A DNA stretch of 64,000 nucleotides from Oceaniferula marina (lineage in GTDB: Bacteria; Verrucomicrobiota; Verrucomicrobiia; Verrucomicrobiales; Akkermansiaceae). The notes under the pieces were generated by a model, which saw only the letters and a list, made by a program, of their open reading frames with translations, did not search any database and was not told where the DNA came from. The DNA lies in the NCBI RefSeq assembly GCF_013391475.1, contig NZ_JACBAZ010000002.1, forward strand, positions 471,104 through 535,103. The letters are read 5' to 3'. Both the position numbers and the translations under genes were made by a program. Shown here piece by piece: positions 1 to 64,000 of the stretch; within the stretch, counting starts at the first letter, position 1; each line of letters opens with the position of its first letter.

Positions 1-102
1 GTTTACCATCAACACACTAGGTTTCTGATAAGTATTATCTTCACGACCAAACCCGATTTCGGATAAAAACAGGCAACAGCCAAATGTAACTAGCAATTTC
101 AT
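1..102 (-). CDS. Sulfatase, N-terminal fragment cut by window edge
   Basis: An ATG at 102 opens 34 codons that stay open to the window edge. The product starts MKLLVTFGCC, has a hydrophobic signal-like stretch, and then reads KPSVLMVN. That matches the first beta strand of type I sulfatases, which precedes the metal-binding DD pair. The start lies 3 bp beyond the stop of the sulfatase gene at 106-1488, and the AAGGAAA inside that gene's last codons serves as ribosome binding site, so the two are cotranscribed. The catalytic part is outside the window, so the assignment rests on the N-terminus and the neighbour. Confidence 0.6.
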   Translation of the reverse strand, partial: MKLLVTFGCCLFLSEIGFGREDNTYQKPSVLMVN

Positions 103-105
103 AAT

Positions 106-1488
106 TTAATTTCCTTTCTTCATTTCACGTTGCCATGCCACAAGCTTCTGCTTTAGCTCAGCGACTACTTCTGGGTTATGCTCAAGTAGATTATTCATCT
201 CACCGATATCCTTTGATAGATCATACAGCCGCCAGCCAATCACTGAATCCACAATCTGCAGACGAGAATTTGGGGGTTTATCTGTGTGAACGAGTTTCCA
301 CTTTCCTTGCCGCACGGCTTGTTCACTGTGCGTAGCCCAAAACAACGGACGTTCCGCCAACAACTTCCCATCGATTGCCTCGATAAGATTGGTTCCATCC
401 ATCTTAGCATGACCTGGGTGAGTTAACACTTTGGAAAACGTCGCGAAGAGATCCGTAGACATTACCGGCTGCTCGACGGTCCTAGCCTTCTTCCCTGGCC
501 AACGCACTACCATCGGAACTCTCACACCACCTTCGTCCAAGGTATACTTGCCACCTTTCAATGGTATGTTGTTAGCATAGGTTACTAACGATCCACCATT
601 ATCACTAAGCAGCACAACGACTGTGTTTTTACCAACCTCCGCTAAAACCTTATCAATCTCCTTGTCCAGCAAATGTAACTGTCCTCGGTAGTAATCACGC
701 CCATGCTGGTCATTTGGGAAACCTATCTTCTTTCTCCAGTGCCAATACTTCTCATCCTTAGGTTGGAAGTCGGCGAGTTTCGGCAGCTTATGGGCTTTTA
801 AATAGCCATCTGGCAACTGGTGCACGTAATTATGCACTGCGTTGAATGACAGCATTAGAAAGTAGGGCTTTTCTGACTGCTCGTTGATAAAGTTGCGAGC
901 TCTCACACCAAACATCTCGGTGAGAAATCCATCACATTGTAATCGTTTTTTCCCGTCCCATAACGCCCCCTGATGCACCATATCTCCCTTGAAAGAATAG
1001 GCATCGCGATGACGAAGGTAATGCTTCGTTCCTCCTGAAAACCCAAAGAAAGTCTCAAATCCGTGATTCATCGGGAAATCTCGCCCGTCTGTTGACTTAT
1101 TCGTAGCACCATAGTGAAACTTTCCCACATAGCCTGTGCGATATCCCTTCTCTTGAAACATCTCCCCTAAGGTCGGGACGTCTGCTGGCAACCCTTTGCT
1201 CGTATACCAATACGTCCCAAACCGTTGCTGATACGCACCAGTCATCAAGCCTATGCGCGAGGCATTGCAAATCGGCGAAGTCACGTAGGCCGCGTTAAAG
1301 CTCACACCCTCGCGAAACAGACGGTCCATCGCAGGCGTTTTCACCTTCGGGTCCTTCGACCACAGCCCGACGTCATTGTAACCCAAGTCATCTACCACGA
1401 TCATAACCACATTTAGCGGCGCTTCTTTAGCCTGAGCTGACATACTCGCTAGCCCAAGTATTCCAAATATTGCAAGTTTCCTCATCAT
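106..1488 (-). CDS. Secreted sulfatase (formylglycine type)
   Basis: A 460-residue type I sulfatase with a signal peptide ending near SAQA. The first strand reads VVMIVVDDLGYND, whose DD pair binds calcium. The formylglycine motif is C74-N-A-S-R78, using alanine where many relatives have proline; C-x-A-x-R is still within the accepted consensus. GKFHYG and the late SDNGG stretch supply further active-site residues. Such enzymes hydrolyse sulfate esters on glycans in the periplasm or outside the cell after Cys-to-formylglycine conversion. No maturase gene is present in this window. It follows the 1545-3035 gene by 56 bp and precedes the partial sulfatase by 3 bp, so three sulfatases probably share a transcript. 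The sugar substrate cannot be read from sequence. Confidence 0.93.
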   Translation of the reverse strand: MMRKLAIFGILGLASMSAQAKEAPLNVVMIVVDDLGYNDVGLWSKDPKVKTPAMDRLFREGVSFNAAYVTSPICNASRIGLMTGAYQQRFGTYWYTSKGLPADVPTLGEMFQEKGYRTGYVGKFHYGATNKSTDGRDFPMNHGFETFFGFSGGTKHYLRHRDAYSFKGDMVHQGALWDGKKRLQCDGFLTEMFGVRARNFINEQSEKPYFLMLSFNAVHNYVHQLPDGYLKAHKLPKLADFQPKDEKYWHWRKKIGFPNDQHGRDYYRGQLHLLDKEIDKVLAEVGKNTVVVLLSDNGGSLVTYANNIPLKGGKYTLDEGGVRVPMVVRWPGKKARTVEQPVMSTDLFATFSKVLTHPGHAKMDGTNLIEAIDGKLLAERPLFWATHSEQAVRQGKWKLVHTDKPPNSRLQIVDSVIGWRLYDLSKDIGEMNNLLEHNPEVVAELKQKLVAWQREMKKGN

Positions 1489-1544
1489 ACTTAGAGAATG
1501 TCTTACCTGCTACTGGTTAACACAACAAATTTTATGACCTAGGT

Positions 1545-3035
1545 CTAGGTTTTGGCTTTTTTTCTTTTCTTCTTAGTCTCAGGATTAGGAGCACTTGCTC
1601 GCTCTTTTCTGATGTCAGATTGCATGATCCACTTCTTTTTCTCTATGAGCATTTGCTGAACGTTTTTCAAGGTACTAGCGTGCTCTGGATCTTTCACTAA
1701 GTTAACGAACTGCTGCGGATCTTTGACCATGTCATAGAGCTCAGCTCCATTGTCACCGTTTGCGTATTCAATATAGGCCCAGTTCTTGGTGCGCAGCAGC
1801 ATGCCGCGACCATTCATAGACAGGGCTGCATCACGGACACTGTGGGCCGGGTCATCGAATGTCTTATAGAGGCTCTTGCCTTGAATGTTTTTTGGGATAT
1901 CAAGACCACAGGCTTCGCTGATCGTGGGGTAGAGGTCTACCAGCTCTGTTAGAGTGTGGCAAACAGTGGCTTCTTTCCCTGGTACTTTGATGATCATTGG
2001 GACTCTAGCAGACTCTTCATGAACGCTAATTTTCATCCAGAAGTTGTGCTCACCTAGATGGTATCCATGGTCGCTAGTGAAAATGATGATAGTATCGTCT
2101 TCTAAACCTTGTTCCTTCAATGTGGTTAGTACTTTGCCGACCTGTGCGTCCATGTGCGCCACTGCGGCGTAGTAGGCTGCCACTGCTTTTTTCTCCTGAA
2201 GTGGAGTGACCTTGCGTTCGCTGCTAGTGAACTGCCCCAAGCCAGCTTCTGGGATATCCTCGTGATCTCCTTCTACTTTTTTAGGCATGACGACCTGATC
2301 GATAGGGTAGGCCTCAAAGTATGATTTAGGGGCTACGAATGGGACATGTGGACGAACAAAGCCAACAGCTAAGAAAAAAGGCTTGTCCAAGCTCTGCTTA
2401 TACTCCTTCAGTAATTCACAGGCTTTGTCCGCAGCTTGAGCATCGGCGTAAAGTTCATCCGCTTCACCGCCTTTAACATACTGGAGGTGGTTGCCGAATT
2501 TTACAGGTTTGGTTCCGTCTGGATTACGTTCGAGCATTTCGCCTTCCCCCTCCATATGCATTTCTTGAGCTTTGACGTTGTGGCGCTCGTTCCAGGAAAG
2601 AGCGTCATCAGCGCCATTAGAGCCGCTACAGATATTACCAGGAACATTCATGTGGAAAATCTTGCTAACACGGGCGGTGTGGTAGCCGTTGTTTTGAAAG
2701 TGCTGCGTCCAGGTGATGCGATCACCAATTTGTTTGCGCCCGCTGGCGTAACCCATAGCGCCACTGCCCAGTGGGTAGTAACCTGACATTAATGAGGCAC
2801 GTGATGGGCCGCAGACCGGGAACTGGCAGTAGGTGCGAGTGTAGCGAATGCCTTCAGTGGCAAGCTTGTCGATATTGGGAGTTTTACTGGCTTTGTTCTC
2901 ATAGCATGACAAGGCTCTAGCTGTGAGGTCATCAGCAATGATGAATAGAACGTTCTTCTTTTTCTCAGCGGCAGCACTGAACGTACAGCTAAGCAGTAAA
3001 GCTCCAGTTAGAATTTTTAGGTGTCGGTGTATCAT
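1545..3035 (-). CDS. Secreted sulfatase, iduronate-2-sulfatase-like
   Basis: A 496-residue sulfatase. The signal peptide ends near FSAAA, followed by NVLFIIADDL, the formylglycine motif C75-G-P-S-R79 in a PVCGPSRASLMSG context, and a C-terminal TSDHGYHLGEH block. PVCGPSR together with DHGYHLGEH is typical of iduronate-2-sulfatase-like enzymes, which act on 2-O-sulfated uronic acids in known cases and on fucose or other sulfated sugars in marine bacteria. The protein ends in a strongly basic tail (KKKRKKAKT) beyond the catalytic fold, a feature shared with two other sulfatases here. It is the first gene of a minus-strand run of three sulfatases. Confidence 0.93.
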   Translation of the reverse strand: MIHRHLKILTGALLLSCTFSAAAEKKKNVLFIIADDLTARALSCYENKASKTPNIDKLATEGIRYTRTYCQFPVCGPSRASLMSGYYPLGSGAMGYASGRKQIGDRITWTQHFQNNGYHTARVSKIFHMNVPGNICSGSNGADDALSWNERHNVKAQEMHMEGEGEMLERNPDGTKPVKFGNHLQYVKGGEADELYADAQAADKACELLKEYKQSLDKPFFLAVGFVRPHVPFVAPKSYFEAYPIDQVVMPKKVEGDHEDIPEAGLGQFTSSERKVTPLQEKKAVAAYYAAVAHMDAQVGKVLTTLKEQGLEDDTIIIFTSDHGYHLGEHNFWMKISVHEESARVPMIIKVPGKEATVCHTLTELVDLYPTISEACGLDIPKNIQGKSLYKTFDDPAHSVRDAALSMNGRGMLLRTKNWAYIEYANGDNGAELYDMVKDPQQFVNLVKDPEHASTLKNVQQMLIEKKKWIMQSDIRKERASAPNPETKKKRKKAKT

Positions 3036-3342
3036 ATAATCGGTGTGCGTTATTAATGGGCAGTATTTAGGGCTGCATAGCGAATCTCGAGCTAAAGAAA
3101 CATTTCTTACTCGATTGGGTGATTTTTTGGTCTACGTATTTAAGTGATGATGGCATCCTTCCAGTTTATGGTCCGCCTTGAATCGATTGATGGGTGATCT
3201 TACTTCTACTTCTTTTGATAAGGCTTAGCCGCAATCATAGAGTAACCCCGTCAAGCGGACAGTTCAAAAGTAGATCATTGTGGTGAAAATTCGGGAACCG
3301 CTTCCCAAGTTCCCAAATACTGAATTTTTGTTCATATAATCC
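3036..3342. other. Intergenic region with possible operator palindrome
   Basis: This is the divergent spacer between the sulfatase run on the left and the sigma-factor gene on the right. No gene is supported. The one structured element is GGGAACCGCTTCCC at 3293-3306, an imperfect palindrome with 5-bp arms around a central CG, which resembles LacI-family operators. It is a weak call because no LacI-type repressor lies nearby. Confidence 0.3.
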
Positions 3343-3377
3343 TGCCATACCCTCTAAATGTCCTGACCGCCCGGAAA

Positions 3378-3404
3378 TAACACAAACTTATAAAATTTGT
3401 GTTA
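3378..3404. promoter_or_regulatory. 9-bp perfect inverted repeat upstream of sigma gene
   Basis: TAACACAAA at 3378-3386 and TTTGTGTTA at 3396-3404 form perfect 9-bp arms around a 9-bp AT-rich spacer. The element ends 33 bp before the ATG and overlaps the first GTTAC of the candidate promoter. The second copy at 15278-15304 keeps it with one arm mismatch, so it was part of the duplicated unit. An operator is the likeliest reading. Confidence 0.55.
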
Positions 3405-3422
3405 CTTTACCCTTCTGGTTAC
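3398..3422 (+). promoter_or_regulatory. Candidate ECF promoter, TGTGTTAC-N12-GTTAC
   Basis: TGTGTTAC (3398-3405), 12 bp, then GTTAC (3418-3422). The same two boxes at the same spacing occur before the PEP-CTERM gene (5771-5795). The decayed sigma copy keeps GTTAC-N12-GTTAC (minus strand, 15287-15266). Taking TGTGTT and TACATA as -35 and -10 gives a 16-bp spacer, suitable for an ECF sigma factor. It would start transcription only a few bases before the ATG at 3438, so the message may be nearly leaderless. Autoregulation is inferred. Confidence 0.45.
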
Positions 3423-3437
3423 ATATTATCAATATCG

Positions 3438-3998
3438 ATGGAGAGTTCTCGACAGGATCTGGATAATATCAAGCTGAGCCAAACAGGTGACCTGAATGCG
3501 TTTGGTGTGCTAGTGCGGGCCCATGAGGGCTGGCTTCGGGCTTGGTTGAGATCTCGACTCGCTGATTGGACGGCGGCAGACGATCTCGCGCAGGATACCT
3601 TTGTGACAGCATTTCTGAAAATCCGTGATTTTCGGGGTGAGGGCAGCTTTGAAGCGTGGCTGCAGCGTATTGCCCACAACCATATTCGGAATTATCGCCG
3701 GAAAATGCGGGAGGAATACATCGGAGGCGATCCTGAACTTCAGGTACTTTTAGCAACGGATGATCCGAATGAAACGGTCCACGGTAACGCATCACTCGAT
3801 GCCCTGCACGAATGTCTGACACTTGTGGCAAAACCCGAAATCAAGCTGCTCAATGATCGTTACGCCCTTGGTAAAACCTTGCGAGAGGTTGCTCAGGAAA
3901 CAGGGGCTGGCTATTCCGCTCTGACGATGAAGTTTCATCGGCTCAGACAGTCCCTCGCAGATTGTATTGAAACTAAGTTAAACCCGAAAACACCATGA
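3438..3998 (+). CDS. ECF-like RNA polymerase sigma factor
   Basis: A 186-residue sigma-70 family protein of the ECF-like type common in Planctomycetes and Verrucomicrobia. Region 2 is seen in DDLAQDTFVTAFLKIRDFRG, with core binding and -10 recognition; region 4 in LGKTLREVAQETGAGYSALTMKFHRLRQSL, a helix-turn-helix for the -35 box. ATG 3438 is chosen over an upstream in-frame GTG at 3399 because that GTG lies inside the inverted repeat and candidate promoter, and because the decayed copy aligns at this ATG. The stop overlaps the next gene's start (ATGA), so it is translationally coupled to a FecR-domain partner that probably controls its activity. Likely targets are nearby sulfatase and PEP-CTERM genes. 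Confidence 0.9.
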   Translation: MESSRQDLDNIKLSQTGDLNAFGVLVRAHEGWLRAWLRSRLADWTAADDLAQDTFVTAFLKIRDFRGEGSFEAWLQRIAHNHIRNYRRKMREEYIGGDPELQVLLATDDPNETVHGNASLDALHECLTLVAKPEIKLLNDRYALGKTLREVAQETGAGYSALTMKFHRLRQSLADCIETKLNPKTP

Positions 3999-5593
3999 AT
4001 AAGAAAAACCATATTTTGGCATTATTGGCTCTTGTGCAGGACGGTGAGGCGACACCAGTCCAGGTCTCCGAGTTAAAAGAGGTCCTGCGTGAAGATGCGT
4101 CTCTCCTTGAATTGGCTAGAACGCAGAACCAAATGCATGCCCGGCTCAGTGTTATTCTTGAGGACGAGGTCTCCAGCGAAAGAAGAGTTCAGGGCATTTT
4201 AGACAGCCTGAAGGATGCCGAGACGAATCAGTTTGTCGACAGGGTAGGGCGAAGGTTGAGTCTGCTTCGCTGGAGGAAGTGGGCGATGACTGCTGCAGCA
4301 TTGGTGATGATTGGTTTGGTTTCAGGGATATATTTTTATCAGCACAGGTCGGCTCAGCACAGGTCGGATCAATCCGTGATGGCAACTTTGCAGCGGGCTA
4401 TTGGAGTGCAGTGGTCAGGTGCCGCTATCGGCAATGGTTCGGTGCTCACGGCTGGGGCATCGGTAGAGATTGAAAAGGGTCTGTTGGAGTTCGAACTGGC
4501 CGGTCGAGGTCGACTGATCGTGGAGGGTCCCGCCCAACTGAATTTTCCGGAAGACGGGCGTGCCATTTTACATCAGGGACGTGTCGTAATGCGGGCCACG
4601 GAGAAAGGGCGCGGCTACAGGATAGAAACGCCTCAAGGCAAGATTATCGATATTAGTACCGAGTTCGGTGTTGCCGTGCTTTCCAATGGGCTGGTGGAAA
4701 CTCACGTTATCGAGGGCAGTATCGAGGCAATTTCTAACGATGGTAAACGTGTGACTTTGACCCGCAATGATGCTATGGAAATGGGGCCCGATGGAGGCAA
4801 GCTAATCGCTGCCGATGCCGGTCAGTTTTATACCCTGATGCCGCCTCCGTCCGAATCGAAACCCGAGTTTATCCACTGGTCATTTAACGAAGCCGAAGGC
4901 AACATCGCTCACAGCCGGGGTGAGTTGGCCGCAACGATAGCAAACAAAGCCGATATGATTTTTCACAAGATGGGTCAGGGGGCATTACCATCAAGGGTTC
5001 CGGGGCCGACCCCTGAGGCGGGAAATGCCCTGCGTTTTGACGGCAAGGGGAGTTATGCCGAGAGTGGTTACCGTGGTATTGGCGGCGGGAAACCCCGCAC
5101 GGTATGTTTCTGGCTTAAGGTGCCTGAAGACTTTTCTGTGAGACAGGGATTTGGAATTGTATCCTGGGGAAAACATCCTCTTCCTGGTGAGGTCTGGCAG
5201 CTATCGGTTAATCCACTGGCTAAAGATGGCCCCATCGGGCGACTCCGGTTGGGCCTTGAGGGGGGGCAAATCATAGGTTCGTCCGACTTGCGTGACGGCA
5301 AATGGCATCACATCGGTGTTGTCATGTATGGAGGGGGTCAACCGAATGTGGGGACCCATGTTATTCTTTATATTGATGGTGAACTGGAGCGTCTATCTCG
5401 CAGATCTTTGCAGGAAGTCCGCACAGAAATCGATCAGGCCACGCACGGTGTCTGGCTTGGACGTAATGTCGTCTATTTGAAAGATCGACCACACCCGCAC
5501 GGCGGTTTCTTCCGTGGTGAAATTGATGATCTCTACATCTTTGATGCCTCATTGAGTCAGAGTGAGTTGCTGCAATTAATGGAGGGAAACTGA
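3995..5593 (+). CDS. FecR-domain and LamG-domain membrane protein, putative anti-sigma partner
   Basis: A 532-residue protein in three parts. Residues 1-92 are soluble, predicted cytoplasmic, and acidic with helices, as in anti-sigma segments. One membrane helix lies near 94-114 (WAMTAAALVMIGLVSGIYF). Outside the membrane there is a FecR domain at about 140-280 (GRGRLIVEGPAQLNF, IETPQGKIIDISTEFGVAV) and a concanavalin-like LamG domain at about 290-525 (FIHWSFNEAEGN, GNALRFDGKGSYAE, TVCFWLKVP, DGKWHHIGVV). The LamG fold often binds sugars, so the protein could sense an outer glycan and release the sigma factor, by analogy with FecR-FecI. It overlaps the sigma gene by 4 bp. A 15-bp tandem duplication just after the membrane helix encodes QHRSAQHRS. 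No TonB receptor is present beside it. Confidence 0.85.
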   Translation: MNKKNHILALLALVQDGEATPVQVSELKEVLREDASLLELARTQNQMHARLSVILEDEVSSERRVQGILDSLKDAETNQFVDRVGRRLSLLRWRKWAMTAAALVMIGLVSGIYFYQHRSAQHRSDQSVMATLQRAIGVQWSGAAIGNGSVLTAGASVEIEKGLLEFELAGRGRLIVEGPAQLNFPEDGRAILHQGRVVMRATEKGRGYRIETPQGKIIDISTEFGVAVLSNGLVETHVIEGSIEAISNDGKRVTLTRNDAMEMGPDGGKLIAADAGQFYTLMPPPSESKPEFIHWSFNEAEGNIAHSRGELAATIANKADMIFHKMGQGALPSRVPGPTPEAGNALRFDGKGSYAESGYRGIGGGKPRTVCFWLKVPEDFSVRQGFGIVSWGKHPLPGEVWQLSVNPLAKDGPIGRLRLGLEGGQIIGSSDLRDGKWHHIGVVMYGGGQPNVGTHVILYIDGELERLSRRSLQEVRTEIDQATHGVWLGRNVVYLKDRPHPHGGFFRGEIDDLYIFDASLSQSELLQLMEGN

Positions 5594-5897
5594 ACGACCC
5601 CGGGCGATTCTATCTGATCCAGGGAGTAACATTCTCCGAGAAGCCCTTCTCCAAGTCTGCCAATCCAGCTCAATTCAACGGCCCGCCCCTAAAATCGGGC
5701 CGCTAATCCCGCCATTGTTTTCAGGAATTGAGGGTGATTTGGGCGCTTGCATGAAAAAAATGCAATTCCATGTGTTACTTTTTGCGTGCCGTTACTTCTT
5801 ATATCTAAGAGAGAACATTTTAAAGTTCATCTTGAAGCGCCGAGATCACGTCTGCAATGATAGATTTAAGGCCACAAACTAACATGAATCAAACGAT
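5594..5897. other. Intergenic region with stem-loop and promoter-like element
   Basis: This 304-bp gap follows the FecR-LamG gene. CGGCCCG (5679-5685) and CGGGCCG (5696-5702) form a 7-bp GC-rich stem with a 10-base loop and no T run, so it may weakly terminate or stabilise the upstream message. The promoter-like element at 5771-5795 is listed separately. No open frame here looks coding. Confidence 0.45.
5771..5795 (+). promoter_or_regulatory. Candidate sigma-dependent promoter of the PEP-CTERM gene
   Basis: TGTGTTAC at 5771-5778, 12 bp, then GTTAC at 5791-5795. Sequence and spacing match the element before the sigma-factor gene, though the surrounding bases are unrelated. That argues for a conserved binding site rather than a copied segment. 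The distance to the first start codon is 102 bp. Confidence 0.45.
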
Positions 5898-5932
5898 ATG
5901 AAAACAAACTACCATCAATCAAACGATATGAA
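5885..5932 (+). repeat. Tandem duplication carrying the start codon
   Basis: AATCAAACGATATGAA occurs at 5887-5902 and again at 5917-5932, a 30-bp period. Each copy contains an ATG (5898 and 5928) in the same frame, so the PEP-CTERM gene has a duplicated start region. Confidence 0.7.
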
Positions 5933-6686
5933 TAATTTGAACCAGGCAAGCACCTGGGGCAATTATATGACCCGTTCCGTATCACTCACCGTCCTAGGCC
6001 TCGCACTGAGTTCAGCTTCCCATGCCGCAGTCCTCGTCGAATATCCGTTTGCCGGTTCATTGGTCTCAACCGACAGCTCGATCTACTCGTCCGTGTCCAC
6101 CTACGACGTGCGCTCCGCAGCCATCGGGGCGGCTGACGACCCCGGCACGGACTATGACGATGACTCAGCTATCTCAGGCAATGACGGTGTCTTCATGCGT
6201 GCGCAGAACACCCCCACCAACACCAGCCCGGTTGGCGTATTCTACCACTCTTTCAGTATGACGGTTCAGAACCTCGGCGTGGGTGAGATTCTCAATCTCA
6301 CCACTCTTGACTTCAAGTATTACGCGAGCAGAATCGACGGAACCTTCTCCCTTGGTCTCTATTCGGATGCGGTCGGATACACCGGCACGGGCGACAAGCT
6401 CACCACTACCACTAACATCAACGCCAACGAGGGATCCACCTTCAGTATCGACCTGACCTCGACCAACACGGTTGCAGGCACTGCCTTTACCGGCCTCACC
6501 AACGGCGATACGATCGATTTTCGCTTCTATTTCGCCGACAATGCCTCCTCCATTAACACCGATAACCAAATCCACCGTCTCGACGATATCTCCATCAACG
6601 GGGTAGTCACAGCCATTCCCGAGCCATCCTCCGCAGCGCTGCTCGGACTCGGCCTCCTGACACTCTGCAATCGTCGTCGGCGCTAG
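5898..6686 (+). CDS. PEP-CTERM sorting-domain protein
   Basis: A secreted protein of up to 262 residues. The start is uncertain: ATGs at 5898, 5928 and 5967 are in frame. The last gives the most normal signal peptide (MTRSVSLTVLGLALSSASHA). The mature part is a Thr-, Ser-, Asp- and Asn-rich, probably all-beta domain that I do not recognise. The C-terminus is a PEP-CTERM signal: IPEPSSAALLGLGLLTLC, a hydrophobic stretch, then RRRR. Such tails are recognised by an exosortase that moves or anchors proteins at the envelope or in the exopolysaccharide matrix; no exosortase gene is in this window. It shares the promoter-like element of the sigma gene and is followed by a strong terminator. Confidence 0.85.
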   Translation: MKTNYHQSNDMNNLNQASTWGNYMTRSVSLTVLGLALSSASHAAVLVEYPFAGSLVSTDSSIYSSVSTYDVRSAAIGAADDPGTDYDDDSAISGNDGVFMRAQNTPTNTSPVGVFYHSFSMTVQNLGVGEILNLTTLDFKYYASRIDGTFSLGLYSDAVGYTGTGDKLTTTTNINANEGSTFSIDLTSTNTVAGTAFTGLTNGDTIDFRFYFADNASSINTDNQIHRLDDISINGVVTAIPEPSSAALLGLGLLTLCNRRRR

Positions 6687-6706
6687 TTAAAGTCATAAAA
6701 ATTGGG

Positions 6707-6740
6707 AAAGGCTGGCGTCCCTGTGTGGGTTCCAGCCTTT
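6707..6740 (+). terminator. Rho-independent terminator after PEP-CTERM gene
   Basis: AAAGGCTGG (6707-6715) pairs perfectly with CCAGCCTTT (6732-6740) and runs into a T tract ending at 6742. It lies 21 bp past the stop codon. Confidence 0.8.
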
Positions 6741-6905
6741 TTCCTAGGTGACCGCACTCCAGACACTATCAGATCAAACCATTTAATAGGGTTCAATGAA
6801 TCATTGTACCCTATCAAATGACATTCACGGTGTAAGAGTGGTTGTTGAAATCCGCTAAGATAACCCCTCAAATTTGAGTGGAAAATATCCCAACCTTAAA
6901 AATAT

Positions 6906-9737
6906 ATGAAAATATACCTACTAGCCTTTACCTGTCTTTTCACCGCGTTCTCCACGGCTGATGCAGAAGAGCAATACAGCGGTGTTTACCCGCACCTGAC
7001 AATGTATAACAATGAGGGCGAGTGCGGCACCGGCGCTGTGGTTCCGTGGGCGGGGAAACTCTGGGTGATTACCTATGCCCCACATTTGCCAAAGGGCTCA
7101 TCTGATAAGCTCTATGAAATCACGGCTGACTTGAAACAGCTTATCCGACCCGAGAGCATCGGTGGCACACCTGCCAACCGGATGATTCATCGTGAATCTA
7201 AGCAACTTTTCATCGGACCCTACGCGATCGATGCCGAAGGTAAGGTCCGCGTGATTCCTTATGATAAAATGCCTGGACGGCATACTGGCAATGCAAGGCA
7301 CCTAACTGACCCTGCTGGCAAGATTTACTATGCGACCATGGAAGAAGGGCTCTATACCGTTAATGTGGATACATTGGCCGTGGAAGAGCATATCAAAGAT
7401 GGGAACTCTGGAATCAAAGTGGTTGGAGAGGGTGTGAAATCCATGCTGCATGGCTATCACGGGAAAGGACTCTATTCCGGACAGGGGCGTGTGATCTATT
7501 CCAATAACGGGATGAAGAGTGGAGCGGCCAGGAAAAACCCCACAACGACATCCGGTGCCCTTGCTCAATGGTTTGGTGAGGGCGACTGGCAGCTCGTCCG
7601 AAAAAACCAGTTTACCGAAGTCACTGGACCTGGTGGAATATATGGAAGCAAACACCCCGCAACGGATCCCGTCTGGACCATGGGCTGGGACGCGCGCTCA
7701 CTTCTTCTCGGGCTGCTTGAAAACGGAGAATGGACGTTTTACCGCCTGCCCAAAGGCAGTCACTCCTACGATGGTGCTCACGGCTGGAATACCGAATGGC
7801 CCCGTATCCGCGAAATCGGAGAAGATGATTTTCTCGCCACTATGCATGGCACCTTTTGGCGCTTTCCGCCAACGTTCTCTACAGCCAATTCGGCTGGCAT
7901 TGTTCCACGTTCCAACTACCTCAAGGTTATCGGTGATTTTTGCAAATGGAACGACCGGATCGTCTTCGGTTGTGATGACTCAGCCAAAGCGGAATTTCTG
8001 AACACGCGGACTTACAAGGCCAAACACGGGGCCGCTAGGCAGTCCAACTCCAACCTCTGGTTTGTTGAGCCGACGCAGCTCGACACCCTCGGCCCTCTCA
8101 TCGGACGCGGTTCCGTCTGGTTGCGCGACGACGTCAAAGCCAATGTCGCCAGCGACCCCTACCTCTTTTCTGGCTATGATTATCGCCAACTCTGCTTAAC
8201 GCACTCCAGCTCTTCACCTGTCACCTTCACTCTCGAAGTGGATAAGGAAGGGACTGGCAAATGGACGACGCTCCGCAACATCACAGTCGGCTCTAACGGA
8301 TCGGCCATTCACCAGTTCACGGCAGAGGAAATAGGCGAATGGATTCGGCTCACGGCGGATCAGAATGCCACCGGTGTTAGCGCCCATTTCCAATTCCGCA
8401 ATCGCGACCTGCGCCCGGCGATAAACGATTCGTTGTTCGACGGTATTGCTACTCTGGAGAAGACTGCAACTACCACCGGCGTAATGCGTAGCCTCGCTTA
8501 TGACAAACTGGGCATCGCGCTCACGGATGGCGGCTACTATGAGCTGAACCCGCAAATGGAGTTCACCAAAGTTAATGATGCTAAACAGGCTGCAGCATTG
8601 ATCAAAGCGGTCAAACAGCCAGCCAAGGCATTTCGCGTCGATGCAGCATCGGTGATACTGGAAGAAGACGGGCAGCGCTATCGGTTTCCGAAGAGTGATC
8701 GCTATACATCCCCATCCTCGCCACCTGTAAAGCTCGAGAACCTGGCCGCAGGGGCAAAGGTTGTCGCCAGTTCAACACACCAGACAGACTTCGCCGCCGC
8801 AAATATTGTGGACGGTAAGACGGGGGAAGATTCCCGCTGGATTTCCAAACAGTCCGGTGAAAAATGGGTCGAGATCGATCTCGGTGAAACAAAGCAATTT
8901 CGTAGTATTCAAATCATCACCGGATGGAAGCGTGAAGCCAACTACAGCGTCGACAACATCGCAGTGCAAACCAAGGTGGATGGCGCATGGGAAACACTCC
9001 CGGGAGCTGAAATTCGTGATAATCAATCGATAGAAATCACCATTAATTTGCCGAAGCCTGTTTCCGCGCAAGAGTTGCGATTGGTTTCGACTGATCAGCG
9101 GCATGTTCGCATTTACGAAGTGGCACTCTACAACCAGATCCTGCAACCAGCCGTCACTGAAAGTCTGGCGCGGGTCTGTCGTGAAGTCGCCACCGAGCGC
9201 GATCTGCTCAACCTGCACGGCACCTTCTACGAATTGCCTGCTCGCAATGCGCAGGGCGTCGCCAAGGTCCGCCCCGTGGCGAGTCATAACCTTGCCATCC
9301 ACGATTTCTGCTCCCACAACGGACTGCTTTACTTCACCGGGTTGGACGCTGAAACAAAGAGTAGGCACATTCTACGCAGTGCAGACGGCAAGGCCGCCAT
9401 CTGGGCAGGTGTGGTCGATGATCTTTGGAAGCTCGGCAAGCCGCGTGGGCAAGGCGGCCCGTGGAAAGATTCGCAGGTCAAAGCCGGCGTCCCGTCCGAT
9501 CCCTATCTCATGACTGCCTACGACGAAAAAAGTGTCGAACTCTCTGCTGAATCGGATGCGCGTATCACATTAGAAGTGGATCTTGATGGCACAGGTCTGT
9601 GGGTGCCTTATAATATTTTCGAACTCAAAGCCGAAGAGACCGTGACGCACAATTTCCCAGAAGGCTTCAGCGCCTATTGGGTGCGTGCAGTGAGCGATGC
9701 CGACACTACAGCAACTGTCTGGTTTAAATATGAATAG
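6906..9737 (+). CDS. Large secreted discoidin-domain protein, function unknown
   Basis: A 943-residue protein with a signal peptide (cut near STADA). Residues 25-390 are rich in short beta strands (LWVITYAPHL, LFIGPYAIDAEG, KIYYATMEEGLYTV) and are probably a beta-propeller. Residues about 607-745 are an F5/8-type C (discoidin, CBM32-like) domain: AANIVDGKTGEDSRWIS, WVEIDLGETKQFRSIQI, ELRLVSTDQRHVRIYEV. The segment at about 400-500 is repeated at about 845-943 (SDPYLFSGYD and SDPYLMTAYD; LEVDKEGTGKW and LEVDLDGTGLW), so the protein carries an internal duplication. A carbohydrate-binding or glycan-processing role fits the sulfatase neighbours, but no catalytic motif is recognised. Its stop overlaps the start of the mosaic remnant at 9730. 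Confidence 0.8.
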   Translation: MKIYLLAFTCLFTAFSTADAEEQYSGVYPHLTMYNNEGECGTGAVVPWAGKLWVITYAPHLPKGSSDKLYEITADLKQLIRPESIGGTPANRMIHRESKQLFIGPYAIDAEGKVRVIPYDKMPGRHTGNARHLTDPAGKIYYATMEEGLYTVNVDTLAVEEHIKDGNSGIKVVGEGVKSMLHGYHGKGLYSGQGRVIYSNNGMKSGAARKNPTTTSGALAQWFGEGDWQLVRKNQFTEVTGPGGIYGSKHPATDPVWTMGWDARSLLLGLLENGEWTFYRLPKGSHSYDGAHGWNTEWPRIREIGEDDFLATMHGTFWRFPPTFSTANSAGIVPRSNYLKVIGDFCKWNDRIVFGCDDSAKAEFLNTRTYKAKHGAARQSNSNLWFVEPTQLDTLGPLIGRGSVWLRDDVKANVASDPYLFSGYDYRQLCLTHSSSSPVTFTLEVDKEGTGKWTTLRNITVGSNGSAIHQFTAEEIGEWIRLTADQNATGVSAHFQFRNRDLRPAINDSLFDGIATLEKTATTTGVMRSLAYDKLGIALTDGGYYELNPQMEFTKVNDAKQAAALIKAVKQPAKAFRVDAASVILEEDGQRYRFPKSDRYTSPSSPPVKLENLAAGAKVVASSTHQTDFAAANIVDGKTGEDSRWISKQSGEKWVEIDLGETKQFRSIQIITGWKREANYSVDNIAVQTKVDGAWETLPGAEIRDNQSIEITINLPKPVSAQELRLVSTDQRHVRIYEVALYNQILQPAVTESLARVCREVATERDLLNLHGTFYELPARNAQGVAKVRPVASHNLAIHDFCSHNGLLYFTGLDAETKSRHILRSADGKAAIWAGVVDDLWKLGKPRGQGGPWKDSQVKAGVPSDPYLMTAYDEKSVELSAESDARITLEVDLDGTGLWVPYNIFELKAEETVTHNFPEGFSAYWVRAVSDADTTATVWFKYE

Positions 9738-9912
9738 TTTGCTGAAACCGATTGTCGCCGCCGTGTTCGCGTTGCTCCCGGTTTGTTCTCTGGGAGCTGC
9801 GCCCGTGGGGGACGATCTGGGCTATGTCGACCTGTCCTACACGGGGTTGGCCAAAGTTTCGTATAAATCCGGAGGAGCAACGTTCACACGAAAATACCTT
9901 TGTTTCCGTTAA
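9730..9912 (+). pseudogene. Mosaic remnant: sulfatase-like leader fused to GH95 fragment
   Basis: An ATG overlapping the previous gene's stop opens a 60-codon frame. The first part is a good signal peptide (MNSLLKPIVAAVFALLPVCS) followed by GDDLGYVDLSYTG, the metal-binding start of a sulfatase from which the usual first strand is missing. The second part, 9848-9911, is a near-exact copy of an internal segment of the GH95 gene (31639-31701, minus strand) with one extra A, so GH95 residues AKVSYKSGGATFTR are followed by a frameshift. Neither half can be functional. It records deletion and illegitimate recombination in this cluster. Confidence 0.8.
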
Positions 9913-9935
9913 CCATCATGCAACAAGTAAAGACA

Positions 9936-11663
9936 ATGAAAATAGACCTGATTAGCCATATTTGTAATCATCTTATGCTCGGCCTGACTATAGGCTTCGC
10001 ATTGCTTATGGACAGCACCATGGCATCTGTGTTGCCCAAAACGGATCAACCGAATATTATCATTATTATGACGGACGATATGGGGTTCTCTGATCTCGGT
10101 TGCTACGGCAGTGAAATCAAAACACCCCACCTTGATACTCTCGCCCATAAAGGTATTCGCTTTACCCGGTTCTATAACACGGGACGCTGTTGCCCAACCC
10201 GTGCCAGCCTCTTGACCGGTCTATACCAGCACCAAGCAGGTGTTGGCAATATGACGAATGACGCGGGTCCAAGCAAACCGGGTTATCGTGGTAGGTTGAT
10301 GGAACGTTGCGTCACGATTGCTGAAGTTCTTGGACAAGGCGGATACAGGACTATTCAAACAGGCAAGTGGCATGTGGGCGACAAGAAAAAGGAGTGGCTG
10401 CCGTCGGGCCGAGGTTTTGACCGTAACTACAGTTGCCCTCAGGGTGGTGGGTTCTACTTCCGCCCATCGGCATTTAAAAAAGAGCGTCATGTAGTCCGTG
10501 GGAATGAAGTCCTCTACAACAAACAGAAGGATCCTCCCGAAGGTTGGTATGCCACCGATGCGTGGACGGACGAAGGCCTCAAGTATGTCCGCGAAGCGGT
10601 TGAAGAGAAGAAGCCATTTCTATGGTATCTCGCCCATAATGCCCCGCATTACCCACTGAAAGCAAAGCCGGAAGATATCGCCAAGTACCGTGGTAAATAC
10701 AAAATAGGGTGGGATGCGATACGCCAGCAACGCTACGAAAAACTCATCAAACTTGGCATCATTGACCCGAAGTGGAAGCTCTCTACCCGCGAGAAAGGCA
10801 TTCCCGCATGGGACAGTCTTTCAGAGAAGCAGAAGGATGAGCAGGATCTAAGAATGGCAACCTATGCCGCCATGATTGACTGCGTTGATCAAAATGTTGG
10901 AAAGATCGTGGCAACCTTGAAGCAGCTAGAGGTTTACGAGAACACACTGATTCTATTCCTTCATGATAATGGCGGATGCGCCGAAGGTGGAACCATGGGT
11001 AGAAATACAGGTAAAGGCATTTGTGGCACAGCGGAATCGTTTGCTCTTTACGGAGCATGCTGGGCGAATGTGTCTGATACGCCGTTCCGGAAGTATAAAA
11101 AATTTATTCACGAAGGTGGCATTTCCTCACCGTTGATTGCCCACTGGCCCAAAGGTATCAATGCCAAATTAAACGGAAAACTTACCTCTGAACCCACCCA
11201 CCTTATTGACTTAATGGCTACCTGCGTGGATCTATCTGGCAGCTCCTACCCAGAATCCTTTAAGGGAAACGAGATCATTCCTATGGAGGGAGTCAGCCTT
11301 AACCCCATCTTTCAAGGGAAGCAATTTAAACGCAACGCACCTCTCTTTTTTGAACATGTTGGCAATCGAGGAATCCGTTACGGCAAGTGGAAACTTGTAG
11401 CCGTCAAAGGAAAACCATGGGAACTCTACGATATGCAGGCCGACCGAACAGAACGCAACAACATGGCAAAAGAACTTCCAGAGAAAGTAAAGGAGCTGAC
11501 GAACCTTTATAAAGCGTGGGCCGAACGGAGTTTCGTTACAAAAAACATGAACTTTATCAAGTATGATGAGTTTAAGAGCCCCATTATCAACCCCTTATCA
11601 ACTCATTATCAACTCATTATCAACTCATTATCAACTCATTATCAACTCATTATCAACCCATGA
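9936..11663 (+). CDS. Arylsulfatase-like sulfatase
   Basis: A 575-residue sulfatase. ATG 9936 gives a plausible long signal peptide (cut near DSTMAS); ATGs at 9918 and an earlier weak start are in frame but lie on or next to the GH95 fragment. IIIIMTDDMGFSDLGCYG binds metal. The formylglycine motif is C85-C-P-T-R89 inside NTGRCCPTRASLLTGLYQHQ, the pattern of arylsulfatases A/AtsA. KWHVG and HDNGG follow. Normal sulfatase sequence ends near NFIKYDEF; after it the frame runs through an 11-bp tandem repeat that adds about 28 residues. The last codon overlaps an ATG (ATGA at 11660), but the next sulfatase probably starts 96 bp later. Confidence 0.92.
   Translation: MKIDLISHICNHLMLGLTIGFALLMDSTMASVLPKTDQPNIIIIMTDDMGFSDLGCYGSEIKTPHLDTLAHKGIRFTRFYNTGRCCPTRASLLTGLYQHQAGVGNMTNDAGPSKPGYRGRLMERCVTIAEVLGQGGYRTIQTGKWHVGDKKKEWLPSGRGFDRNYSCPQGGGFYFRPSAFKKERHVVRGNEVLYNKQKDPPEGWYATDAWTDEGLKYVREAVEEKKPFLWYLAHNAPHYPLKAKPEDIAKYRGKYKIGWDAIRQQRYEKLIKLGIIDPKWKLSTREKGIPAWDSLSEKQKDEQDLRMATYAAMIDCVDQNVGKIVATLKQLEVYENTLILFLHDNGGCAEGGTMGRNTGKGICGTAESFALYGACWANVSDTPFRKYKKFIHEGGISSPLIAHWPKGINAKLNGKLTSEPTHLIDLMATCVDLSGSSYPESFKGNEIIPMEGVSLNPIFQGKQFKRNAPLFFEHVGNRGIRYGKWKLVAVKGKPWELYDMQADRTERNNMAKELPEKVKELTNLYKAWAERSFVTKNMNFIKYDEFKSPIINPLSTHYQLIINSLSTHYQLIINP
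11584..11660 (+). repeat. 11-bp tandem repeat at the sulfatase 3' end
   Basis: Seven consecutive units of TTATCAACTCA occur: five perfect (11595-11649) and a degenerate one on each side. Because 11 is not a multiple of 3, three units encode an 11-residue period (LSTHYQLIINS). The array forms the C-terminus of the upstream sulfatase, so a change in unit number would shift its frame and stop codon. Confidence 0.9.
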
Positions 11664-11755
11664 AAGCCCTTCCCGCCACCTTACCAAAAAAGGAAATTTC
11701 TAGCAGTATGTTTTATTTAGCTGTATGTTTTATTTTAAACAAGAGCCAACTCACT

Positions 11756-13291
11756 ATGATAAAAAAAGTAGCTCAAATGGGCTTGGTGGGGCTTTTGACA
11801 AGCTCTGCTTTAGCGGGAGAGAAGCCAAATATTATCTTCATTTTTGCAGATGATATGGGGGTGGGCGATGTGTCGCACACCACGGGGAGGGCCCCAACGC
11901 CGCATCTCGACCGACTAGCCAAGGAAGGCATGCAATTCACGGACGCGCATACAACCTCCTCTGTCTGCACACCATCACGCTATGGGCTGCTCACTGGCAG
12001 ATACAACTGGCGCACGCGATTGCAAAAATGGGTGTTCAGCAAGCCAGAGTGTCAGCCTTTGATCAAGGAAGGTGAGTCTACAGTGGCTTCGCTGTTGAAA
12101 TCACAAGGGTATGATACTGCTATCGTAGGAAAGTGGCATTTGGGGATAGGTTGGCACATTATTGATGGCTCCAAGCCTAAGAAAGGCCAAACAGGGCCTG
12201 GATGGAACATCGACTACATAAAACCTGCTGTGACACCAACTTCGAATGGGTTTGATTATTTCTACGGGATTGCTGCTTCGTTAGATATGCCCCCGTATGT
12301 ATATATTCATAACAACAAAGCCATACAGGTTCCGTCTGTTTCAAAGGGTGTTCCATCTATCAAGGGCGGGATTGCTCGGGTTGGTGCTGCGGCATCTGAT
12401 TTCGAAGCCAACGAGTGCCTCAAAGTGTTTGCTCAGAAATCGGTTGAATATATCAATGAGCAGAAGAATTCCGAGAGGCCGTTCTTCCTCTATCTGCCAC
12501 TGACCTCACCACACACACCGATTGTGCCGAGTAAGGAGTGGTTAGGGAAATCACCAATCGGTAAGTATGGCGACTTCTTGATGGAAACCGATTGGGTTGT
12601 TGGGGAGGTGTTGAAAGCCCTTGATGACAACCAGCTTGCGGCGAATACGTTGATCATTTTTTCCACTGATAACGGCTGCTCTCCCGCTGCTAATATCAAG
12701 GCTCTCCAAAAGAAGGGACATTTTCCGAGTGGTGAACTACGAGGCCACAAGGCGGATATTTATGAAGGGGGGCATCGAGTTCCTACAATTGCTCGATGGC
12801 CGAAGGTGATCAAGCCAGGTACTAAGACTGATCGTCTCACCACCCTTGCGGATTTCTATGCGACCTGTGCTGAGATTACTGGGGTCAAGATGGCTCCTAA
12901 GGCAGGGGTGGATAGCGTCTCGTTTCTACCGTCTTTGAAGAACCCAAAGCTAGTCGATCGTAGCGCGATAGTGATGCACTCCGCTACTGGTTCCTTTGCG
13001 ATCCGTCAGGGTGACTGGAAATTATGCTTCTGCGGTGGCTCTGCTGGTTGGAGTAAACCGGCGCAAGCTCCTCCTGGAGCACCAAAGTGGCAGCTGTATA
13101 ATCTAAAGGATGACTTGGCGGAGACCAAGAACCTCTACGATGAACATCCTGAAAGAGTGAAAGAGCTCCACAGTCTGATGCTGGAATACATCACGAATGG
13201 GCGTAGCACTCCTGGGCCCAAGCAGGCGAATGACGTCAAGGGGGTCAGTCTCGGAAAAGAAAAGCGAAAGAAGTCAAAAACAAAGAAGTAA
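11756..13291 (+). CDS. Secreted sulfatase with basic C-terminal tail
   Basis: ATG 11756 gives a 511-residue protein with a compact signal peptide (MIKKVAQMGLVGLLTSSALA). An in-frame ATG at 11660 would add 32 unlikely residues. NIIFIFADDMGVGD is the metal site and C71-T-P-S-R75 the formylglycine motif, in TTSSVCTPSRYGLLTGRYNW. GKWHLGIGWH and STDNGCSP complete the active site. The family resembles secreted sulfatases of marine polysaccharide loci. The C-terminus is strongly basic (GKEKRKKSKTKK), as in the sulfatases at 1545 and 13464. The stop codon sits in a 20-bp palindrome. Confidence 0.92.
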   Translation: MIKKVAQMGLVGLLTSSALAGEKPNIIFIFADDMGVGDVSHTTGRAPTPHLDRLAKEGMQFTDAHTTSSVCTPSRYGLLTGRYNWRTRLQKWVFSKPECQPLIKEGESTVASLLKSQGYDTAIVGKWHLGIGWHIIDGSKPKKGQTGPGWNIDYIKPAVTPTSNGFDYFYGIAASLDMPPYVYIHNNKAIQVPSVSKGVPSIKGGIARVGAAASDFEANECLKVFAQKSVEYINEQKNSERPFFLYLPLTSPHTPIVPSKEWLGKSPIGKYGDFLMETDWVVGEVLKALDDNQLAANTLIIFSTDNGCSPAANIKALQKKGHFPSGELRGHKADIYEGGHRVPTIARWPKVIKPGTKTDRLTTLADFYATCAEITGVKMAPKAGVDSVSFLPSLKNPKLVDRSAIVMHSATGSFAIRQGDWKLCFCGGSAGWSKPAQAPPGAPKWQLYNLKDDLAETKNLYDEHPERVKELHSLMLEYITNGRSTPGPKQANDVKGVSLGKEKRKKSKTKK

Positions 13292-13307
13292 AGTTCATGA
13301 ACTTTAC
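13288..13307. repeat. 20-bp perfect palindrome over a stop codon
   Basis: GTAAAGTTCATGAACTTTAC reads the same on both strands and contains the TAA stop of the upstream sulfatase. No T run follows. It could be a protein-binding site or a hairpin that protects the 3' end. The 156 bp after it, up to the next start, hold no supported gene. Confidence 0.6.
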
Positions 13308-13463
13308 ACCCTTTATATGTGCCTTGGCAGTGCCTTTAATCAACCACGGCAAGCATAAATTCAGCTCCATCATCGGTGGCCGGTCAGGTGAAGCCTGTAG
13401 CTTGACATCAGTGCGTAGGCAAGGCCTACTGTCCCGATATTGACTCAAAACAGGAAACAAAAC

Positions 13464-14999
13464 ATGACGAATAACAAGGTAATCGCGACACTTTGTGCAG
13501 TTACGACAATCGCAAGCGGTTGCGGAGTCCAAGCTGCGGAGCCACCTATAGAGAACAAGCCAAACGTACTGTTTGTCCTGATCGACGACTTTGGTTGGAA
13601 AGACGTTGGCTACAACGGTTCTACGTTTTACGAAACTCCGGAACTCGACAAGCTGTCCAAGGACTTTATGCGGTTTGACCGGTGTTACACCCCCAGCCCC
13701 ATGTGCTCTCCCACCCGAGTCAGTATAATGACCGGCAAGAACCCGGCCCGCCACGGCGTTACCCAATGGTTGCCTGGGAAAGCGACATGGCCGAATCACC
13801 CGGTTGCGCATCAACGCGTTATCTGCAAAGTGCCAAAGAGCCCAGCCATCAAAAATTCGGAAGTAACACTTGGAGAGGCACTGCAGAAGGTCGGATATGA
13901 AACGGCATTCTATGGCAAATGGCACATGGGACCATTGAAGAAGACAGGGGGGCCGAAGGCTCACGGATTCGACAGTCAGATGGCTGTCATCGAAGCCAAC
14001 AGGTGCGCCATGTTCTATCCATTCAGAGGACATCCGGAGTATTTTCCAGCGGCCAAAGAAGGCGACAATTTCACTGACCTTCTCACGAATAATGCCATTG
14101 AGTTTGTCAGTAAGAAGCGGGATAAGCCGTTCTTCCTTTACCTAGCCCACTTTGCCATGCATGCCCCCATTGCGTCAAAGCCGGAACTGGAAAAGAAATT
14201 TGCAGAGAAAGCCAGGAAACTTTCACCCATGTCGGAAGACGAATTAAAGGTTAAGGATTCTCATGCACATCAGCCCTATAACCGGCGTCAACAGTTCCCC
14301 GACTACGCTGGCGAGCTTGCCACACTGGATGAGAATATTGGCAAACTGATCCAGTCACTGAAGGATACAGGCCAATATGACAACACCATCATCTTCATCA
14401 CCGGCGACAATGGTGGGCGCACCGCGTTCTTCCATAGTTCGCCGACTGCCGTCCAACCCTTGCGCGCCGGCAAGACTTTCACCTTCGAAGGCGGTCTCAG
14501 AACTCCACTTCTGATCCATTGGCCGGGAGCCACCAAACCCGGCATGCACACTCAAACGTCAGTCACCAGCACCGACTTTTACCCAACCATCCTCGGCATG
14601 CTCGGCTTGCCACTTCAGCCGGAACAACACAAGGATGGCGTCAGCTTGCTCCCGTTGTTCAAGGACCGTAAGTTGTCTCGAAATGCTATGTATTGGCATT
14701 TCCCTCACTACCAAGGCGAAGGCAGCTATCCGAGCAGTGCTATCCGTCAGGACGACTTCAAACTGATCGTCAACTATCATCTCAAAGACGTACAACTATT
14801 TAACGTTGTCGACGATATTGGTGAGACCAATGACCTTGCCGGTAGCATGCCGGAAAAGGTTAAGGTCATGAGAAATAAACTGATGGATTATCTCAAGGAA
14901 ACGGGTGCGCACATTCCGACCGACAACCCAAGATACAATCCCAAAGCAAAGCCCATCCCGGCAAAGAAGGCTAAGGACGCCAAGGAAAAGAAGAAGTAG
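13464..14999 (+). CDS. Secreted sulfatase with Lys-rich C-terminal tail
   Basis: ATG 13464, preceded by CAGGAAAC, gives a 511-residue protein; an upstream in-frame TTG at 13440 is less likely. The signal region ends TTIASGCGVQA, where Cys20 could be a lipidation site, although the -3 residue is unusual. PNVLFVLIDDFGWKD binds metal and C81-S-P-T-R85 is the formylglycine motif. GKWHMG and TGDNGG follow. It is a paralogue of the sulfatase at 28221-29687: both share FYETP, SPxCSPTR and TGKNPxR, and a late VTSTDFYPT block. The C-terminus is a low-complexity basic tail (PIPAKKAKDAKEKKK). It is the last gene before the decayed sigma copy. Confidence 0.92.
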   Translation: MTNNKVIATLCAVTTIASGCGVQAAEPPIENKPNVLFVLIDDFGWKDVGYNGSTFYETPELDKLSKDFMRFDRCYTPSPMCSPTRVSIMTGKNPARHGVTQWLPGKATWPNHPVAHQRVICKVPKSPAIKNSEVTLGEALQKVGYETAFYGKWHMGPLKKTGGPKAHGFDSQMAVIEANRCAMFYPFRGHPEYFPAAKEGDNFTDLLTNNAIEFVSKKRDKPFFLYLAHFAMHAPIASKPELEKKFAEKARKLSPMSEDELKVKDSHAHQPYNRRQQFPDYAGELATLDENIGKLIQSLKDTGQYDNTIIFITGDNGGRTAFFHSSPTAVQPLRAGKTFTFEGGLRTPLLIHWPGATKPGMHTQTSVTSTDFYPTILGMLGLPLQPEQHKDGVSLLPLFKDRKLSRNAMYWHFPHYQGEGSYPSSAIRQDDFKLIVNYHLKDVQLFNVVDDIGETNDLAGSMPEKVKVMRNKLMDYLKETGAHIPTDNPRYNPKAKPIPAKKAKDAKEKKK

Positions 15000-15150
15000 A
15001 AATCCAGGGTGATGGCCACACTGCCGAGCTTTCTCCACCTACAGAACCGTTCTCCCGCGCTTCAACATTCTGTTGGCAAGGAAGACCTCTGGAACGACAC
15101 CAAGGTCGTTGCCTTGGTCGGGTTGGTATAGAATGAAAAGGTTAACGGAT
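15000..15150. other. Intergenic stretch before the sigma remnant
   Basis: No gene is supported. One short open stretch reads GKEDLWNDTKVVALVGLV and may be a broken gene end, but it is too short to assign. It abuts inverted-repeat copy B. Confidence 0.3.
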
Positions 15151-15345
15151 GATCTCAACCAACTTCGAAGCCAGCCCTCATGGGCGCACATCAGCATACC
15201 AAACGCATTCAGATCATTTGTTTGGCTCAGTTTGATTGTCGAGTGCTCTCCATTGATATTAATATGTAACCAAAAGGGGGGAGTAACAAAAATTTCATAA
15301 GTTTGTGTTATTTCCGGGCGGCTAGGACATTTAGAGAGTATGGCA
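15151..15345 (-). pseudogene. Inverted-repeat copy B: decayed sigma-factor promoter and 5' end
   Basis: Read on the minus strand, this is a diverged copy of 3343-3553. It starts with the same TGCCATAC, keeps the GTTAC-N12-GTTAC element and the inverted repeat with one mismatch, and has an ATG aligned to the sigma start. A 13-bp deletion after the fifth codon breaks the frame, and homology stops at the equivalent of codon 38. The promoter element would fire leftward, against the sulfatase genes. It marks the right edge of the sigma-sulfatase block. Confidence 0.85.
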
Positions 15346-15437
15346 TTAAGTTACTATAATGAAAAACGAGCAAATCATACGCGGCATCGCACAGCGGAAG
15401 TAAAAAACAAAAAGTAATAATCTTTAATAACAATAAT
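15346..15437 (+). promoter_or_regulatory. AT-rich leader of the GH29 gene
   Basis: After the sigma remnant the sequence turns very AT-rich (TAATCTTTAATAACAATAAT directly before the ATG). There is no Shine-Dalgarno sequence, as is common for Bacteroidota genes and unlike several neighbours. The exact promoter cannot be placed. Confidence 0.35.
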
Positions 15438-17033
15438 ATGCATACAAAACATTTCATTTTGATTTTAGTCTTACTAACATCTATAAGTATCCCATGTTTC
15501 TCCCAGGAGAAAGATCTTACATGGGAAGAATTACGCGAGCATTATGAATGTCCAAGCTGGTTTGCTGAAGCCCGGTTTGGTATTTGGGCACATTGGGGAG
15601 CGCAAACACAGCCTGAAATGGGTGGCGGTTGGTATGCTCGGCATATGTATCAGCAGGACGTTGGAGGACAGCAATGGGGAAAGAATGCCTACGAGTACCA
15701 TTGTAAAACGTATGGACACCCTTCAGAAATAGGATTCAAAGATGTAATCAATGAATGGAAAGCAGAAAAGTTAGATACCGACGCTCTACTAAAGTATTTC
15801 AAGAGCATAGGAGCTAAGTACTTTATGATTATGGCGAATCACCACGACCGTTTTGATAATTTCAATTCAACACATCATAAATGGAATTCTGTAAATATAG
15901 GACCAAAGCGTGATATCGTTGGAGAATTTGAAAAATCTTCAAGAAAATATGGGCTCCCTTTCGCTGTAAGCTCGCATGATGATCGATCTCTTAGCTGGTG
16001 GTTACCTGCATTTGGTGCAGATAAAAGCGGACCCTACAAAGGGGTTCCTTATGATGGACACATGACCAAAGAAGATGGTATTGGGAAATGGTGGGAAGGA
16101 TTTGACCCATCTGAGCTTTATGGCTTACCTCCAGAAAAGAGAACGCCCGAATGGATTAAACAGATGAAGGAAAATTGGGTTTTACGTCATAAAGAACTGG
16201 TGACAAAATATGATATAGACATGCTTTGGTTTGATGGCGGGGGGTTCCCGTATGGAAATTATGGAAAAGAAGTATGCACAACTTATTATAATCATAGGCT
16301 GAATGAAGATGGTAAATTAGATGCTGTGGTGGTTGGTAAATTTAAGAATGAACCATCAACAATCGGTGATGTTGAACAAGGCGGATCCAACAAAATACTT
16401 CCTTCTCCTTGGCAAGGTACAATCACATTTAACAGTTGGTTTTATAAGAAAGACAGACCAAGCAGATATAACGCTCGCGTAGTAATTGAAATGTTGGCTG
16501 ACATGAATAGTAAGAATGGAAACATGTTGTTGAATGTAGAGTTATTGCCAGATGGTACCATACCAAAAGACCACAAGGTAATTCTCGACGAGGTCGGAGC
16601 ATGGGTTAATCTAAACAGTGAAGCTATTTACGCAAGTAAACCATGGAGGATTTATGGTGACAATCTTGATTCTTATAAAAGGGATCCTGAAAGAAAGAAT
16701 ATTAGTGAAGTTGATGTGAGAGGTCTTAAAAAGAGAAAAGATAACACTCATTTTAACTCAAGAACCATAAATAGCCCGGCTTTTGGAAACGATGAGGTGC
16801 GCTTTACAACAAAGGGCGATGCATTGTACGTTTTTGTGCTTAATCCGAAAGAAGGAGAAATTGAACTAACGTCGCTGGGCTCAACGTCAACCAACAACGC
16901 TAAAAAAATTAGTTCCATCAAAATGTTGGGAAGCGATTCTGTAATTGAGTTTAAACAATATCCCAAAAAGTTGGTGCTTAAAGTCCCGGGCAAGCGGCCG
17001 AGTAAGTATGCAAGCGTTTTTAAAGTTGAGTAG
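15438..17033 (+). CDS. Alpha-L-fucosidase, GH29
   Basis: A 531-residue GH29 enzyme that releases alpha-linked L-fucose with retention. The signal peptide ends CFSQ, followed by WFAEARFGIWAHWGAQT, the conserved start of the GH29 barrel, then FKSIGAKYFMIMANHHDRF and DIDMLWFDGGG. Asp266 of the WFDGG motif is the expected nucleophile. A beta-sandwich follows. The gene is distinctly AT-rich, lacks an obvious ribosome binding site and has a Bacteroidota-like SQ signal cleavage, all unlike its neighbours, which suggests horizontal transfer. It lies between the sigma remnant and an IS3 remnant. Secretion suggests action on oligosaccharides in the periplasm or outside the cell. Confidence 0.93.
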   Translation: MHTKHFILILVLLTSISIPCFSQEKDLTWEELREHYECPSWFAEARFGIWAHWGAQTQPEMGGGWYARHMYQQDVGGQQWGKNAYEYHCKTYGHPSEIGFKDVINEWKAEKLDTDALLKYFKSIGAKYFMIMANHHDRFDNFNSTHHKWNSVNIGPKRDIVGEFEKSSRKYGLPFAVSSHDDRSLSWWLPAFGADKSGPYKGVPYDGHMTKEDGIGKWWEGFDPSELYGLPPEKRTPEWIKQMKENWVLRHKELVTKYDIDMLWFDGGGFPYGNYGKEVCTTYYNHRLNEDGKLDAVVVGKFKNEPSTIGDVEQGGSNKILPSPWQGTITFNSWFYKKDRPSRYNARVVIEMLADMNSKNGNMLLNVELLPDGTIPKDHKVILDEVGAWVNLNSEAIYASKPWRIYGDNLDSYKRDPERKNISEVDVRGLKKRKDNTHFNSRTINSPAFGNDEVRFTTKGDALYVFVLNPKEGEIELTSLGSTSTNNAKKISSIKMLGSDSVIEFKQYPKKLVLKVPGKRPSKYASVFKVE

Positions 17034-17103
17034 TTGTTAGTAGGTGTTGAAGGAGCGTGTCTCATTCTTAAGCCGCCGGCCGCAGTTACATTAACCTTGG
17101 CTG

Positions 17104-17179
17104 CTCCTGCTGACCTGCTGGATAATACCGACTTCTGCTATGAAGTTAAAACGGGCATTGAGACACAATTTCCATTGAC
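17104..17179 (+). repeat. 76-bp direct repeat, copy 1
   Basis: Identical over 76 bp to 20331-20406. In one frame it encodes PADLLDNTDFCYEVKTGIET, probably part of an unidentified beta-rich protein. Here it is interrupted by the IS3 left end. Confidence 0.85.
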
Positions 17180-17458
17180 TGACCGCCGCCAGAAAAAGTG
17201 GTCCATGTTGAGTGAGAGGATTTGCTAACATCCAAATCCAAACAACATGAACAAACAGAAAGGACAAAACCCGAGGAAATCATCCTTCTATTACGCGAAT
17301 GCGATGCCAGTGAACTGAGCCAGGAGAGCTTCTGTCAGCAGAAGCAAATATCCGTGGCTATCCGGCACCGATGGCGCAAGAAGTATGGAATGATGGACGT
17401 GGCAGACGCGAAGAGGCTCAAGGCGCTTGAAAAGGAAAACGCCACCTTTTTCAACTAA
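17180..17458 (+). mobile_element. IS3-family remnant, copy 1 (left end and truncated orfA)
   Basis: The element starts with TGACCGCCGCCAGAAAAAGT, a plausible terminal repeat, followed by a 78-codon frame from 17222. That frame reads EEIILLLRECDASELSQESF, HRWRKKYGMMDVADAKRLK and LEKENA. This helix-turn-helix plus leucine-zipper start is typical of IS3 orfA transposase subunits. It ends prematurely and there is no orfB, so the element is dead. Bases 17179-17395 match copy 2 at 21535-21751 with only a few differences. Confidence 0.75.
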
Positions 17459-17519
17459 CAAGGTCTGATTTACCAGACGCATCAGCCATATAATCTCACA
17501 CAAAGCAACAAAAATACAT

Positions 17520-19910
17520 ATGAAATCACTAGCAAGTTTTTTGGTGTTCTATGCCATCTTGACCCTTTCACCTCAGGCTAAGGAAGAATCTTTTCAGATC
17601 GTCCATAAAAGCAAGAGTGTTCCCATCATTTTCGACCGTAATGATGCTGAGGTTGTCGCGATTTCGAGCAACGCGATGGCGGAGGATATAAAACTGATTA
17701 CCGGTATCCGGCCTGAAATTTCATCAAAACCAAAGCCGGATGCCTCAGCGGCTATCATCATCGGCACACTGGGCAAGTCCGCAATGATTGGGGATCTTAT
17801 CGACAGGGGGAAAATCTCAAAAGGATTACTGGATGGAAAATGGGAAACATTCCTGATTCAGATCGTCAAAAACCCATTTCATGGCCTGGATCATGCGTTG
17901 GTTATCGCGGGTAGTGATCCGCGGGGTACGGCATTTGGTGTCTTTGAGCTTTCCAAGCGTTTGGGCGTATCACCATGGGTATACTGGGCTGACGTCAAAC
18001 CTGCCAAGCGTAGAGATTTGACAGTTACACTCAATCAAGTCGTTATGGGGCCGCCTTCGGTTAAATATCGCGGCATCTTTCTGAATGACGAGGACTGGGG
18101 GTTGCAGCCGTGGGCTGCAAAGAATATTGATACAGACATCAAGGATATAGGCCCGAAGACCTATGCCAGAATATTCGAGTTGATGTTGAGATTGAAGGCC
18201 AACTATGTCTGGCCCGCGATGCATAAGTGCACCAAGGCATTCTTCTATTATGACGAGAACCCCAAGGTCGCGGCTCAATACGGCATCGTCCTGGGGGCGA
18301 CCCACTGCGAACCAATGCTCCGTAACAATGTGGATGAGTGGCAGAAGAACTTTTTCAAAGAGTACGGAAGCAAACCGGGTCCATGGCGTTACGACACAAA
18401 TGAGAAAGAAATCAAGAGATACTGGAACGACCGTGTCAAGGAGGTCGCAGACCGAAAAGTGGATGCGGTATTCACTGTTGGAATGAGGGGGATCCATGAC
18501 GGTAAAATGCCGGGACCGAAATCGACTACAGGAAAAATCAAGTTAATGGACAAGGTTATTAAGGATCAGCGAAACATGATTGCTGAACACTTTAAGCGAG
18601 ACTTTTCCGAAATCCCCCAGATATTCTGCCCTTATAAAGAGGTGCTCCAACTCTATCAGCAGGGAGCGGAGGTTCCGGAGGATGTGACCATCGTCTGGGC
18701 GGATGACAATCATGGCTACATCCGCCAGCTTTCGACGCCGGAGGAGCAAAAGCGCTCAGGGCGCAGCGGAGTCTACTATCATCTGTCCTACTGGGGGCCC
18801 CCGGAGGACTACCTGTGGCTCAGCTCCGTCTCGCCGACATTGATCTCCTACGAAATGAATAAAGCGTATGCTTACGGTGCAGACCGTCTCTGGGTCTTCA
18901 ACGTTGGGGATATCAAACCCGCTGAACTGGAAACTGAATTCGCAATGGATCTGGCGTGGGATATAGAGGCATGGCCGCCCGAAGAGGCGGCGGATTATGT
19001 TGAGCAGTGGGCCGCACGAACACTTGGTCAGTCATTCGCCGGCGAGGTTGCTGAAATTAAAGCGGAATACTACCGACTGGCCGCGTCAGGTAAACCCGAG
19101 CATATTAATCTCGTTTCGTTTTCAGAGCAGGAAGCGGGAAGGCGGCTGGAAGCGTATCAGGCGATCGAACGTAAAGCAATTGACCTAAAAAAACGCATCC
19201 CGGCTCACCTCCAGAATGCCTACTTTCAGTTGATCTACTACCCCGTTATCTGTGCCGCGAAAATGAACGAAAAGCATCTCTATGCCAGGATGGGAGATCA
19301 TGGCAGGTCCCAAGATGCCCACAGTGAGATCAAAAAACTCACCCAAGCCTACAACAAGGAGCTCGCAGGCGGCAAGTGGGATGGCATGATGAGCATGAAT
19401 CCGCGCAACCGTCCGGTCTTCGGAATGCCGAAGATTCAAAATAGAGAGACGCCACAGGAGGCATCCAACACCTCCATTAAGACCATAAATGTTAGTGAAT
19501 TGCAGTTTGACAGCAGTAAGCTGCAGGTTATTCGGGGCCTCGGTGTGGATGGGGAAAGTCTGTCGCGTATCAGGTTTGATGGACTAAGCTACGAGGACGC
19601 AGGAAACGCGCCCACCGCATCGATTCGGCTGAACCTGCCCGCCGGCCTGCGCCGCATAAAGCTGGTCTGTGTTCCCACTCACGCTATTCATGAGGGGCGC
19701 TCGTTGCGCTGCTCCGTTAAAATAGATGGCCGTCAACACAAAGTTCTAGACGTAAATTCAGGTTCCAAATCGAAAAAGTGGACAAAGAATGTGATCCGGG
19801 GGTATTCCTCGGCAGAGGTCGTATTTGATCTGAAAAAGGGAGGGAGTGTAGACCTGCAATTGGCCTTACTTGATCCCGGCTTGGCCATCAGCAGTATTGT
19901 GGTTTATTGA
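17520..19910 (+). CDS. Alpha-glucuronidase, GH115
   Basis: A 796-residue secreted protein (signal cut near SPQA). The N-terminal domain is alpha/beta (AAIIIGTLGKS, HALVIAGSDPRGTAFGVFEL). The catalytic barrel follows: VKYRGIFLNDEDWGLQPW, LRLKANYVWPAMHKC, YYHLSYWGPPEDYLWLSS, KAYAYGADRLWVFNVGDIKP. These are diagnostic of GH115, inverting enzymes that cleave alpha-1,2-linked (4-O-methyl) glucuronic acid from polysaccharide backbones. A C-terminal beta domain (about 660-796) completes the usual architecture at a slightly short overall length. Glucuronate occurs in some fucoidans as well as xylans, so either is possible. It stands between two IS3 remnants, alongside a GH29 and a propeller hydrolase. 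Confidence 0.92.
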   Translation: MKSLASFLVFYAILTLSPQAKEESFQIVHKSKSVPIIFDRNDAEVVAISSNAMAEDIKLITGIRPEISSKPKPDASAAIIIGTLGKSAMIGDLIDRGKISKGLLDGKWETFLIQIVKNPFHGLDHALVIAGSDPRGTAFGVFELSKRLGVSPWVYWADVKPAKRRDLTVTLNQVVMGPPSVKYRGIFLNDEDWGLQPWAAKNIDTDIKDIGPKTYARIFELMLRLKANYVWPAMHKCTKAFFYYDENPKVAAQYGIVLGATHCEPMLRNNVDEWQKNFFKEYGSKPGPWRYDTNEKEIKRYWNDRVKEVADRKVDAVFTVGMRGIHDGKMPGPKSTTGKIKLMDKVIKDQRNMIAEHFKRDFSEIPQIFCPYKEVLQLYQQGAEVPEDVTIVWADDNHGYIRQLSTPEEQKRSGRSGVYYHLSYWGPPEDYLWLSSVSPTLISYEMNKAYAYGADRLWVFNVGDIKPAELETEFAMDLAWDIEAWPPEEAADYVEQWAARTLGQSFAGEVAEIKAEYYRLAASGKPEHINLVSFSEQEAGRRLEAYQAIERKAIDLKKRIPAHLQNAYFQLIYYPVICAAKMNEKHLYARMGDHGRSQDAHSEIKKLTQAYNKELAGGKWDGMMSMNPRNRPVFGMPKIQNRETPQEASNTSIKTINVSELQFDSSKLQVIRGLGVDGESLSRIRFDGLSYEDAGNAPTASIRLNLPAGLRRIKLVCVPTHAIHEGRSLRCSVKIDGRQHKVLDVNSGSKSKKWTKNVIRGYSSAEVVFDLKKGGSVDLQLALLDPGLAISSIVVY

Positions 19911-19971
19911 CAGAATGCGAACAAGGCAGTGCAGTCAACGAGGACAAGCCGCCTAACTGACCTTGGACGTT

Positions 19972-20301
19972 ATGCAAAAAATGAAACCAATATTAATCCT
20001 AATCGCCCTTCTCATGTTGTCTAGTTGCGGAGACTCGACACGCAAATCTAATGCCCTTGAACAATGGATTGGCACAGAAGTTACAGTCTACTTTCGGCGA
20101 GACATGTTAGGAGCGGCAGGCTCTCCGATCGGTCCTACAACCACTTAGCTCAACAATTCGAAGGTTTCACTCAAAGGGAAGATCATTACAGTTCATCATG
20201 ATGGCATCTTCTTCGAAAGCCATCACAAGGCGAATTCTGGTGATAAGAATCTGAGACATTCCGTTTTTTGGATACCAAACGAATCTGTACTTGTCACCTA
20301 A
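19972..20301 (+). pseudogene. Small lipoprotein gene interrupted by an in-frame stop
   Basis: The frame opens at ATG 19972 (or 19981, a more usual signal start) and encodes a lipoprotein signal (LILIALLMLSSC, with Cys as acceptor), then EQWIGTEVTVYFRRDMLGAA. A TAG at 20146-20148 stops it. The same frame continues as LNNSKVSLKGKIITVHHDGI, then VFWIPNESVLVT and a TAA at 20299-20301. The two halves read as one compact beta-rich domain, and one C-to-T change of CAG explains the stop. The terminal codons form the left arm of the perfect hairpin. The family is not recognised. Confidence 0.75.
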
Positions 20302-20330
20302 AAACAGTCCGTTTTTAGGTGACAAGTACA
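20286..20330. repeat. Perfect hairpin with 20-bp arms
   Basis: TGTACTTGTCACCTAAAAAC (20286-20305) is exactly inverted at 20311-20330 with only AGTCC between. The left arm is the end of the lipoprotein pseudogene, including its TAA; the right arm abuts the 76-bp repeat copy 2. No T run follows, so it is not a standard terminator. It most likely formed by template switching at a rearrangement joint. Confidence 0.9.
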
Positions 20331-20406
20331 CTCCTGCTGACCTGCTGGATAATACCGACTTCTGCTATGAAGTTAAAACGGGCATTGAGACACAATTTCC
20401 ATTGAC
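20331..20406 (+). repeat. 76-bp direct repeat, copy 2
   Basis: Identical to 17104-17179. Here it begins directly after the hairpin and continues uninterrupted into further sequence (FIPDNLKLRRKT in the same frame) up to the next gene's start, whose ATG overlaps that frame's TGA. It is the 3' end of a truncated gene. Confidence 0.85.
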
Positions 20407-20454
20407 GTTTATCCCGGACAATTTGAAGTTAAGAAGAAAGACAAGGTTATCAAA

Positions 20455-21516
20455 ATGAAACATTATTTATTACGTGCGACATTGGCAGCTATGGCTACAC
20501 TCGGATCAGCGGCAGCCGCACCGGAATCACCCGATCTGCTTGAAGGTTTAAACGCCCGACTCCAGCACGTGGGCTACGCAATCAATGATCCAGAATTTCA
20601 TATTTGGGGATGTTCGCCCATCATGGATATTGAGGGCAAGGTACATCTCTTCGTAGCCCGTTGGTCCAGCAAACACAATCACTTTGCCTGGAAGACTCAT
20701 TGCGAGATCGCTCACTATGTTGGCAACAAGCCTGAAGGTCCCTTTGAGTTTTCTGACATTGTAGTCCAGGGAACAGGTGGAGACGAATGGGACTCTAAGT
20801 CTCCCCATAACCCCTGTATCCGAAAAGTGGATGATAAGTATGTTCTGCTTTACATCGCAAATAGTGGTAAACCATTCCCTGCAAGTCAGCGCATAGGCAT
20901 GAAAATATCCGATTCCCTCTATGGTCCTTGGAAGAAAATAGGCAAGGATGGGATGGTATTGGCTCCATCGACAGACCCCAAAAGCTGGACACATAAGTCG
21001 GGTTGCGGCGTCAACAACCCGGCATTTGTCAAATCCGATGATGGTCGCTACTTTCTTTACTTTAAATCCCAAACACTAGAAGAGAAGCCCAAGAAGATGG
21101 GCCTTGCCATCGCCGATAAACTGGAAGGTCCTTACATCATTCAGGAGACACCGGTCACGAATAATAAGAGTGTAATAGAAGACGGTTACGCCTTCAGATA
21201 TAATAACCATTTCTTTATGATCACAACCGACAATCATGGCATGTTCAATCGAGGTGGCGGTCTCCTTTGGCGGTCAAAAAACGGATTGACTTTTGATCAT
21301 GTGGAACCGGCCTTCCTACTAATGGATCAGTATATACCGAAATCCATGTTCATAAAACCAACATTCGTCAAAGGCAACAATTATAAATTTGAACGACCAC
21401 AGGTTTTATCTATAGAGGGTAAACCGTCGTATATCTACATGCCATCACAATGCAACCTTGAAGGAAACAAGGTTTCCGCTTCCTTTATATTGAAAATCAC
21501 ACCGGGAAATAAATAG
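20455..21516 (+). CDS. Secreted five-bladed-propeller glycoside hydrolase, GH43-like
   Basis: A 353-residue protein with a signal peptide cut near AAAA. The mature part has the strand pattern of a five-bladed beta-propeller of the GH43/GH117 type: INDPEFHIWGCSPI, KVHLFVARWS, SPHNPCIRKVDDKYVLLYIA, GCGVNNPAFVKSDDGRYFLY, VIEDGYAFRYNNHFFMITTD. Asp in NDPEFHIWG and Glu in VIEDGY are candidate catalytic acids. The exact family is unsure and could be GH43, GH117 or a related unassigned group. It ends near SFILKITPGNK with no anchor. It sits with GH115 and GH29 enzymes in the repeat-rich island, and an IS3 remnant begins 19 bp after its stop. Confidence 0.75.
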   Translation: MKHYLLRATLAAMATLGSAAAAPESPDLLEGLNARLQHVGYAINDPEFHIWGCSPIMDIEGKVHLFVARWSSKHNHFAWKTHCEIAHYVGNKPEGPFEFSDIVVQGTGGDEWDSKSPHNPCIRKVDDKYVLLYIANSGKPFPASQRIGMKISDSLYGPWKKIGKDGMVLAPSTDPKSWTHKSGCGVNNPAFVKSDDGRYFLYFKSQTLEEKPKKMGLAIADKLEGPYIIQETPVTNNKSVIEDGYAFRYNNHFFMITTDNHGMFNRGGGLLWRSKNGLTFDHVEPAFLLMDQYIPKSMFIKPTFVKGNNYKFERPQVLSIEGKPSYIYMPSQCNLEGNKVSASFILKITPGNK

Positions 21517-21534
21517 AAGCAATTTCAAGCACGT

Positions 21535-21763
21535 CTGACCGCCGCCAGAAAAAGTGGTCCATGTTGAGTGAGAGGATTTGGTAACATCCAAATCCAAACA
21601 ACATGAACAAACAGAAAGGACAAAACCCGAGGAAATCATTCTTCTATTACGCGAATGCGATGCCAGTGAACTGAGCCAGGAGAGCTTCTGTCAGCAGAAG
21701 CAAATATCCGTGGCTACCCTGCACCGGTGGCGCAAGAAGTATGGAATGATGTCCACAGTCTAG
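21535..21763 (+). mobile_element. IS3-family remnant, copy 2
   Basis: The first 217 bp repeat 17179-17395 almost exactly, including the left end and the orfA start with HRWRKKYGMM. Here the frame ends sooner (STV, stop at 21763). Both copies break at the same codon, after the ATG of GMM. That suggests the already truncated form was duplicated, or that two elements were cut at one point. The 81 bp that follow, up to the sulfotransferase start, hold no gene. Confidence 0.75.
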
Positions 21764-21844
21764 GTGTTGAAAGCTTGGATTGAACTCTTGGATTTTCTTC
21801 ACAGAAACTTGTCATGTTCATGGTTAACTCTATAGACTTTGACC

Positions 21845-23263
21845 ATGGCATCAGTTACAGAAAAAAAAATGAAGACGGCGAGGCAGGCATTGCAGTCTGA
21901 GAATTTTCGTGTGGCAGCCTCGCATTACCGGAAGCTTGTCAAGGTGTATGCCAACCATCCCATTATTTTACTGGAGGCTGTTCGCGCATTGACTCATGTA
22001 GGTGATTTGAAGTTAGCTCGGCAACTATTAAAACAGGTCGAAGCTTTAAAATTAGTCGAGTTCGTGGTGCCTATGGCATCTGGATACTTTAAAATGGGCG
22101 ATTATGGCGAGGCTTCTCGAATCCTGAGAGAATCGTGGACAGAGACGCAGCGTGCTGATGTCGGGATAGCCTTAGTAGAGGTTTGCGAGAGAATGGGTGA
22201 GTTGACCGAATGTATGGAGATTTTGAACCAGCTTCCAGCAGAGTCTGTTCGAGCAGAATTGTTAAAGGGAGTGATTCACTCACGACAAGGAGATGTAGAT
22301 ACTGCTCAAGTCAGTTTTGAGAGTATTGTAAGTGGTAAGTATGCTCGGGTTGATCAAGGGACAACGTTGAGGGCATCTTTGTTATTGGCGATGTGTTATG
22401 AACAACAAGGACTTTACCAGAAAGCTTGGACGACGATGACTGGCGCTAGACGAGATGCATACCCAGAGGCTAGTGTTGAACAAGTCATGGATGCTCAATG
22501 GCAAAACGATCTTGAGCTTTCAAATAGAGTTTATGATGGTTTTGAGTTGCCTTCTAACAAGTCAGCAACTGATGGTCTATCTCCAGTTCTAGTAGCGGGA
22601 CACCCTCGGTCTGGCACCTCAATCGTTGCTGTTCATTTAGCCAAGGAATTGCAATGTATCGGTCTGGATGAAGTTGGAAGTTTTATGAGAGTATTAGATG
22701 GTGGTCGCTATCTCAGTAAAAATCCGAGCAGTCTAAAGCTCAGCGATAAACAGAAGATTCAGAAACAATATGCCGATCAAATGCAATTGTTTGTGCCTGG
22801 ACTATCCCAAGACCAGCCATGGCTTGATAAAAATCCAGGAATGGAATGGTGGGCTCCCTACTGGCTGTCTGTATTTCCTGAGACGCAAATCTATTTGGTG
22901 AGACGTCACCCTTTGGATTGCTTACTCAGCTGTATGTTTACCTATCTACCTTTAAATGCTTTTTCCTTGCAGTTTTATACTGCTGAGCGGGCCGCTCGTT
23001 CGATTCAAGCTAGCTTGCAAATTCAAGAGCGCTTGATTCAAGCGGCTCCGGATGTGGTTCAGGTGATTCAGTATGAAGATTTTGTGATATCCCACAGGGG
23101 CAAGCAAATTGAAGATAGCAGTCTTTCACTTGGAGGAAGTCAGAACTCTCCTAACTACGCCGCAGCAAAAGAAAAAGTGCATAGCAAACAAGTTCAACGC
23201 TATGAAAAATATTTGGAGTTATTGCCTCCCCATCTGGTGGATCAATTGACTCAGTATGTGTAA
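21845..23263 (+). CDS. TPR-domain sulfotransferase
   Basis: ATG 21845 gives 472 residues. Residues 1-225 are helical tetratricopeptide-type repeats (ALQSENFRVAASHYRKLVKV, RALTHVGDLKLARQLLKQVE, ASGYFKMGDYGEASRILRES). Residues about 245-472 are a P-loop sulfotransferase domain: VLVAGHPRSGTSIVAVHLA binds the 5'-phosphosulfate of PAPS, and IYLVRRHPLDCLLSCMFTY is the 3'-phosphate region. The family transfers sulfate from PAPS to sugars, proteins or small molecules. There is no signal peptide, so it is cytoplasmic. A sulfate-adding enzyme beside many sulfate-removing enzymes is notable; it may sulfate the cell's own surface glycan or a metabolite. Confidence 0.88.
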   Translation: MASVTEKKMKTARQALQSENFRVAASHYRKLVKVYANHPIILLEAVRALTHVGDLKLARQLLKQVEALKLVEFVVPMASGYFKMGDYGEASRILRESWTETQRADVGIALVEVCERMGELTECMEILNQLPAESVRAELLKGVIHSRQGDVDTAQVSFESIVSGKYARVDQGTTLRASLLLAMCYEQQGLYQKAWTTMTGARRDAYPEASVEQVMDAQWQNDLELSNRVYDGFELPSNKSATDGLSPVLVAGHPRSGTSIVAVHLAKELQCIGLDEVGSFMRVLDGGRYLSKNPSSLKLSDKQKIQKQYADQMQLFVPGLSQDQPWLDKNPGMEWWAPYWLSVFPETQIYLVRRHPLDCLLSCMFTYLPLNAFSLQFYTAERAARSIQASLQIQERLIQAAPDVVQVIQYEDFVISHRGKQIEDSSLSLGGSQNSPNYAAAKEKVHSKQVQRYEKYLELLPPHLVDQLTQYV

Positions 23264-23265
23264 AA

Positions 23266-23295
23266 AAACGCTCGGAACTAAAGCTCCGAGCGTTT
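23266..23295. terminator. Bidirectional terminator between convergent genes
   Basis: AAACGCTCGGA (23266-23276) pairs perfectly with TCCGAGCGTTT (23285-23295), with A tracts on the left and T on the right. It can end both the sulfotransferase message and the opposing PEP-CTERM message. Confidence 0.85.
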
Positions 23296-23323
23296 GAGAG
23301 TGAAATTAATTTTGGGTGTTCCT

Positions 23324-24007
23324 TTACTTGCGACGGCGCAAGATCAAAGCCAATCCACCAAGACCAAGCAGGGCGGCAGAAGAAGGTTCAGGAACAGCTG
23401 TTAAACCTATGTTGTCTACGAAGACGTGGTTGCCATCGGGGCTGTTAGCGGAAGATAGTTGGATCTGATATTCACCACCCACCGTTGCAGTGAAGTTTGA
23501 TGAAACAAATTGAATGGTTCCGTCTGTGGTGTCTACAAATGTACCAACGGTGATGTCATTTCCTGTATTGGCACCCGTGCCAATCAGTTCTACGAGGAGT
23601 TCAGCACCCAGATTACTTTGACCATAAAGCTCGGTGGTAAACTGGTATTCTTGAGCGACGGTTAGATTGATGCCAGTCTGGATGAGTCTTTCAGGCACTC
23701 CGTTTGGGTTCCCGTTACTTGCAGCATCGAGACGAACCGCGTAGCTGCCAGAAATGACGTCATCTTTTCCCTGATCGGTTACAGACCAAATACGGGTTTC
23801 ACCAGGTCCAGTAGTCCAGTTGTCAGGTAGTGAGGCTCCATAGGTGGGAGGACCATAATTGAGGTCCCCTAGCTCAGAACCAAGACTGTAGTTGTGAAAA
23901 CCGCTGAGACCAGTTTCGAAATCACCGTTGATGATGAGGCTAGTTGCAGCTGAAGCGTTGGCGACCAGAGCCATCGCAGATGCGGAGATGATATATTTAA
24001 GTTTCAT
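23324..24007 (-). CDS. PEP-CTERM protein with jelly-roll-like domain
   Basis: A 227-residue secreted protein. The signal peptide is MKLKYIISASAMALVANASA. The mature part starts SLIINGDFETGLSGF, a pattern common to beta-jelly-roll domains of the DUF642 or CBM4/9 kind, and continues with SYAVRLDAAS and YQFTTELYGQ to VFVDNIGLTAVPEP. The tail PEPSSAALLGLGGLALILRRRK is a textbook PEP-CTERM signal, longer and more regular than that of the 5898 protein. It is probably exported and anchored or released by an exosortase encoded elsewhere. It lies just downstream of the XylR-like regulator on the same strand. Confidence 0.85.
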   Translation of the reverse strand: MKLKYIISASAMALVANASAATSLIINGDFETGLSGFHNYSLGSELGDLNYGPPTYGASLPDNWTTGPGETRIWSVTDQGKDDVISGSYAVRLDAASNGNPNGVPERLIQTGINLTVAQEYQFTTELYGQSNLGAELLVELIGTGANTGNDITVGTFVDTTDGTIQFVSSNFTATVGGEYQIQLSSANSPDGNHVFVDNIGLTAVPEPSSAALLGLGGLALILRRRK

Positions 24008-24199
24008 TGTATTGTTATATTGTATTTTTTCAGGATGTTGAAATTAGCTATTTTGTCTGTTCACCGAAGGAAAATAGCCATTTGTCATGCAATAATTACA
24101 CATAATTATGTATGCTGGTGAACTGGTGTAAAGTATGTAATTTGGGAATTCACCCCAATAATCTGGGATGTATTGACCATGACCTTCGCTGATGTCCCT
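24008..24199 (-). terminator. Spacer with weak stem-loop after regulator gene
   Basis: Between the regulator's stop and the PEP-CTERM start, GCTATTTT (24047-24054) pairs with AAAATAGC (24071-24078), and ACATAATTATGT (24100-24111) is a 12-bp palindrome. The first could end the long minus-strand transcript. The second could be a promoter-proximal binding site for the PEP-CTERM gene. Both are weak. Confidence 0.3.
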
Positions 24200-25372
24200 T
24201 CAGCTCGTCTCGGGTGAAATTTGTCTAAACTTTCCGGGTGAAAGTTTTGTCTGAGTTTTAAAAAAGGAGCTTAATGTGGAGTCATTCATAAATCCTGTTT
24301 CGGTCGCAATTTGAGTGATTGTCAGTGAGGTGTGCTGGAGTAGATACTTGATTTGACCGAGGCGGATACGTGTCAATTCCTGACTGACGGTCCTCCCGAG
24401 TTCATTTTTAAAGTCCCGATCTAATAGTGAACGAGATACACCCACTTCTTCGGCTATTTGTTCGGTGGCGATTGACTGACCGTAATGCTTGCGCATGTAG
24501 CGGACTGCATTGGCTACATGCTCTTTATTGAATGCAATCAGGTCTGTAGATGGACGTTCAATGATTTGAATGGGTGGAATCTTTTGATGAAGTGGCACCG
24601 AGCTTCTCTGATCAATCAATTGCTGAAGCGTATGGGCACCCTCATAACCATGTTTATCTAAGTTTGGGGAGATCGAAGAAATTGAGGGGACTCCCATTTG
24701 ACAAATCAACGGATCGTTATCGACACCAAGAATGATGACATCTTCAGGAACTTTGATGTTGTTGATCCTACAGGCTGACGAAACATCCAGCGCTCGCACA
24801 TCATTACAAGCGAATATGGCGATGGGTTTGGGGAGTGACTTGATCCATGCGGTTAGGTCGAGCTCTCGGTTTTCTCTCCATGCTTCGCGCTCGATAATGG
24901 ACGAAGTTTGGGAAAGTTGGTGGCTGTAATTATGAACGGTGAGTCCATGCTTTTCAGCCTCTTTCTGGAATGCTTTGAGCCTTTTATCTGAGAAATAAAT
25001 GCCACTGTAGCCACAGTAGGCAATTTGATGAAAACCCGCTTGTAAAAAGAAACCGAGTGCCATTTTGGAGACCGCTTGATGGTCGACATCGATGGTAGAG
25101 ATCCTAGGGTGTTTGATTTCCCCAAGAAGATCGACAGTGGGGATGCCCCTGCCGGAGAGCAATTGAGCATCCTGTTTGTGGGTGATCCGGGTGATAATTC
25201 CGTCCCAGTTGTGTTGATCCACCCAGTCGGCAAGTTTCATCTGCAGCGTGCTTTCATGGTAGAAAAGCTGCCAGTCATCACGCTTGGCCGCAAAATCGCA
25301 AATCCCCTGAATCAATCCACGACCGAAGGCTCGAGAGCTTTCGACTGAGACTGCTATCTTTTTGATTTTCAT
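24200..25372 (-). CDS. XylR-like regulator (LacI-type sensor plus AraC HTH)
   Basis: A 390-residue cytoplasmic regulator. Residues 1-275 resemble a LacI/PurR periplasmic-binding-type sensor fold: VSVESSRAFGRGLIQGICDF, ISTIDVDHQAVSKMALGFFL, IAIFACNDVRALDVSSACR, EDVIILGVDNDPLICQM. Residues about 285-385 are a double AraC helix-turn-helix (AVRYMRKHYGQSIATEQIAE, LTITQIATETGFMNDSTLSS). This is the XylR architecture in which a sugar bound to the sensor activates transcription. It is the last gene of the minus-strand utilisation cluster, 32 bp after the GH95 gene, and probably responds to a released sugar such as fucose; the ligand is inferred from context. Confidence 0.9.
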   Translation of the reverse strand: MKIKKIAVSVESSRAFGRGLIQGICDFAAKRDDWQLFYHESTLQMKLADWVDQHNWDGIITRITHKQDAQLLSGRGIPTVDLLGEIKHPRISTIDVDHQAVSKMALGFFLQAGFHQIAYCGYSGIYFSDKRLKAFQKEAEKHGLTVHNYSHQLSQTSSIIEREAWRENRELDLTAWIKSLPKPIAIFACNDVRALDVSSACRINNIKVPEDVIILGVDNDPLICQMGVPSISSISPNLDKHGYEGAHTLQQLIDQRSSVPLHQKIPPIQIIERPSTDLIAFNKEHVANAVRYMRKHYGQSIATEQIAEEVGVSRSLLDRDFKNELGRTVSQELTRIRLGQIKYLLQHTSLTITQIATETGFMNDSTLSSFFKTQTKLSPGKFRQISPETS

Positions 25373-25404
25373 GGCTCATGAAGGGAGGGGGGATAGCGTA
25401 GGCT

Positions 25405-28068
25405 CTATTTTACGCCTGTCATTTTTATTCGCTTGTCTTTTGCTGAATGATTGGGTGCGTTTGCAATTCTCACTTTCGGGGTGGTGCCGTTATTTGAAGT
25501 GATGGTGGCGGATTTGAGTTTTCCGTTGGCCCATTCCATATCGATCTCGTAGTTGCCACGGGCTTTGAGTCCTTTGATTTTGCCATCGGGCCATGAGGAT
25601 GGAAGTGACGGCAGTAGGTGGATTTCTCCGAGGTGAGACTGCATTAGAAGTTCACAGAATCCGGAGGCGTAACCGAAGTTAGCTTCGATCTGGAAGGGTG
25701 GGTGAGCCATCAACAGGTTCGGGTAAGTTCCTCCGGCGTAGTTCATAACAATCTGAGTGGTTTTGCAGACTCGGAGTGAGTTTTGTAAAATGCGGTGGGC
25801 GCGGTCGCCATCGTTGAGTCGAGCCCAGAGGTTGATTTTCCATCCTATGGACCATCCAGTGCCATCGTCACCCCGGGCATCGAGTGAGGTGGCGGCTGCT
25901 TTGGCTAACTCGGGAGTGGTGAGTGGGGCGATCTGTCGTCCCGGGTAAACGGCAATCAGGTGCGACAGGTGGCGGTGTTGGTTCTTAGGGTCATCCCGGT
26001 CTTCCATCCACTCTTGGAGTTGCCCCCATTTTCCGATTTGGGGTCCGAGAAGTTTGGATCGCATCTCGGTGACTTTTTTGCGGTAATCGGCATCGATGTC
26101 GAGATCGGTAGATGCCTCGATGTAGTTGGTGAAGAGATCATACATAAGCTGGTCTTCGTAGGAATTGCCGGGGAGTTTAGGGCCGTGTTCGGGAGAAACA
26201 CTCGGGGGGCTGATGAGTTTGCCGTCTTTGGTTTTGATCGCGTAATCCTCCCAAAATTCACAGAGCTCCTTGAGGATGGGGTAGGCTGTGTTTTTGAGAT
26301 AGCTTTTATCGCGGGTGTAGGCGTAGTGGTCCCAGAGATTTTGGGCGAGCCATGCAGCATCCCCAGGCACCCAGAGGTAGCTTGACCCTCCGAAGATGCC
26401 ATTTTCCGAGCGAGTCGCCCAGCCGCGGATATGATCGCCAAATTGTTTTTTAGTGGCATCGATCCGAGCACCGCGCACAGAAAATTGGTAATCGGCAAGC
26501 GGTTGGAAACACTCTGAAATATTTGTTTGGTCGACAAACCAGTAGTTCATCTGGAGATTGACATCCGAGTGGTAATCGCAGCGCCATGGTGGATTGATAC
26601 TTTCATTCCAGAGACCTTGAAGGTTGGCTGGTAATGACCCTGGACGCGAACAGGCAATCATCAGGTAGCGGGCATAGTGCAGCTGGAGTGCCTCTAACGA
26701 TAGGTCAGAGCGTTCGCTTTGGTAAGCAGTCAAGCGTTGGTCAGTGGGTAACTTGCTATTTTTTCCATCGGGTAGCCTGACCTCGAAGCGATTATAGAGC
26801 CGTTGGAAATCGGCAATATGTTGTTTTTTAAGTTCGCCGTAGGGAGTTTTGGCGGCTGTCGTGATTTGTCGGCTGATCCGCTGGTGGGGGTGTTCACCCT
26901 TCCATCCTTTGTCTCTTTGGTTGAGGTAATTGGTTCCTGCGCCGACGATGACAGTGAGGCTATCACATCCTTTAAAAGCAATTTTCCCTTCGTGAATTTT
27001 AATTTGTCCACCTTCGTTGATGACCTTGACCTGGGATTCGTAGTCGAGAGCGATTTGGTAGGTGGGTTTACTTTGGCGTTCTGTTTTTGGGTATTTATAA
27101 CCGACTAAATCACCGCTGGCGGTGAGAGTTGTTCCTTCACCTTGAATCTTAGCCTCGTGTAAATCAGTGAGTTCGATGGTTCCGGTGTGAGCTGCTTTTT
27201 GGTTGGCCTCAAATCGAAACACCATGACGCCAGCGGGAGCACTTGAAAAGGCCTCGCGTCGGTAATTGACTCCGTTATAGGTGTAGGTGGTTTCGTGAAC
27301 GGCTTGTTGAATGTCGAGCTTTCTACGGTAGTTCGAATACTGAGTGGTTGATTGAGCCTGGATGTTGAGATTGATATCAGCGACCTGAAAATGAGTGCTT
27401 GTTTTGCTGGCTTCAAAAATAAAGCGGTAGTGCGCGTAGGCGGTTTTATTTTTGATTTTAAATGTTTTGGTCTGTTTCCGCTTTGGCCATGGTGGGATGT
27501 CATTTTGTTGATCGAGAGTATTCCAGTTTCTTTGGTCGTTAGATCCTTGAAGTTTCCAGGTGCTTGGATCGCGATCGGGAACGTCGTTGCCGGAGACGAT
27601 GCTGTATTCTGTGAGAGGTCTGGCTTTGCCTCCGACTTCGATAATGGCGACAATTGCTTGGTTTTTATGTTCAAAACACCATTTGCTGTTGGCGTTATTA
27701 TCAAATGCCTGATCGATGCCTTCACCTCCGCTTTGCCCCGCATTTGGGCTGTTAAATTTCAATGAAAAGGCCTCGGGGTGGAGTTGAATAAAGACATCAC
27801 CAAACCCTTGGTAAGATCCCGTGTCACCTTCATCACCAATCCACAGACTGTCTTCGTTGAACATGATGCGTTCACGTTCGACTTGGCCAAAAACCATGGC
27901 CCCGAGTTTGCCGTTTCCGATAGGAAGGGCTTCGGTTTGCCAGTTGTCAGCCGGTTGCTGGTACCAAAGTGTGTGACTGGTGGGGGATGCTACGGTACTG
28001 AAGCTGCTTGTTATAAGAGTTGCTATTGCGAGCGTAAGCGGACAAGAAATGATATGGGGCTGTTTCAT
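25405..28068 (-). CDS. Alpha-L-fucosidase, GH95, with inserted discoidin domain
   Basis: An 887-residue secreted GH95 protein. The N-terminal beta domain begins LWYQQPADNWQTEALPIGNG and SLWIGDEGDTGSYQGFGDVF. It is then interrupted at about residues 105-235 by an F5/8-type C-like domain (GIDQAFDNNANSKWCFEHKN, YAHYRFIFEAS, FQVADINLNIQ) and resumes at YSNYRRKLDIQQAVH. The (alpha/alpha)6 barrel shows NLQGLWNESINPPWRCDYHS and DVNLQMNYW. Where I remember GH95 enzymes reading QIDGNFG, this reads QIEANFG, an Asp-to-Glu change near a catalytic position. GH95 enzymes invert and remove alpha-1,2-linked fucose or related L-galactose. The discoidin insertion probably helps bind glycan. Confidence 0.9.
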   Translation of the reverse strand: MKQPHIISCPLTLAIATLITSSFSTVASPTSHTLWYQQPADNWQTEALPIGNGKLGAMVFGQVERERIMFNEDSLWIGDEGDTGSYQGFGDVFIQLHPEAFSLKFNSPNAGQSGGEGIDQAFDNNANSKWCFEHKNQAIVAIIEVGGKARPLTEYSIVSGNDVPDRDPSTWKLQGSNDQRNWNTLDQQNDIPPWPKRKQTKTFKIKNKTAYAHYRFIFEASKTSTHFQVADINLNIQAQSTTQYSNYRRKLDIQQAVHETTYTYNGVNYRREAFSSAPAGVMVFRFEANQKAAHTGTIELTDLHEAKIQGEGTTLTASGDLVGYKYPKTERQSKPTYQIALDYESQVKVINEGGQIKIHEGKIAFKGCDSLTVIVGAGTNYLNQRDKGWKGEHPHQRISRQITTAAKTPYGELKKQHIADFQRLYNRFEVRLPDGKNSKLPTDQRLTAYQSERSDLSLEALQLHYARYLMIACSRPGSLPANLQGLWNESINPPWRCDYHSDVNLQMNYWFVDQTNISECFQPLADYQFSVRGARIDATKKQFGDHIRGWATRSENGIFGGSSYLWVPGDAAWLAQNLWDHYAYTRDKSYLKNTAYPILKELCEFWEDYAIKTKDGKLISPPSVSPEHGPKLPGNSYEDQLMYDLFTNYIEASTDLDIDADYRKKVTEMRSKLLGPQIGKWGQLQEWMEDRDDPKNQHRHLSHLIAVYPGRQIAPLTTPELAKAAATSLDARGDDGTGWSIGWKINLWARLNDGDRAHRILQNSLRVCKTTQIVMNYAGGTYPNLLMAHPPFQIEANFGYASGFCELLMQSHLGEIHLLPSLPSSWPDGKIKGLKARGNYEIDMEWANGKLKSATITSNNGTTPKVRIANAPNHSAKDKRIKMTGVK

Positions 28069-28220
28069 GTTAAATGCTATGTAAGATTGAGTTCGATTGA
28101 AGGGGATGAATGAAGGGGGGGGCTGGATATCGCATGAATGATCATCATGCGACGTTTGATGACTTTATTAATTATGACTCTACCAGTAATAGTGGTGAGG
28201 CATATTTGCTCCAGTAACCA

Positions 28221-29687
28221 TTATCGTCCTTTGTATTTAAGGTTGGGTGTTGGTAATTTGGCTCCTACCTCTTTGTGCCAGGCATGTAATTTTTCGAGAA
28301 GTTCTTTGGTTTTGGCTGATTGGGATTCTGCAAGATCGGAGGTTTCGCCGATGTCATTTCTGAGATTGTAAAGTTCGACATGCTTGTCTTCAAAAAATTC
28401 GATAAGTTTCCAATCTCCTTGTCTTATGGCAGAGCTTGGTCGTCCGCCTAGCCCTCCTGAGTAATGGGGGTAATGCCAGTAGATCGCCCTTTCTGCGGTA
28501 TCATTACCTTTTAACAAGGGCACGATGCTCATTCCGTCGAGGTGTTGCTGTGGCTGAAGAGGGGCGCCTACGAGTTCCAATAGAGTGGGGTAAAAGTCTG
28601 TACTTGTGACAGGGGTTGTACATGTTGATCCAGCAAGGGTGACTCCTGGAGCTTTAATAATGAGGGGTTCTCGAATGCCTCCTTCATAGATCCAGCCTTT
28701 GCCAGCTCGTAGTGGCAGGTTGGAAGTAGGATGGGCGCCATCGGTTGAGACGCCACCGTTATCTGACATAAAGATCACAACGGTATTTTTATCGAGCCCT
28801 AGCTCAGTTAGTTTGCTAAGAACTCGACCAACAGCAAGATCCATACCCTCCACCATGCCTGCATACACGGCATCGTTTTGATTGAGGCGGACTTTTTTAT
28901 TGGCTTCGACTCCCCACTGGGTCTCTGGCTTTTTTTTCGTATCGTATTTCTTTTTGAGATCAGGTCTTGAGATCTGTGGGCTATGCACTGAATAGAAAGA
29001 TAGATAAGCGAAGAAGGGCTTATCCTTGTTCGTTTCCATGAATTGAATGGTTTCGGATGCCAAGCGGTCGGGCAGATGTTCACCATCTGGGCCATTTGAG
29101 AGGCGTGGATTACCATAAGGAGAGAAGTATTTTTTACCTCCATAGGGGCCACCTGCTGAGTGCCCACCTTTGTTGATGTCGAACCCTTGATTTTCAGGCC
29201 AGAATTGAGGGCTGTGCCCGAGGTGCCACTTTCCTGCGAAGAACGTTGCGTAGCCCTGTTCTTTAAGTGCCTCAGCCAGTGTCTTTTCTTCCAGGAGCAT
29301 TCTACTGATGTAAGGAGCTGGCTGCAAAATGGTATTTCTATTGTACTTTGGTCCTGGCTGGGGACCTCCAAAGTATTCAGTGTTCCCTGTCCTTCCTGGG
29401 TTTTTTCCTGTTAGGATGCTTGATCGTGTTGGACTGCAGACAGGAGAGGCCGCATAGCCATCGGTGAAACGCATACCTTGTTTGGCTAGGTTGTCGATGT
29501 GAGGCGTTTCGTAAAAGCTGCTACCGTAGCACCCCACGTCACTCCAGCCTAAGTCATCGACCAAGATGAATAGAATGTTCCTGTGTGTGGTTTGATTTGC
29601 TGATACGGAGGAGGCTCCATGTGAGATACATCCTGTTAGGAGGAGGGTGAAGGCAGTGAGCAATTTTTTTTGAAAGATGAGTTTCAT
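28221..29687 (-). CDS. Sulfatase, probable lipoprotein
   Basis: A 488-residue sulfatase. The leader ends TLLLTGCISH, a good lipobox with Cys20 as likely acceptor, suggesting membrane anchoring. RNILFILVDDLGWSDVGCYG binds metal, C84-S-P-T-R88 is the formylglycine motif in ASPVCSPTRSSILTGKNPGR, and GKWHLG and SDNGG follow. It is a paralogue of the sulfatase at 13464-14999. It is part of the utilisation cluster between two GH95 genes, and 152 bp separate it from the next gene. An orphan 3' end of another gene lies directly upstream. Confidence 0.93.
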   Translation of the reverse strand: MKLIFQKKLLTAFTLLLTGCISHGASSVSANQTTHRNILFILVDDLGWSDVGCYGSSFYETPHIDNLAKQGMRFTDGYAASPVCSPTRSSILTGKNPGRTGNTEYFGGPQPGPKYNRNTILQPAPYISRMLLEEKTLAEALKEQGYATFFAGKWHLGHSPQFWPENQGFDINKGGHSAGGPYGGKKYFSPYGNPRLSNGPDGEHLPDRLASETIQFMETNKDKPFFAYLSFYSVHSPQISRPDLKKKYDTKKKPETQWGVEANKKVRLNQNDAVYAGMVEGMDLAVGRVLSKLTELGLDKNTVVIFMSDNGGVSTDGAHPTSNLPLRAGKGWIYEGGIREPLIIKAPGVTLAGSTCTTPVTSTDFYPTLLELVGAPLQPQQHLDGMSIVPLLKGNDTAERAIYWHYPHYSGGLGGRPSSAIRQGDWKLIEFFEDKHVELYNLRNDIGETSDLAESQSAKTKELLEKLHAWHKEVGAKLPTPNLKYKGR

Positions 29688-29690
29688 GAC

Positions 29691-29758
29691 TTTGTTAATT
29701 AGGAACTTAGTTTGAGATCAGGGTAATTGTTTGATCTGGCTGTAAAATTACAGTGATG
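29691..29758 (-). pseudogene. Orphan 3' end of a GH95-like gene (direct repeat copy 1)
   Basis: On the minus strand this encodes VILQPDQTITLISN and a TAA, with no gene body before it. It matches the end of the 32199-34445 protein (VVLQPDQSITLISN) and the spacer after it (copy 2, 32182-32250), differing at about ten sites. The two copies bracket the GH95 gene at 29762-32170. Confidence 0.85.
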
Positions 29759-29761
29759 ACC

Positions 29762-32170
29762 CTAAAACTGGAGTGTCATTGGCATTCCAGCAGAAAGCTT
29801 CACTGTTTTTGTGCTGTTCAAATAACGAACTTGAAACGTCCCCCCGCGTGCTGAGGTAAGAGTGACCTTCAGCTTGTCAGGAGACCAATTAGCATCGATG
29901 CTTACACCGCCCCGAGCGCGGAGACCCATGAATGAGCCGGTATTCCACTCCTTCGGCAGGCTAGGTAAAAGGTGGATGACCTCATTATGGCTCTGCAAAA
30001 GCGCCTCGACCATTCCAGCCGTGAATGCTCCATTGCCATCCATGCAATAGGGACGGGCACCCCACTTTTTACATAAGTTAGGTTCTAGGCCTTTCTTCAT
30101 GAAATCCAGCAAGGTTTTGTAGAAGTTCTCAGGTTCTTGAAAACGAGCCCAAAACCCTAACATCCATCCGCGTTGCCAAATAATGCCGCCGGGTCCAAAA
30201 TCGCCCTTTCCACCGGTCAAGCGGTGCACCAGCGATTTTCGGACAGCTGCGGCTTCTTCCGGATTTCCCTCTTTCGTGATTCGCTGACCAGGGTGAAAGC
30301 CGTAGAGGTGCGACACATGGCGATGCCTGGGGTCATCCTCTTCGCGCTCTTCCCTCCATTCCATCAAGCGCCCGTCCTTGGCAATGCGCGGAAGAGCCAA
30401 CCTCGGCAAGGCCTCTTTGACCCGGACAGTAAATGCGTCATCTATCCCCAAATCCTTGGCTGCTCTCAAGCAATTGGTATAGATTTCATAGGCAATCTCC
30501 TGATCAATACTGATTCCGTAATCGACGGTGGTTCGCTTCCCTTTATAGACAAAGCCGTTTTCAGGAGAACCTGAAGGACCGAGCATCAGTTTGCCCGTTT
30601 GAGGATCGGTTATGCTGTAGTCCAGATAAAACTCGGCCACGGCTTTCATGATAGGCCATGCGCGGTTTCGTAGGTAAACTTTATCTCCGTTAAAGGCATA
30701 GTGCTCCCAGACATCCTGAGTGATCCATCCCATGCCGCCGATCCATTGCATCGCATAGTAGTTCATGCCAAAAGGGTGAGTATTCAACCACCCATCCACA
30801 TTTAATGCGCAGACAGCACCCGAGCATCCAAACACATCATTCGCCGTTTTCCTAGCATTCGGCAAAAGGTCTTCAATCAAGTCGATCAACGGCCCATGAC
30901 ATTCGCCCAGTCCGGTAAGTTCGGCAGGCCAATAGTTTTCAGAAATGTTAATATCAAGATGATAGGCGCAATTGTATCCCTTTGCTCCATAGCTACCCGG
31001 CCAAATGCCGTGTAAGGTTGCCGCTTGGGTTCCGGGGCGGGAACTGTTAATCAAGAGATAACGTCCCATATGGAACATTTGTTCTTCAAGATCCACGTCT
31101 CGCTCACCCGTTTTGTTGATTCGGCTGACACGCTCATCAGTCGGTAGAGCACGTTGTGCCTGCGTTGAAGTCCCCAAATCAAGAGTAGCCCTCCTGAAGA
31201 GTTCCCGATGCTCATCCATGTGCTCCTCGAGCATTTGCCGGTAGGGGCGCTTGCTGGCTTTTGCGAGCTGTTGCTGGCACGTTATCGCCGGATCAGGCCC
31301 GCTAACCGTTCCTTTCTTAAAGTTGGTCGCCGCTGTAAGGATAAGAACCACTCTATCAGCACCTTCTACATGAATTGATTTCCCTTGAGTCGTCATCTTG
31401 CCACCCGTCGGGGTAATTTTCAGTTGGGTTTCGAACTTAAGCCCGGCCTTCACGGGATCTCCAGTACCGCGTAATACCAAGGTATCCTGGCCTTGAGGTA
31501 AAACAAAACTCTCTGAATTGTAAAACTTGATAGAGCTCCGTGCCATCTTCTTTGTGATCAGTTCACGTGCAAAATTCACATCGAAGGTTAGACGTCCCGG
31601 CTGATCGCAATCCAATGTCATGATAAGCGCCTGATCAATAACGGAAACAAAGGTATTTCGTGTGAACGTTGCTCCTCCGGATTTATACGAAACTTTGGCC
31701 ACGGCCGAATCAAAACTCAATTCGCGGCGGTAATCGGAAACTTCCCCGTGATTAGCGAAATTCAGATACAGTTCACCCATCATTTCTTGACGCCGTGGCC
31801 AATAAGGCAAAAGCATCTCTTTTGAGACGTCCTGTGCTTCATCAAACTTACCTTCGGTCAATAGCTTGGTCAGATTAGGGACATGCTTACTTGCCCCCTC
31901 CCTGCCTGAGGGTTCCGGGTATCCCGCCCATAATGTTTCCTCGCTCAAATGAATTTTTTCAGTTTCAACGCCGCCAAAAACAAGAGCGCCAATTCGACCA
32001 TTTCCCAACGGCAATGTTTGACTGCGTTTTGTGGCTGGTTGGGTGAACCAGATTTTCATTTCCTCAAAATTTCTTGAGGGCGATGCCGGTTCAGACGCTT
32101 CGCCTATGGATGTCGAGCAGGTGACACAGCCCACAAGAAGAGACAGAAACGCATGATTATACTTGGTCAT
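29762..32170 (-). CDS. Alpha-L-fucosidase, GH95
   Basis: An 802-residue secreted GH95 enzyme; SLLVGCVTC also allows lipidation. The N-terminal domain reads TQPATKRSQTLPLGNGRIGA and LSEETLWAGYPEPSG. The barrel shows LLINSSRPGTQAATLHGIWP, YHLDINISENYWPAELTG, ITQDVWEHYAFNGDK and YCMDGNGAFTAGMVEALLQS. It retains the Asp-Gly-Asn group that is Glu-containing in the other two GH95-type proteins here, so it looks the most canonical. The expected activity is inverting hydrolysis of terminal alpha-L-fucose. It is bracketed by about 68-bp direct repeats, and a 63-bp piece of it occurs at 9848-9911, so it appears to have moved as a unit. Confidence 0.93.
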   Translation of the reverse strand: MTKYNHAFLSLLVGCVTCSTSIGEASEPASPSRNFEEMKIWFTQPATKRSQTLPLGNGRIGALVFGGVETEKIHLSEETLWAGYPEPSGREGASKHVPNLTKLLTEGKFDEAQDVSKEMLLPYWPRRQEMMGELYLNFANHGEVSDYRRELSFDSAVAKVSYKSGGATFTRNTFVSVIDQALIMTLDCDQPGRLTFDVNFARELITKKMARSSIKFYNSESFVLPQGQDTLVLRGTGDPVKAGLKFETQLKITPTGGKMTTQGKSIHVEGADRVVLILTAATNFKKGTVSGPDPAITCQQQLAKASKRPYRQMLEEHMDEHRELFRRATLDLGTSTQAQRALPTDERVSRINKTGERDVDLEEQMFHMGRYLLINSSRPGTQAATLHGIWPGSYGAKGYNCAYHLDINISENYWPAELTGLGECHGPLIDLIEDLLPNARKTANDVFGCSGAVCALNVDGWLNTHPFGMNYYAMQWIGGMGWITQDVWEHYAFNGDKVYLRNRAWPIMKAVAEFYLDYSITDPQTGKLMLGPSGSPENGFVYKGKRTTVDYGISIDQEIAYEIYTNCLRAAKDLGIDDAFTVRVKEALPRLALPRIAKDGRLMEWREEREEDDPRHRHVSHLYGFHPGQRITKEGNPEEAAAVRKSLVHRLTGGKGDFGPGGIIWQRGWMLGFWARFQEPENFYKTLLDFMKKGLEPNLCKKWGARPYCMDGNGAFTAGMVEALLQSHNEVIHLLPSLPKEWNTGSFMGLRARGGVSIDANWSPDKLKVTLTSARGGTFQVRYLNSTKTVKLSAGMPMTLQF

Positions 32171-32181
32171 ATTTTTTAAAA

Positions 32182-32250
32182 TTTGTTAATTAGGGAGCTT
32201 AGTTTGAGATCAGGGTAATTGATTGATCTGGCTGTAGAACTACCGCGATG
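32182..32250 (-). repeat. Direct repeat copy 2 at the 3' end of the GH95-like gene
   Basis: It contains the last 17 codons, TAA stop and short spacer of the 748-residue gene, ending TAATTAACAAA in transcript sense. Its partner is 29691-29758. In both places the unit directly precedes the next gene of the operon. Confidence 0.85.
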
Positions 32251-34445
32251 ATTTCGTTATCGATTTTTGTGGGTATGTTGCTTTTGAATCCCTTTGACCC
32301 GAATGGGTTTTGTAGCCTGAGTGTTGATTTTTTTTGTGATGTGATGGTTACTTTTTGAGTTTGCTTGTTCTTTCTTACAGCACTGACTTTGAAACCTCCC
32401 TCTGCACGCAGGTTGGTGAAGCTTGCATCGTCCCATGTGTCGGGAACACTGGGGAAAATTCGGATTTTATCACCCCAACTTTGCAAATACATTTCATGAA
32501 TGGCATCCATCAATAGGAAGTTTCCTTCGAGGGTAAATGGGCGGTAGGTGAATCCGCTGAGTCCGGATTTTGTTTGATCTCCGTTTACGTGGAAGCCGTT
32601 TCGGGTAACAAAGGCTCGTTCAAAGTCCGTAAGCAGGCGGGCTGCATCGTCGGGAAATCCAGCGCGAGCGGCGAGTGATGCGGCCCATGTGAAGGAGTAT
32701 CCCACCCATGCTCCAGAGCCTTCATCGATTAATTGCCGGACGGTGGCACGTACGGCTTCGCGCTCTTTTTCGCCCTGATCGATGTTGAGTGTCGCGAGTG
32801 GGTGAATTGCCATGGCGTGTGAGAAATGCCGATGGCTGTTTTTGAAGGGAGTGCCTTTACTGACGAGAAGCGCTTTTGTCTTAGGGTCGAATTGAAGGGG
32901 CGGCATCTTTTTCTGGTAGGCAGCCCATTTTTTTGCATCGTTAGACTTGCCGAGAGCGTGCGCCATTTCCTCTAGAGCCTGGAGCGACCATGTAAGAAGC
33001 GCTTGGTCGAAATTGGAGTTGGGTTCGAGATAGGCTTCCCAGCGCTGGTCATGCCACTCTGGACTGGACGAAGTTTTGAGGTAGAGTTTTCCATTTTTTT
33101 CGTCGGTGAGTTGGAGTGTGGAGCTAGTGATTTCTTCGAACCAAGGGTAGGCTGTGTCGGCTAGGAACTGATCATCGCCAGATGTTTTCCAGTGTTGATA
33201 AAAGGCGTGACCGTTCCAAAGTCCGGCGGTAAGGCTCATGGCATATTGACCCCATCCGCCCATCGCTTGGCCTTTGTGGGTCATAACTCCAGGTACCATG
33301 GCGGTATCGAGATCAAAGAAGTCTTTACCGTATTTTCGGAACTGAGGCATACGATCAACGTAGTAGTTGATATAGGACATGCCGGGGTCAACGAGACCTG
33401 CTGCCTGCCAAGCGACGTAGGTCATTTGGGTATTGAGATCGTTGTGGTAGTCTCCTTTCCATGGTGGCAGTCCTCCGGCGTCCGCAGTCCACACGCCTTG
33501 GAGTGGCATTGGGCTGGCGTGAGCACGGCTGCCGGATCCGTAGTAGTATTTAACAAGGTTGTAGTGGTGTTGGAGTCGTGGACGTGGGATGGTGACGGAG
33601 GATGCGTTGTAGAGATTGTTCCACCAGGATTTGTGAGAGGTGTGAAGATTTTTCCAACCTGAGGAGAAGCTGTCGGCGATGATTTTGTCGACATGGTTGC
33701 GGGGGGATTTTGCATTTTCGTTTGTGGCTGTGGCGATGGCGACCAGCAGGTGGTCTTCCATTGGCTGCCAACGCACCCCGAAGGTAAATTCCAGTTCCTC
33801 AGCAGTTTTTTGAGTGTAGATGATGGAGTTGTTTTTTTTGACGATAGATGGTGCCGGGTATCCGAGTTTGTCGATGGATGCGGGACGGACAAATTTAAAT
33901 TCAGTGCCCTTGGGGACGCGAAGGAGGGTGACAGGTTTGGTTGCGGAAAAGAAAGCGTGTGCGGACTTTCCGTCGGTGAGTTTTACCTCGGCGGTGGCGG
34001 TGGAGAAGTCGAGGTGAAAGGTCTTGGCCGTAGTTCCCTCAGGGAGGGTCATGACGAGTCGTCCACCAGGGATTTTAGTCCATTTGGAACCGTTGTAGGT
34101 AGCGTCGAAATACTTATTCCAAGTGGCACGGTCTTTATTCTCGATTGATTTGAGCAGTGTCTTATAGTTGCGTTTGGAGTCGTAGACATTGGCGTTTCCT
34201 CTTTCGTCCCAGAGATCTCCGCGGTCGAGTGAGAGCCGGAGTTCCCGTCCTTCACCCCATAGCAGCCCCCCAGTCATTCCATTTCCGAGAGGAATGGCAT
34301 TGTCCCATTTTTTGATTGGTGCGGGCAACGTTAGTGAGTCTTTACCTAGGAGGTCATTTTGGCGCTCTTTGGATGTGACAATTTCTTCAGCATGAGAGGT
34401 AATGTGAAGAGATAGAGAGAGCGCTATGGTTAGATGCTTAAACAT
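32199..34445 (-). CDS. Divergent GH95-like secreted protein
   Basis: A 748-residue protein with a signal peptide cut near ITSHA. It keeps the GH95 outline: KWDNAIPLGNGMTGGLLWGE and LSLDRGDLWDERGN at the N-terminus, then MPLQGVWTADAGGLPPWKGD, YHNDLNTQMTYV, FSHAMAIHPLATL, FTLEGNFLLMDAIHEMYLQS and IFPSVPDTWDDASF. The typical WEHY block is replaced by AFYQHW and DGNFG by EGNFL, so it may have another substrate within this clan, for example a different L-sugar or a sulfated residue, or altered mechanism. It lies 31 bp after the GH2 gene in the operon. Its 3' end is duplicated downstream. Confidence 0.8.
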   Translation of the reverse strand: MFKHLTIALSLSLHITSHAEEIVTSKERQNDLLGKDSLTLPAPIKKWDNAIPLGNGMTGGLLWGEGRELRLSLDRGDLWDERGNANVYDSKRNYKTLLKSIENKDRATWNKYFDATYNGSKWTKIPGGRLVMTLPEGTTAKTFHLDFSTATAEVKLTDGKSAHAFFSATKPVTLLRVPKGTEFKFVRPASIDKLGYPAPSIVKKNNSIIYTQKTAEELEFTFGVRWQPMEDHLLVAIATATNENAKSPRNHVDKIIADSFSSGWKNLHTSHKSWWNNLYNASSVTIPRPRLQHHYNLVKYYYGSGSRAHASPMPLQGVWTADAGGLPPWKGDYHNDLNTQMTYVAWQAAGLVDPGMSYINYYVDRMPQFRKYGKDFFDLDTAMVPGVMTHKGQAMGGWGQYAMSLTAGLWNGHAFYQHWKTSGDDQFLADTAYPWFEEITSSTLQLTDEKNGKLYLKTSSSPEWHDQRWEAYLEPNSNFDQALLTWSLQALEEMAHALGKSNDAKKWAAYQKKMPPLQFDPKTKALLVSKGTPFKNSHRHFSHAMAIHPLATLNIDQGEKEREAVRATVRQLIDEGSGAWVGYSFTWAASLAARAGFPDDAARLLTDFERAFVTRNGFHVNGDQTKSGLSGFTYRPFTLEGNFLLMDAIHEMYLQSWGDKIRIFPSVPDTWDDASFTNLRAEGGFKVSAVRKNKQTQKVTITSQKKSTLRLQNPFGSKGFKSNIPTKIDNEIIAVVLQPDQSITLISN

Positions 34446-34476
34446 GATGATTTTTTGTGGTTGATCGTTGTGTGAA

Positions 34477-37400
34477 TTATTCCTCAGGAATCAGAACAAT
34501 GTCTGTGATCATGAGGTTGGGTCCAGTGGCGGCTTCGGCTTTGAGAATAAGTTGGCCATCGTTGGTGTCTTCTCGGATGAATGGGAACTCAACCCATCCG
34601 CCCTCGGTATGTGGGCCTAAGTGGTGGGTTTTTCCTTCGAAAGAAATGTTTCCGGTGCGTCCGTTTTTATTCCAGTCGTGGAAGCGAACGAGGACTTTGC
34701 CGGGAACGCCTGATCGAGGTGTGATGATTACTTTGACGTTTTTTCCGTGCCAGGCTGATCCGTCTTTATCTCGCCATACACCATCGGCTTCGACTTTGTA
34801 ATCGACACCTTCGCTTTGGCGGAGAATTTGGTCCCGCCCTTTACTCCATTTAGCCGTTTGGCCATGCGTTCCTACTTTACCAGCTGCGTTGATGTAGAGG
34901 TCGGCGTTGGTAAACTTCGCTGGAAGTTTTTGGAGTTTGATCGTGGGGTCGTGAAATAGCTTATCGAGGGCTTCGGTGGCCATCATGATCTGCGGACTAA
35001 ACTGCTTACCGGAGGTGTAGTGAATCAAACTTTGGCGGAGTTGCTTAACTTCCGGTAGTTTTTTTGCCTGATTCTTACTGATGTTGTAACCGCAGACGAG
35101 TAACTTTCCTTTGTCGACATTGGTTTCAAAGATGGAACCAAGCCGGCGATTGTGGTGAAAATCGGTGACGGGCTCAGCGATGGGGCGGTAAGTGTTTGGG
35201 GTGACACCTGTCAGGTCAAATCCTTTGGCTCCACGACAAATGCGGTGCCAGTTCCAATCTCCATGAGAAGGAGTCGGAAAGTCGGCAAAGGCCGGATGAT
35301 CAGAGCTGATACGCAGGCCAATGGTTTCGCGGTTCTGGCCGGGGAAGAAGGGAACCGACCAGTAGAGAGGAAACCAATGTGCTTGTTTGCTGGCTTTCGG
35401 GCCTCCGAATTGGTTGGCGATGAGGATCACCTTTTTTCCTTCAGCCAGTGCTGGCTTGGCTTCGCCTTCCCAGTCGGAGGTAACGAGTACCGATGAGGGC
35501 TGGGCAGTTGCCTTGACTTCCGGATAGATCCAGAGATCGTAGCTGTTGCTTAGTGAGTGTAATGCAATCTCAATGCTGAGAGTCGCTTGTGTGGCAACTG
35601 TGACGGATGTCATGTTGGGGGTGAATGAGCCGATTGGAGTGACTGATCCCGTGGGCGCAGAGAAGGGATCGATCTTGCCCTGATCGATGAGTTTTCCGTC
35701 GTTGGTCGTAAGTTTCCAAATGGCGGCTGCCTTATCGATTTTCTGTTCGCCATAGTGGTGAATGAGGGCATCGATGCTTGGTTTCTCAGACGCTTTGTAA
35801 ACGTATCCTGGCAGTTTGAGCAATGGGACCGTGGGTGCGCAGTAGTGGCGAAAACTTTTAAGGTCTGTGGTCCCTTTGCTGTCGTAGAATGAATCCAACC
35901 AACCAATCAGCGCTTCCCCTTGACCGGAGAAATCTTGCATGCCGAGGAGTTGGAAGCCACGGCACGATGGGGTGCGTAAGAAGGACTCGATTTCATCACG
36001 GTAGAGAATGCGGTTACTGGCGCCGGAGGCCATTTTGAGTTCTTCGCTGCGATCATAGAGGCCATTCTTTTTAGCCTCTTCAGCCATTTTCATCAGCCTG
36101 TAAGGTTTGAGTGGGCCGGTGTATTTGGGGAGTTCCTTTTTCCAATCGACGTAAACCGGCCATTGTCCGATTTCGTGGGAAATGATCGGGACGGAAGCCT
36201 TACTGTACTTCTCTTCATAGTCCCAGTTGGTGCCGAAATTGACTTTTTGACGAACCCAACCAATATGAGGGATGTTGTGGGTGGCATTAAAGTCGCAGAA
36301 TGGAGTGATTGTGCGCGCGGTGGATGCTGCGTAGAGGTGGCGTGGGTCGTGTTTTTTGGCATCGCGCATCCAAGTTCCGGTGACATCAAAGTTAGAGGTT
36401 CCGAGTTCGTTACCAATGGCAAAAAAGATGAACGATGGATGGTTACCGTAGGTATCGATGGTGCGGCGGATTTCGGCAAGCGCAAAGCTGTCGATGCTGC
36501 GGTCGTTATGACCCAAGCCTTTGGGGTGACCAAGGGTATCCATTTCCTTGCGTTTGTTGGGTTTGGTCATCCAGTGGTCAATCCAGATCGGGGCTTCAAC
36601 CTGGAGGTAGATGCCGAGTTCGTCAGCTGCTACAAAAGCGGCTTTTGGTGGGCACCATGAGTGGAAACGGGCATGGTTCAGGTTGTGGTCTTTATAAACT
36701 TGCCAGACTTTTTTCCAACCTTCTACGGTGACGGGAGGATGACCGGTAAGAGGGAAGACAGCACATTCTAGGTTGCCTCGCATAAATGCGGGTTTTCCAT
36801 TGATTAGTAGTTGGTTGCCTTGGCGGGAGACTTCACGAAAGCCAAAGCGCGTAATGGAGCTATCAATGACGGTTCCACCCTGAAGCAAGTCCACTTGGAC
36901 TTGATAGGTTTTCGGATTAAATTCGGACCAGGTTTGAGGCTGGTTGATTCGACTTTCGAGAGTCGTCGAAAAATGGCCCGAAGCATCGATATCGGCTTCA
37001 AATGCCCGTCCGCTGCCGTTGTTGATGCAGATGGCTTTCAGCTGAAGGGGGCCTTGACCAGAGCCGGTGACTTCTACCTTTAACTGGCCATTGTTCGATG
37101 GGAAAACGCGAACGAAGTCAATGTGGTTGTCGGGCACAGCTCGGAGTTCGATTTTTCCGACGATGCCGTTCCAAATCGATTGAGTTTGGTCACCGTAGGC
37201 GTGGCCTTTGTCACCAATGGGGTGAACCATCCGGTTATCGATCCGCACTGTGATTTGGTGCTGACCGGGAGTGAGTTTTCCTAAAACATGCTTGTGGGCT
37301 GTGTTCAGTGAGTCTTGAGGTGGGGAGATTTCCTTGCCGTCGATCCAGACACGGGATTGCCACATCACACGCTCAAGAATGAGTTGGGTGCTCATGTTTT

Positions 37401-37704
37401 TCCAGTCTTCAGGAATGGTGATAGTGCGTGAGTAATAGGCTGGCCCCGTATAGGCATACTCGCGGTTGAGGTGATAATTGTATGGGATGGATTTCGTGAT
37501 GTGTGGGCCTTTTTTTGCCAGATCGGTAGTGCCGGGCAAAGTCATGGTGTCGTTCCATTTCCATTTGCTGGGCTCGGTTTTGATCATCTGATCACTAGGG
37601 TCTAACTGAAGATTCCAAGTGCCGGAAAGATCAATGGGTTGAGTTTGAGCTGTGAGGATGTGAGTCATCAGAAGTAAGAGTAGAGTGGTGGCTTGTAATG
37701 TCAT
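34477..37704 (-). CDS. Glycoside hydrolase family 2 enzyme
   Basis: A 1075-residue secreted GH2 protein (signal cut near LTAQ). The sugar-binding domain is at 25-200 (LSGTWNLQLDPSD, YYSRTITIPEDW, RVWIDGKEI). An Ig-like domain follows, and the TIM barrel starts at FGFREVSRQGNQLLINGKPA. Glu433 in FFAIGNELGTS is the expected acid/base and Glu511 in IISHEIGQW the expected nucleophile. The last 400 residues add further beta domains, ending in a binding-type domain (VLVRFHDWNKNGRTGNISFE, GGWVEFPFI). GH2 members cleave beta-galactosides, beta-glucuronides, beta-mannosides and others. The specificity here is open; galactose or glucuronate branches of a fucose-rich glycan would fit the neighbours. Confidence 0.9.
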   Translation of the reverse strand: MTLQATTLLLLLMTHILTAQTQPIDLSGTWNLQLDPSDQMIKTEPSKWKWNDTMTLPGTTDLAKKGPHITKSIPYNYHLNREYAYTGPAYYSRTITIPEDWKNMSTQLILERVMWQSRVWIDGKEISPPQDSLNTAHKHVLGKLTPGQHQITVRIDNRMVHPIGDKGHAYGDQTQSIWNGIVGKIELRAVPDNHIDFVRVFPSNNGQLKVEVTGSGQGPLQLKAICINNGSGRAFEADIDASGHFSTTLESRINQPQTWSEFNPKTYQVQVDLLQGGTVIDSSITRFGFREVSRQGNQLLINGKPAFMRGNLECAVFPLTGHPPVTVEGWKKVWQVYKDHNLNHARFHSWCPPKAAFVAADELGIYLQVEAPIWIDHWMTKPNKRKEMDTLGHPKGLGHNDRSIDSFALAEIRRTIDTYGNHPSFIFFAIGNELGTSNFDVTGTWMRDAKKHDPRHLYAASTARTITPFCDFNATHNIPHIGWVRQKVNFGTNWDYEEKYSKASVPIISHEIGQWPVYVDWKKELPKYTGPLKPYRLMKMAEEAKKNGLYDRSEELKMASGASNRILYRDEIESFLRTPSCRGFQLLGMQDFSGQGEALIGWLDSFYDSKGTTDLKSFRHYCAPTVPLLKLPGYVYKASEKPSIDALIHHYGEQKIDKAAAIWKLTTNDGKLIDQGKIDPFSAPTGSVTPIGSFTPNMTSVTVATQATLSIEIALHSLSNSYDLWIYPEVKATAQPSSVLVTSDWEGEAKPALAEGKKVILIANQFGGPKASKQAHWFPLYWSVPFFPGQNRETIGLRISSDHPAFADFPTPSHGDWNWHRICRGAKGFDLTGVTPNTYRPIAEPVTDFHHNRRLGSIFETNVDKGKLLVCGYNISKNQAKKLPEVKQLRQSLIHYTSGKQFSPQIMMATEALDKLFHDPTIKLQKLPAKFTNADLYINAAGKVGTHGQTAKWSKGRDQILRQSEGVDYKVEADGVWRDKDGSAWHGKNVKVIITPRSGVPGKVLVRFHDWNKNGRTGNISFEGKTHHLGPHTEGGWVEFPFIREDTNDGQLILKAEAATGPNLMITDIVLIPEE

Positions 37705-37724
37705 GTTCTATTAGAGTGTGTGAT

Positions 37725-39185
37725 TTATTGAAGCTGGTAACGTTTGACTTCTTCTTGAAGTTTTTGTTGGAGGATTTTCACTTTTTCCGGGAGTTGGGAT
37801 GCGAGGTTCTTAGTTTCTCCTAGATCTTGTTTCAGGTTGTAGAGTTGTGGTTGTTTGCTGTTGATGAGCTTCCAGTTGCCTTTGCGGATCGTCATGGTCC
37901 GGCGGCCGCAGATGAGAAATTCACGTGCCGCTGCACGATGGTCCAGGAGTGCGGGGAGATGGTTTTGAGAGTCGGTCTGATGGGGGGGCTCTATTGATTG
38001 TCCGGTGAGTTTTGCCAGAGAGGCGAGCAGGTCAACTTGACTGATCACGGCATCGGAGTTTCCTGCTGCAATGGTTCCTTTCCAAGTGACAATGAAGGGG
38101 ACGCGGGTACCTCCTTCGTAGGGGGTGTACTTGGTTCCGCGCAAGGGGCCTGCGGGGTTGAAGTTTTTCTTTTGAGCCGCAGCAAGCGATCCGTCCAGGT
38201 AGGCGTCTTCGAGCTTCGGCCCGTTGTCACTGGAGAAAATAATCAGGGTGTTTTGGTGGAGTTTGAGTTGAGTGAGTTCCCGGGTGAGTTGACCAACACA
38301 GTCGTCGAGCTGCAGGGTCATGTCACCGCGAGGTCCGAGTCCGCTTTTACCGGAAAAACGAGGATGAAATAGCCGCGGGGCGTGGATGTCAGCAGTGGAG
38401 AAGTAGAGAAAAAATGGTTGGTCTTTGTGTTTGCGGATATACTGGATGGCCTTGGCTGCGAGGTCGTCAGCCATGGTTTCATCGTCCCAGCGGGCTGCCA
38501 TACCACCGGTCATGGTGCCGATGCGGCCAACTCCTCCGTGAATGGTGCCGTTGTGGTGATCTCCGGGACGGCATTTGACCTTCACCCGATCCGGGAACTC
38601 TTTGACGGTCGGCTCAGTCCCTACTTTTTTACCGTAACTAACAAACAGAGGGTCGGAGGGGTCGAGATTGGCTACGCGTCCGTTTTCGAGGTAGACACAC
38701 GGCGTGCGGTCATTGGTAGCGGGAATGATGTAGCTGTAGTCAAAGCCGATTTCGTTTGGACCCGGTTTGATCTTGGTGTTCCAGTTGATCGGAGCCTTGC
38801 CATCACCCAGACCAAGATGCCATTTGCCGATACAGGCTGTGGCATACCCGGCCTGTTTGAGCATCGACGGTAGTGTTTGGTGTTCGGGGTTGATGATGAG
38901 TTTGGCATCACCACGGGCAATGCCTGTTCCGTTTTGGCGGAAGGGAAGCTTACCGGTCAACAGGGAGTAGCGTGAGGGGGTGCAGGTCGCAGCAGCAGCG
39001 TAGCCATCGGTGAAGCGGATGCCATCTTTTGCCAGTTGGTCAATGTGGGGTGTTCGAATCGCAGTCGCGCCGTAACAGGATAGGTCACCGTATCCCAAAT
39101 CATCCGTGTAGATGATGATGATGTTAGGTCGGGTGCTTGCGAGTGAGAGGGATGACAGCGCAATGAGTGTCAGGAGGATTTTCAT
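37725..39185 (-). CDS. Secreted sulfatase
   Basis: A 486-residue sulfatase. The signal peptide is short (MKILLTLIALSSLSLAS). PNIIIIYTDDLGYGDLSCYG binds metal, C68-T-P-S-R72 is the formylglycine motif, and GKWHLGLGDGK and SSDNGP follow. It is a close paralogue of the sulfatase at 45261-46790: both contain IGFDYS, a TNDR-PCVYLEN block, NLDP-DPL, a GG-ARWDDETMAD-like block and YEGGTRVPF. It lies 20 bp before the GH2 gene in transcript order, in the middle of the operon, so desulfation is built into the same induced pathway. Confidence 0.93.
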   Translation of the reverse strand: MKILLTLIALSSLSLASTRPNIIIIYTDDLGYGDLSCYGATAIRTPHIDQLAKDGIRFTDGYAAAATCTPSRYSLLTGKLPFRQNGTGIARGDAKLIINPEHQTLPSMLKQAGYATACIGKWHLGLGDGKAPINWNTKIKPGPNEIGFDYSYIIPATNDRTPCVYLENGRVANLDPSDPLFVSYGKKVGTEPTVKEFPDRVKVKCRPGDHHNGTIHGGVGRIGTMTGGMAARWDDETMADDLAAKAIQYIRKHKDQPFFLYFSTADIHAPRLFHPRFSGKSGLGPRGDMTLQLDDCVGQLTRELTQLKLHQNTLIIFSSDNGPKLEDAYLDGSLAAAQKKNFNPAGPLRGTKYTPYEGGTRVPFIVTWKGTIAAGNSDAVISQVDLLASLAKLTGQSIEPPHQTDSQNHLPALLDHRAAAREFLICGRRTMTIRKGNWKLINSKQPQLYNLKQDLGETKNLASQLPEKVKILQQKLQEEVKRYQLQ

Positions 39186-39213
39186 GGGTTCGTGTTGGTT
39201 AAGAACGGTTTTG

Positions 39214-42200
39214 TTACGTATGCTTGATCATTTGAAGCCCGTCTTCTGCTTGTTTGATCAGGGACCTGGCTTCTTGATCCTGACGAGCCTGTAGGTCATC
39301 ATCAAAAACCAGCAGGTTGGGAAGGCTGGTAGCGAAATAATCGATAGTGGCCTTTTGTTGAAGTTTTTGTTTCCCGTAATGAAGCAAGCTTTCAAACAGC
39401 GCGTTTGCTTCATTTTTTCGATCAAGCTCGAGCAGTGCCAGACCTCGATAGTAACTCAGAGGGCTGTGTTCGATGGCTTCCATTCCTGCAAAGTCACCGA
39501 TTTCTTCTGCGGCTTCTGTGAATCTGGAGGCCGCTTCGTCGTACTTGCCCATGGCGTTGAGACTGCGGCCTAACCAATAGTTGACATTGGCTTTGGCCTG
39601 TAGCGGGTGGTAGGCTTCGCCGAGTGATTCCGGGGTGTCCATGGCAGCGCGGAAGTGCTTGAGTGCTTCTTCTGCATTTCCTCCATCCAGGTGTTTTTGT
39701 CCCAGGAGAAGGTGAGCGGTGGTGTATTGTTTGAGCACCATACCCTCACCTCCTTCCCACGGGTGGAAGCGACGTGATATGATCAGATCGAGCGCTGCGT
39801 CCGGGCGCCCGGATTCGTTGAGCAGCGTGGCGAGCGCGACGACGGCGTCATCGCGCTGCATCACGAGTTCGCGGTGGTTTTCGAGAAATGCGAGACGTTG
39901 TCCGGAGTTCCGTCCTCCTTTGTCGGCGAGTTGGTCTGCTTCTGCGATCAGTCGGGCATCACTAGGCGCCAGAGCGATCGCCCTTTGGTAATAGTGGTTC
40001 GCTTGTTCGTAGTCATGTTGTTGGTTCCAGACCGCGATGCCGAGGTTGCGGTAAATTTGCGGGATCTTACTCTGCGCTTGTTCGGCTGTTTGCCAGACGC
40101 GAATGGCATCAGCGTGGCGCTTTTTATCGTAGTAGTAGTTGCCCAGCGCGTAGCAGGCGAGAGGGTCGCCTCCGGGTTCTTCGATTGCCCACTCGAGGAT
40201 CAGCATTTCCTCGGCGCGGGATGGGAAGAAGTAGTCGGATGATTGATCTCTGGCTTGGCTGAGTGTTTGCTCGCTCTCGGGGATGCCGGCTTGTTGCTCA
40301 AGCCATGCCTGGACGTAACGGGTCATGGCGCTTCGTTCCGACGGGTTGGGAACCGCAACCTCGATGACGGGGTGGCTGTGATGCCATTCCAGCAGCAGCA
40401 GGGCTTCGGAATGGAATCCGGCTTCGATATAATCAAAGACGAGATCGAGAATGGTTTGGGCGTCGTTGCGACAGCGGTCGAGGAACTCGGTTTTCAGACA
40501 TGGGTCATTGCTGATTAGAGCCTGCTCAAAGCGGGCCCAGTGGTCGAGCGGATCCTGGTCAAGCAGGTGGTGGATCGTGGTGGATGCGGCATCGGTTTCA
40601 CCGAGTGGCCTGCGGATGGCTGCTTTAAGAACTTGGGCTTTATTGTTTTGACGATTGGTGTCGAGTGACGATTCGAGGTGCTCGAGAGCACTTGCCCAGT
40701 CGTGACGGCAGGCATCGATACATGCAATCTGGTAGTATGCCGGACTCCGCCATGCGTAATCCCAGGTGGCTTTATAGAAGAGGGGGTATGCTTCGTTATT
40801 TTTGCCGAGCCGGAGGAGGCAAAGCCCCAAAAAGTAGTGGGCTTCGCCGGTGACCGGGTTCGGATGCCGGTGGGTGAGTTGCTGGATCGATTCGTTCAGG
40901 TGCTGGGCGGCTTCGGTGAGTTGTCCGCGCTCGAGGAGACGTTTTCCGAGGGCCAGGTGGCAGCGGCAATCGGCGGGGTCGCGTTCTAAGGCTTCGTTCC
41001 AGTAGTCTTCGGGGTTGCGGGTCGGGTGACGGTATTGCTCGAGGTGCTCTCCGGTGAGGAAGAGGCTGTCTTGGGACGGGATATCCTCGGGCATCGGCGG
41101 TTCGGTGGCCAGTGGGCGTTCGCGTTCGAGTTTGGAGGGGTCGACGCCCTGGTACTTCAGGATGGCTTGGCCACTTGCACTGAGCAATCGCACCTGAAGA
41201 TCAGCTGGCGATTCGCCGGGGAAGCGGGTGGCATCGTTTTTCCAGCTTTCACCGGGTTGGAGGCTGAGGGTGAATTCAGTGAGTAATTCCCCACGGTAGT
41301 AGAGGATGAGCTTGGCTTCTGAGATGGCTTTGGACACACACAGTCCGAGTTCGATGTTGCGGTCTTCACGGATAGAGCATGCGAGTGCGGCTTCCTGGTT
41401 TGCCTGTTGCACCGGGCCGATGTTTTGGATCGGCCACCAGAACTGGGAGAACGTTTTGGTTTCGTAGGGGGCGAGGTAGGTGAAGTCCGGCTGGTTATCT
41501 GTAAAGACACCGGCCATGAGTTCGACATAAGGGCCGTTGTTGTCGGTCAGTTCACGATCCCAGGCCCAGCCAAAGGCGTCGTTGCCCCAGGTCCATTGTT
41601 TTTTTCCGGGGGAAACGTGACGGTTGGCCACGTGGACAAAGCCACCGTTGGCAAGATGGTCGTATCCGCCGAAAAAGCCGTCGTTCGTCTGGCAGACCAT
41701 GTAGCTGGTGGGGACCGGGATGTTTTTGTACCAACTCAGGTCATTGGCATCTGGTCGGTCCTGATAGGGGATGTCGTAGTATGGATTGTTGGCAACGGGG
41801 AACGAGGACATCGCGCGCACGGCGTGGTCTGCGACATAGTGGACGTCCGGCGGGAAAAACGATTGGTATTGGTCGTGGACCATGGCCGCGACGTTGGCCC
41901 ACCAGAGGAAGGTGTGGGTCAGTGGCGTGCGGTTGTAGAGGCGCGCGCGCAGCTCGATGAGTGACGAGTCAGGGCGCAGGCGAATGCCGTGCATGCCCTT
42001 GAGCCGGTTGAGCGGGTCGTGCTCTGACATCCAAACGGTGCGGGCACCATCGGATTCTTCTTCGATGTGTATATCTGTGGGAAGGTAGGTTCCTGGTCGG
42101 TGGTGCTGTGGCCAATTGAACTCGACACCACCCGATATCCAAGGTCCTGCGAGACCGACGAGGGCAGGTTTGATGACATCCTGACGGTAGAAAAAGTCGT

Positions 42201-42468
42201 AGTTGTTATTGGTTTTATCCTGACCGGTGAATATGCGCCCGCCGATCTCGGGTAGCATGCTCAGTCGGACAAAATCGTTTTCCAGCAGAACGGATTGATA
42301 GGATGCATCGACGGGTTCGTCATAAACTTTATCGACGAAGGGGACGGGGTAGACTTTCCCGCAGCTTCCTTGATAGACGCGCTTTTCGAAGAAAAGTGGG
42401 TTTTTCTCAGGTTCTCCGAGCGGATAAGTCGGGATCGATTGACGGGAGATGTGTGCTTGAACAGACAT
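39214..42468 (-). CDS. DUF5107 and TPR-repeat protein
   Basis: A 1084-residue protein without a signal peptide. Residues about 40-345 are a DUF5107 domain, a sugar-mutarotase-like beta fold: SVLLENDFVRLSMLPEIGGR, FFYRQDVIKPALVGLAGPWI, GGVEFNWPQHHRPGTYLPTD. Residues about 460-1080 are tetratricopeptide repeats (CRCHLALGKRLLERGQLTEA, YALGNYYYDKKRHADAIRVW, YYQRAIALAPSDARLIAEAD). The family is widespread next to glycoside hydrolases but has no agreed reaction. A predicted cytoplasmic sugar-binding or epimerising enzyme on a TPR scaffold fits, since it lies between the sugar porter (33 bp upstream) and the secreted enzymes. Confidence 0.85.
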   Translation of the reverse strand: MSVQAHISRQSIPTYPLGEPEKNPLFFEKRVYQGSCGKVYPVPFVDKVYDEPVDASYQSVLLENDFVRLSMLPEIGGRIFTGQDKTNNNYDFFYRQDVIKPALVGLAGPWISGGVEFNWPQHHRPGTYLPTDIHIEEESDGARTVWMSEHDPLNRLKGMHGIRLRPDSSLIELRARLYNRTPLTHTFLWWANVAAMVHDQYQSFFPPDVHYVADHAVRAMSSFPVANNPYYDIPYQDRPDANDLSWYKNIPVPTSYMVCQTNDGFFGGYDHLANGGFVHVANRHVSPGKKQWTWGNDAFGWAWDRELTDNNGPYVELMAGVFTDNQPDFTYLAPYETKTFSQFWWPIQNIGPVQQANQEAALACSIREDRNIELGLCVSKAISEAKLILYYRGELLTEFTLSLQPGESWKNDATRFPGESPADLQVRLLSASGQAILKYQGVDPSKLERERPLATEPPMPEDIPSQDSLFLTGEHLEQYRHPTRNPEDYWNEALERDPADCRCHLALGKRLLERGQLTEAAQHLNESIQQLTHRHPNPVTGEAHYFLGLCLLRLGKNNEAYPLFYKATWDYAWRSPAYYQIACIDACRHDWASALEHLESSLDTNRQNNKAQVLKAAIRRPLGETDAASTTIHHLLDQDPLDHWARFEQALISNDPCLKTEFLDRCRNDAQTILDLVFDYIEAGFHSEALLLLEWHHSHPVIEVAVPNPSERSAMTRYVQAWLEQQAGIPESEQTLSQARDQSSDYFFPSRAEEMLILEWAIEEPGGDPLACYALGNYYYDKKRHADAIRVWQTAEQAQSKIPQIYRNLGIAVWNQQHDYEQANHYYQRAIALAPSDARLIAEADQLADKGGRNSGQRLAFLENHRELVMQRDDAVVALATLLNESGRPDAALDLIISRRFHPWEGGEGMVLKQYTTAHLLLGQKHLDGGNAEEALKHFRAAMDTPESLGEAYHPLQAKANVNYWLGRSLNAMGKYDEAASRFTEAAEEIGDFAGMEAIEHSPLSYYRGLALLELDRKNEANALFESLLHYGKQKLQQKATIDYFATSLPNLLVFDDDLQARQDQEARSLIKQAEDGLQMIKHT

Positions 42469-42501
42469 ATGGGTGAGTTGAAATGGGATGATCTTCTATT
42501 T

Positions 42502-44187
42502 CTAACTGACGAGTTCGGTTTCAATTTGTTCGAGGCTTTTTCCTTTGGTTTCCGGGATGTGTGAACGGATGTAGAGGATGCCGACGAGGCAGATACCCGC
42601 ATAAGTCCAGAAGGTTCCTGCGGGGCCGAGGCTGTCGCGTAGAATGGGGAAGGTGAATGAAAGGATGAAATTGGCCACCCAGAGTGAGAGCACGGCAATC
42701 GACATCGCAACGCCACGAATGGCATTGGGGAAAATCTCAGAGATGAGCACCCATGCGACCGGACCGAGAGTGGCAGCAAAGACGGCAACGGCAAGCAGGG
42801 CGAAAGCGACGACATACCAGCCGGTGTTACCACTGTAATAACACCAACCAATCGCGAGGTGGGAAATGAGTAATCCCGCCGAACCGATCAGCATCAGAGG
42901 TTTGCGCCCTAGGCGGTCGATCGTTGCCATGCCGACAAAGGTGAATGCCATGTTCGTCAGGCCGATAATGACCAGGCTGAACATGATGCCACTCACGGTG
43001 AATCCTGCGTCACGGAAAATATCCGGGGCGTAGTTGAAGATGACGTTGATGCCGCACCATTGCTGGAAAACGGCGATGAAGATGCCGACGAGTAAGATTT
43101 TAGACATCGGCCGTTGAAACACGGCACTGGCTTTTAGCTGTTTGTGTTCCTTGTCGAGGGTTGCTTCAATTTCCTTCAGCGTTTGAGTGGCATATGCCGA
43201 ACCGCCGATACGCTCGAGCACGCCATAGGCTTCATCGTCGCGGCTTTGTTTGGTAAGCCATCTGGGGCTGGGCGGGACAAAAAACATCAACAAGAAAAAG
43301 AGCCCGGCAGGAATGGCTTCGGCTGCAAACATCAGTCGCCACCCGGTGGTTCCGTTCCAAGTTTGTTTGAGTTCTTGGTTGGTATACTTACGCAGCGCAA
43401 CCAAATCGATCGAGGAGACGGGGATGGGGTCGGATGAACGAAGTGCGGAACGAAGCTCGGCCGTATTTACAATCTCGACAGGAAGGTCAGTCAGAATTTC
43501 CTCATTGAGAATGGCCTGGCGTTGAGACTCGGTAAATAGGTCTTGGCTGTAATGATTGTCCTCAGTGTTGGATTGGGCTGCTGTTTTGATTTGGAGATCG
43601 GCAGCCAGTGCGCACTCCTCTTGAATGCGCTGGGGCACGGGGTGGTATTCGGAGATTTGATAGTTGATCAGCTGGGCCAGGAGGATGCCGATGACGATGG
43701 TCAGCTGGTTGAGTGAAACAAATCGGCCGCGGTAGCGGGCCGGGGAGATCTCAGCGATGTACATCGGCGAGAGGGTGGAAGCCATTCCCATCCCGATGCC
43801 ACCGAGCAGGCGGTAGGCGATAAATTGATGGAAACTTGGGGCATAGCCCGACCCAATGGCGGAGATGAAGAATAAAAGGGCGGAAACCATGAGCAGCTTG
43901 ACCCGCCCGTAGCGGTCGGCCGCTTTGCCAACACCGAGGGCTCCGATGATGCAGCCGACGATGCAGGAGCTGACGGCCCAGCCCTGCAGAACAGGGGAGT
44001 CGAGATTGAAATGCAGCTCGTAGAATTGTTTAGCTCCTGAAATCACCAGAAGGTCATAACCAAAAAGCAGTCCGCCTAAAGCTGAGCTCAAGGAGATAAA
44101 TAGAATAAAGCCCATATTGAATGAGGTGCTTGCAGGCTTATTGCAGGCTCGGGCTGACGAGTTTGCCGGTCGGTCATGTTTTTTCAT
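42502..44187 (-). CDS. Sugar porter (MFS, SP family) with large TM5-TM6 loop
   Basis: ATG 44187 gives 561 residues with 12 predicted membrane helices. SP-family signatures are GGLLFGYDLLVISGA (TM1), KAADRYGRVKLL (loop 2-3), RLLGGIGMGMASTLSPMYIA (TM4), PPSPRWLTKQ (after TM6), QQWCGINVIFNYAPDIF (TM7) and IPETKGKSLEQIE (C-terminus). These are proton symporters for monosaccharides. Unusually, about 100 residues (HPVPQRIQEECALAADLQIK onward to TGWRLMF) are inserted between TM5 and TM6, where most members have a short external loop. It is the first gene of the minus-strand operon and divergent from the AraC gene. ATG 44208 and a TTG are alternative starts. Fucose is a plausible cargo. Confidence 0.9.
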   Translation of the reverse strand: MKKHDRPANSSARACNKPASTSFNMGFILFISLSSALGGLLFGYDLLVISGAKQFYELHFNLDSPVLQGWAVSSCIVGCIIGALGVGKAADRYGRVKLLMVSALLFFISAIGSGYAPSFHQFIAYRLLGGIGMGMASTLSPMYIAEISPARYRGRFVSLNQLTIVIGILLAQLINYQISEYHPVPQRIQEECALAADLQIKTAAQSNTEDNHYSQDLFTESQRQAILNEEILTDLPVEIVNTAELRSALRSSDPIPVSSIDLVALRKYTNQELKQTWNGTTGWRLMFAAEAIPAGLFFLLMFFVPPSPRWLTKQSRDDEAYGVLERIGGSAYATQTLKEIEATLDKEHKQLKASAVFQRPMSKILLVGIFIAVFQQWCGINVIFNYAPDIFRDAGFTVSGIMFSLVIIGLTNMAFTFVGMATIDRLGRKPLMLIGSAGLLISHLAIGWCYYSGNTGWYVVAFALLAVAVFAATLGPVAWVLISEIFPNAIRGVAMSIAVLSLWVANFILSFTFPILRDSLGPAGTFWTYAGICLVGILYIRSHIPETKGKSLEQIETELVS

Positions 44188-44247
44188 ATGGCAGCTTGAG
44201 AAAATCATATTTACCAAGTGATTGGAATAGATTATCTTCCGTCACAT

Positions 44248-45132
44248 ATGGACGATCTTACGTATTATAGGAAGGAAGGGTTTGATCGCCAAAAGCTGTA
44301 TCGTATACCGAAACGGGCTGAAAAAAGGATGAAAAATCAACCTTTTACAAGTGAATTGATGGTGACTGATATTGGTTACTACCCATGTGCTGAAGCTCAT
44401 TTTGTGGAGCGAATGGATGGTTTAAATGGACATATCCTCGTATTTTGTCTGGACGGTCGAGGGTGGTTTTCATGGGGTGGGGAGCGTATGGAGGTCGCTC
44501 CGATGGAGGTGTTTTGGGTTCCGGCTAGGCAGGCTCACAGCTATGGAAGTTTTAGGGACGGGGGTTGGGAGATCTATTGGGTTCACGTCGAGGGAGAGGA
44601 TGTGGAACCCTTGTTGGGCTGGACGCCGTTAAGCCGAGACCAGCCGCTAATTTCGTTTACCAATGCTCATGCATTGCGGAGGCAGTTCAACATGATGTTG
44701 CAGAGTTTGGAGTCGGGGTTTTCCGATCATGTTTTGTTCCAGTTGTCTCGCTTTATGATTACGCTTGTGGGTTTGCTGCATGTGGATGCGGGATCCAGCA
44801 GGGCAGCCGAGCGGCGTGAACGCATGGAGTTGGCCATTGAACAGATGCGGTCATCGGTATCGGAACCGCTTGCGCTGGAGGCCTATGCGCGGACCAGTGG
44901 ATTTGCGGTTTCCCAGTTCAGCAGCCTATTTAAGCAGTACTACGGAAGTAGTCCGATGGCTTACTTGGCGGAATTACGAGTGCAGAGGGCGTGCGAATTG
45001 TTTGATACGACTGGGATGTCGGTGAAGGAGGTGGCTTTCGCCCTCGGATTTGAGGACCCCTTGTACTTTTCCCGGATGTTTAAAAAGGTGGCTGGCGTTG
45101 CTCCGAGTGCGTATCGACTGGAGCAAAGTTGA
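44248..45132 (+). CDS. AraC-family transcriptional activator with cupin sensor
   Basis: A 294-residue protein from ATG 44248; a GTG at 44218 would add ten residues. Residues about 40-130 form a cupin-like sugar-sensing domain (HILVFCLDGRGWFSWGGERM, VFWVPARQAHSYGSF). Residues about 195-292 are the double helix-turn-helix (ALEAYARTSGFAVSQFSSLF, MSVKEVAFALGFEDPLYFSR, FKKVAGVAPSAYRLEQ). It is divergently transcribed from the sugar porter across about 60 bp, the usual arrangement for an activator controlling the adjacent catabolic operon in response to the transported sugar. No operator repeat is obvious in the short spacer. Confidence 0.9.
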   Translation: MDDLTYYRKEGFDRQKLYRIPKRAEKRMKNQPFTSELMVTDIGYYPCAEAHFVERMDGLNGHILVFCLDGRGWFSWGGERMEVAPMEVFWVPARQAHSYGSFRDGGWEIYWVHVEGEDVEPLLGWTPLSRDQPLISFTNAHALRRQFNMMLQSLESGFSDHVLFQLSRFMITLVGLLHVDAGSSRAAERRERMELAIEQMRSSVSEPLALEAYARTSGFAVSQFSSLFKQYYGSSPMAYLAELRVQRACELFDTTGMSVKEVAFALGFEDPLYFSRMFKKVAGVAPSAYRLEQS

Positions 45133-45181
45133 TCCCTGGATTGGAAGCCTTCATTGATTCGCTCGAAAGGATGGTAAAAAA

Positions 45182-45214
45182 ACACCCCTGATGCCGGGTG
45201 GGCATCAAGGGTGT
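45182..45214. terminator. Bidirectional terminator between AraC and sulfatase genes
   Basis: ACACCCCTGATGCC (45182-45195) pairs with GGCATCAAGGGTGT (45201-45214) with one mismatch and a 5-base loop. A tracts precede the left arm, giving a T tract on the minus strand for the opposing sulfatase message. Confidence 0.8.
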
Positions 45215-45260
45215 GGATGATTGGTTTAGGTGTGGCTGATTTTTCAGCCGGTCCTTTGGG

Positions 45261-46790
45261 CTAGAGGTTGCGAAGGCCCTGTTTCGCTTGTTTGGCTTTT
45301 TCGAGTTGCTCAGCCATCGCCTTGGCCCGTTCAGGCTGCTGGGCGATGATGTTGTTTTGCTCTCCGACATCGGAGTCGAGGTTGTAGAGCTGGGCTTTAC
45401 CTTTTTTGCCGCGTGGCTGGATGTATTTCCATGGCCCTTGACGTAGCGCGAGGATGCCGGCCTCTTCGATCATGTATGGCAGTCCTTTTTCATCCTGACC
45501 GAGCAAGGCGGGCAGCATGTTGCGGCTGTCAATCCCCTGAGTGGCGGTGAGTTCGACACCGACGAGCGAGGCAAAGGAGGCAAGGAAGTCGATCTGGCTG
45601 ACCAGAGCTTCCGATTTTCCGGGTTTGATTTTGCCAGGCCATTTGATCAGGAAGGGAACGCGGGTGCCGCCCTCGTAGATTTGATACTTGCCGCCGCGGT
45701 ATGGGCCGGAGCCGTCGTGGCCACGGTCGCTTTCCTTGGTGGATGTCTGTACGGTGGTGCCGTCTTTATAGCCGTCGTCGTAGACCGGGCCATTGTCACT
45801 TGAGAAGATGACAATCGTATTGTCGGTCAGTCCGTGTTCGTCCAGAGCTTTGAGCACTTCACCGGATGCCCAGTCGAACTGGACCATGGCGTCTCCACGA
45901 TAGGAGAGTTTGCTTTTGCCTTTGAAACGTGGGTGAGGGGTGCGTGGCACGTGGATGTCCTGGGAAGCGAAGTAGAGGAAGAACGGCTTCTTTTTGTCGA
46001 TTCCTGCGAGGTATTTTTTCGTTTGATTGACGAATTCGTCGGCCATGGTTTCATCGTTCCAGAGAGCGGCTTTACCTCCCCATTGGTAGCCGATTCGGCC
46101 GATGCCGTTGATGACGGAGTTGTTGTGGCCGTGGCTGCTTTCGTAGTAAGTCATGGCCGAGCGGTCTTTTTTGCCGTCGGGGTAGACGGTGCCTTTGAAC
46201 CCTTCGGGTGGTTTTTTACCGACGTAGAGTGGGTCGGCCGGATCCAAGTTCACCACCCGGTGGTTTTCGAGGTAGACACAAGGGACGCGGTCGTTGGTGG
46301 AGGGCAGGAGAAAGGAGTAGTCGAATCCAATTTCGAGAGGTCCTGGTTTGACGTCGGCGTTCCAATCGACGGCTGTTTTGCCATCGCCGATGCCGAGGTG
46401 CCATTTGCCGATGACGGCGGTCTGGTATCCTGCCTTTTTGAACATTTGCGGCAAGGTGAACATCTCGGGTTTGATTTTCATCGGCGCGTTGGGTGCCAGC
46501 ACGCGGACACCGTGGCGGAAGCCGTGGATGCCGGTCAGCATGGAAAAACGCGAAGGGGTGCAGGTGGCTGCAGAGCAATGGCCGTCGGTAAACTGAAGGC
46601 TTTCCTTGGCGAGCTTGTCCAGGTTCGGCGTGGGGATCAGTTTGGCCCCGTAGGCTCCGAGGTCTCCAAATCCGACATCGTCTCCGTAGATGATGACGAC
46701 GTTGGGCTTTTGCGGTGTCTGGACTTCTGCAGAGAGGATGCCGGTCGAGCCGGCGATCAGTGCGGTAATCAACAAGTGGGTTCGTTTCAT
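45261..46790 (-). CDS. Secreted sulfatase
   Basis: ATG 46790 gives 509 residues with signal peptide MKRTHLLITALIAGSTGILS; 13 upstream in-frame codons are less likely. VVIIYGDDVGFGDLGAYG binds metal, C77-T-P-S-R81 is the formylglycine motif, and GKWHLGIGDGK and SSDNGP complete the site. It is a paralogue of the operon sulfatase at 37725-39185. It stands alone, bounded by the terminator at its 3' end, but is close enough to the AraC gene that coregulation is plausible. The C-terminus is Lys- and Ala-rich (LEKAKQAKQG) but much less basic than the tails of the sulfatases at 1545, 11756 and 13464. Confidence 0.93.
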   Translation of the reverse strand: MKRTHLLITALIAGSTGILSAEVQTPQKPNVVIIYGDDVGFGDLGAYGAKLIPTPNLDKLAKESLQFTDGHCSAATCTPSRFSMLTGIHGFRHGVRVLAPNAPMKIKPEMFTLPQMFKKAGYQTAVIGKWHLGIGDGKTAVDWNADVKPGPLEIGFDYSFLLPSTNDRVPCVYLENHRVVNLDPADPLYVGKKPPEGFKGTVYPDGKKDRSAMTYYESSHGHNNSVINGIGRIGYQWGGKAALWNDETMADEFVNQTKKYLAGIDKKKPFFLYFASQDIHVPRTPHPRFKGKSKLSYRGDAMVQFDWASGEVLKALDEHGLTDNTIVIFSSDNGPVYDDGYKDGTTVQTSTKESDRGHDGSGPYRGGKYQIYEGGTRVPFLIKWPGKIKPGKSEALVSQIDFLASFASLVGVELTATQGIDSRNMLPALLGQDEKGLPYMIEEAGILALRQGPWKYIQPRGKKGKAQLYNLDSDVGEQNNIIAQQPERAKAMAEQLEKAKQAKQGLRNL

Positions 46791-46959
46791 GGTTGGCAAT
46801 GATACTGCATGACCATGGATCTCTTTCAAATCAATTACTCATCGTTAATTTTGACGAGAGTCAGGAAAGAACCGTCTGTACACGCGATGTCGAACAAGAA
46901 GCGTTTTCCCTGCAGTGGAAAGTGCCCGGTGGTCGGGCGGGCTCGACGGGCCGCGTGGT

Positions 46960-47607
46960 TTAGAGTGGTGGAATGATCAGTTCGTCACCCACTTTAACAT
47001 CAACCGCTCCTCCGGGGAAGGTTCCGGGGAGGGGGTCGGCAAAAACGGCGCCTTCTTCAATGTTGGAAACGGTGACCCGGCCGATGATGCCGGTGCCACG
47101 GCGGATCGCGAGTTCGGTGTTGATGCGAACGGACTCTGGCCGTTTGACATCCAGAACGATCAGGAAAATCCCTTGATCTTGAGCCACCTCCTTAACTTGG
47201 GCCATGATCATCGCCTGGCTGATGATCCGGGCCCTGCGAGCGGCCTTGTCATATTTTTCCGCATGACGTTCGTTCATGGCGAGGGTTTCATCCTCGGCTT
47301 GTTTGGCTTTTTTTTCCGAGCGGAGAACTTGTTCACGCAGCAGTTTGTTGGCGGTTTCCAGCTCTTCGAGTTTGCTGGTGCTGATGGATTCCGGGGCCTC
47401 GATGGGCTGGATGGGCGTGGTCAGCGGTTGGCCGGTGCGGAGTCGGCGCAGGGATGCTTCATAGCGGGCGTTGTCCTGAAGGAGTTCGACGGCTCGCTGT
47501 TTGCGGTGATCTCCCTCTTCGTCTTTACGCATGGAGATATAGGAAAGGCCCAGCGCAGCCAAAAGGATGGCAGCTGTGGCGCTGAGTAGAATTTGCGTGA
47601 TGTTCAT
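46960..47607 (-). CDS. Membrane-anchored coiled-coil protein, MreC-like layout
   Basis: A 215-residue protein with an N-terminal membrane helix (ILLSATAAILLAALGLSYI), a long charged coiled coil at about 30-125 (SKLEELETANKLLREQVLRS, KKAKQAEDETLAMNERH) and a compact beta domain at about 140-215 (GIFLIVLDVKRPESV, LAIRRGTGIIGRVTVSNI, PGGAVDVKVGDELIIPPL). The arrangement recalls MreC, but the sequence is not clearly MreC. A structural or signalling role in the envelope is likely. It is followed upstream on the same strand by an FHA protein gene. Confidence 0.7.
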   Translation of the reverse strand: MNITQILLSATAAILLAALGLSYISMRKDEEGDHRKQRAVELLQDNARYEASLRRLRTGQPLTTPIQPIEAPESISTSKLEELETANKLLREQVLRSEKKAKQAEDETLAMNERHAEKYDKAARRARIISQAMIMAQVKEVAQDQGIFLIVLDVKRPESVRINTELAIRRGTGIIGRVTVSNIEEGAVFADPLPGTFPGGAVDVKVGDELIIPPL

Positions 47608-47654
47608 GATGGGATTTTGTGAAAATACCCGCTTTTTTCAAGGAGAAGAAACGT

Positions 47655-48254
47655 CTATTTCTTCAGTTTCATGAGTTTTGCGGGGAGAAAATCGCCAGTT
47701 CCTGATTGTTCCTTGGTTTCTTTGTAGTGGCGGACGGTCATGCCGACGGCCACACCAACCACCATGAGGATGAGGACAATGACAGTTTTGAGCGCCTCAC
47801 GGGCTGGGGAACTTGGCTTGGCTGGTCTTTTCTTGTGTTTGGCTCTGGGTGATTCCGTGCTGGGTCGGTGCTCATCTTCGAGCTCGTCGCCATCGACAGG
47901 TGGCAACTTTTTCCGTTGGTGGGTGCTGAACTCTTCTTCTGCAAGAACCTCGATTTCTTCGTCAGAAAGGCGGAATTTCAATGGAACATCCCCGACAAGC
48001 ACCTCCATACCATCGAACAAATCAATGACGTCCATCAGGGTGTCATCCTGCTTGATACCATTGGTCGATTCGTTGTCCTTGAGGATGTATCCTCCTTCGA
48101 CCCGATTCATCATACAGTGATGGGTGGAGCAGGAGCCGCACTCGATGATGATGTCGTTGTCGCTGCCCCGACCGATGTTGATCGTGGTGCGTTCGAGTTT
48201 AAAACGGTAGGGTTGCGGGGTCTTTCCAGGTTCGGAGATGGTGACGCGAGGCAT
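47655..48254 (-). CDS. FHA-domain protein with C-terminal membrane helix
   Basis: A 199-residue protein. Residues about 20-95 are a forkhead-associated domain: INIGRGSDNDIIIECGSCST, with the conserved GR and S residues, then HHCMMNRVEGGYILKDNEST and NGIKQDDT. FHA domains bind phosphothreonine peptides. An acidic then Lys- and Pro-rich linker (PPVDGDELEDEHRPSTESPR, AKHKKRPAKPSS) leads to one membrane helix near 160-180 (VIVLILMVVGVAVGMTV) and a short basic tail. The FHA part is therefore cytoplasmic with a C-terminal anchor. It lies 47 bp from the coiled-coil gene, so the two may work together in kinase-linked envelope control. Confidence 0.88.
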   Translation of the reverse strand: MPRVTISEPGKTPQPYRFKLERTTINIGRGSDNDIIIECGSCSTHHCMMNRVEGGYILKDNESTNGIKQDDTLMDVIDLFDGMEVLVGDVPLKFRLSDEEIEVLAEEEFSTHQRKKLPPVDGDELEDEHRPSTESPRAKHKKRPAKPSSPAREALKTVIVLILMVVGVAVGMTVRHYKETKEQSGTGDFLPAKLMKLKK

Positions 48255-48405
48255 GGTAATGAAACAGGCTGGTGATGAAAGTCATTCATTCACTAGCGAA
48301 TTGTTGGCCAAATAGCAATGGCTAACATTGAATCTGTGAGGATTGATGCATCGGCGCAAGCGATCATCGGTTCGAGGTGGGGAGTCACACACCGGGGAGT
48401 CAGGC

Positions 48406-48645
48406 TTATTCGACCGTTGCCACAGGCTCGGTGAGCTCGACAGAAGCGGGTTGATTTGCAGGTTCGCTTTCACCGGTTTCCATGTCAGAAGCAGCTGGAT
48501 CGCCTGATTCCTGAGCCGCTGGCCGCTGAACGTGGGATGGCTGGTCTTTTAGTTCCTGGGAACCGAAATTGGCCTGAAAGGAGGCCGCCAGCCATAAGGC
48601 CAGCATGAGAGATGTGCCGATGATAAAAATGCGGATATTTTTCAT
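48406..48645 (-). CDS. Small membrane-anchored acidic protein
   Basis: ATG 48645 opens a 79-residue protein. It starts with a signal-anchor or signal peptide (MKNIRIFIIGTSLMLALWLA) and continues with a low-complexity stretch rich in Glu, Pro, Ala and Ser (ESGDPAASDMETGESEPANQ). There is no recognisable domain. It lies 152 bp upstream of the FHA gene on the same strand and may be an accessory of that cluster. Coding status is moderately supported by the clean leader. Confidence 0.5.
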   Translation of the reverse strand: MKNIRIFIIGTSLMLALWLAASFQANFGSQELKDQPSHVQRPAAQESGDPAASDMETGESEPANQPASVELTEPVATVE

Positions 48646-48807
48646 GCCGGTGAATGATTGATGGGCTGCAAGGGATCTTGTTGCGGGGGCGGGGCATAAG
48701 CTGCCATCCACAGACCTGTCCACTCTAAAATAAAGGTATATGCTTAGTAAAGCTAAATAATCAACCTAACGCGGTTTTGACTTCGGCTGTAGGGTGATGG
48801 ACAGGAT

Positions 48808-50274
48808 CTACTTGGCAAGCACTCTCTGGCGGCTGGTGGTGCCGTAGCGGTCCACAGCACTGATGGCGATGGCGTCGGGGCTGCCTTGCAGGGTGGTGGA
48901 TAATTTGCCGGCGGGGACGACTTGCACGGTGAACCAGGCTTTGCCGTAGCGGGCTTGGATGGCATATTTACTGGCACCTCGGACCGTTGACCAGTGAACC
49001 GTGACGCTACGGCCGTTGCCCTTGGCCTTCGCGTTTGGAGTGGCGGGCTGTTTGGTGCTGAGCCATGGCATCGGGGGCACCAGAGCGGGGTAGCGGTAAG
49101 CGCCTTGGCCAAGAGCCTTGGTGATGCCGCCCCGGTTTTGGCGGAGTGATTTCATGCTCCAGTGGACATGACCGACGTAGTTGCGGCCGAGGGTTCGGGA
49201 GAGGTTCACTTGGTTGACAATTTCCGACGCTGGTCGGCCGGGGTCCTCGGAACTGTTGATTCGGGCGGTGGCGATACCGGGCCAGACCGGGCGGCGGCTT
49301 TGGGCGCGCCACCAGTTGAGTAGCTTGGTGTAACTTTGAGGTCCATGGATCCGCCAGTAGAGTTGTGGGCTCATGTAGTCGCACCACCCTTGCTGAAGCC
49401 ACTTGCGGGAGTCAGCCGCCAGGTGTTCGTAGGCATTGATCGATGCGGTGGTTCCCGCGGGAACCCCTGGTTTCCAGATACCAAAGGGGCTGATTCCGAC
49501 CCGAACCCAGGGTTTTTGTTTTTTGACTGATCGATACATGCCATGGACAAAACCATCGACATAGCCACGGCGTTGGGATGGTGATTTGCCGTCGGGAAAT
49601 TGGCGTTTCGGGTTGTTGTTGTTATCGAGGTCGGGATAGGGGTAGAAGTAGTCGTCGATATGAATGCCGTCGACGTCATAGCGGCGGGTAACATCGGAGA
49701 TGACACTGAGTGCGCGGTTGCGGGTAAAGCTATTGGCGGGGTCCATCCACTTGTAGGTTTTGAATTTTTTGACAATGGACGGGTGGGTGCGGGTGATGTG
49801 GTTTCGGGCGGGGCTGATCCCCTCGCTGGGCATCGCCCGGAAGGGGTTGAACCAAGCGTGGACTTCGATGCCTCGTGCGTGGGCCTGGGAAATACAGTAG
49901 GCCAGTGGATCATATCCGGGGGATTTGCCCATGGTGCCGCTCAGCCAGTGGCTCCAGGGTTCGATGCTGGATTGATAAAGGGCATCTCCATTCGGGCGGA
50001 CCTGGAACAAGATGGCATTGAGTTTCAGCTTGGCCGCCTGATCCAGTAGTGAGCGCAGCTCAGCTTGCTGCGATGAGGCCGAAAGCCCTTTTTTGCTTGG
50101 CCAGTCGATATTGAAGACCGTCGCCACCCAGGCGGCGCGAAACTCACGGGTCACCATGGGAGGTTGCTCACTCGATGGGCGGTAGTTCTGGGCTAAAGCG
50201 CTGGGCGCCATGAGCAGAAGGAGCTGGGTGAGTAGTAGAGTAAGTGAGGGGGTGATCCGATGACGACCGTTCAT
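48808..50274 (-). CDS. GHL10 (DUF187-type) secreted glycoside hydrolase
   Basis: ATG 50274 gives 488 residues with a signal peptide ending PSALAQ; an upstream 29-codon extension is unlikely. The barrel reads REFRAAWVATVFNIDWPSKK, LKLNAILFQVRPNGDALYQS, PWSHWLSGTMGKSPGYDPLA, HARGIEVHAWFNPFRA and DGIHIDDYFYPYPD, all typical of the family 10-like (GHL10, YngK/DUF187) enzymes. A fibronectin-like C-terminal domain follows (GRSVTVHWSTVRGASKYAIQ). Members act on cell-wall or other amino-sugar glycans, but the substrate is not fixed by sequence. It is a single gene with no partner, probably housekeeping. Confidence 0.88.
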   Translation of the reverse strand: MNGRHRITPSLTLLLTQLLLLMAPSALAQNYRPSSEQPPMVTREFRAAWVATVFNIDWPSKKGLSASSQQAELRSLLDQAAKLKLNAILFQVRPNGDALYQSSIEPWSHWLSGTMGKSPGYDPLAYCISQAHARGIEVHAWFNPFRAMPSEGISPARNHITRTHPSIVKKFKTYKWMDPANSFTRNRALSVISDVTRRYDVDGIHIDDYFYPYPDLDNNNNPKRQFPDGKSPSQRRGYVDGFVHGMYRSVKKQKPWVRVGISPFGIWKPGVPAGTTASINAYEHLAADSRKWLQQGWCDYMSPQLYWRIHGPQSYTKLLNWWRAQSRRPVWPGIATARINSSEDPGRPASEIVNQVNLSRTLGRNYVGHVHWSMKSLRQNRGGITKALGQGAYRYPALVPPMPWLSTKQPATPNAKAKGNGRSVTVHWSTVRGASKYAIQARYGKAWFTVQVVPAGKLSTTLQGSPDAIAISAVDRYGTTSRQRVLAK

Positions 50275-50379
50275 GATGGGCAAACTCGCAGAGGGTCTAT
50301 GGATTGCAAGGGGAAATCGGTGCCATGTCAGGCCGAATTCAGCGAGGTGGATCAAGCTCATCCACTTGATGGTTTCCGC

Positions 50380-50700
50380 TTAAGTTGAAAGCTTTGTTTT
50401 CTTTTTGTTCTTCATGGAGTTGATGGTGTCGAGCAAGGAACCGATACGGACGTGTTTTTCCAGTGAGTGGCGGAGCCACATGTTCCGGTTGATGGTGTAG
50501 ATGTTGCGCCGCCCTTGTTTTTCGATTGATAAAAATCCATCGCTTGCGAGTTCGGAGAGGATCCGTTGGACCGCTCGTTCTGTAATGCCGATTTCCACCG
50601 CCATGTCGCGAATGCGGGCATCAGGATCCTGGTCGAGGACCACCAACACGTGGGTGTGGTTGGTCAGAAAATTCCACTGTGATGGTTGCGACTCTTTCAT
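50380..50700 (-). CDS. Winged-helix transcriptional regulator
   Basis: ATG 50700 gives 106 residues; a longer in-frame extension lacks a good start and overlaps the divergent gene. The centre is a MarR/GntR-like winged helix (ARIRDMAVEIGITERAVQRI, LSELASDGFLSIEKQGRRNI), followed by a helical, basic C-terminus (TINSMKNKKKTK). It is divergent from the baeRF-like gene with 145 bp between, so it may regulate that gene as well as itself. The ligand is unknown. Confidence 0.75.
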   Translation of the reverse strand: MKESQPSQWNFLTNHTHVLVVLDQDPDARIRDMAVEIGITERAVQRILSELASDGFLSIEKQGRRNIYTINRNMWLRHSLEKHVRIGSLLDTINSMKNKKKTKLST

Positions 50701-50845
50701 ATGAAATAAATTTCGTGTTTTCGTTTGCGTGTAATTTGTTTCATGTAATATTGCTGTGTATTCGGAACTGAACAAGTAAAAACAGGAGAAAATCTGCCGA
50801 ATTAGTGAGTGAATCGTAAAAAACAGCCAGGAAAGAACCCCAGTT

Positions 50846-51919
50846 ATGAACAAGCTAGACTTAAAAAAGCATTTGATTGCATTGGCCACTTTACCGGAGA
50901 CGGGTTCTCCGATTTTGAGTGTCTACATGAATAAAAGCACTCCGCTTGATGAACACCGTAAAAACCTCAAGGACTGGGCTACTTTGGCGAGACATACGTT
51001 CAAGGGCCGGCAGCAGTCTGATTTTGAGGATGCACTGGAGGAGGTCTTTACTTTTATGGAAACAGCAAATGACCGGCAAAGTCTGGTGGTTTTCAGTCGC
51101 TGGGGTGAATACCCCATGTTGTTGCCTATTCATTTGAAAGTACCGGTGGAGACTCAGTTTCACGCTGGTTCCCTGCCTGTGATTTTCCCTCTCGTAGAAC
51201 TCAAGGACCGATTCCACCGTTTTGTATTGGTGGCGATGAACTCGGAGGCTGCCAGGATTTTTGAAATCAATCTCGGTGAGATTTCAGAATCATTGTTAGA
51301 AAGACGGCCGGAATTGAGAAAGCGTCTTGGTCGCGAGTGGACCCGGGAGCATTATCAAAACCACCGTAAGAAGCGGAGTGGTCAATTTGTGAAGGAGAAG
51401 ATCGCGGTGATTGAGCAGCTGATGACAAAGCGTGGGCATAATTCGTTGATTCTCGCAGGAGAGCCTCGATTTGTGAATCGCCTGAAAGAACAACTTCCCA
51501 AACACCTCAAGGCGAAACTTGCCGGGGAAGTTCGCTCTGGATTTAGTAAAAATGCTTTAAACAAAGTGGTGAACCAATCGATTCAAGTCTTTTTGGATCA
51601 GGAAAACATGGAAAGTCAGGATGCTGTAAAACGGTTAGAATATGCGCTGAGTTCGAATGGCCTCGCCGTTGTTGGTTTCCATGCCGCAGTGGAGGCTCTC
51701 GAAATGTATTGTGCGGATCAGTTGATTCTTTCGACCAACTTGCCTGACCGCGAACGCGAATATTTAAGCCGACTCGCATCCACGCAGGATATCTCGATTG
51801 AAACGGTGCAAAATAACAAGACGCTGGAGCAATTTGGAGGTGTCGGGTGTTTGCTTCGTTACCTTCCATCGTGGGATGAACGAGCTATTAAGCCTGAGGT
51901 TCATGCTTCGGTTGCGTAA
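50846..51919 (+). CDS. baeRF-like (bacterial eRF1-related) protein
   Basis: A 357-residue soluble protein. The sequence pattern LPETGSPILSVYMNKSTP at the start, FHRFVLVAMNSEAARIFEIN in the middle and LILAGEPRFVNRLKEQL followed by a helical and beta C-terminal part (SNGLAVVGFHAAVEALEMYC, LILSTNLPDREREYLSRLA) matches the bacterial archaeo-eukaryotic release factor-like families (baeRF). These proteins have eRF1-like domains and are thought to act on stalled ribosomes or as nucleases; none is well characterised. A terminator follows, and a winged-helix gene is divergent upstream. Confidence 0.75.
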   Translation: MNKLDLKKHLIALATLPETGSPILSVYMNKSTPLDEHRKNLKDWATLARHTFKGRQQSDFEDALEEVFTFMETANDRQSLVVFSRWGEYPMLLPIHLKVPVETQFHAGSLPVIFPLVELKDRFHRFVLVAMNSEAARIFEINLGEISESLLERRPELRKRLGREWTREHYQNHRKKRSGQFVKEKIAVIEQLMTKRGHNSLILAGEPRFVNRLKEQLPKHLKAKLAGEVRSGFSKNALNKVVNQSIQVFLDQENMESQDAVKRLEYALSSNGLAVVGFHAAVEALEMYCADQLILSTNLPDREREYLSRLASTQDISIETVQNNKTLEQFGGVGCLLRYLPSWDERAIKPEVHASVA

Positions 51920-51948
51920 GGATCATATTATTCATTTTGGTTGTGCTG

Positions 51949-51980
51949 GAAGAGGTTGCCTGAAAAGTGGCGGCCTCTTC
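51949..51980 (+). terminator. Terminator-like stem-loop after baeRF-like gene
   Basis: GAAGAGGTTGCC (51949-51960) pairs with GGCGGCCTCTTC (51969-51980) with two G-U pairs and an 8-base loop. It is followed by TTATTT. It lies 30 bp past the stop. Confidence 0.7.
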
Positions 51981-52272
51981 TTATTTCAGTATACTGTATA
52001 TTTCAAAGTGTATTACATGCTTTGAAGTATGCAGTTTTTTCTTGTTTGATGTTGTCGGCTGAAAAGCTTGATTTTATCGCATTTGTTGGATTGTTAGTTG
52101 GTTGGTGTGTTCTTGTCCCCTGGAGAAACAGGTGCGTTTAAGTTGCCTTTTGAATTCAAAGTTGTGTAACAATCGTCGTTAAGTCTATCAGAATGCGCGT
52201 CTTAAGGCGTTGGTTTTCTGATAGGCTGAGGCGAATGTGGGCGGATGCATGAACACATAACCATACATAACA
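51981..52272 (+). promoter_or_regulatory. Leader region of the giant gene with inverted repeat
   Basis: No gene is supported. CTATCAGAA (52185-52193) is inverted as TTCTGATAG (52216-52224), with perfect 9-bp arms and a 22-base spacer, 49 bp before the ATG of the 3464-residue gene. It could be an operator or an RNA hairpin in the leader. It does not match a riboswitch class I know. Confidence 0.4.
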
Positions 52273-55200
52273 ATGAAAAATAAAAAGACCCTTTGGGCTG
52301 CCGGCTTGTTGGTAGTTCTTACTCTAACTTTGGTATTGCTGACCTTGCGGTCAGGAGACCATCACAAACCGTTGGCCGGTGATACCCGGGCCGGGCGGCA
52401 GATGACGGCAGATGATCGACATAATGTCGGTGATCGGTCATGGGAAGTTGTCAGGTCTGCTTCAGCTGGTGCCGTTGGTGCCGACTCGAGCAGCGGAGCA
52501 GTGAAGACGGAATACTCCGGTGAGTTGAAGTCCTTGGTTGATGCGGTTAACGAAGGGCGTCCATTGATGTTGCGTCTCGGAGGGACCGAACGACAGTTGC
52601 ATTTGAAGGCGAAAAAGATTTTTGCCGACGGCGCGAAGGTTCGATTGTCGGACGGAACCCAAGTGTATCACCCCGGGAGTGACATTCGAGTTTTCGGTGG
52701 TGTGGTTGGACTCAAATCGGCTTCCCTGCATGGTGACTTTCAGGGTGTTAGAGCGGAGTCGACAAGTTCTGACTTGGTTCCTCTATCCGGGATGAAGCCA
52801 CTGGATCTCTTTGCTGAATTTGATGCCCAGGCGGTTAGTATGTCAGTGGTCGGTGATCAGTACACGCTTTCGCTGCGTAACCAGCATCGTGACCGCTTGA
52901 TGCTGCGTAACAATCCGGTGAGCGGGGCGTTGGAGATGCGTTACGAGCCTGAGGCTATGCATCAGCAGGCTTTTGGTCAGTGTTCTTCAGGGAAGTGTGA
53001 TCATACGGGTCATCAGGGCGCGGTTGGAATGGAGGAAGCGGTGGCTGCTACTCCGGGTATGGATCCTGAGCTTGCGAAGCAGTTTGACCAATGGATCACC
53101 TTGGGGGGAGGTCCAGGAGGGGACTACGGCTTTGAGCCCGGCGAATATCAAGCGATTAATACCACACCTGGAATTGACCCATTGACGGGCCGGGGGGGGA
53201 AAGCCGCCGACCCGATTCCATTTGGTGAAAAATACAACGAATCGTTGCAGGAGTTTCAGTATTGGGCGCAGACCGGCCCGGACTTGCTTTCGGGTGACAA
53301 GGAGAACCCAACGGATGCGGAGATCGCCGCGATGTTGACACGTATCCTGATTACCTTTGAGGAGATTGATGAAATCTATGAGCGTAATATGGCCACCAAG
53401 ATGTTGGTCGCGGAGCTCATGATTCGGAGGGAGAACGATGGAGGTCCGGACAAGGGGACGATTATGGGAAGCTGGCGCAATGGTAATGAAGCCCTTGTCG
53501 GCCACGGAAATTTCTACGGCTGGGGTGGCGGAGGGGCTGCCGCCGGCAATTCCTTTAATATTTCCTCATGGCCGGTGGGAGCTGCGCACGAGTTGGGCCA
53601 TATCTTAAGCATGGGGCACTCCGACGGCTCAGATTTGATGGGGCCGGGGGGTGGACCCGCTCACTTTTGGGGCTATCTGACGCCCGGGCCACATAGTCTT
53701 CCTGTGACCGCCCACCAGCTATGGCGTGAGTTTTCCGGTAGAGCCCAGCTGCGGACACGTGGGATCAAGGAGCATGGGAAGATCGATGGTGAGGACGACT
53801 ATGATCTTCGCACGGCCAATGGAACGAACCGTTTACGTCACCCTGCCGAAACTGCCTTTGCCAATGATGACACGGTGGTCACCGCGGTGGATACCCCGGT
53901 TACGTTTGACCCGCTGGCCAATGATGACCGGGCCACACCTGGTAGCCCTTATTACAACGATCACCTTTTTGTTGAGGAGGTTTCCAGGATCGTCCCTCCG
54001 GGGGCCGGCACTTTGGACATTGTGAATCAGGGTAAGGAAATACAGTTTACTCCCTCAGCCGGGTTTGAGGGATCTGTGTATTTCAATTACACCCTGAGAG
54101 GGTCGGTTGGAAACAACGGGCGTGGCTGGCTCTCCCGGGCTCCGGTGGTCATTACTGTGGGAAGTCCGGTGAATGATCCCAACACGATCAACCTGGCAGC
54201 GGGGCAGGACCAGTGGACAATTTTTCCGGCATCATTGGCCCAGGTGGATTACCCGACGATGTCGGATATGTTTATCAGTGGAGATTCCATGCTGTTGCGT
54301 TCCCATCCCGATGCGACGGGAAGTGAGCAGATCACGGTGAGTGTCGGTGGATCGAACCAGACAGTGACGATCAATTACATCACGCCGACGATTGCCGCTG
54401 TTGATGACCTGGTACAAACAGACGGCGAGCGGGTGCTTCGATTCAACCCACTGGTGAATGATGTCGTTACCGGGCAACTAAGAAATGAATGGAACATCAG
54501 CACCGTGGTTGCCCAGAGCTTGAATCTGAGCACGGAAAAAAATACGGGTTTTGCAAGATCCTATGTTCTGACTTCGGCAAGTTTGGACACCCCGGCGATG
54601 GGCACCTTGGAGTTGGAGAAAACGTTTCATATCTTCCCTGACGGTAGCACGGGCGTTCATCCGAATGGCTTCCTGCGTTTCACTCCATCGGAGGGTGCCA
54701 GTGGCTTTGCCGTGATTTCCTACACGGCCCAGGATGTGGATGGACGCGTTCTCAATGGCACCTCGCGTGTCTTGGTTGGGATTGCGGATGTGCTCCGCCC
54801 GGCCCGTACCTACACCCGCATCCGTGAGGATCATGGGCTGGTCTTGGAAAGCCGGCGCATTGCAGCCACGGGCCCGGATTTCAGTGGGACCAGCACGCTG
54901 CAATGGGACGTTGTGGATCAACCCGCAGGATCCGCAGTGAGCTTTGAAGGTGAGGCCAGCGAGTATGCGGTGGCAACATTCAGCGAACCCGGGCGGTATC
55001 GCTTGCGTCTGAGAGCGACAGATAATGGCCACACCAAGATGGTAGAGCGTTGGGTCATCGTGGAGGCTGCTCCGCTGCTTGCTAATAAAGGAGAGGAGCG
55101 TGCGCCCTGGGCAATGGTGAACCATTTGGAACTGGTCGGATGGAATCAAGGGTCTTGGAATACTTCCGAGTTGGTGTCCGGAGTTAGCGATGATCGTTTT

Positions 55201-58200
55201 GCCGGATTGGTGGACTTGGCTCCCGATGGAACGGCGACCCGATCCGACGGTAACCATGCGGAGGCCCAGACGATTGTCACACCTTCAGAATATCACGCTT
55301 TTACTCAGTATTACGGCAACCAAAATGGTGAGTTTGGTAGTCAGGGGAGTCTTGCCTGGTGGGAGCTTGATTTGGGCGCTGAAAAACCAGTGCAGTGGGT
55401 GGATGTCAATCTTGCCCTGAGTGCTCTGGAAGACTCTGATTATGGACGTTATGGGTTAGTGGCGAAGTTGCTCGATGCCGGTCGTAACGAAATAGCATCC
55501 CAGAAGCTGATGCCGAAGAGTGAACATCATTTTGCGCATCGTATTCCGCTGAGTCTGGCTGGTGAGCACTCAGTCCGCTATGTCCGGATTGAGAAACCGG
55601 AGGCGCTGAATACCTTGGCGCTTTGGGAAGTCCGGGTAATGGGTCTTCGGGATAGCGATACCGATCTTACTTTGTGGGGGCGTGTGAGTCAGTCGACAAC
55701 TCCGGACAGCGACTTCGATGCCTATAAGGCGGTCAATAAACTACGTGGCGGAATCAATGGTTCCCGAACAGATACAAGCAGTGATGGAAACTGGTGGGAG
55801 TTGACACTGGATGAGGAACTTCCTCTGTCACGCGTGCGGATGCATCTGGAGACTGCCATGAGTGGTGGTACGGTGACGGCATACAACGCTTCGGAAGTGC
55901 AGACATGGCAGGTGACTTTGGATGGTAATGCCGTTCAGGTGTTGAATGCGATCCCGGCTAACACATTGGCCAAGCGTATCCGGGTGGAGTTGCCGAGCGG
56001 GCTAACCAATGCCTCCGGAGACAAGGCGGTCCTCATCAATGAATTCTGGGCTTGGGGGGAGAAGGATCTTTCTCCAGTAACTACGTGGAGTCAGGTTTCC
56101 GGGCCAGCTGGCGTGAGCTTTACCGATGCTTCAGCAGTACAAACCTCTGTCACACTACCCGCCGCCGGGATTTATGTGCTGCGCCTGACATCCGATGATC
56201 ATTGGAATAAAACGGTGCGCGATTTTACGGTGCAGTATGATGGAGCCAGCACTGGTCCGGTCGGATACGGCTTGGCGGATCTTGATCTGGATGTAGCCGG
56301 AGGAAATTATGTTGTAGACCTGTTCGCTGCCTTTGATGATGCAGAGACAGCGGATACTTCGATGAGTTTCGAAGTTGTTTCTGTTAGTAATGCTGGAATT
56401 TTCACTGCTGACCCGACAGGAGTGGTTGCCGATCCTGTGAACTTCAATCTGGCGATGCTTGCAGGAGCAAGTGGTAGTTCTACGGTGACCATCCGGGCGA
56501 CGGATGCCCACTCCAACAGTACGGATCTGGTGTTCGAGGTGGCGAGTGCGAACCAAGCACCTGTGGTGCCTGATGTGTTGGAAGTCTTGGTGCTTGAATT
56601 GACAAGTTTAAATACGGTGCTGGTGGATCTCGCTTCTCATGTAAGCGACCCCGATGGTGATAATCTGACCTTTACGGTACATGATGATCTGATTAACCGT
56701 CGTTACTCGGGAACACTTCGTTTGGCCTCCGACGGCAAGTTGAGCCTGATTGGTGAGTTGCCTGCCCTGAGTAGCCAATACTCGGCTGGAGCTCTCATAA
56801 TGGAGGTGCATGATGGGGTGAATCCTATCCAGAAGTTTACCGTGCAGTTAACTATCGTGGATGAGAATCGGCCACCAAGCATGGAGGATCAAACTGTAAC
56901 TGCTGAGGAGACAAGCGTGGTGAATCATTCGTTCTATGCTGTTCAGTTGGATGAAAATAATGACCCTGATGACTCCTACACATGGCAGATTCTTTCTGGT
57001 AACGAAGCGGGAGATTGGATGATGGATGCAGACAGCGGGGAGTTGATCCCCTTGGTCGCGATGATCGCAGCCCGTACATCCAGCTACCAGTTGGTCGTGC
57101 AGGCTACTGATAATGGAGTCCCGGCGAAATCAGGCACAGCCACAGTGACTGTGAATGTAGGTGCGAGTGAAGGTCATGTTCTCGAGGACTTCTATACAGA
57201 GATCACAGGTAGCTCTGTTGCCGATATGACAGGGCAGGGGAACTACCCCGACAGCCCTACTAAGCAGAGTGTGGTAGAACTCAATGGTTTGCACTTCAGT
57301 GATGCGGGTCAAAGCAATTTTGGCCGTCGAGTTCGGGGGATATTGAAGGTTCCAACGGATGGCGACTACACATTTCATTTGGCATCGGATGATGCCAGTG
57401 AGTTTTGGCTCAGTGCGGACGCCAGTGCGTCAAATCTGGTCAAGATTGTCGAACTCACAGGGTATACCGGAGAACTGAATTTTGATGGTCCGGTGAGTTC
57501 GGCCATGACCTTGCAGGCAGGGCAACATTACTTTTTTGAGATTCTTCACAAAGAAGGGGGTGGTGGTGATCACGTGGCTGTCGCTTGGTCCGGACCAGAG
57601 GGCCTTTCCAAACAACTTATCCCCAATGCGTATTTTCAACCACCGTATGATGTTGATGCTGATGGCTTGCATGACTGGTGGGAGAATAAGTATATCGGAA
57701 GTTTGGCCTATGGTGCCGCCGATGACCTTGACCAGGATGGTCTGACCAACGCCCAGGAATTGGCTGCGCTATCCCACCCGATGATATCCGGCGGGGCCTT
57801 GAGTTGGCTGAGTGAGGTCGCACAAGGAACTTCCCCTGATCAGAGCAGTATTGCCCCTTTGGCTGGCAATACCACACGGAGTGTCGATCTCTCCGACATT
57901 GTAGGAGACGCCACCTATGAGTTTTATGTCAATGGTGAAGACCTTGGACAGACAGGTGTTGATCTTTTGAATGGCAATGGCTGGGGCTTGAAGTATGAGC
58001 AGTGGAACAACCGTGGTGTTTTTGGGATGACCCGATTTGGTCAGAGTGATTGGAGTTTCTCTGCAGAACCGGGGCAGAGTGTCGCGACACCATACGGAAC
58101 ATTGACTCAAATTGTAATCGTGGTAGATACCGTCCAATCTGAGACGCGTCTCTATCTGGCTGGCGTGCACGTGGGCACATTGGGGCAGATTCCTGATTTT

Positions 58201-61200
58201 GCCGCAAGCTCCGTCACGCTGGGTTCTGGCAATTTACGTGATGATGCGGAAGCCGGGGTTTACGCTTTTGCCGCCTACAATAGTGCTTTGGGGCAAGCCG
58301 AGATCGCAGCTCATAACGATGCATGGTTAGGCAACCAGGCACCCGTGGCCGTGGACGCCTATCACCTTGTTGCCGAGGATTTAAGCGTGGGTGCGTCTTT
58401 GGGAACCGTGACTGCACTTGATGCCGATGCCGGGGATACATTGAGTTATGCCATTACTTCAGGTAACACCGGAGGAACATTCGCCATCGACAGCATTACA
58501 GGAGAATTGACTGTTGCTTCAGCCATGGATTACGACACGGTTCCGAGCTACGCCCTGACGGTGACGGTAAGTGATAACGGCAATCCCATAAAAATGGGGA
58601 CCGCCACTATTACGGTTGATCTGAGTGAAGTGGTTGTCGGAGGAGTCGGCGACTGGGAGTTGGCCGTTGATACAGGTAGTGCCGCAGTTCATAAGCGGAC
58701 ATCTCCTTTGGCTGGAAATGCCACTACTACGGTTGACTTGTCCGCCATTTCCGGTGATGCCACTTATGAGTTTATCATTGATGGTGAGGATTTGGGGCAG
58801 GCCAATTTGGATATACTCACTGGCAATAGTCGGGGATTGAAATTCGAGCAATGGAACAATACCGGAGCCCTCGGAGCGACTCATTTTGGTGTGGCTGACT
58901 GGTCGTTTACCGCTGAAGCCGGCCAATCGGTGGCATCACCTTATGGTGCCGTTCACCAGTTGGCCTTTGTGGTCGATTCGACCGGTGGTGAAACCCGAGT
59001 TTATGTCGATGGTATGCATGTGGGTAGCATGGCCCAGGTCATTGACGTGGCATCGGCCACGGCGACTCTCGGAGCGAGTAATTTGCGCTTGGATGGCACT
59101 GTGGGCATTCATGCTTTTGCCGCTTATAACAATGCTCTACCGACAAGTGAGCTCATCGAGCATGCCAATGCATGGTTTGGTATTGTTGGAAATACCGCAC
59201 CAGTTGTCAGTAATGCTACTTATGCGGTAGCGGAGAACCGTAATGCAGGAACTGTCGTTGGAACGGTGATGGCCACTGATGCCGATGCGGGTGACTCATT
59301 GAGCTATTCGATCACAGGGGGAAATGCGGGCGGTGAGTTTGCCATCCAGAGCAATACCGGTGAAATTACAACGACTGCGGTGCTCGATCACGAGACCACG
59401 GGGCAGTATGTATTGACGGTTTCTGTAAGCGATGATGGTAATCCATCCTTGAACGATACCGCAGATATCACCATCAAGGTGACGGATGTGAATGAAGCTC
59501 CTGTGGCCCATGATGCCAGCGCTAGCATTGCAGAAAATAGTGATCTTGGTGTGACGGTTGCTGCCGTGACCGCGAATGACCTCGATGCCGGTGACAGCCT
59601 GAGTTACGCCATTACGGCGGGGAATACAGGAAGTGCCTTTGGGATCGATAACAGCGGTATGATCACAACCACCACGGAACTGAACTATGAAACTGTTTCT
59701 TTGTATAACCTGATCGTGACTGTTACTGATAGTGGAGGTCTGGTGGATACTGCCGCTGTTAGTATATCGGTGAATAATGTGAACGAGGCTCCTGTGGTGA
59801 ATGATGCGACAGGAACCGTTGCTGAGGATGCGAGTATGGGAGCTGGGGTGTTGACTCTTGTTGCCAGTGATCCGGATGGTGACGGACTGAGCTATCAGAT
59901 TATTGGAGGTAATGGTTCCGGCCTCTTTGCAGTGGATGCGGGCGGTCAGATTATTGTTGCTGGATCACTCGACTATGAGACGACGATTCAGTATGTGCTC
60001 ACGGTTCAAGTCACTGACACGCTTCTGAGTGATGTCGCGACAGTGACTGTGGATGTGGTTGACGTCAACGAAGCTCCGGTGGCATCGGATGACTCAACCG
60101 TTGTGGATGAAGACGAATCAGTGGTTGTGGCTGTTCTGGACAATGACACCGATGTGGATTCATCGATTTCTGTGGAATGGGTAACCCAAGGGACGAACGG
60201 AACGGTTTCAACTGATGGAACGACGGTGACCTATACTCCCGATGCCGAGTACTTCGGGGATGACTCGTTTACTTACACCATTACCGATGGTGAACTTACG
60301 GATACTGCAAGCGTTTCGGTCACCGTGAATCAAGTTCATGAAGACTTGGCAGTTGGAGATGTCATAGCTGTCGATTTAAGTTCTGTATCAGGAAGTGCAG
60401 CCAATTATAACGTGATGGGCACCGGGAACGGCTCCATTTCCTCGGGCTCTGTGGTCAAGTACGGCGATGGATCCACTGTGGCTGATAATGTCTCCGTGAC
60501 TTTGGCCAATGTGTATGACGCTGGCGGAGATGATGGGAATACCACCTGGTCAGGAACGGTTGCTGACACCTACTACGTGGCCGAGGCGGACGACTTGGTC
60601 TATAACGCTCCATCCAACCCAATCACCGTGACTTTCTCCGGCTTGGATGATGCTCTAACGTATAACGCGAGAGTCTATGCCATTTATGATGACGGTGGTG
60701 GCGCCACAGACACATACACCGTAACCAATGGTGCAGGGGTGGATTCATCGGTGATGGCCAGAGCTGACCGGAGATCAAAAGCGACGCTTGAGGAAGCTGG
60801 TGGCGTATTCAACTACATCACCACCGACGGCAGCGGAAACATCACCGTAGGAGTCCAAGTCACAGGAGGAACTGGTTGGACGGCGTTCTCGGCAGTCGTG
60901 CTCGAAGTGGTCGATCCTAACCAGACACCAACAGCGGCCGATGTGAATTTGACTATCGCGGAAAACGGAACAACCAATGAAGTTGTGGGGGCTGTTGTTG
61001 GTATCGACTCCAACGCTGGAGATACGCTGGACTATACGATTACCGCGGGTAATGCAGGTGGTGAGTTTGCCATCGACAAGGCCACGGGTGAAATCACCAC
61101 GACGGGAGCCTTGGATTTCGAAGCCGCAAGCCAGTATGTGCTCACTGTGACTGTGACCGATAGCGGACAGCTGAGCGATTCCGCAACGGTGACGGTGGAT

Positions 61201-62667
61201 GTGACAGACGTGAATGAAGCGCCGGTGGCCAATGACGCCAGTGGCAGTATTGCCGAAGATGCCGGTATGGGCTCCGCAGTGGTGACGGTCACATCCAGTG
61301 ATGTGGATGCGGGTGACTCCCTGGTATATGCGATCACCGCTGGGAATATTGGTGGTGCCTTTGCGATTGATAGTAGCGGCAACATCACCACGGCCGGCTC
61401 CCTCGATTACGAAACACTCAACCAATACGTGTTGACGGTAACTGTAACCGATATCGCCTCCCTGACGGACACAGCCAGTGTGGCCATTGATGTGACGGAT
61501 GTGTTGGAGATAAGCGCCCCGCTCGTGAGTTCCGGATCGGCGTCAGCCATTACCCAGACAAGTGCGGACATTGTTTATAGTGTCACTGATGACGGTGGTG
61601 AAGCCCCGACGGTTATTGTTTATTATGGAACAAGTGACGGCGGTCAGATTCCGGGTAACTGGAACAGCAGTATTGGCCAGGGGGCGAGGGACAATGGGTC
61701 TCATATGGCATCATTGTCCGGATTGGCTGAGGGGACGACTTATTACTACGCCGTGCATGCTGTTAACAGTGCGGGTGAGAGTTGGGGCAGCAGCGGCAGC
61801 TTTACGACAGAAGCTGATACCTCGCCGAAGCTGGTGCGCACGACGGTCAGTGCGGTGAGTTCCAGTAACTGGACCACGGTGGATCTCGGGCAGAGTTACA
61901 ACTCGGCTGTGATTGTGGCAACTCCGGTCTACGACGGTAGCACCCAGGTGCCGGTGGTGACTCGGATCCGCAATGTCGGCGGGAGCAGCTTTGAACTGAA
62001 GCTCGACCGGGCCGATGGGTTGACAACAGCCTTGAGTATGGATGTATCGGTGATCGCTGTCGAAGAGGGTGTTTATACCCAGTCCACGGACGGAGTGGCG
62101 ATGGAAGCTGTAAAGTACACCTCCACGGTGACAGCGGATAATAACAACTGGGTGGGTGAATCCCGAAGCTACCAGAATAGCTACACCAATCCGGTGGTGG
62201 TTGGCCAAGTGATGAGTGCCAATGACGCCAATTGGTCGGTGTTTTGGAGTATGGGAAGCTCCCGCACAGCTCCGGCGAGTGCGTCTGTTCTCAACGTCGG
62301 TAAACACGTGGGAGAAGATCCGAACACAGCGCGGGCCAACGAGACGATCGGTTACATCGTAATCGAAAGCGGAAGTGGTAGCATCAACGGAGTGGCCTAC
62401 GAGGCTGCGCTCGGTGCGGACACTGTCCGTGGTTTCGGCAATAGCAGCAGCCCTTACACCTACAGTCTGAGCGGCACATTGAGCAGCTCGAGTGCGGCCG
62501 CAGTGAGCGTCTCGGGGATGGATGGAAACAACGGAGCTTGGGCGGTCTTGTCGGGGTCACCGGCGCTGACAACGACAAGCATTGGCTTGCACGCTGTTGA
62601 AGATCAGATGGCTGACAGCGAGCAAAGTCACACGACAACTCAGGTGGGATATATTGTGTTGGAGTGA
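52273..62667 (+). CDS. Giant secreted metzincin-type protease/adhesin
   Basis: A 3464-residue protein. An N-terminal hydrophobic leader (LWAAGLLVVLTLTLVLLTL) precedes a region of about 230 residues and a QCSSGKCDHTGH cluster near 236. A zinc-protease domain carries H439-ELGH-ILSMG-H449 (HExxHxxGxxH, the metzincin site). Then come VCBS/Ig-like modules, discoidin-like segments (about 1000-1270), a PA14 domain (about 1635-1778, VLEDFYTEITGS, DGDYTFHLASDDASEFWLS), two LamG-like domains alternating with cadherin repeats (about 1845-2300), further cadherin repeats (TDVNEAPV type), an Ig-like tandem-95 repeat, a fibronectin III domain near 3080-3170, and a distinct beta C-terminus. It is rich in Asp, Thr and Gly, as calcium-bound adhesins are. 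It has no PEP-CTERM tail. It may bind and process surface glycoprotein or particles. Confidence 0.88.
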   Translation: MKNKKTLWAAGLLVVLTLTLVLLTLRSGDHHKPLAGDTRAGRQMTADDRHNVGDRSWEVVRSASAGAVGADSSSGAVKTEYSGELKSLVDAVNEGRPLMLRLGGTERQLHLKAKKIFADGAKVRLSDGTQVYHPGSDIRVFGGVVGLKSASLHGDFQGVRAESTSSDLVPLSGMKPLDLFAEFDAQAVSMSVVGDQYTLSLRNQHRDRLMLRNNPVSGALEMRYEPEAMHQQAFGQCSSGKCDHTGHQGAVGMEEAVAATPGMDPELAKQFDQWITLGGGPGGDYGFEPGEYQAINTTPGIDPLTGRGGKAADPIPFGEKYNESLQEFQYWAQTGPDLLSGDKENPTDAEIAAMLTRILITFEEIDEIYERNMATKMLVAELMIRRENDGGPDKGTIMGSWRNGNEALVGHGNFYGWGGGGAAAGNSFNISSWPVGAAHELGHILSMGHSDGSDLMGPGGGPAHFWGYLTPGPHSLPVTAHQLWREFSGRAQLRTRGIKEHGKIDGEDDYDLRTANGTNRLRHPAETAFANDDTVVTAVDTPVTFDPLANDDRATPGSPYYNDHLFVEEVSRIVPPGAGTLDIVNQGKEIQFTPSAGFEGSVYFNYTLRGSVGNNGRGWLSRAPVVITVGSPVNDPNTINLAAGQDQWTIFPASLAQVDYPTMSDMFISGDSMLLRSHPDATGSEQITVSVGGSNQTVTINYITPTIAAVDDLVQTDGERVLRFNPLVNDVVTGQLRNEWNISTVVAQSLNLSTEKNTGFARSYVLTSASLDTPAMGTLELEKTFHIFPDGSTGVHPNGFLRFTPSEGASGFAVISYTAQDVDGRVLNGTSRVLVGIADVLRPARTYTRIREDHGLVLESRRIAATGPDFSGTSTLQWDVVDQPAGSAVSFEGEASEYAVATFSEPGRYRLRLRATDNGHTKMVERWVIVEAAPLLANKGEERAPWAMVNHLELVGWNQGSWNTSELVSGVSDDRFAGLVDLAPDGTATRSDGNHAEAQTIVTPSEYHAFTQYYGNQNGEFGSQGSLAWWELDLGAEKPVQWVDVNLALSALEDSDYGRYGLVAKLLDAGRNEIASQKLMPKSEHHFAHRIPLSLAGEHSVRYVRIEKPEALNTLALWEVRVMGLRDSDTDLTLWGRVSQSTTPDSDFDAYKAVNKLRGGINGSRTDTSSDGNWWELTLDEELPLSRVRMHLETAMSGGTVTAYNASEVQTWQVTLDGNAVQVLNAIPANTLAKRIRVELPSGLTNASGDKAVLINEFWAWGEKDLSPVTTWSQVSGPAGVSFTDASAVQTSVTLPAAGIYVLRLTSDDHWNKTVRDFTVQYDGASTGPVGYGLADLDLDVAGGNYVVDLFAAFDDAETADTSMSFEVVSVSNAGIFTADPTGVVADPVNFNLAMLAGASGSSTVTIRATDAHSNSTDLVFEVASANQAPVVPDVLEVLVLELTSLNTVLVDLASHVSDPDGDNLTFTVHDDLINRRYSGTLRLASDGKLSLIGELPALSSQYSAGALIMEVHDGVNPIQKFTVQLTIVDENRPPSMEDQTVTAEETSVVNHSFYAVQLDENNDPDDSYTWQILSGNEAGDWMMDADSGELIPLVAMIAARTSSYQLVVQATDNGVPAKSGTATVTVNVGASEGHVLEDFYTEITGSSVADMTGQGNYPDSPTKQSVVELNGLHFSDAGQSNFGRRVRGILKVPTDGDYTFHLASDDASEFWLSADASASNLVKIVELTGYTGELNFDGPVSSAMTLQAGQHYFFEILHKEGGGGDHVAVAWSGPEGLSKQLIPNAYFQPPYDVDADGLHDWWENKYIGSLAYGAADDLDQDGLTNAQELAALSHPMISGGALSWLSEVAQGTSPDQSSIAPLAGNTTRSVDLSDIVGDATYEFYVNGEDLGQTGVDLLNGNGWGLKYEQWNNRGVFGMTRFGQSDWSFSAEPGQSVATPYGTLTQIVIVVDTVQSETRLYLAGVHVGTLGQIPDFAASSVTLGSGNLRDDAEAGVYAFAAYNSALGQAEIAAHNDAWLGNQAPVAVDAYHLVAEDLSVGASLGTVTALDADAGDTLSYAITSGNTGGTFAIDSITGELTVASAMDYDTVPSYALTVTVSDNGNPIKMGTATITVDLSEVVVGGVGDWELAVDTGSAAVHKRTSPLAGNATTTVDLSAISGDATYEFIIDGEDLGQANLDILTGNSRGLKFEQWNNTGALGATHFGVADWSFTAEAGQSVASPYGAVHQLAFVVDSTGGETRVYVDGMHVGSMAQVIDVASATATLGASNLRLDGTVGIHAFAAYNNALPTSELIEHANAWFGIVGNTAPVVSNATYAVAENRNAGTVVGTVMATDADAGDSLSYSITGGNAGGEFAIQSNTGEITTTAVLDHETTGQYVLTVSVSDDGNPSLNDTADITIKVTDVNEAPVAHDASASIAENSDLGVTVAAVTANDLDAGDSLSYAITAGNTGSAFGIDNSGMITTTTELNYETVSLYNLIVTVTDSGGLVDTAAVSISVNNVNEAPVVNDATGTVAEDASMGAGVLTLVASDPDGDGLSYQIIGGNGSGLFAVDAGGQIIVAGSLDYETTIQYVLTVQVTDTLLSDVATVTVDVVDVNEAPVASDDSTVVDEDESVVVAVLDNDTDVDSSISVEWVTQGTNGTVSTDGTTVTYTPDAEYFGDDSFTYTITDGELTDTASVSVTVNQVHEDLAVGDVIAVDLSSVSGSAANYNVMGTGNGSISSGSVVKYGDGSTVADNVSVTLANVYDAGGDDGNTTWSGTVADTYYVAEADDLVYNAPSNPITVTFSGLDDALTYNARVYAIYDDGGGATDTYTVTNGAGVDSSVMARADRRSKATLEEAGGVFNYITTDGSGNITVGVQVTGGTGWTAFSAVVLEVVDPNQTPTAADVNLTIAENGTTNEVVGAVVGIDSNAGDTLDYTITAGNAGGEFAIDKATGEITTTGALDFEAASQYVLTVTVTDSGQLSDSATVTVDVTDVNEAPVANDASGSIAEDAGMGSAVVTVTSSDVDAGDSLVYAITAGNIGGAFAIDSSGNITTAGSLDYETLNQYVLTVTVTDIASLTDTASVAIDVTDVLEISAPLVSSGSASAITQTSADIVYSVTDDGGEAPTVIVYYGTSDGGQIPGNWNSSIGQGARDNGSHMASLSGLAEGTTYYYAVHAVNSAGESWGSSGSFTTEADTSPKLVRTTVSAVSSSNWTTVDLGQSYNSAVIVATPVYDGSTQVPVVTRIRNVGGSSFELKLDRADGLTTALSMDVSVIAVEEGVYTQSTDGVAMEAVKYTSTVTADNNNWVGESRSYQNSYTNPVVVGQVMSANDANWSVFWSMGSSRTAPASASVLNVGKHVGEDPNTARANETIGYIVIESGSGSINGVAYEAALGADTVRGFGNSSSPYTYSLSGTLSSSSAAAVSVSGMDGNNGAWAVLSGSPALTTTSIGLHAVEDQMADSEQSHTTTQVGYIVLE

Positions 62668-62700
62668 TCTAACCTTAATGGTAAATACCTCTTAATAAAT

Positions 62701-62736
62701 CCCCTTGTCATGATGGATGACGAGGGGGTTTTTTTT
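62701..62736 (+). terminator. Rho-independent terminator after giant gene
   Basis: CCCCTTGTCAT (62701-62711) pairs with ATGACGAGGGG (62717-62727) with one G-U pair, followed by a run of eight T. It lies 33 bp past the stop. Confidence 0.88.
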
Positions 62737-63007
62737 GTGTCAAGGGGGTATATTTGATTTCTTGCGTCGAAATGGGTTGACGGAGGTATGCATACTATGT
62801 AGTCACACTATTCATTCTGTATCTTTGCCGTATCGATAATAGATAGAAATTAATATCTTCGTTAGGTCGCTTGATGTGGAATGACTGATCGAGCAGTTAG
62901 CTCAGACGGGAAATTTTATTGTTTAGGCAATAAGATGTTCTGAGCGTCGGCTGCTTCTTCAGTAGGGGAGCACTGCATGTTTCCCTAACACGAACACGAA
63001 CACACAC
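62737..63007. other. Intergenic region upstream of the last gene
   Basis: AT-rich spacer with no supported gene. GTATGCATAC (62786-62795) is a 10-bp palindrome close to a TTGACG that could be a -35 box, but no matching -10 can be fixed. A run of ACGAACACGAACACACACA lies just before the ATG at 63008. Confidence 0.35.
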
Positions 63008-64000
63008 ATGAAAACACACACAACCCATGAAAGATGGGGTCGTGCAGGGGGCTTGTTGCCATCGGTCTTGGGCCGGTTCGGGCAGCATAGTATACTTCTG
63101 ATGACCTTTTGCTCCTCGGCTTATGCCTTGGAAATTGAAATCCCTACGGTGGCGGTAACCACGGTAGGTCAGGCGAAGACCTTTTCGCAAAGTGGGCATG
63201 ACCCGGTGACTCTCAGTGGAGTGCTTGATGTTGCAGATACGCTGACGCTATCGGTAACGTCCGGAACATTAAGCCTATCTGGCACCACTGGATTAACCTT
63301 TGTCGCCGGGGATGGTGTGTCGGACAGCACGATGACGTTCAGTGGTTCGCTGGCAGATGTGAATGCGGCACTCGAGGGGCTTTCGTTTTTACCAAGTTCC
63401 GGAGCGGCGGGAAGTGTGACGATGAATTTGACGGTGGCAGGGACTCAGAGTGTCACCAATAGTTTGAAGCTTGCGGTGAATGCTGCGATTGATGCGGAAG
63501 CCGCAAGAGATCAAATCTTGGCAGGGGTGAGTTCACTAGCTGATCCTACGCAGCCTGGTCGTATGGTGGTGTATGGTGATTCTGCCTGCAGCATCAGCAA
63601 CTACCCCGGTGCTGGAATCGATAACCCGATGGTTGCAGGTGCCAGATGGGGTGCGGGTAAGGTGATCGCCATGCCAGACCACCAGTGGCTGAACATGGGT
63701 AGCTATGGTGGCGATGCCAGTACGGGAACCTTCTACACCAATGGTATGGCTTGGCTTGCGGGATCCACAAGTCTGGGCGTTAAGGTTGTCACTTACAACA
63801 ATCAGGCGAACGCAGACTGGCTCATTGCCCAAGGGTTTACGAATGTGGTGAATACAACGGCTGCCAACTTGGCTACCGATCTGGTAGGTGCGGATGTGTT
63901 TGTCGCCGGGTGGATTGGCACCAGCATCAGTCAGAGTATGAGTGATACCATACGTGATTATGTGACAGCTGGTGGAGGTTTGTTTATTTCCGAGTATGGT
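63008..64000 (+). CDS. Secreted protein, 5' part, M60/TCAF-like region, cut by window edge
   Basis: An ATG at 63008 opens 331 codons that remain open to the edge. A long basic N-terminus and a signal-like stretch (ILLMTFCSSAYA) lead to a beta repeat (VTSGTLSLSGTTGLTFVAGD, LEGLSFLPSSGAAGSVTMNL). A second part from about residue 180 reads MVVYGDSACSISNYPGAG, GKVIAMPDHQWLNMGSYGG and DVFVAGWIGTSISQSMSDTI. This resembles the glutamine-amidotransferase-like domain that precedes M60 (enhancin) metalloprotease domains in bacterial TCAF-like proteins; the protease part would lie beyond the window. Its beta repeats resemble those of the giant upstream protein. Confidence 0.6.
   Translation, partial: MKTHTTHERWGRAGGLLPSVLGRFGQHSILLMTFCSSAYALEIEIPTVAVTTVGQAKTFSQSGHDPVTLSGVLDVADTLTLSVTSGTLSLSGTTGLTFVAGDGVSDSTMTFSGSLADVNAALEGLSFLPSSGAAGSVTMNLTVAGTQSVTNSLKLAVNAAIDAEAARDQILAGVSSLADPTQPGRMVVYGDSACSISNYPGAGIDNPMVAGARWGAGKVIAMPDHQWLNMGSYGGDASTGTFYTNGMAWLAGSTSLGVKVVTYNNQANADWLIAQGFTNVVNTTAANLATDLVGADVFVAGWIGTSISQSMSDTIRDYVTAGGGLFISEYG

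Follow-up and report, generated by a model that had tools for sequence, protein, structure and literature searches.

In bacteria, the gain of new members by a regulon has mostly been inferred by comparing finished regulons. Mobile promoters and horizontal regulatory transfer show that a regulatory fragment put before a new gene alters the control of that gene. Sigma factors of the ECF group bring their own rules of recognition: PMC8103513 describes their target promoters as typically, although not universally, carrying AAC at -35 and CGT at -10, and FecI-like sigmas as exceptions to autoregulation.

The window analysed here is a stretch of 64,000 nucleotides from Oceaniferula marina. It contains what appears to be the fossil of a bacterium adding a gene to a control circuit, namely a copied two-way promoter before a sugar-cutting enzyme. 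We propose that the divergent promoter of an autoregulated sigma operon was copied, or outlasted a second sigma gene, and probably now places an alpha-L-fucosidase in the sigma regulon, with a fragment of the sigma gene left behind as a scar. The features concerned are collected in Table 1.

Table 1. Genes, repeat copies and promoter-like elements discussed in the text (window coordinates)
Feature	Position	Strand	Basis
Sulfatase, predicted target of the 1524 promoter	106..1488	-	Named from sequence and similarity to other sulfatases
Same-type element, 7 nt 5' of the start codon of sulfatase 106-1488	1496..1524	-	Matrix 19.7, rank 3
Sulfatase, predicted P-div target	1545..3035	-	Named from sequence and similarity to other sulfatases
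Left (source-like) copy: divergent promoter region and first 38 sigma codons	3343..3553	+	Pairwise alignment
P-div: TGTGTTAT-N13-GGACATTT, pointing at sulfatase 1545-3035	3356..3384	-	Matrix 20.7, joint rank 1
P-sigma: TGTGTTAC-N13-TTACATAT, 11 nt 5' of the sigma ATG	3398..3426	+	Orthologue footprint; matrix 14.8
ECF sigma factor gene	3438..3998	+	Sigma70_r2 2e-16; TIGR02937 above cut-off; TIGR02989 122.6 vs 124.55
FecR-LamG protein, likely anti-sigma factor	3995..5593	+	Laminin_G_3 2.4e-10; FecR 21.3 bits; hydropathy
Weak same-type candidate 5' of the PEP-CTERM gene	5771..5799	+	Matrix 10.4, under the best of all 5 shuffles
PEP-CTERM protein	5898..6686	+	Domain scan
Discoidin-domain (F5/8 type C) secreted protein	6906..9737	+	Domain scan; relatives' homologues carry the same promoter type
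Sulfatase	9900..11663	+	Domain scan
Sulfatase	11660..13291	+	Domain scan
Sulfatase adjoining the right copy	13440..14999	+	Domain scan
Right copy: same divergent promoter region and decayed sigma 5' end, with 13-bp and 3-bp losses	15151..15345	-	Alignment
Decayed P-sigma copy, box 1 TTTGTTAC	15262..15290	-	Matrix 8.3; 5 mismatches in 29 bp
P-div copy in the right repeat, pointing at the fucosidase	15304..15332	+	Matrix 20.7, joint rank 1; box comparison
Alpha-L-fucosidase, predicted target of the copied promoter	15438..17033	+	Alpha_L_fucos 1.3e-73

A preliminary description of this DNA had presented 3343-3553 (+) and 15151-15345 (-) as copies of one segment, made up of the upstream region and 5' end of an ECF-like sigma gene, and both points hold. 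The local alignment of the two is bounded exactly by 3343-3553 and 15345-15151, with a score of 242 against a maximum of 26 among 300 shuffles. With blastn, the left copy matches the right over 211 bp at 81% identity (E 1e-53 to 1e-55; 1.4e-55 pairwise), and an inverted-repeat search returned two pairs of arms, with 90% and 86% complementarity. The coding part of the copy comprises 116 bp, that is, 38 codons and two bases of the sigma gene. From this part the right copy has indeed lost the 13 bp reported earlier, and a further 3 bp are absent from its leader. The domain scan also bears out the genes listed as bracketed by the repeats (sigma, FecR-LamG, PEP-CTERM, discoidin and three sulfatases). 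Beyond that account, the non-coding part of the repeat contains two divergent promoter-like elements, and the first gene reached on moving right from the right copy encodes an alpha-L-fucosidase. Searches of the same genome placed the repeat at the left and right copies only, and a dispersed repeat family (REP/MITE-like), which calls for many genomic copies, was rejected. Among 57 other genomes the repeat DNA had no match, save for part of the coding stretch in one (G012).

The sigma protein carries a sigma2 domain and matches the sigma-70/ECF superfamily, with 59.9 bits for Sigma70_r2 (cut-off 24) and 68.5 for TIGR02937 (cut-off 42.9). Its best family match is TIGR02989 (RNA polymerase sigma-70 factor, Rhodopirellula/Verrucomicrobium family, NCBIfam), covering residues 21-177 and nearly the whole profile at a score of 122.6, slightly below the cut-off of 124.55. 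The start of the FecR-LamG gene overlaps the end of the sigma gene, and its product has the single membrane segment (hydropathy peak at about residues 96-114) and the sigma neighbour that mark a candidate anti-sigma factor; its FecR domain reaches 21.3 bits against a cut-off of 24 (E 0.00039).

Both promoter-like elements of the repeat are of one type, arranged back to back: TGTGTTAC-N13-TGACACTC, with box starts 21 nt apart. The first consensus was drawn by eye from upstream regions including those of the window, and was circular for that reason. A matrix was built from sites of relatives only, yet those sites had been chosen with the by-eye consensus. Across the 64-kb window, this relatives-only matrix ranks 3384(-), 15304(+), 1524(-) and 3398(+) first to fourth; these sites stand before, respectively, a sulfatase, the alpha-L-fucosidase, another sulfatase and the sigma gene. 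The three leading scores (20.7, 20.7 and 19.7) lie above the top score in every one of five shuffles (13.8-17.2); P-sigma, at 14.8, is fourth in the window, and three of the five shuffles had a higher best score. The pattern TGTGTTA-N16-ACAY occurs at seven sites in 5.07 Mb, compared with two for a reversed control. Five of the seven fall in the window, shuffles of which give 0.08. Most of the matches at spacings of 19 and 23 turned out to be the 21-nt sites again, displaced along a stretch of ACAC or TGTG.

This two-box motif is conserved and tied to the sigma clade. A search of the organism's own family found the sigma at E 1e-35 in 31 of 260 genomes, its own included; surroundings beyond 1.5 kb were read for part of these 31. 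Sites scoring 9 or more of 12 were called, after six of 38 loci (L053-L058) had been removed as repeats; three of the 33 places in relatives from the sigma search were given no locus and so lie outside the counts. The motif stands 5' of 22 of the 26 distinct orthologues with at least 48% identity and of none of the six below 48%, and it was found at one of eight more distant ECF loci. At 22 of 23 modelled sites an in-frame start codon follows box 2 by 5-13 nt, as expected if box 2 is a -10 element and the message has almost no leader. Sites face both directions at 11 of the 26 orthologues, and some genes have the motif in a single direction only. Four of the 26 orthologues have no good site directly upstream, two of which (G012 and G241) have one 5' of the discoidin-protein gene instead; in G019 and G241, the discoidin homologue carries the motif on a contig different from that of the sigma. 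The PEP-CTERM genes adjoining the sigma carry it in G013 and G022 and, as judged by eye, at L058 and L059. These last two loci hold sigma paralogues of a single assembly. Each paralogue has two divergent sites, and the genes that these face encode related secreted proteins; the one at L059 ends in a PEP-CTERM. In a scan with the tight pattern, 12 of 25 genomes gave no match, and four of 18 sites precede unrelated genes or no gene. FecR-LamG stands with the sigma in all 14 neighbourhoods fetched from relatives and the discoidin protein is present in 11; the sulfatases of the window's block were not found in these 14, the best match having 38% identity.

Comparison of the two copies reveals an intact half and a decayed one. 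Between them, P-div has changed at none of 16 box bases and two of 13 spacer bases, P-sigma at one of 16 and four of 13, and the sigma part at 14 positions in addition to its 13-bp gap. A promoter element does persist in the right copy, as had been stated: in the element facing the fucosidase, both boxes are identical to those of the left copy. The element facing the last sulfatase is without its TGTG, having lost one near-invariant base of the first box, and its matrix score falls from 14.8 to 8.3. The antisense transcription into this sulfatase that had been suggested is thus unsupported, since the intact element points the opposite way, to the fucosidase, and the leftward one lacks that base. 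The contrast between intact and decayed halves involves few bases and is by itself not significant. Changes in the sigma fragment number 6, 2 and 6 at codon positions 1, 2 and 3, too few to date the loss of function.

We infer that this sigma reads the two-box motif as its promoter. The left repeat would then form the divergent promoter region from which an autoregulated ECF-sigma/FecR-LamG operon is read: a sigma-dependent promoter pointing right serves the sigma gene, and another pointing left serves a sulfatase. The right repeat would be a second copy of this region, carrying a fragment of the sigma gene, directly 5' of the alpha-L-fucosidase. Its P-div half, now facing the fucosidase, would drive that gene and may have been preserved by selection. 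The P-sigma half and the remnant of the sigma gene would be decaying. FecR-LamG may sense a ligand, judging by its domains probably a glycan, and release the sigma, which would then transcribe its own operon along with two sulfatases and the fucosidase. Several observations count against this proposal. The fucosidase message would carry a leader of about 100 nt (105 nt separate box 2 of the 15304 element from the ATG) and a sigma-70-like match lies nearby; the leader from P-div to its sulfatase is long as well, at 320 nt. The boxes TGTGTTAC and TGACACTC, if they are the sigma's promoter, do not show AAC and CGT, and four of the 26 orthologues are without a good upstream site.

A different origin is plausible, although we hold it at somewhat below even chances: the right copy may be the remnant of a complete second sigma/FecR module once divergent to the fucosidase, whose sigma and FecR genes were deleted and whose promoter was retained because the fucosidase needs it. 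Present function would be as in our main proposal, and the origin alone would differ. Some relatives do have two or three sigma paralogues (two in G159 and three in G170, at E 1e-35), and the pair at L058 and L059, with divergent sites at each paralogue, also speaks for this origin. However, neither sigma sequence past about codon 41 nor FecR was found at E 1, either next to the right copy or in the rest of the window, the sole FecR match in that search being at chance level (E 0.81). Further, where the copies differ in amino acid, orthologues that share either residue share that of the left copy (four orthologues, a small sample), giving the right copy the appearance of a decayed duplicate.

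It is unlikely that the right copy is a neutral leftover of a chance segmental duplication, with the fucosidase read from its own sigma-70 type promoter. The 81% identity and broken sigma fragment would suit such a history, as would the sigma-70-like match at 15332-15360 (10 of 12), one of two in the region, where shuffles give 0.9, but the fucosidase-facing boxes are both unchanged, share the top window score and point in the correct direction. It is more doubtful still that the motif is the operator of a transcription factor encoded elsewhere. The boxes lie two helical turns apart and could be bound by a dimer, and in the window the first boxes of the two directions make a palindrome (TAACACAAA/TTTGTGTTA); against this, the motif tracks the sigma clade, keeps its short distance to the start codon and is one-directional before some genes.

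The initial suggestion, that the repeats may delimit a mobile or invertible cassette, is highly improbable: the copies are inverted around a block and insertion-sequence remnants lie close by (17179-17395 and 21535-21751), but these are remnants only and further right, no recombinase or transposase is among the 10 proteins scanned (3399-21516, including all seven between the repeats), the gapped copies occupy just two places in the genome, their content is accounted for by a promoter and coding sequence, the block as such was not found in 14 sigma neighbourhoods of relatives, and the repeat DNA was not found in 57 other genomes, bar the G012 stretch. The relatives thus offered neither orientation of the block for comparison. 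In a synteny-marker search of 58 genomes, including its own, the best other fucosidase at E 1e-60 had 52% identity over 202 residues, and the best relative of the third sulfatase had 58% and lay in another family, which left no empty site for comparison. A plasmid collection searched with 3260-5600 gave no match, and a phage comparison gave four weak viral matches at 33-40% identity.

We tentatively suggest that a divergent, self-activating sigma promoter could serve as a portable regulatory cassette, and that the window may preserve a fossil of regulon expansion. Since a divergent promoter fires both ways, a copy landing before a gene could recruit it, after which the unused promoter half and the sigma scar would decay. 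Such an event would have brought a fucosidase into a sulfatase regulon aimed at a single sulfated glycan. The scar identifies the promoter that the copy matches, and the difference between an intact and a decayed half hints at the direction that was kept. The analysis also yields a testable promoter motif for a Verrucomicrobia sigma clade found beside FecR-LamG proteins, linking it to PEP-CTERM proteins and the discoidin protein and, in the window, to sulfatases and the fucosidase. Among the matches listed in a literature search, mostly outside subscription journals, no title or abstract opening described this motif or arrangement.

The locus resembles FecI-FecR surface signalling in the pairing of an ECF sigma with a FecR-type protein, encoded after it, that has a single membrane segment. 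It differs in its LamG domain and in that no TonB receptor is among the 10 proteins scanned (3399-21516); unlike the FecI-like exceptions, this sigma has the motif 5' of its own gene. With mobile promoters it shares a regulatory fragment before a new gene, but there is no evidence here of horizontal movement, and the fragment matches the divergent promoter of a sigma factor in the same genome, as revealed by the coding scar. The locus also resembles the autoregulated ECF sigma systems set out in PMC8103513: here too, the sigma gene lies behind its own two-box motif, forms an operon with a presumed anti-sigma gene and, by the motif scan, would have a small local regulon. The present system departs from them in its boxes, TGTGTTAC/TGACACTC in place of AAC/CGT, in promoters that are often divergent and apparently nearly leaderless, and in a second copy of the promoter that stands, with a scar of the sigma gene, before another gene.

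Pairwise alignment bore out the preliminary description, which had the promoter and 5′ end of the ECF sigma gene duplicated as inverted copies: 3343-3553 and 15345-15151 share 81% identity, the right copy lacking 13 bp at one point and 3 bp at another. The alignment scores 242, whereas none of 300 shuffles scored above 26. The repeat includes 116 bp of sigma coding sequence (38 codons plus two bases), and searches of the organism's own genome (5.07 Mb, 88 contigs) found it at these two places and nowhere else. Between the repeats lie the sigma gene, genes for FecR-LamG, PEP-CTERM and discoidin proteins, and three sulfatase genes. Two sulfatase-like genes lie to the left on the minus strand, and genes for an alpha-L-fucosidase, GH115 and a GH43-like protein (its match below the cut-off) to the right.

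Within the right copy, the rightward element at 15304-15332 matches the left copy at all bases of both boxes, with two spacer changes, and points at the fucosidase gene, whose ATG is 105 nt away. The leftward element corresponds to the sigma promoter; it reads TTTG instead of TGTG and differs at five positions in 29 bp. The sigma fragment carries 14 mismatches and a frameshift. On these small numbers, a kept rightward and a decayed leftward half form the pattern expected if the fucosidase gene had retained its half in use.

The boxes themselves, TGTGTTAC and TGACACTC, were spotted by eye upstream of sigma orthologues, their starts 21 nt apart and the pair often present in both directions. Leaving out six repeat loci (L053-L058), a forward site (score at least 9 of 12, within 150 bp) precedes 22 of 26 distinct orthologues at least 48% identical, and none of six below 48%; among more distant ECF loci, one of eight reaches 9.0. 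Reverse sites occur at 12 of the 26 orthologues, and both orientations within 330 bp at 11. An in-frame start codon follows box 2 by 5-13 nt in 22 of the 23 sites used to build a scanning matrix, so box 2 is placed as a -10 element would be if the message had almost no leader. The same gap suggests that sigma messages of this clade may be leaderless (for example at orthologue loci L053, L057 and L059).

This matrix, built from relatives' sites, was used to scan the window.

Matrix sites in the window
Position	Strand	Score	Placement
3384	-	20.7	before left sulfatase 1545-3035
15304	+	20.7	before fucosidase
1524	-	19.7	before left sulfatase 106-1488
3398	+	14.8	before sigma
55965	-	13.5	taken as chance
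1135	+	13.0	taken as chance

Top scores in five shuffles of the window ranged from 13.8 to 17.2, so the first three sites stand out by score alone. The sigma site was surpassed in three shuffles, and its position and orthology argue for it. A simple pattern gave five window sites against 0.08 in shuffles, and seven against two for the control genome-wide; of the two beyond the window, one precedes a gene for a DeoR-like regulator and the other a transposase-like gene, names read from sequence.

Among relatives, two-box sites also precede PEP-CTERM genes in genomes G013 and G022 (Pfam-confirmed), one such gene each at orthologue loci L058 and L059 (recognised by eye), an oxidoreductase gene in G022, and discoidin-protein homologues in G012, G013, G138, G019 and G241; in the last two, the homologue and sigma are on different contigs. 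A second L058 gene and one L060 gene with a site have secreted-looking products with no visible PEP-CTERM end. Across 25 genomes, 24 of them relatives, a tighter pattern gave 18 sites in 13 genomes and none in the other 12, against three for a reversed control. Misfits, with an unrelated gene or none downstream, were sites in G143:C13, G241:C145, G243:C164 and G000:C4. Another pattern gave seven matches in 58 genomes, and its control three. Of the seven, four fell within the G000, G013 and G022 sigma clusters and a fifth preceded the G019 discoidin homologue.

How the right copy arose may be read in two ways. Copying of a 211-bp segment is slightly favoured, since no FecR trace was found in the window beyond one chance-level match. 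Alternatively, a whole second sigma module may once have stood divergent to the fucosidase gene and been lost later, which is plausible as some relatives have two or three sigma paralogues. Among the 58 genomes, a search with the fucosidase gave no match elsewhere above 52% identity, and the pre-event site was thus not seen.

In 14 sigma neighbourhoods from relatives (L058 and L059 belonging to one assembly), a FecR-LamG homologue adjoins sigma in all and a discoidin homologue occurs in 11; the best sulfatase match is 38%, and no fucosidase homologue was found at E 1e-20. Sigma, FecR-LamG and the discoidin protein thus look like a conserved core, and the sulfatases and fucosidase like local additions.

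The sulfatase/fucosidase region is flanked on both sides by IS remnants. A 217-bp sequence occurs at 17179-17395, 21535-21751 and C2:469061-469277 in the same genome, 94-98% identical to the first copy, whose reading 17216-17455 matches an IS66-type TnpA model (29, cut-off 28). Adjoining the remnant, 17104-17179, after the fucosidase gene, is identical over 76 bp to 20331-20406, after GH115. A 46-bp perfect inverted match links 9848-9893 and 31656-31701; 9738-9893 reads to us like a broken sulfatase gene start. Five 83-bp units at 58405-61367 (64-71% to the reference copy) perhaps lie within a long repetitive surface protein. Searching the 5-Mb genome with the third sulfatase gave 154 first-look candidates, 25 of them scored.

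In the proposed mechanism FecR-LamG, whose single membrane segment spans roughly residues 96-114, would hold sigma until a glycan signal freed it to transcribe its own operon, the two left sulfatase genes and the fucosidase gene. Judged by the enzyme names, sulfatases together with a fucosidase suggest that the glycan is sulfated and contains fucose. Among the matches listed for literature on ECF factors with FecR, LamG or Verrucomicrobia, no paper addressed the promoter of this clade. The general scheme given in two ECF papers comprises AAC and CGT boxes, autoregulation and motif-based target finding.
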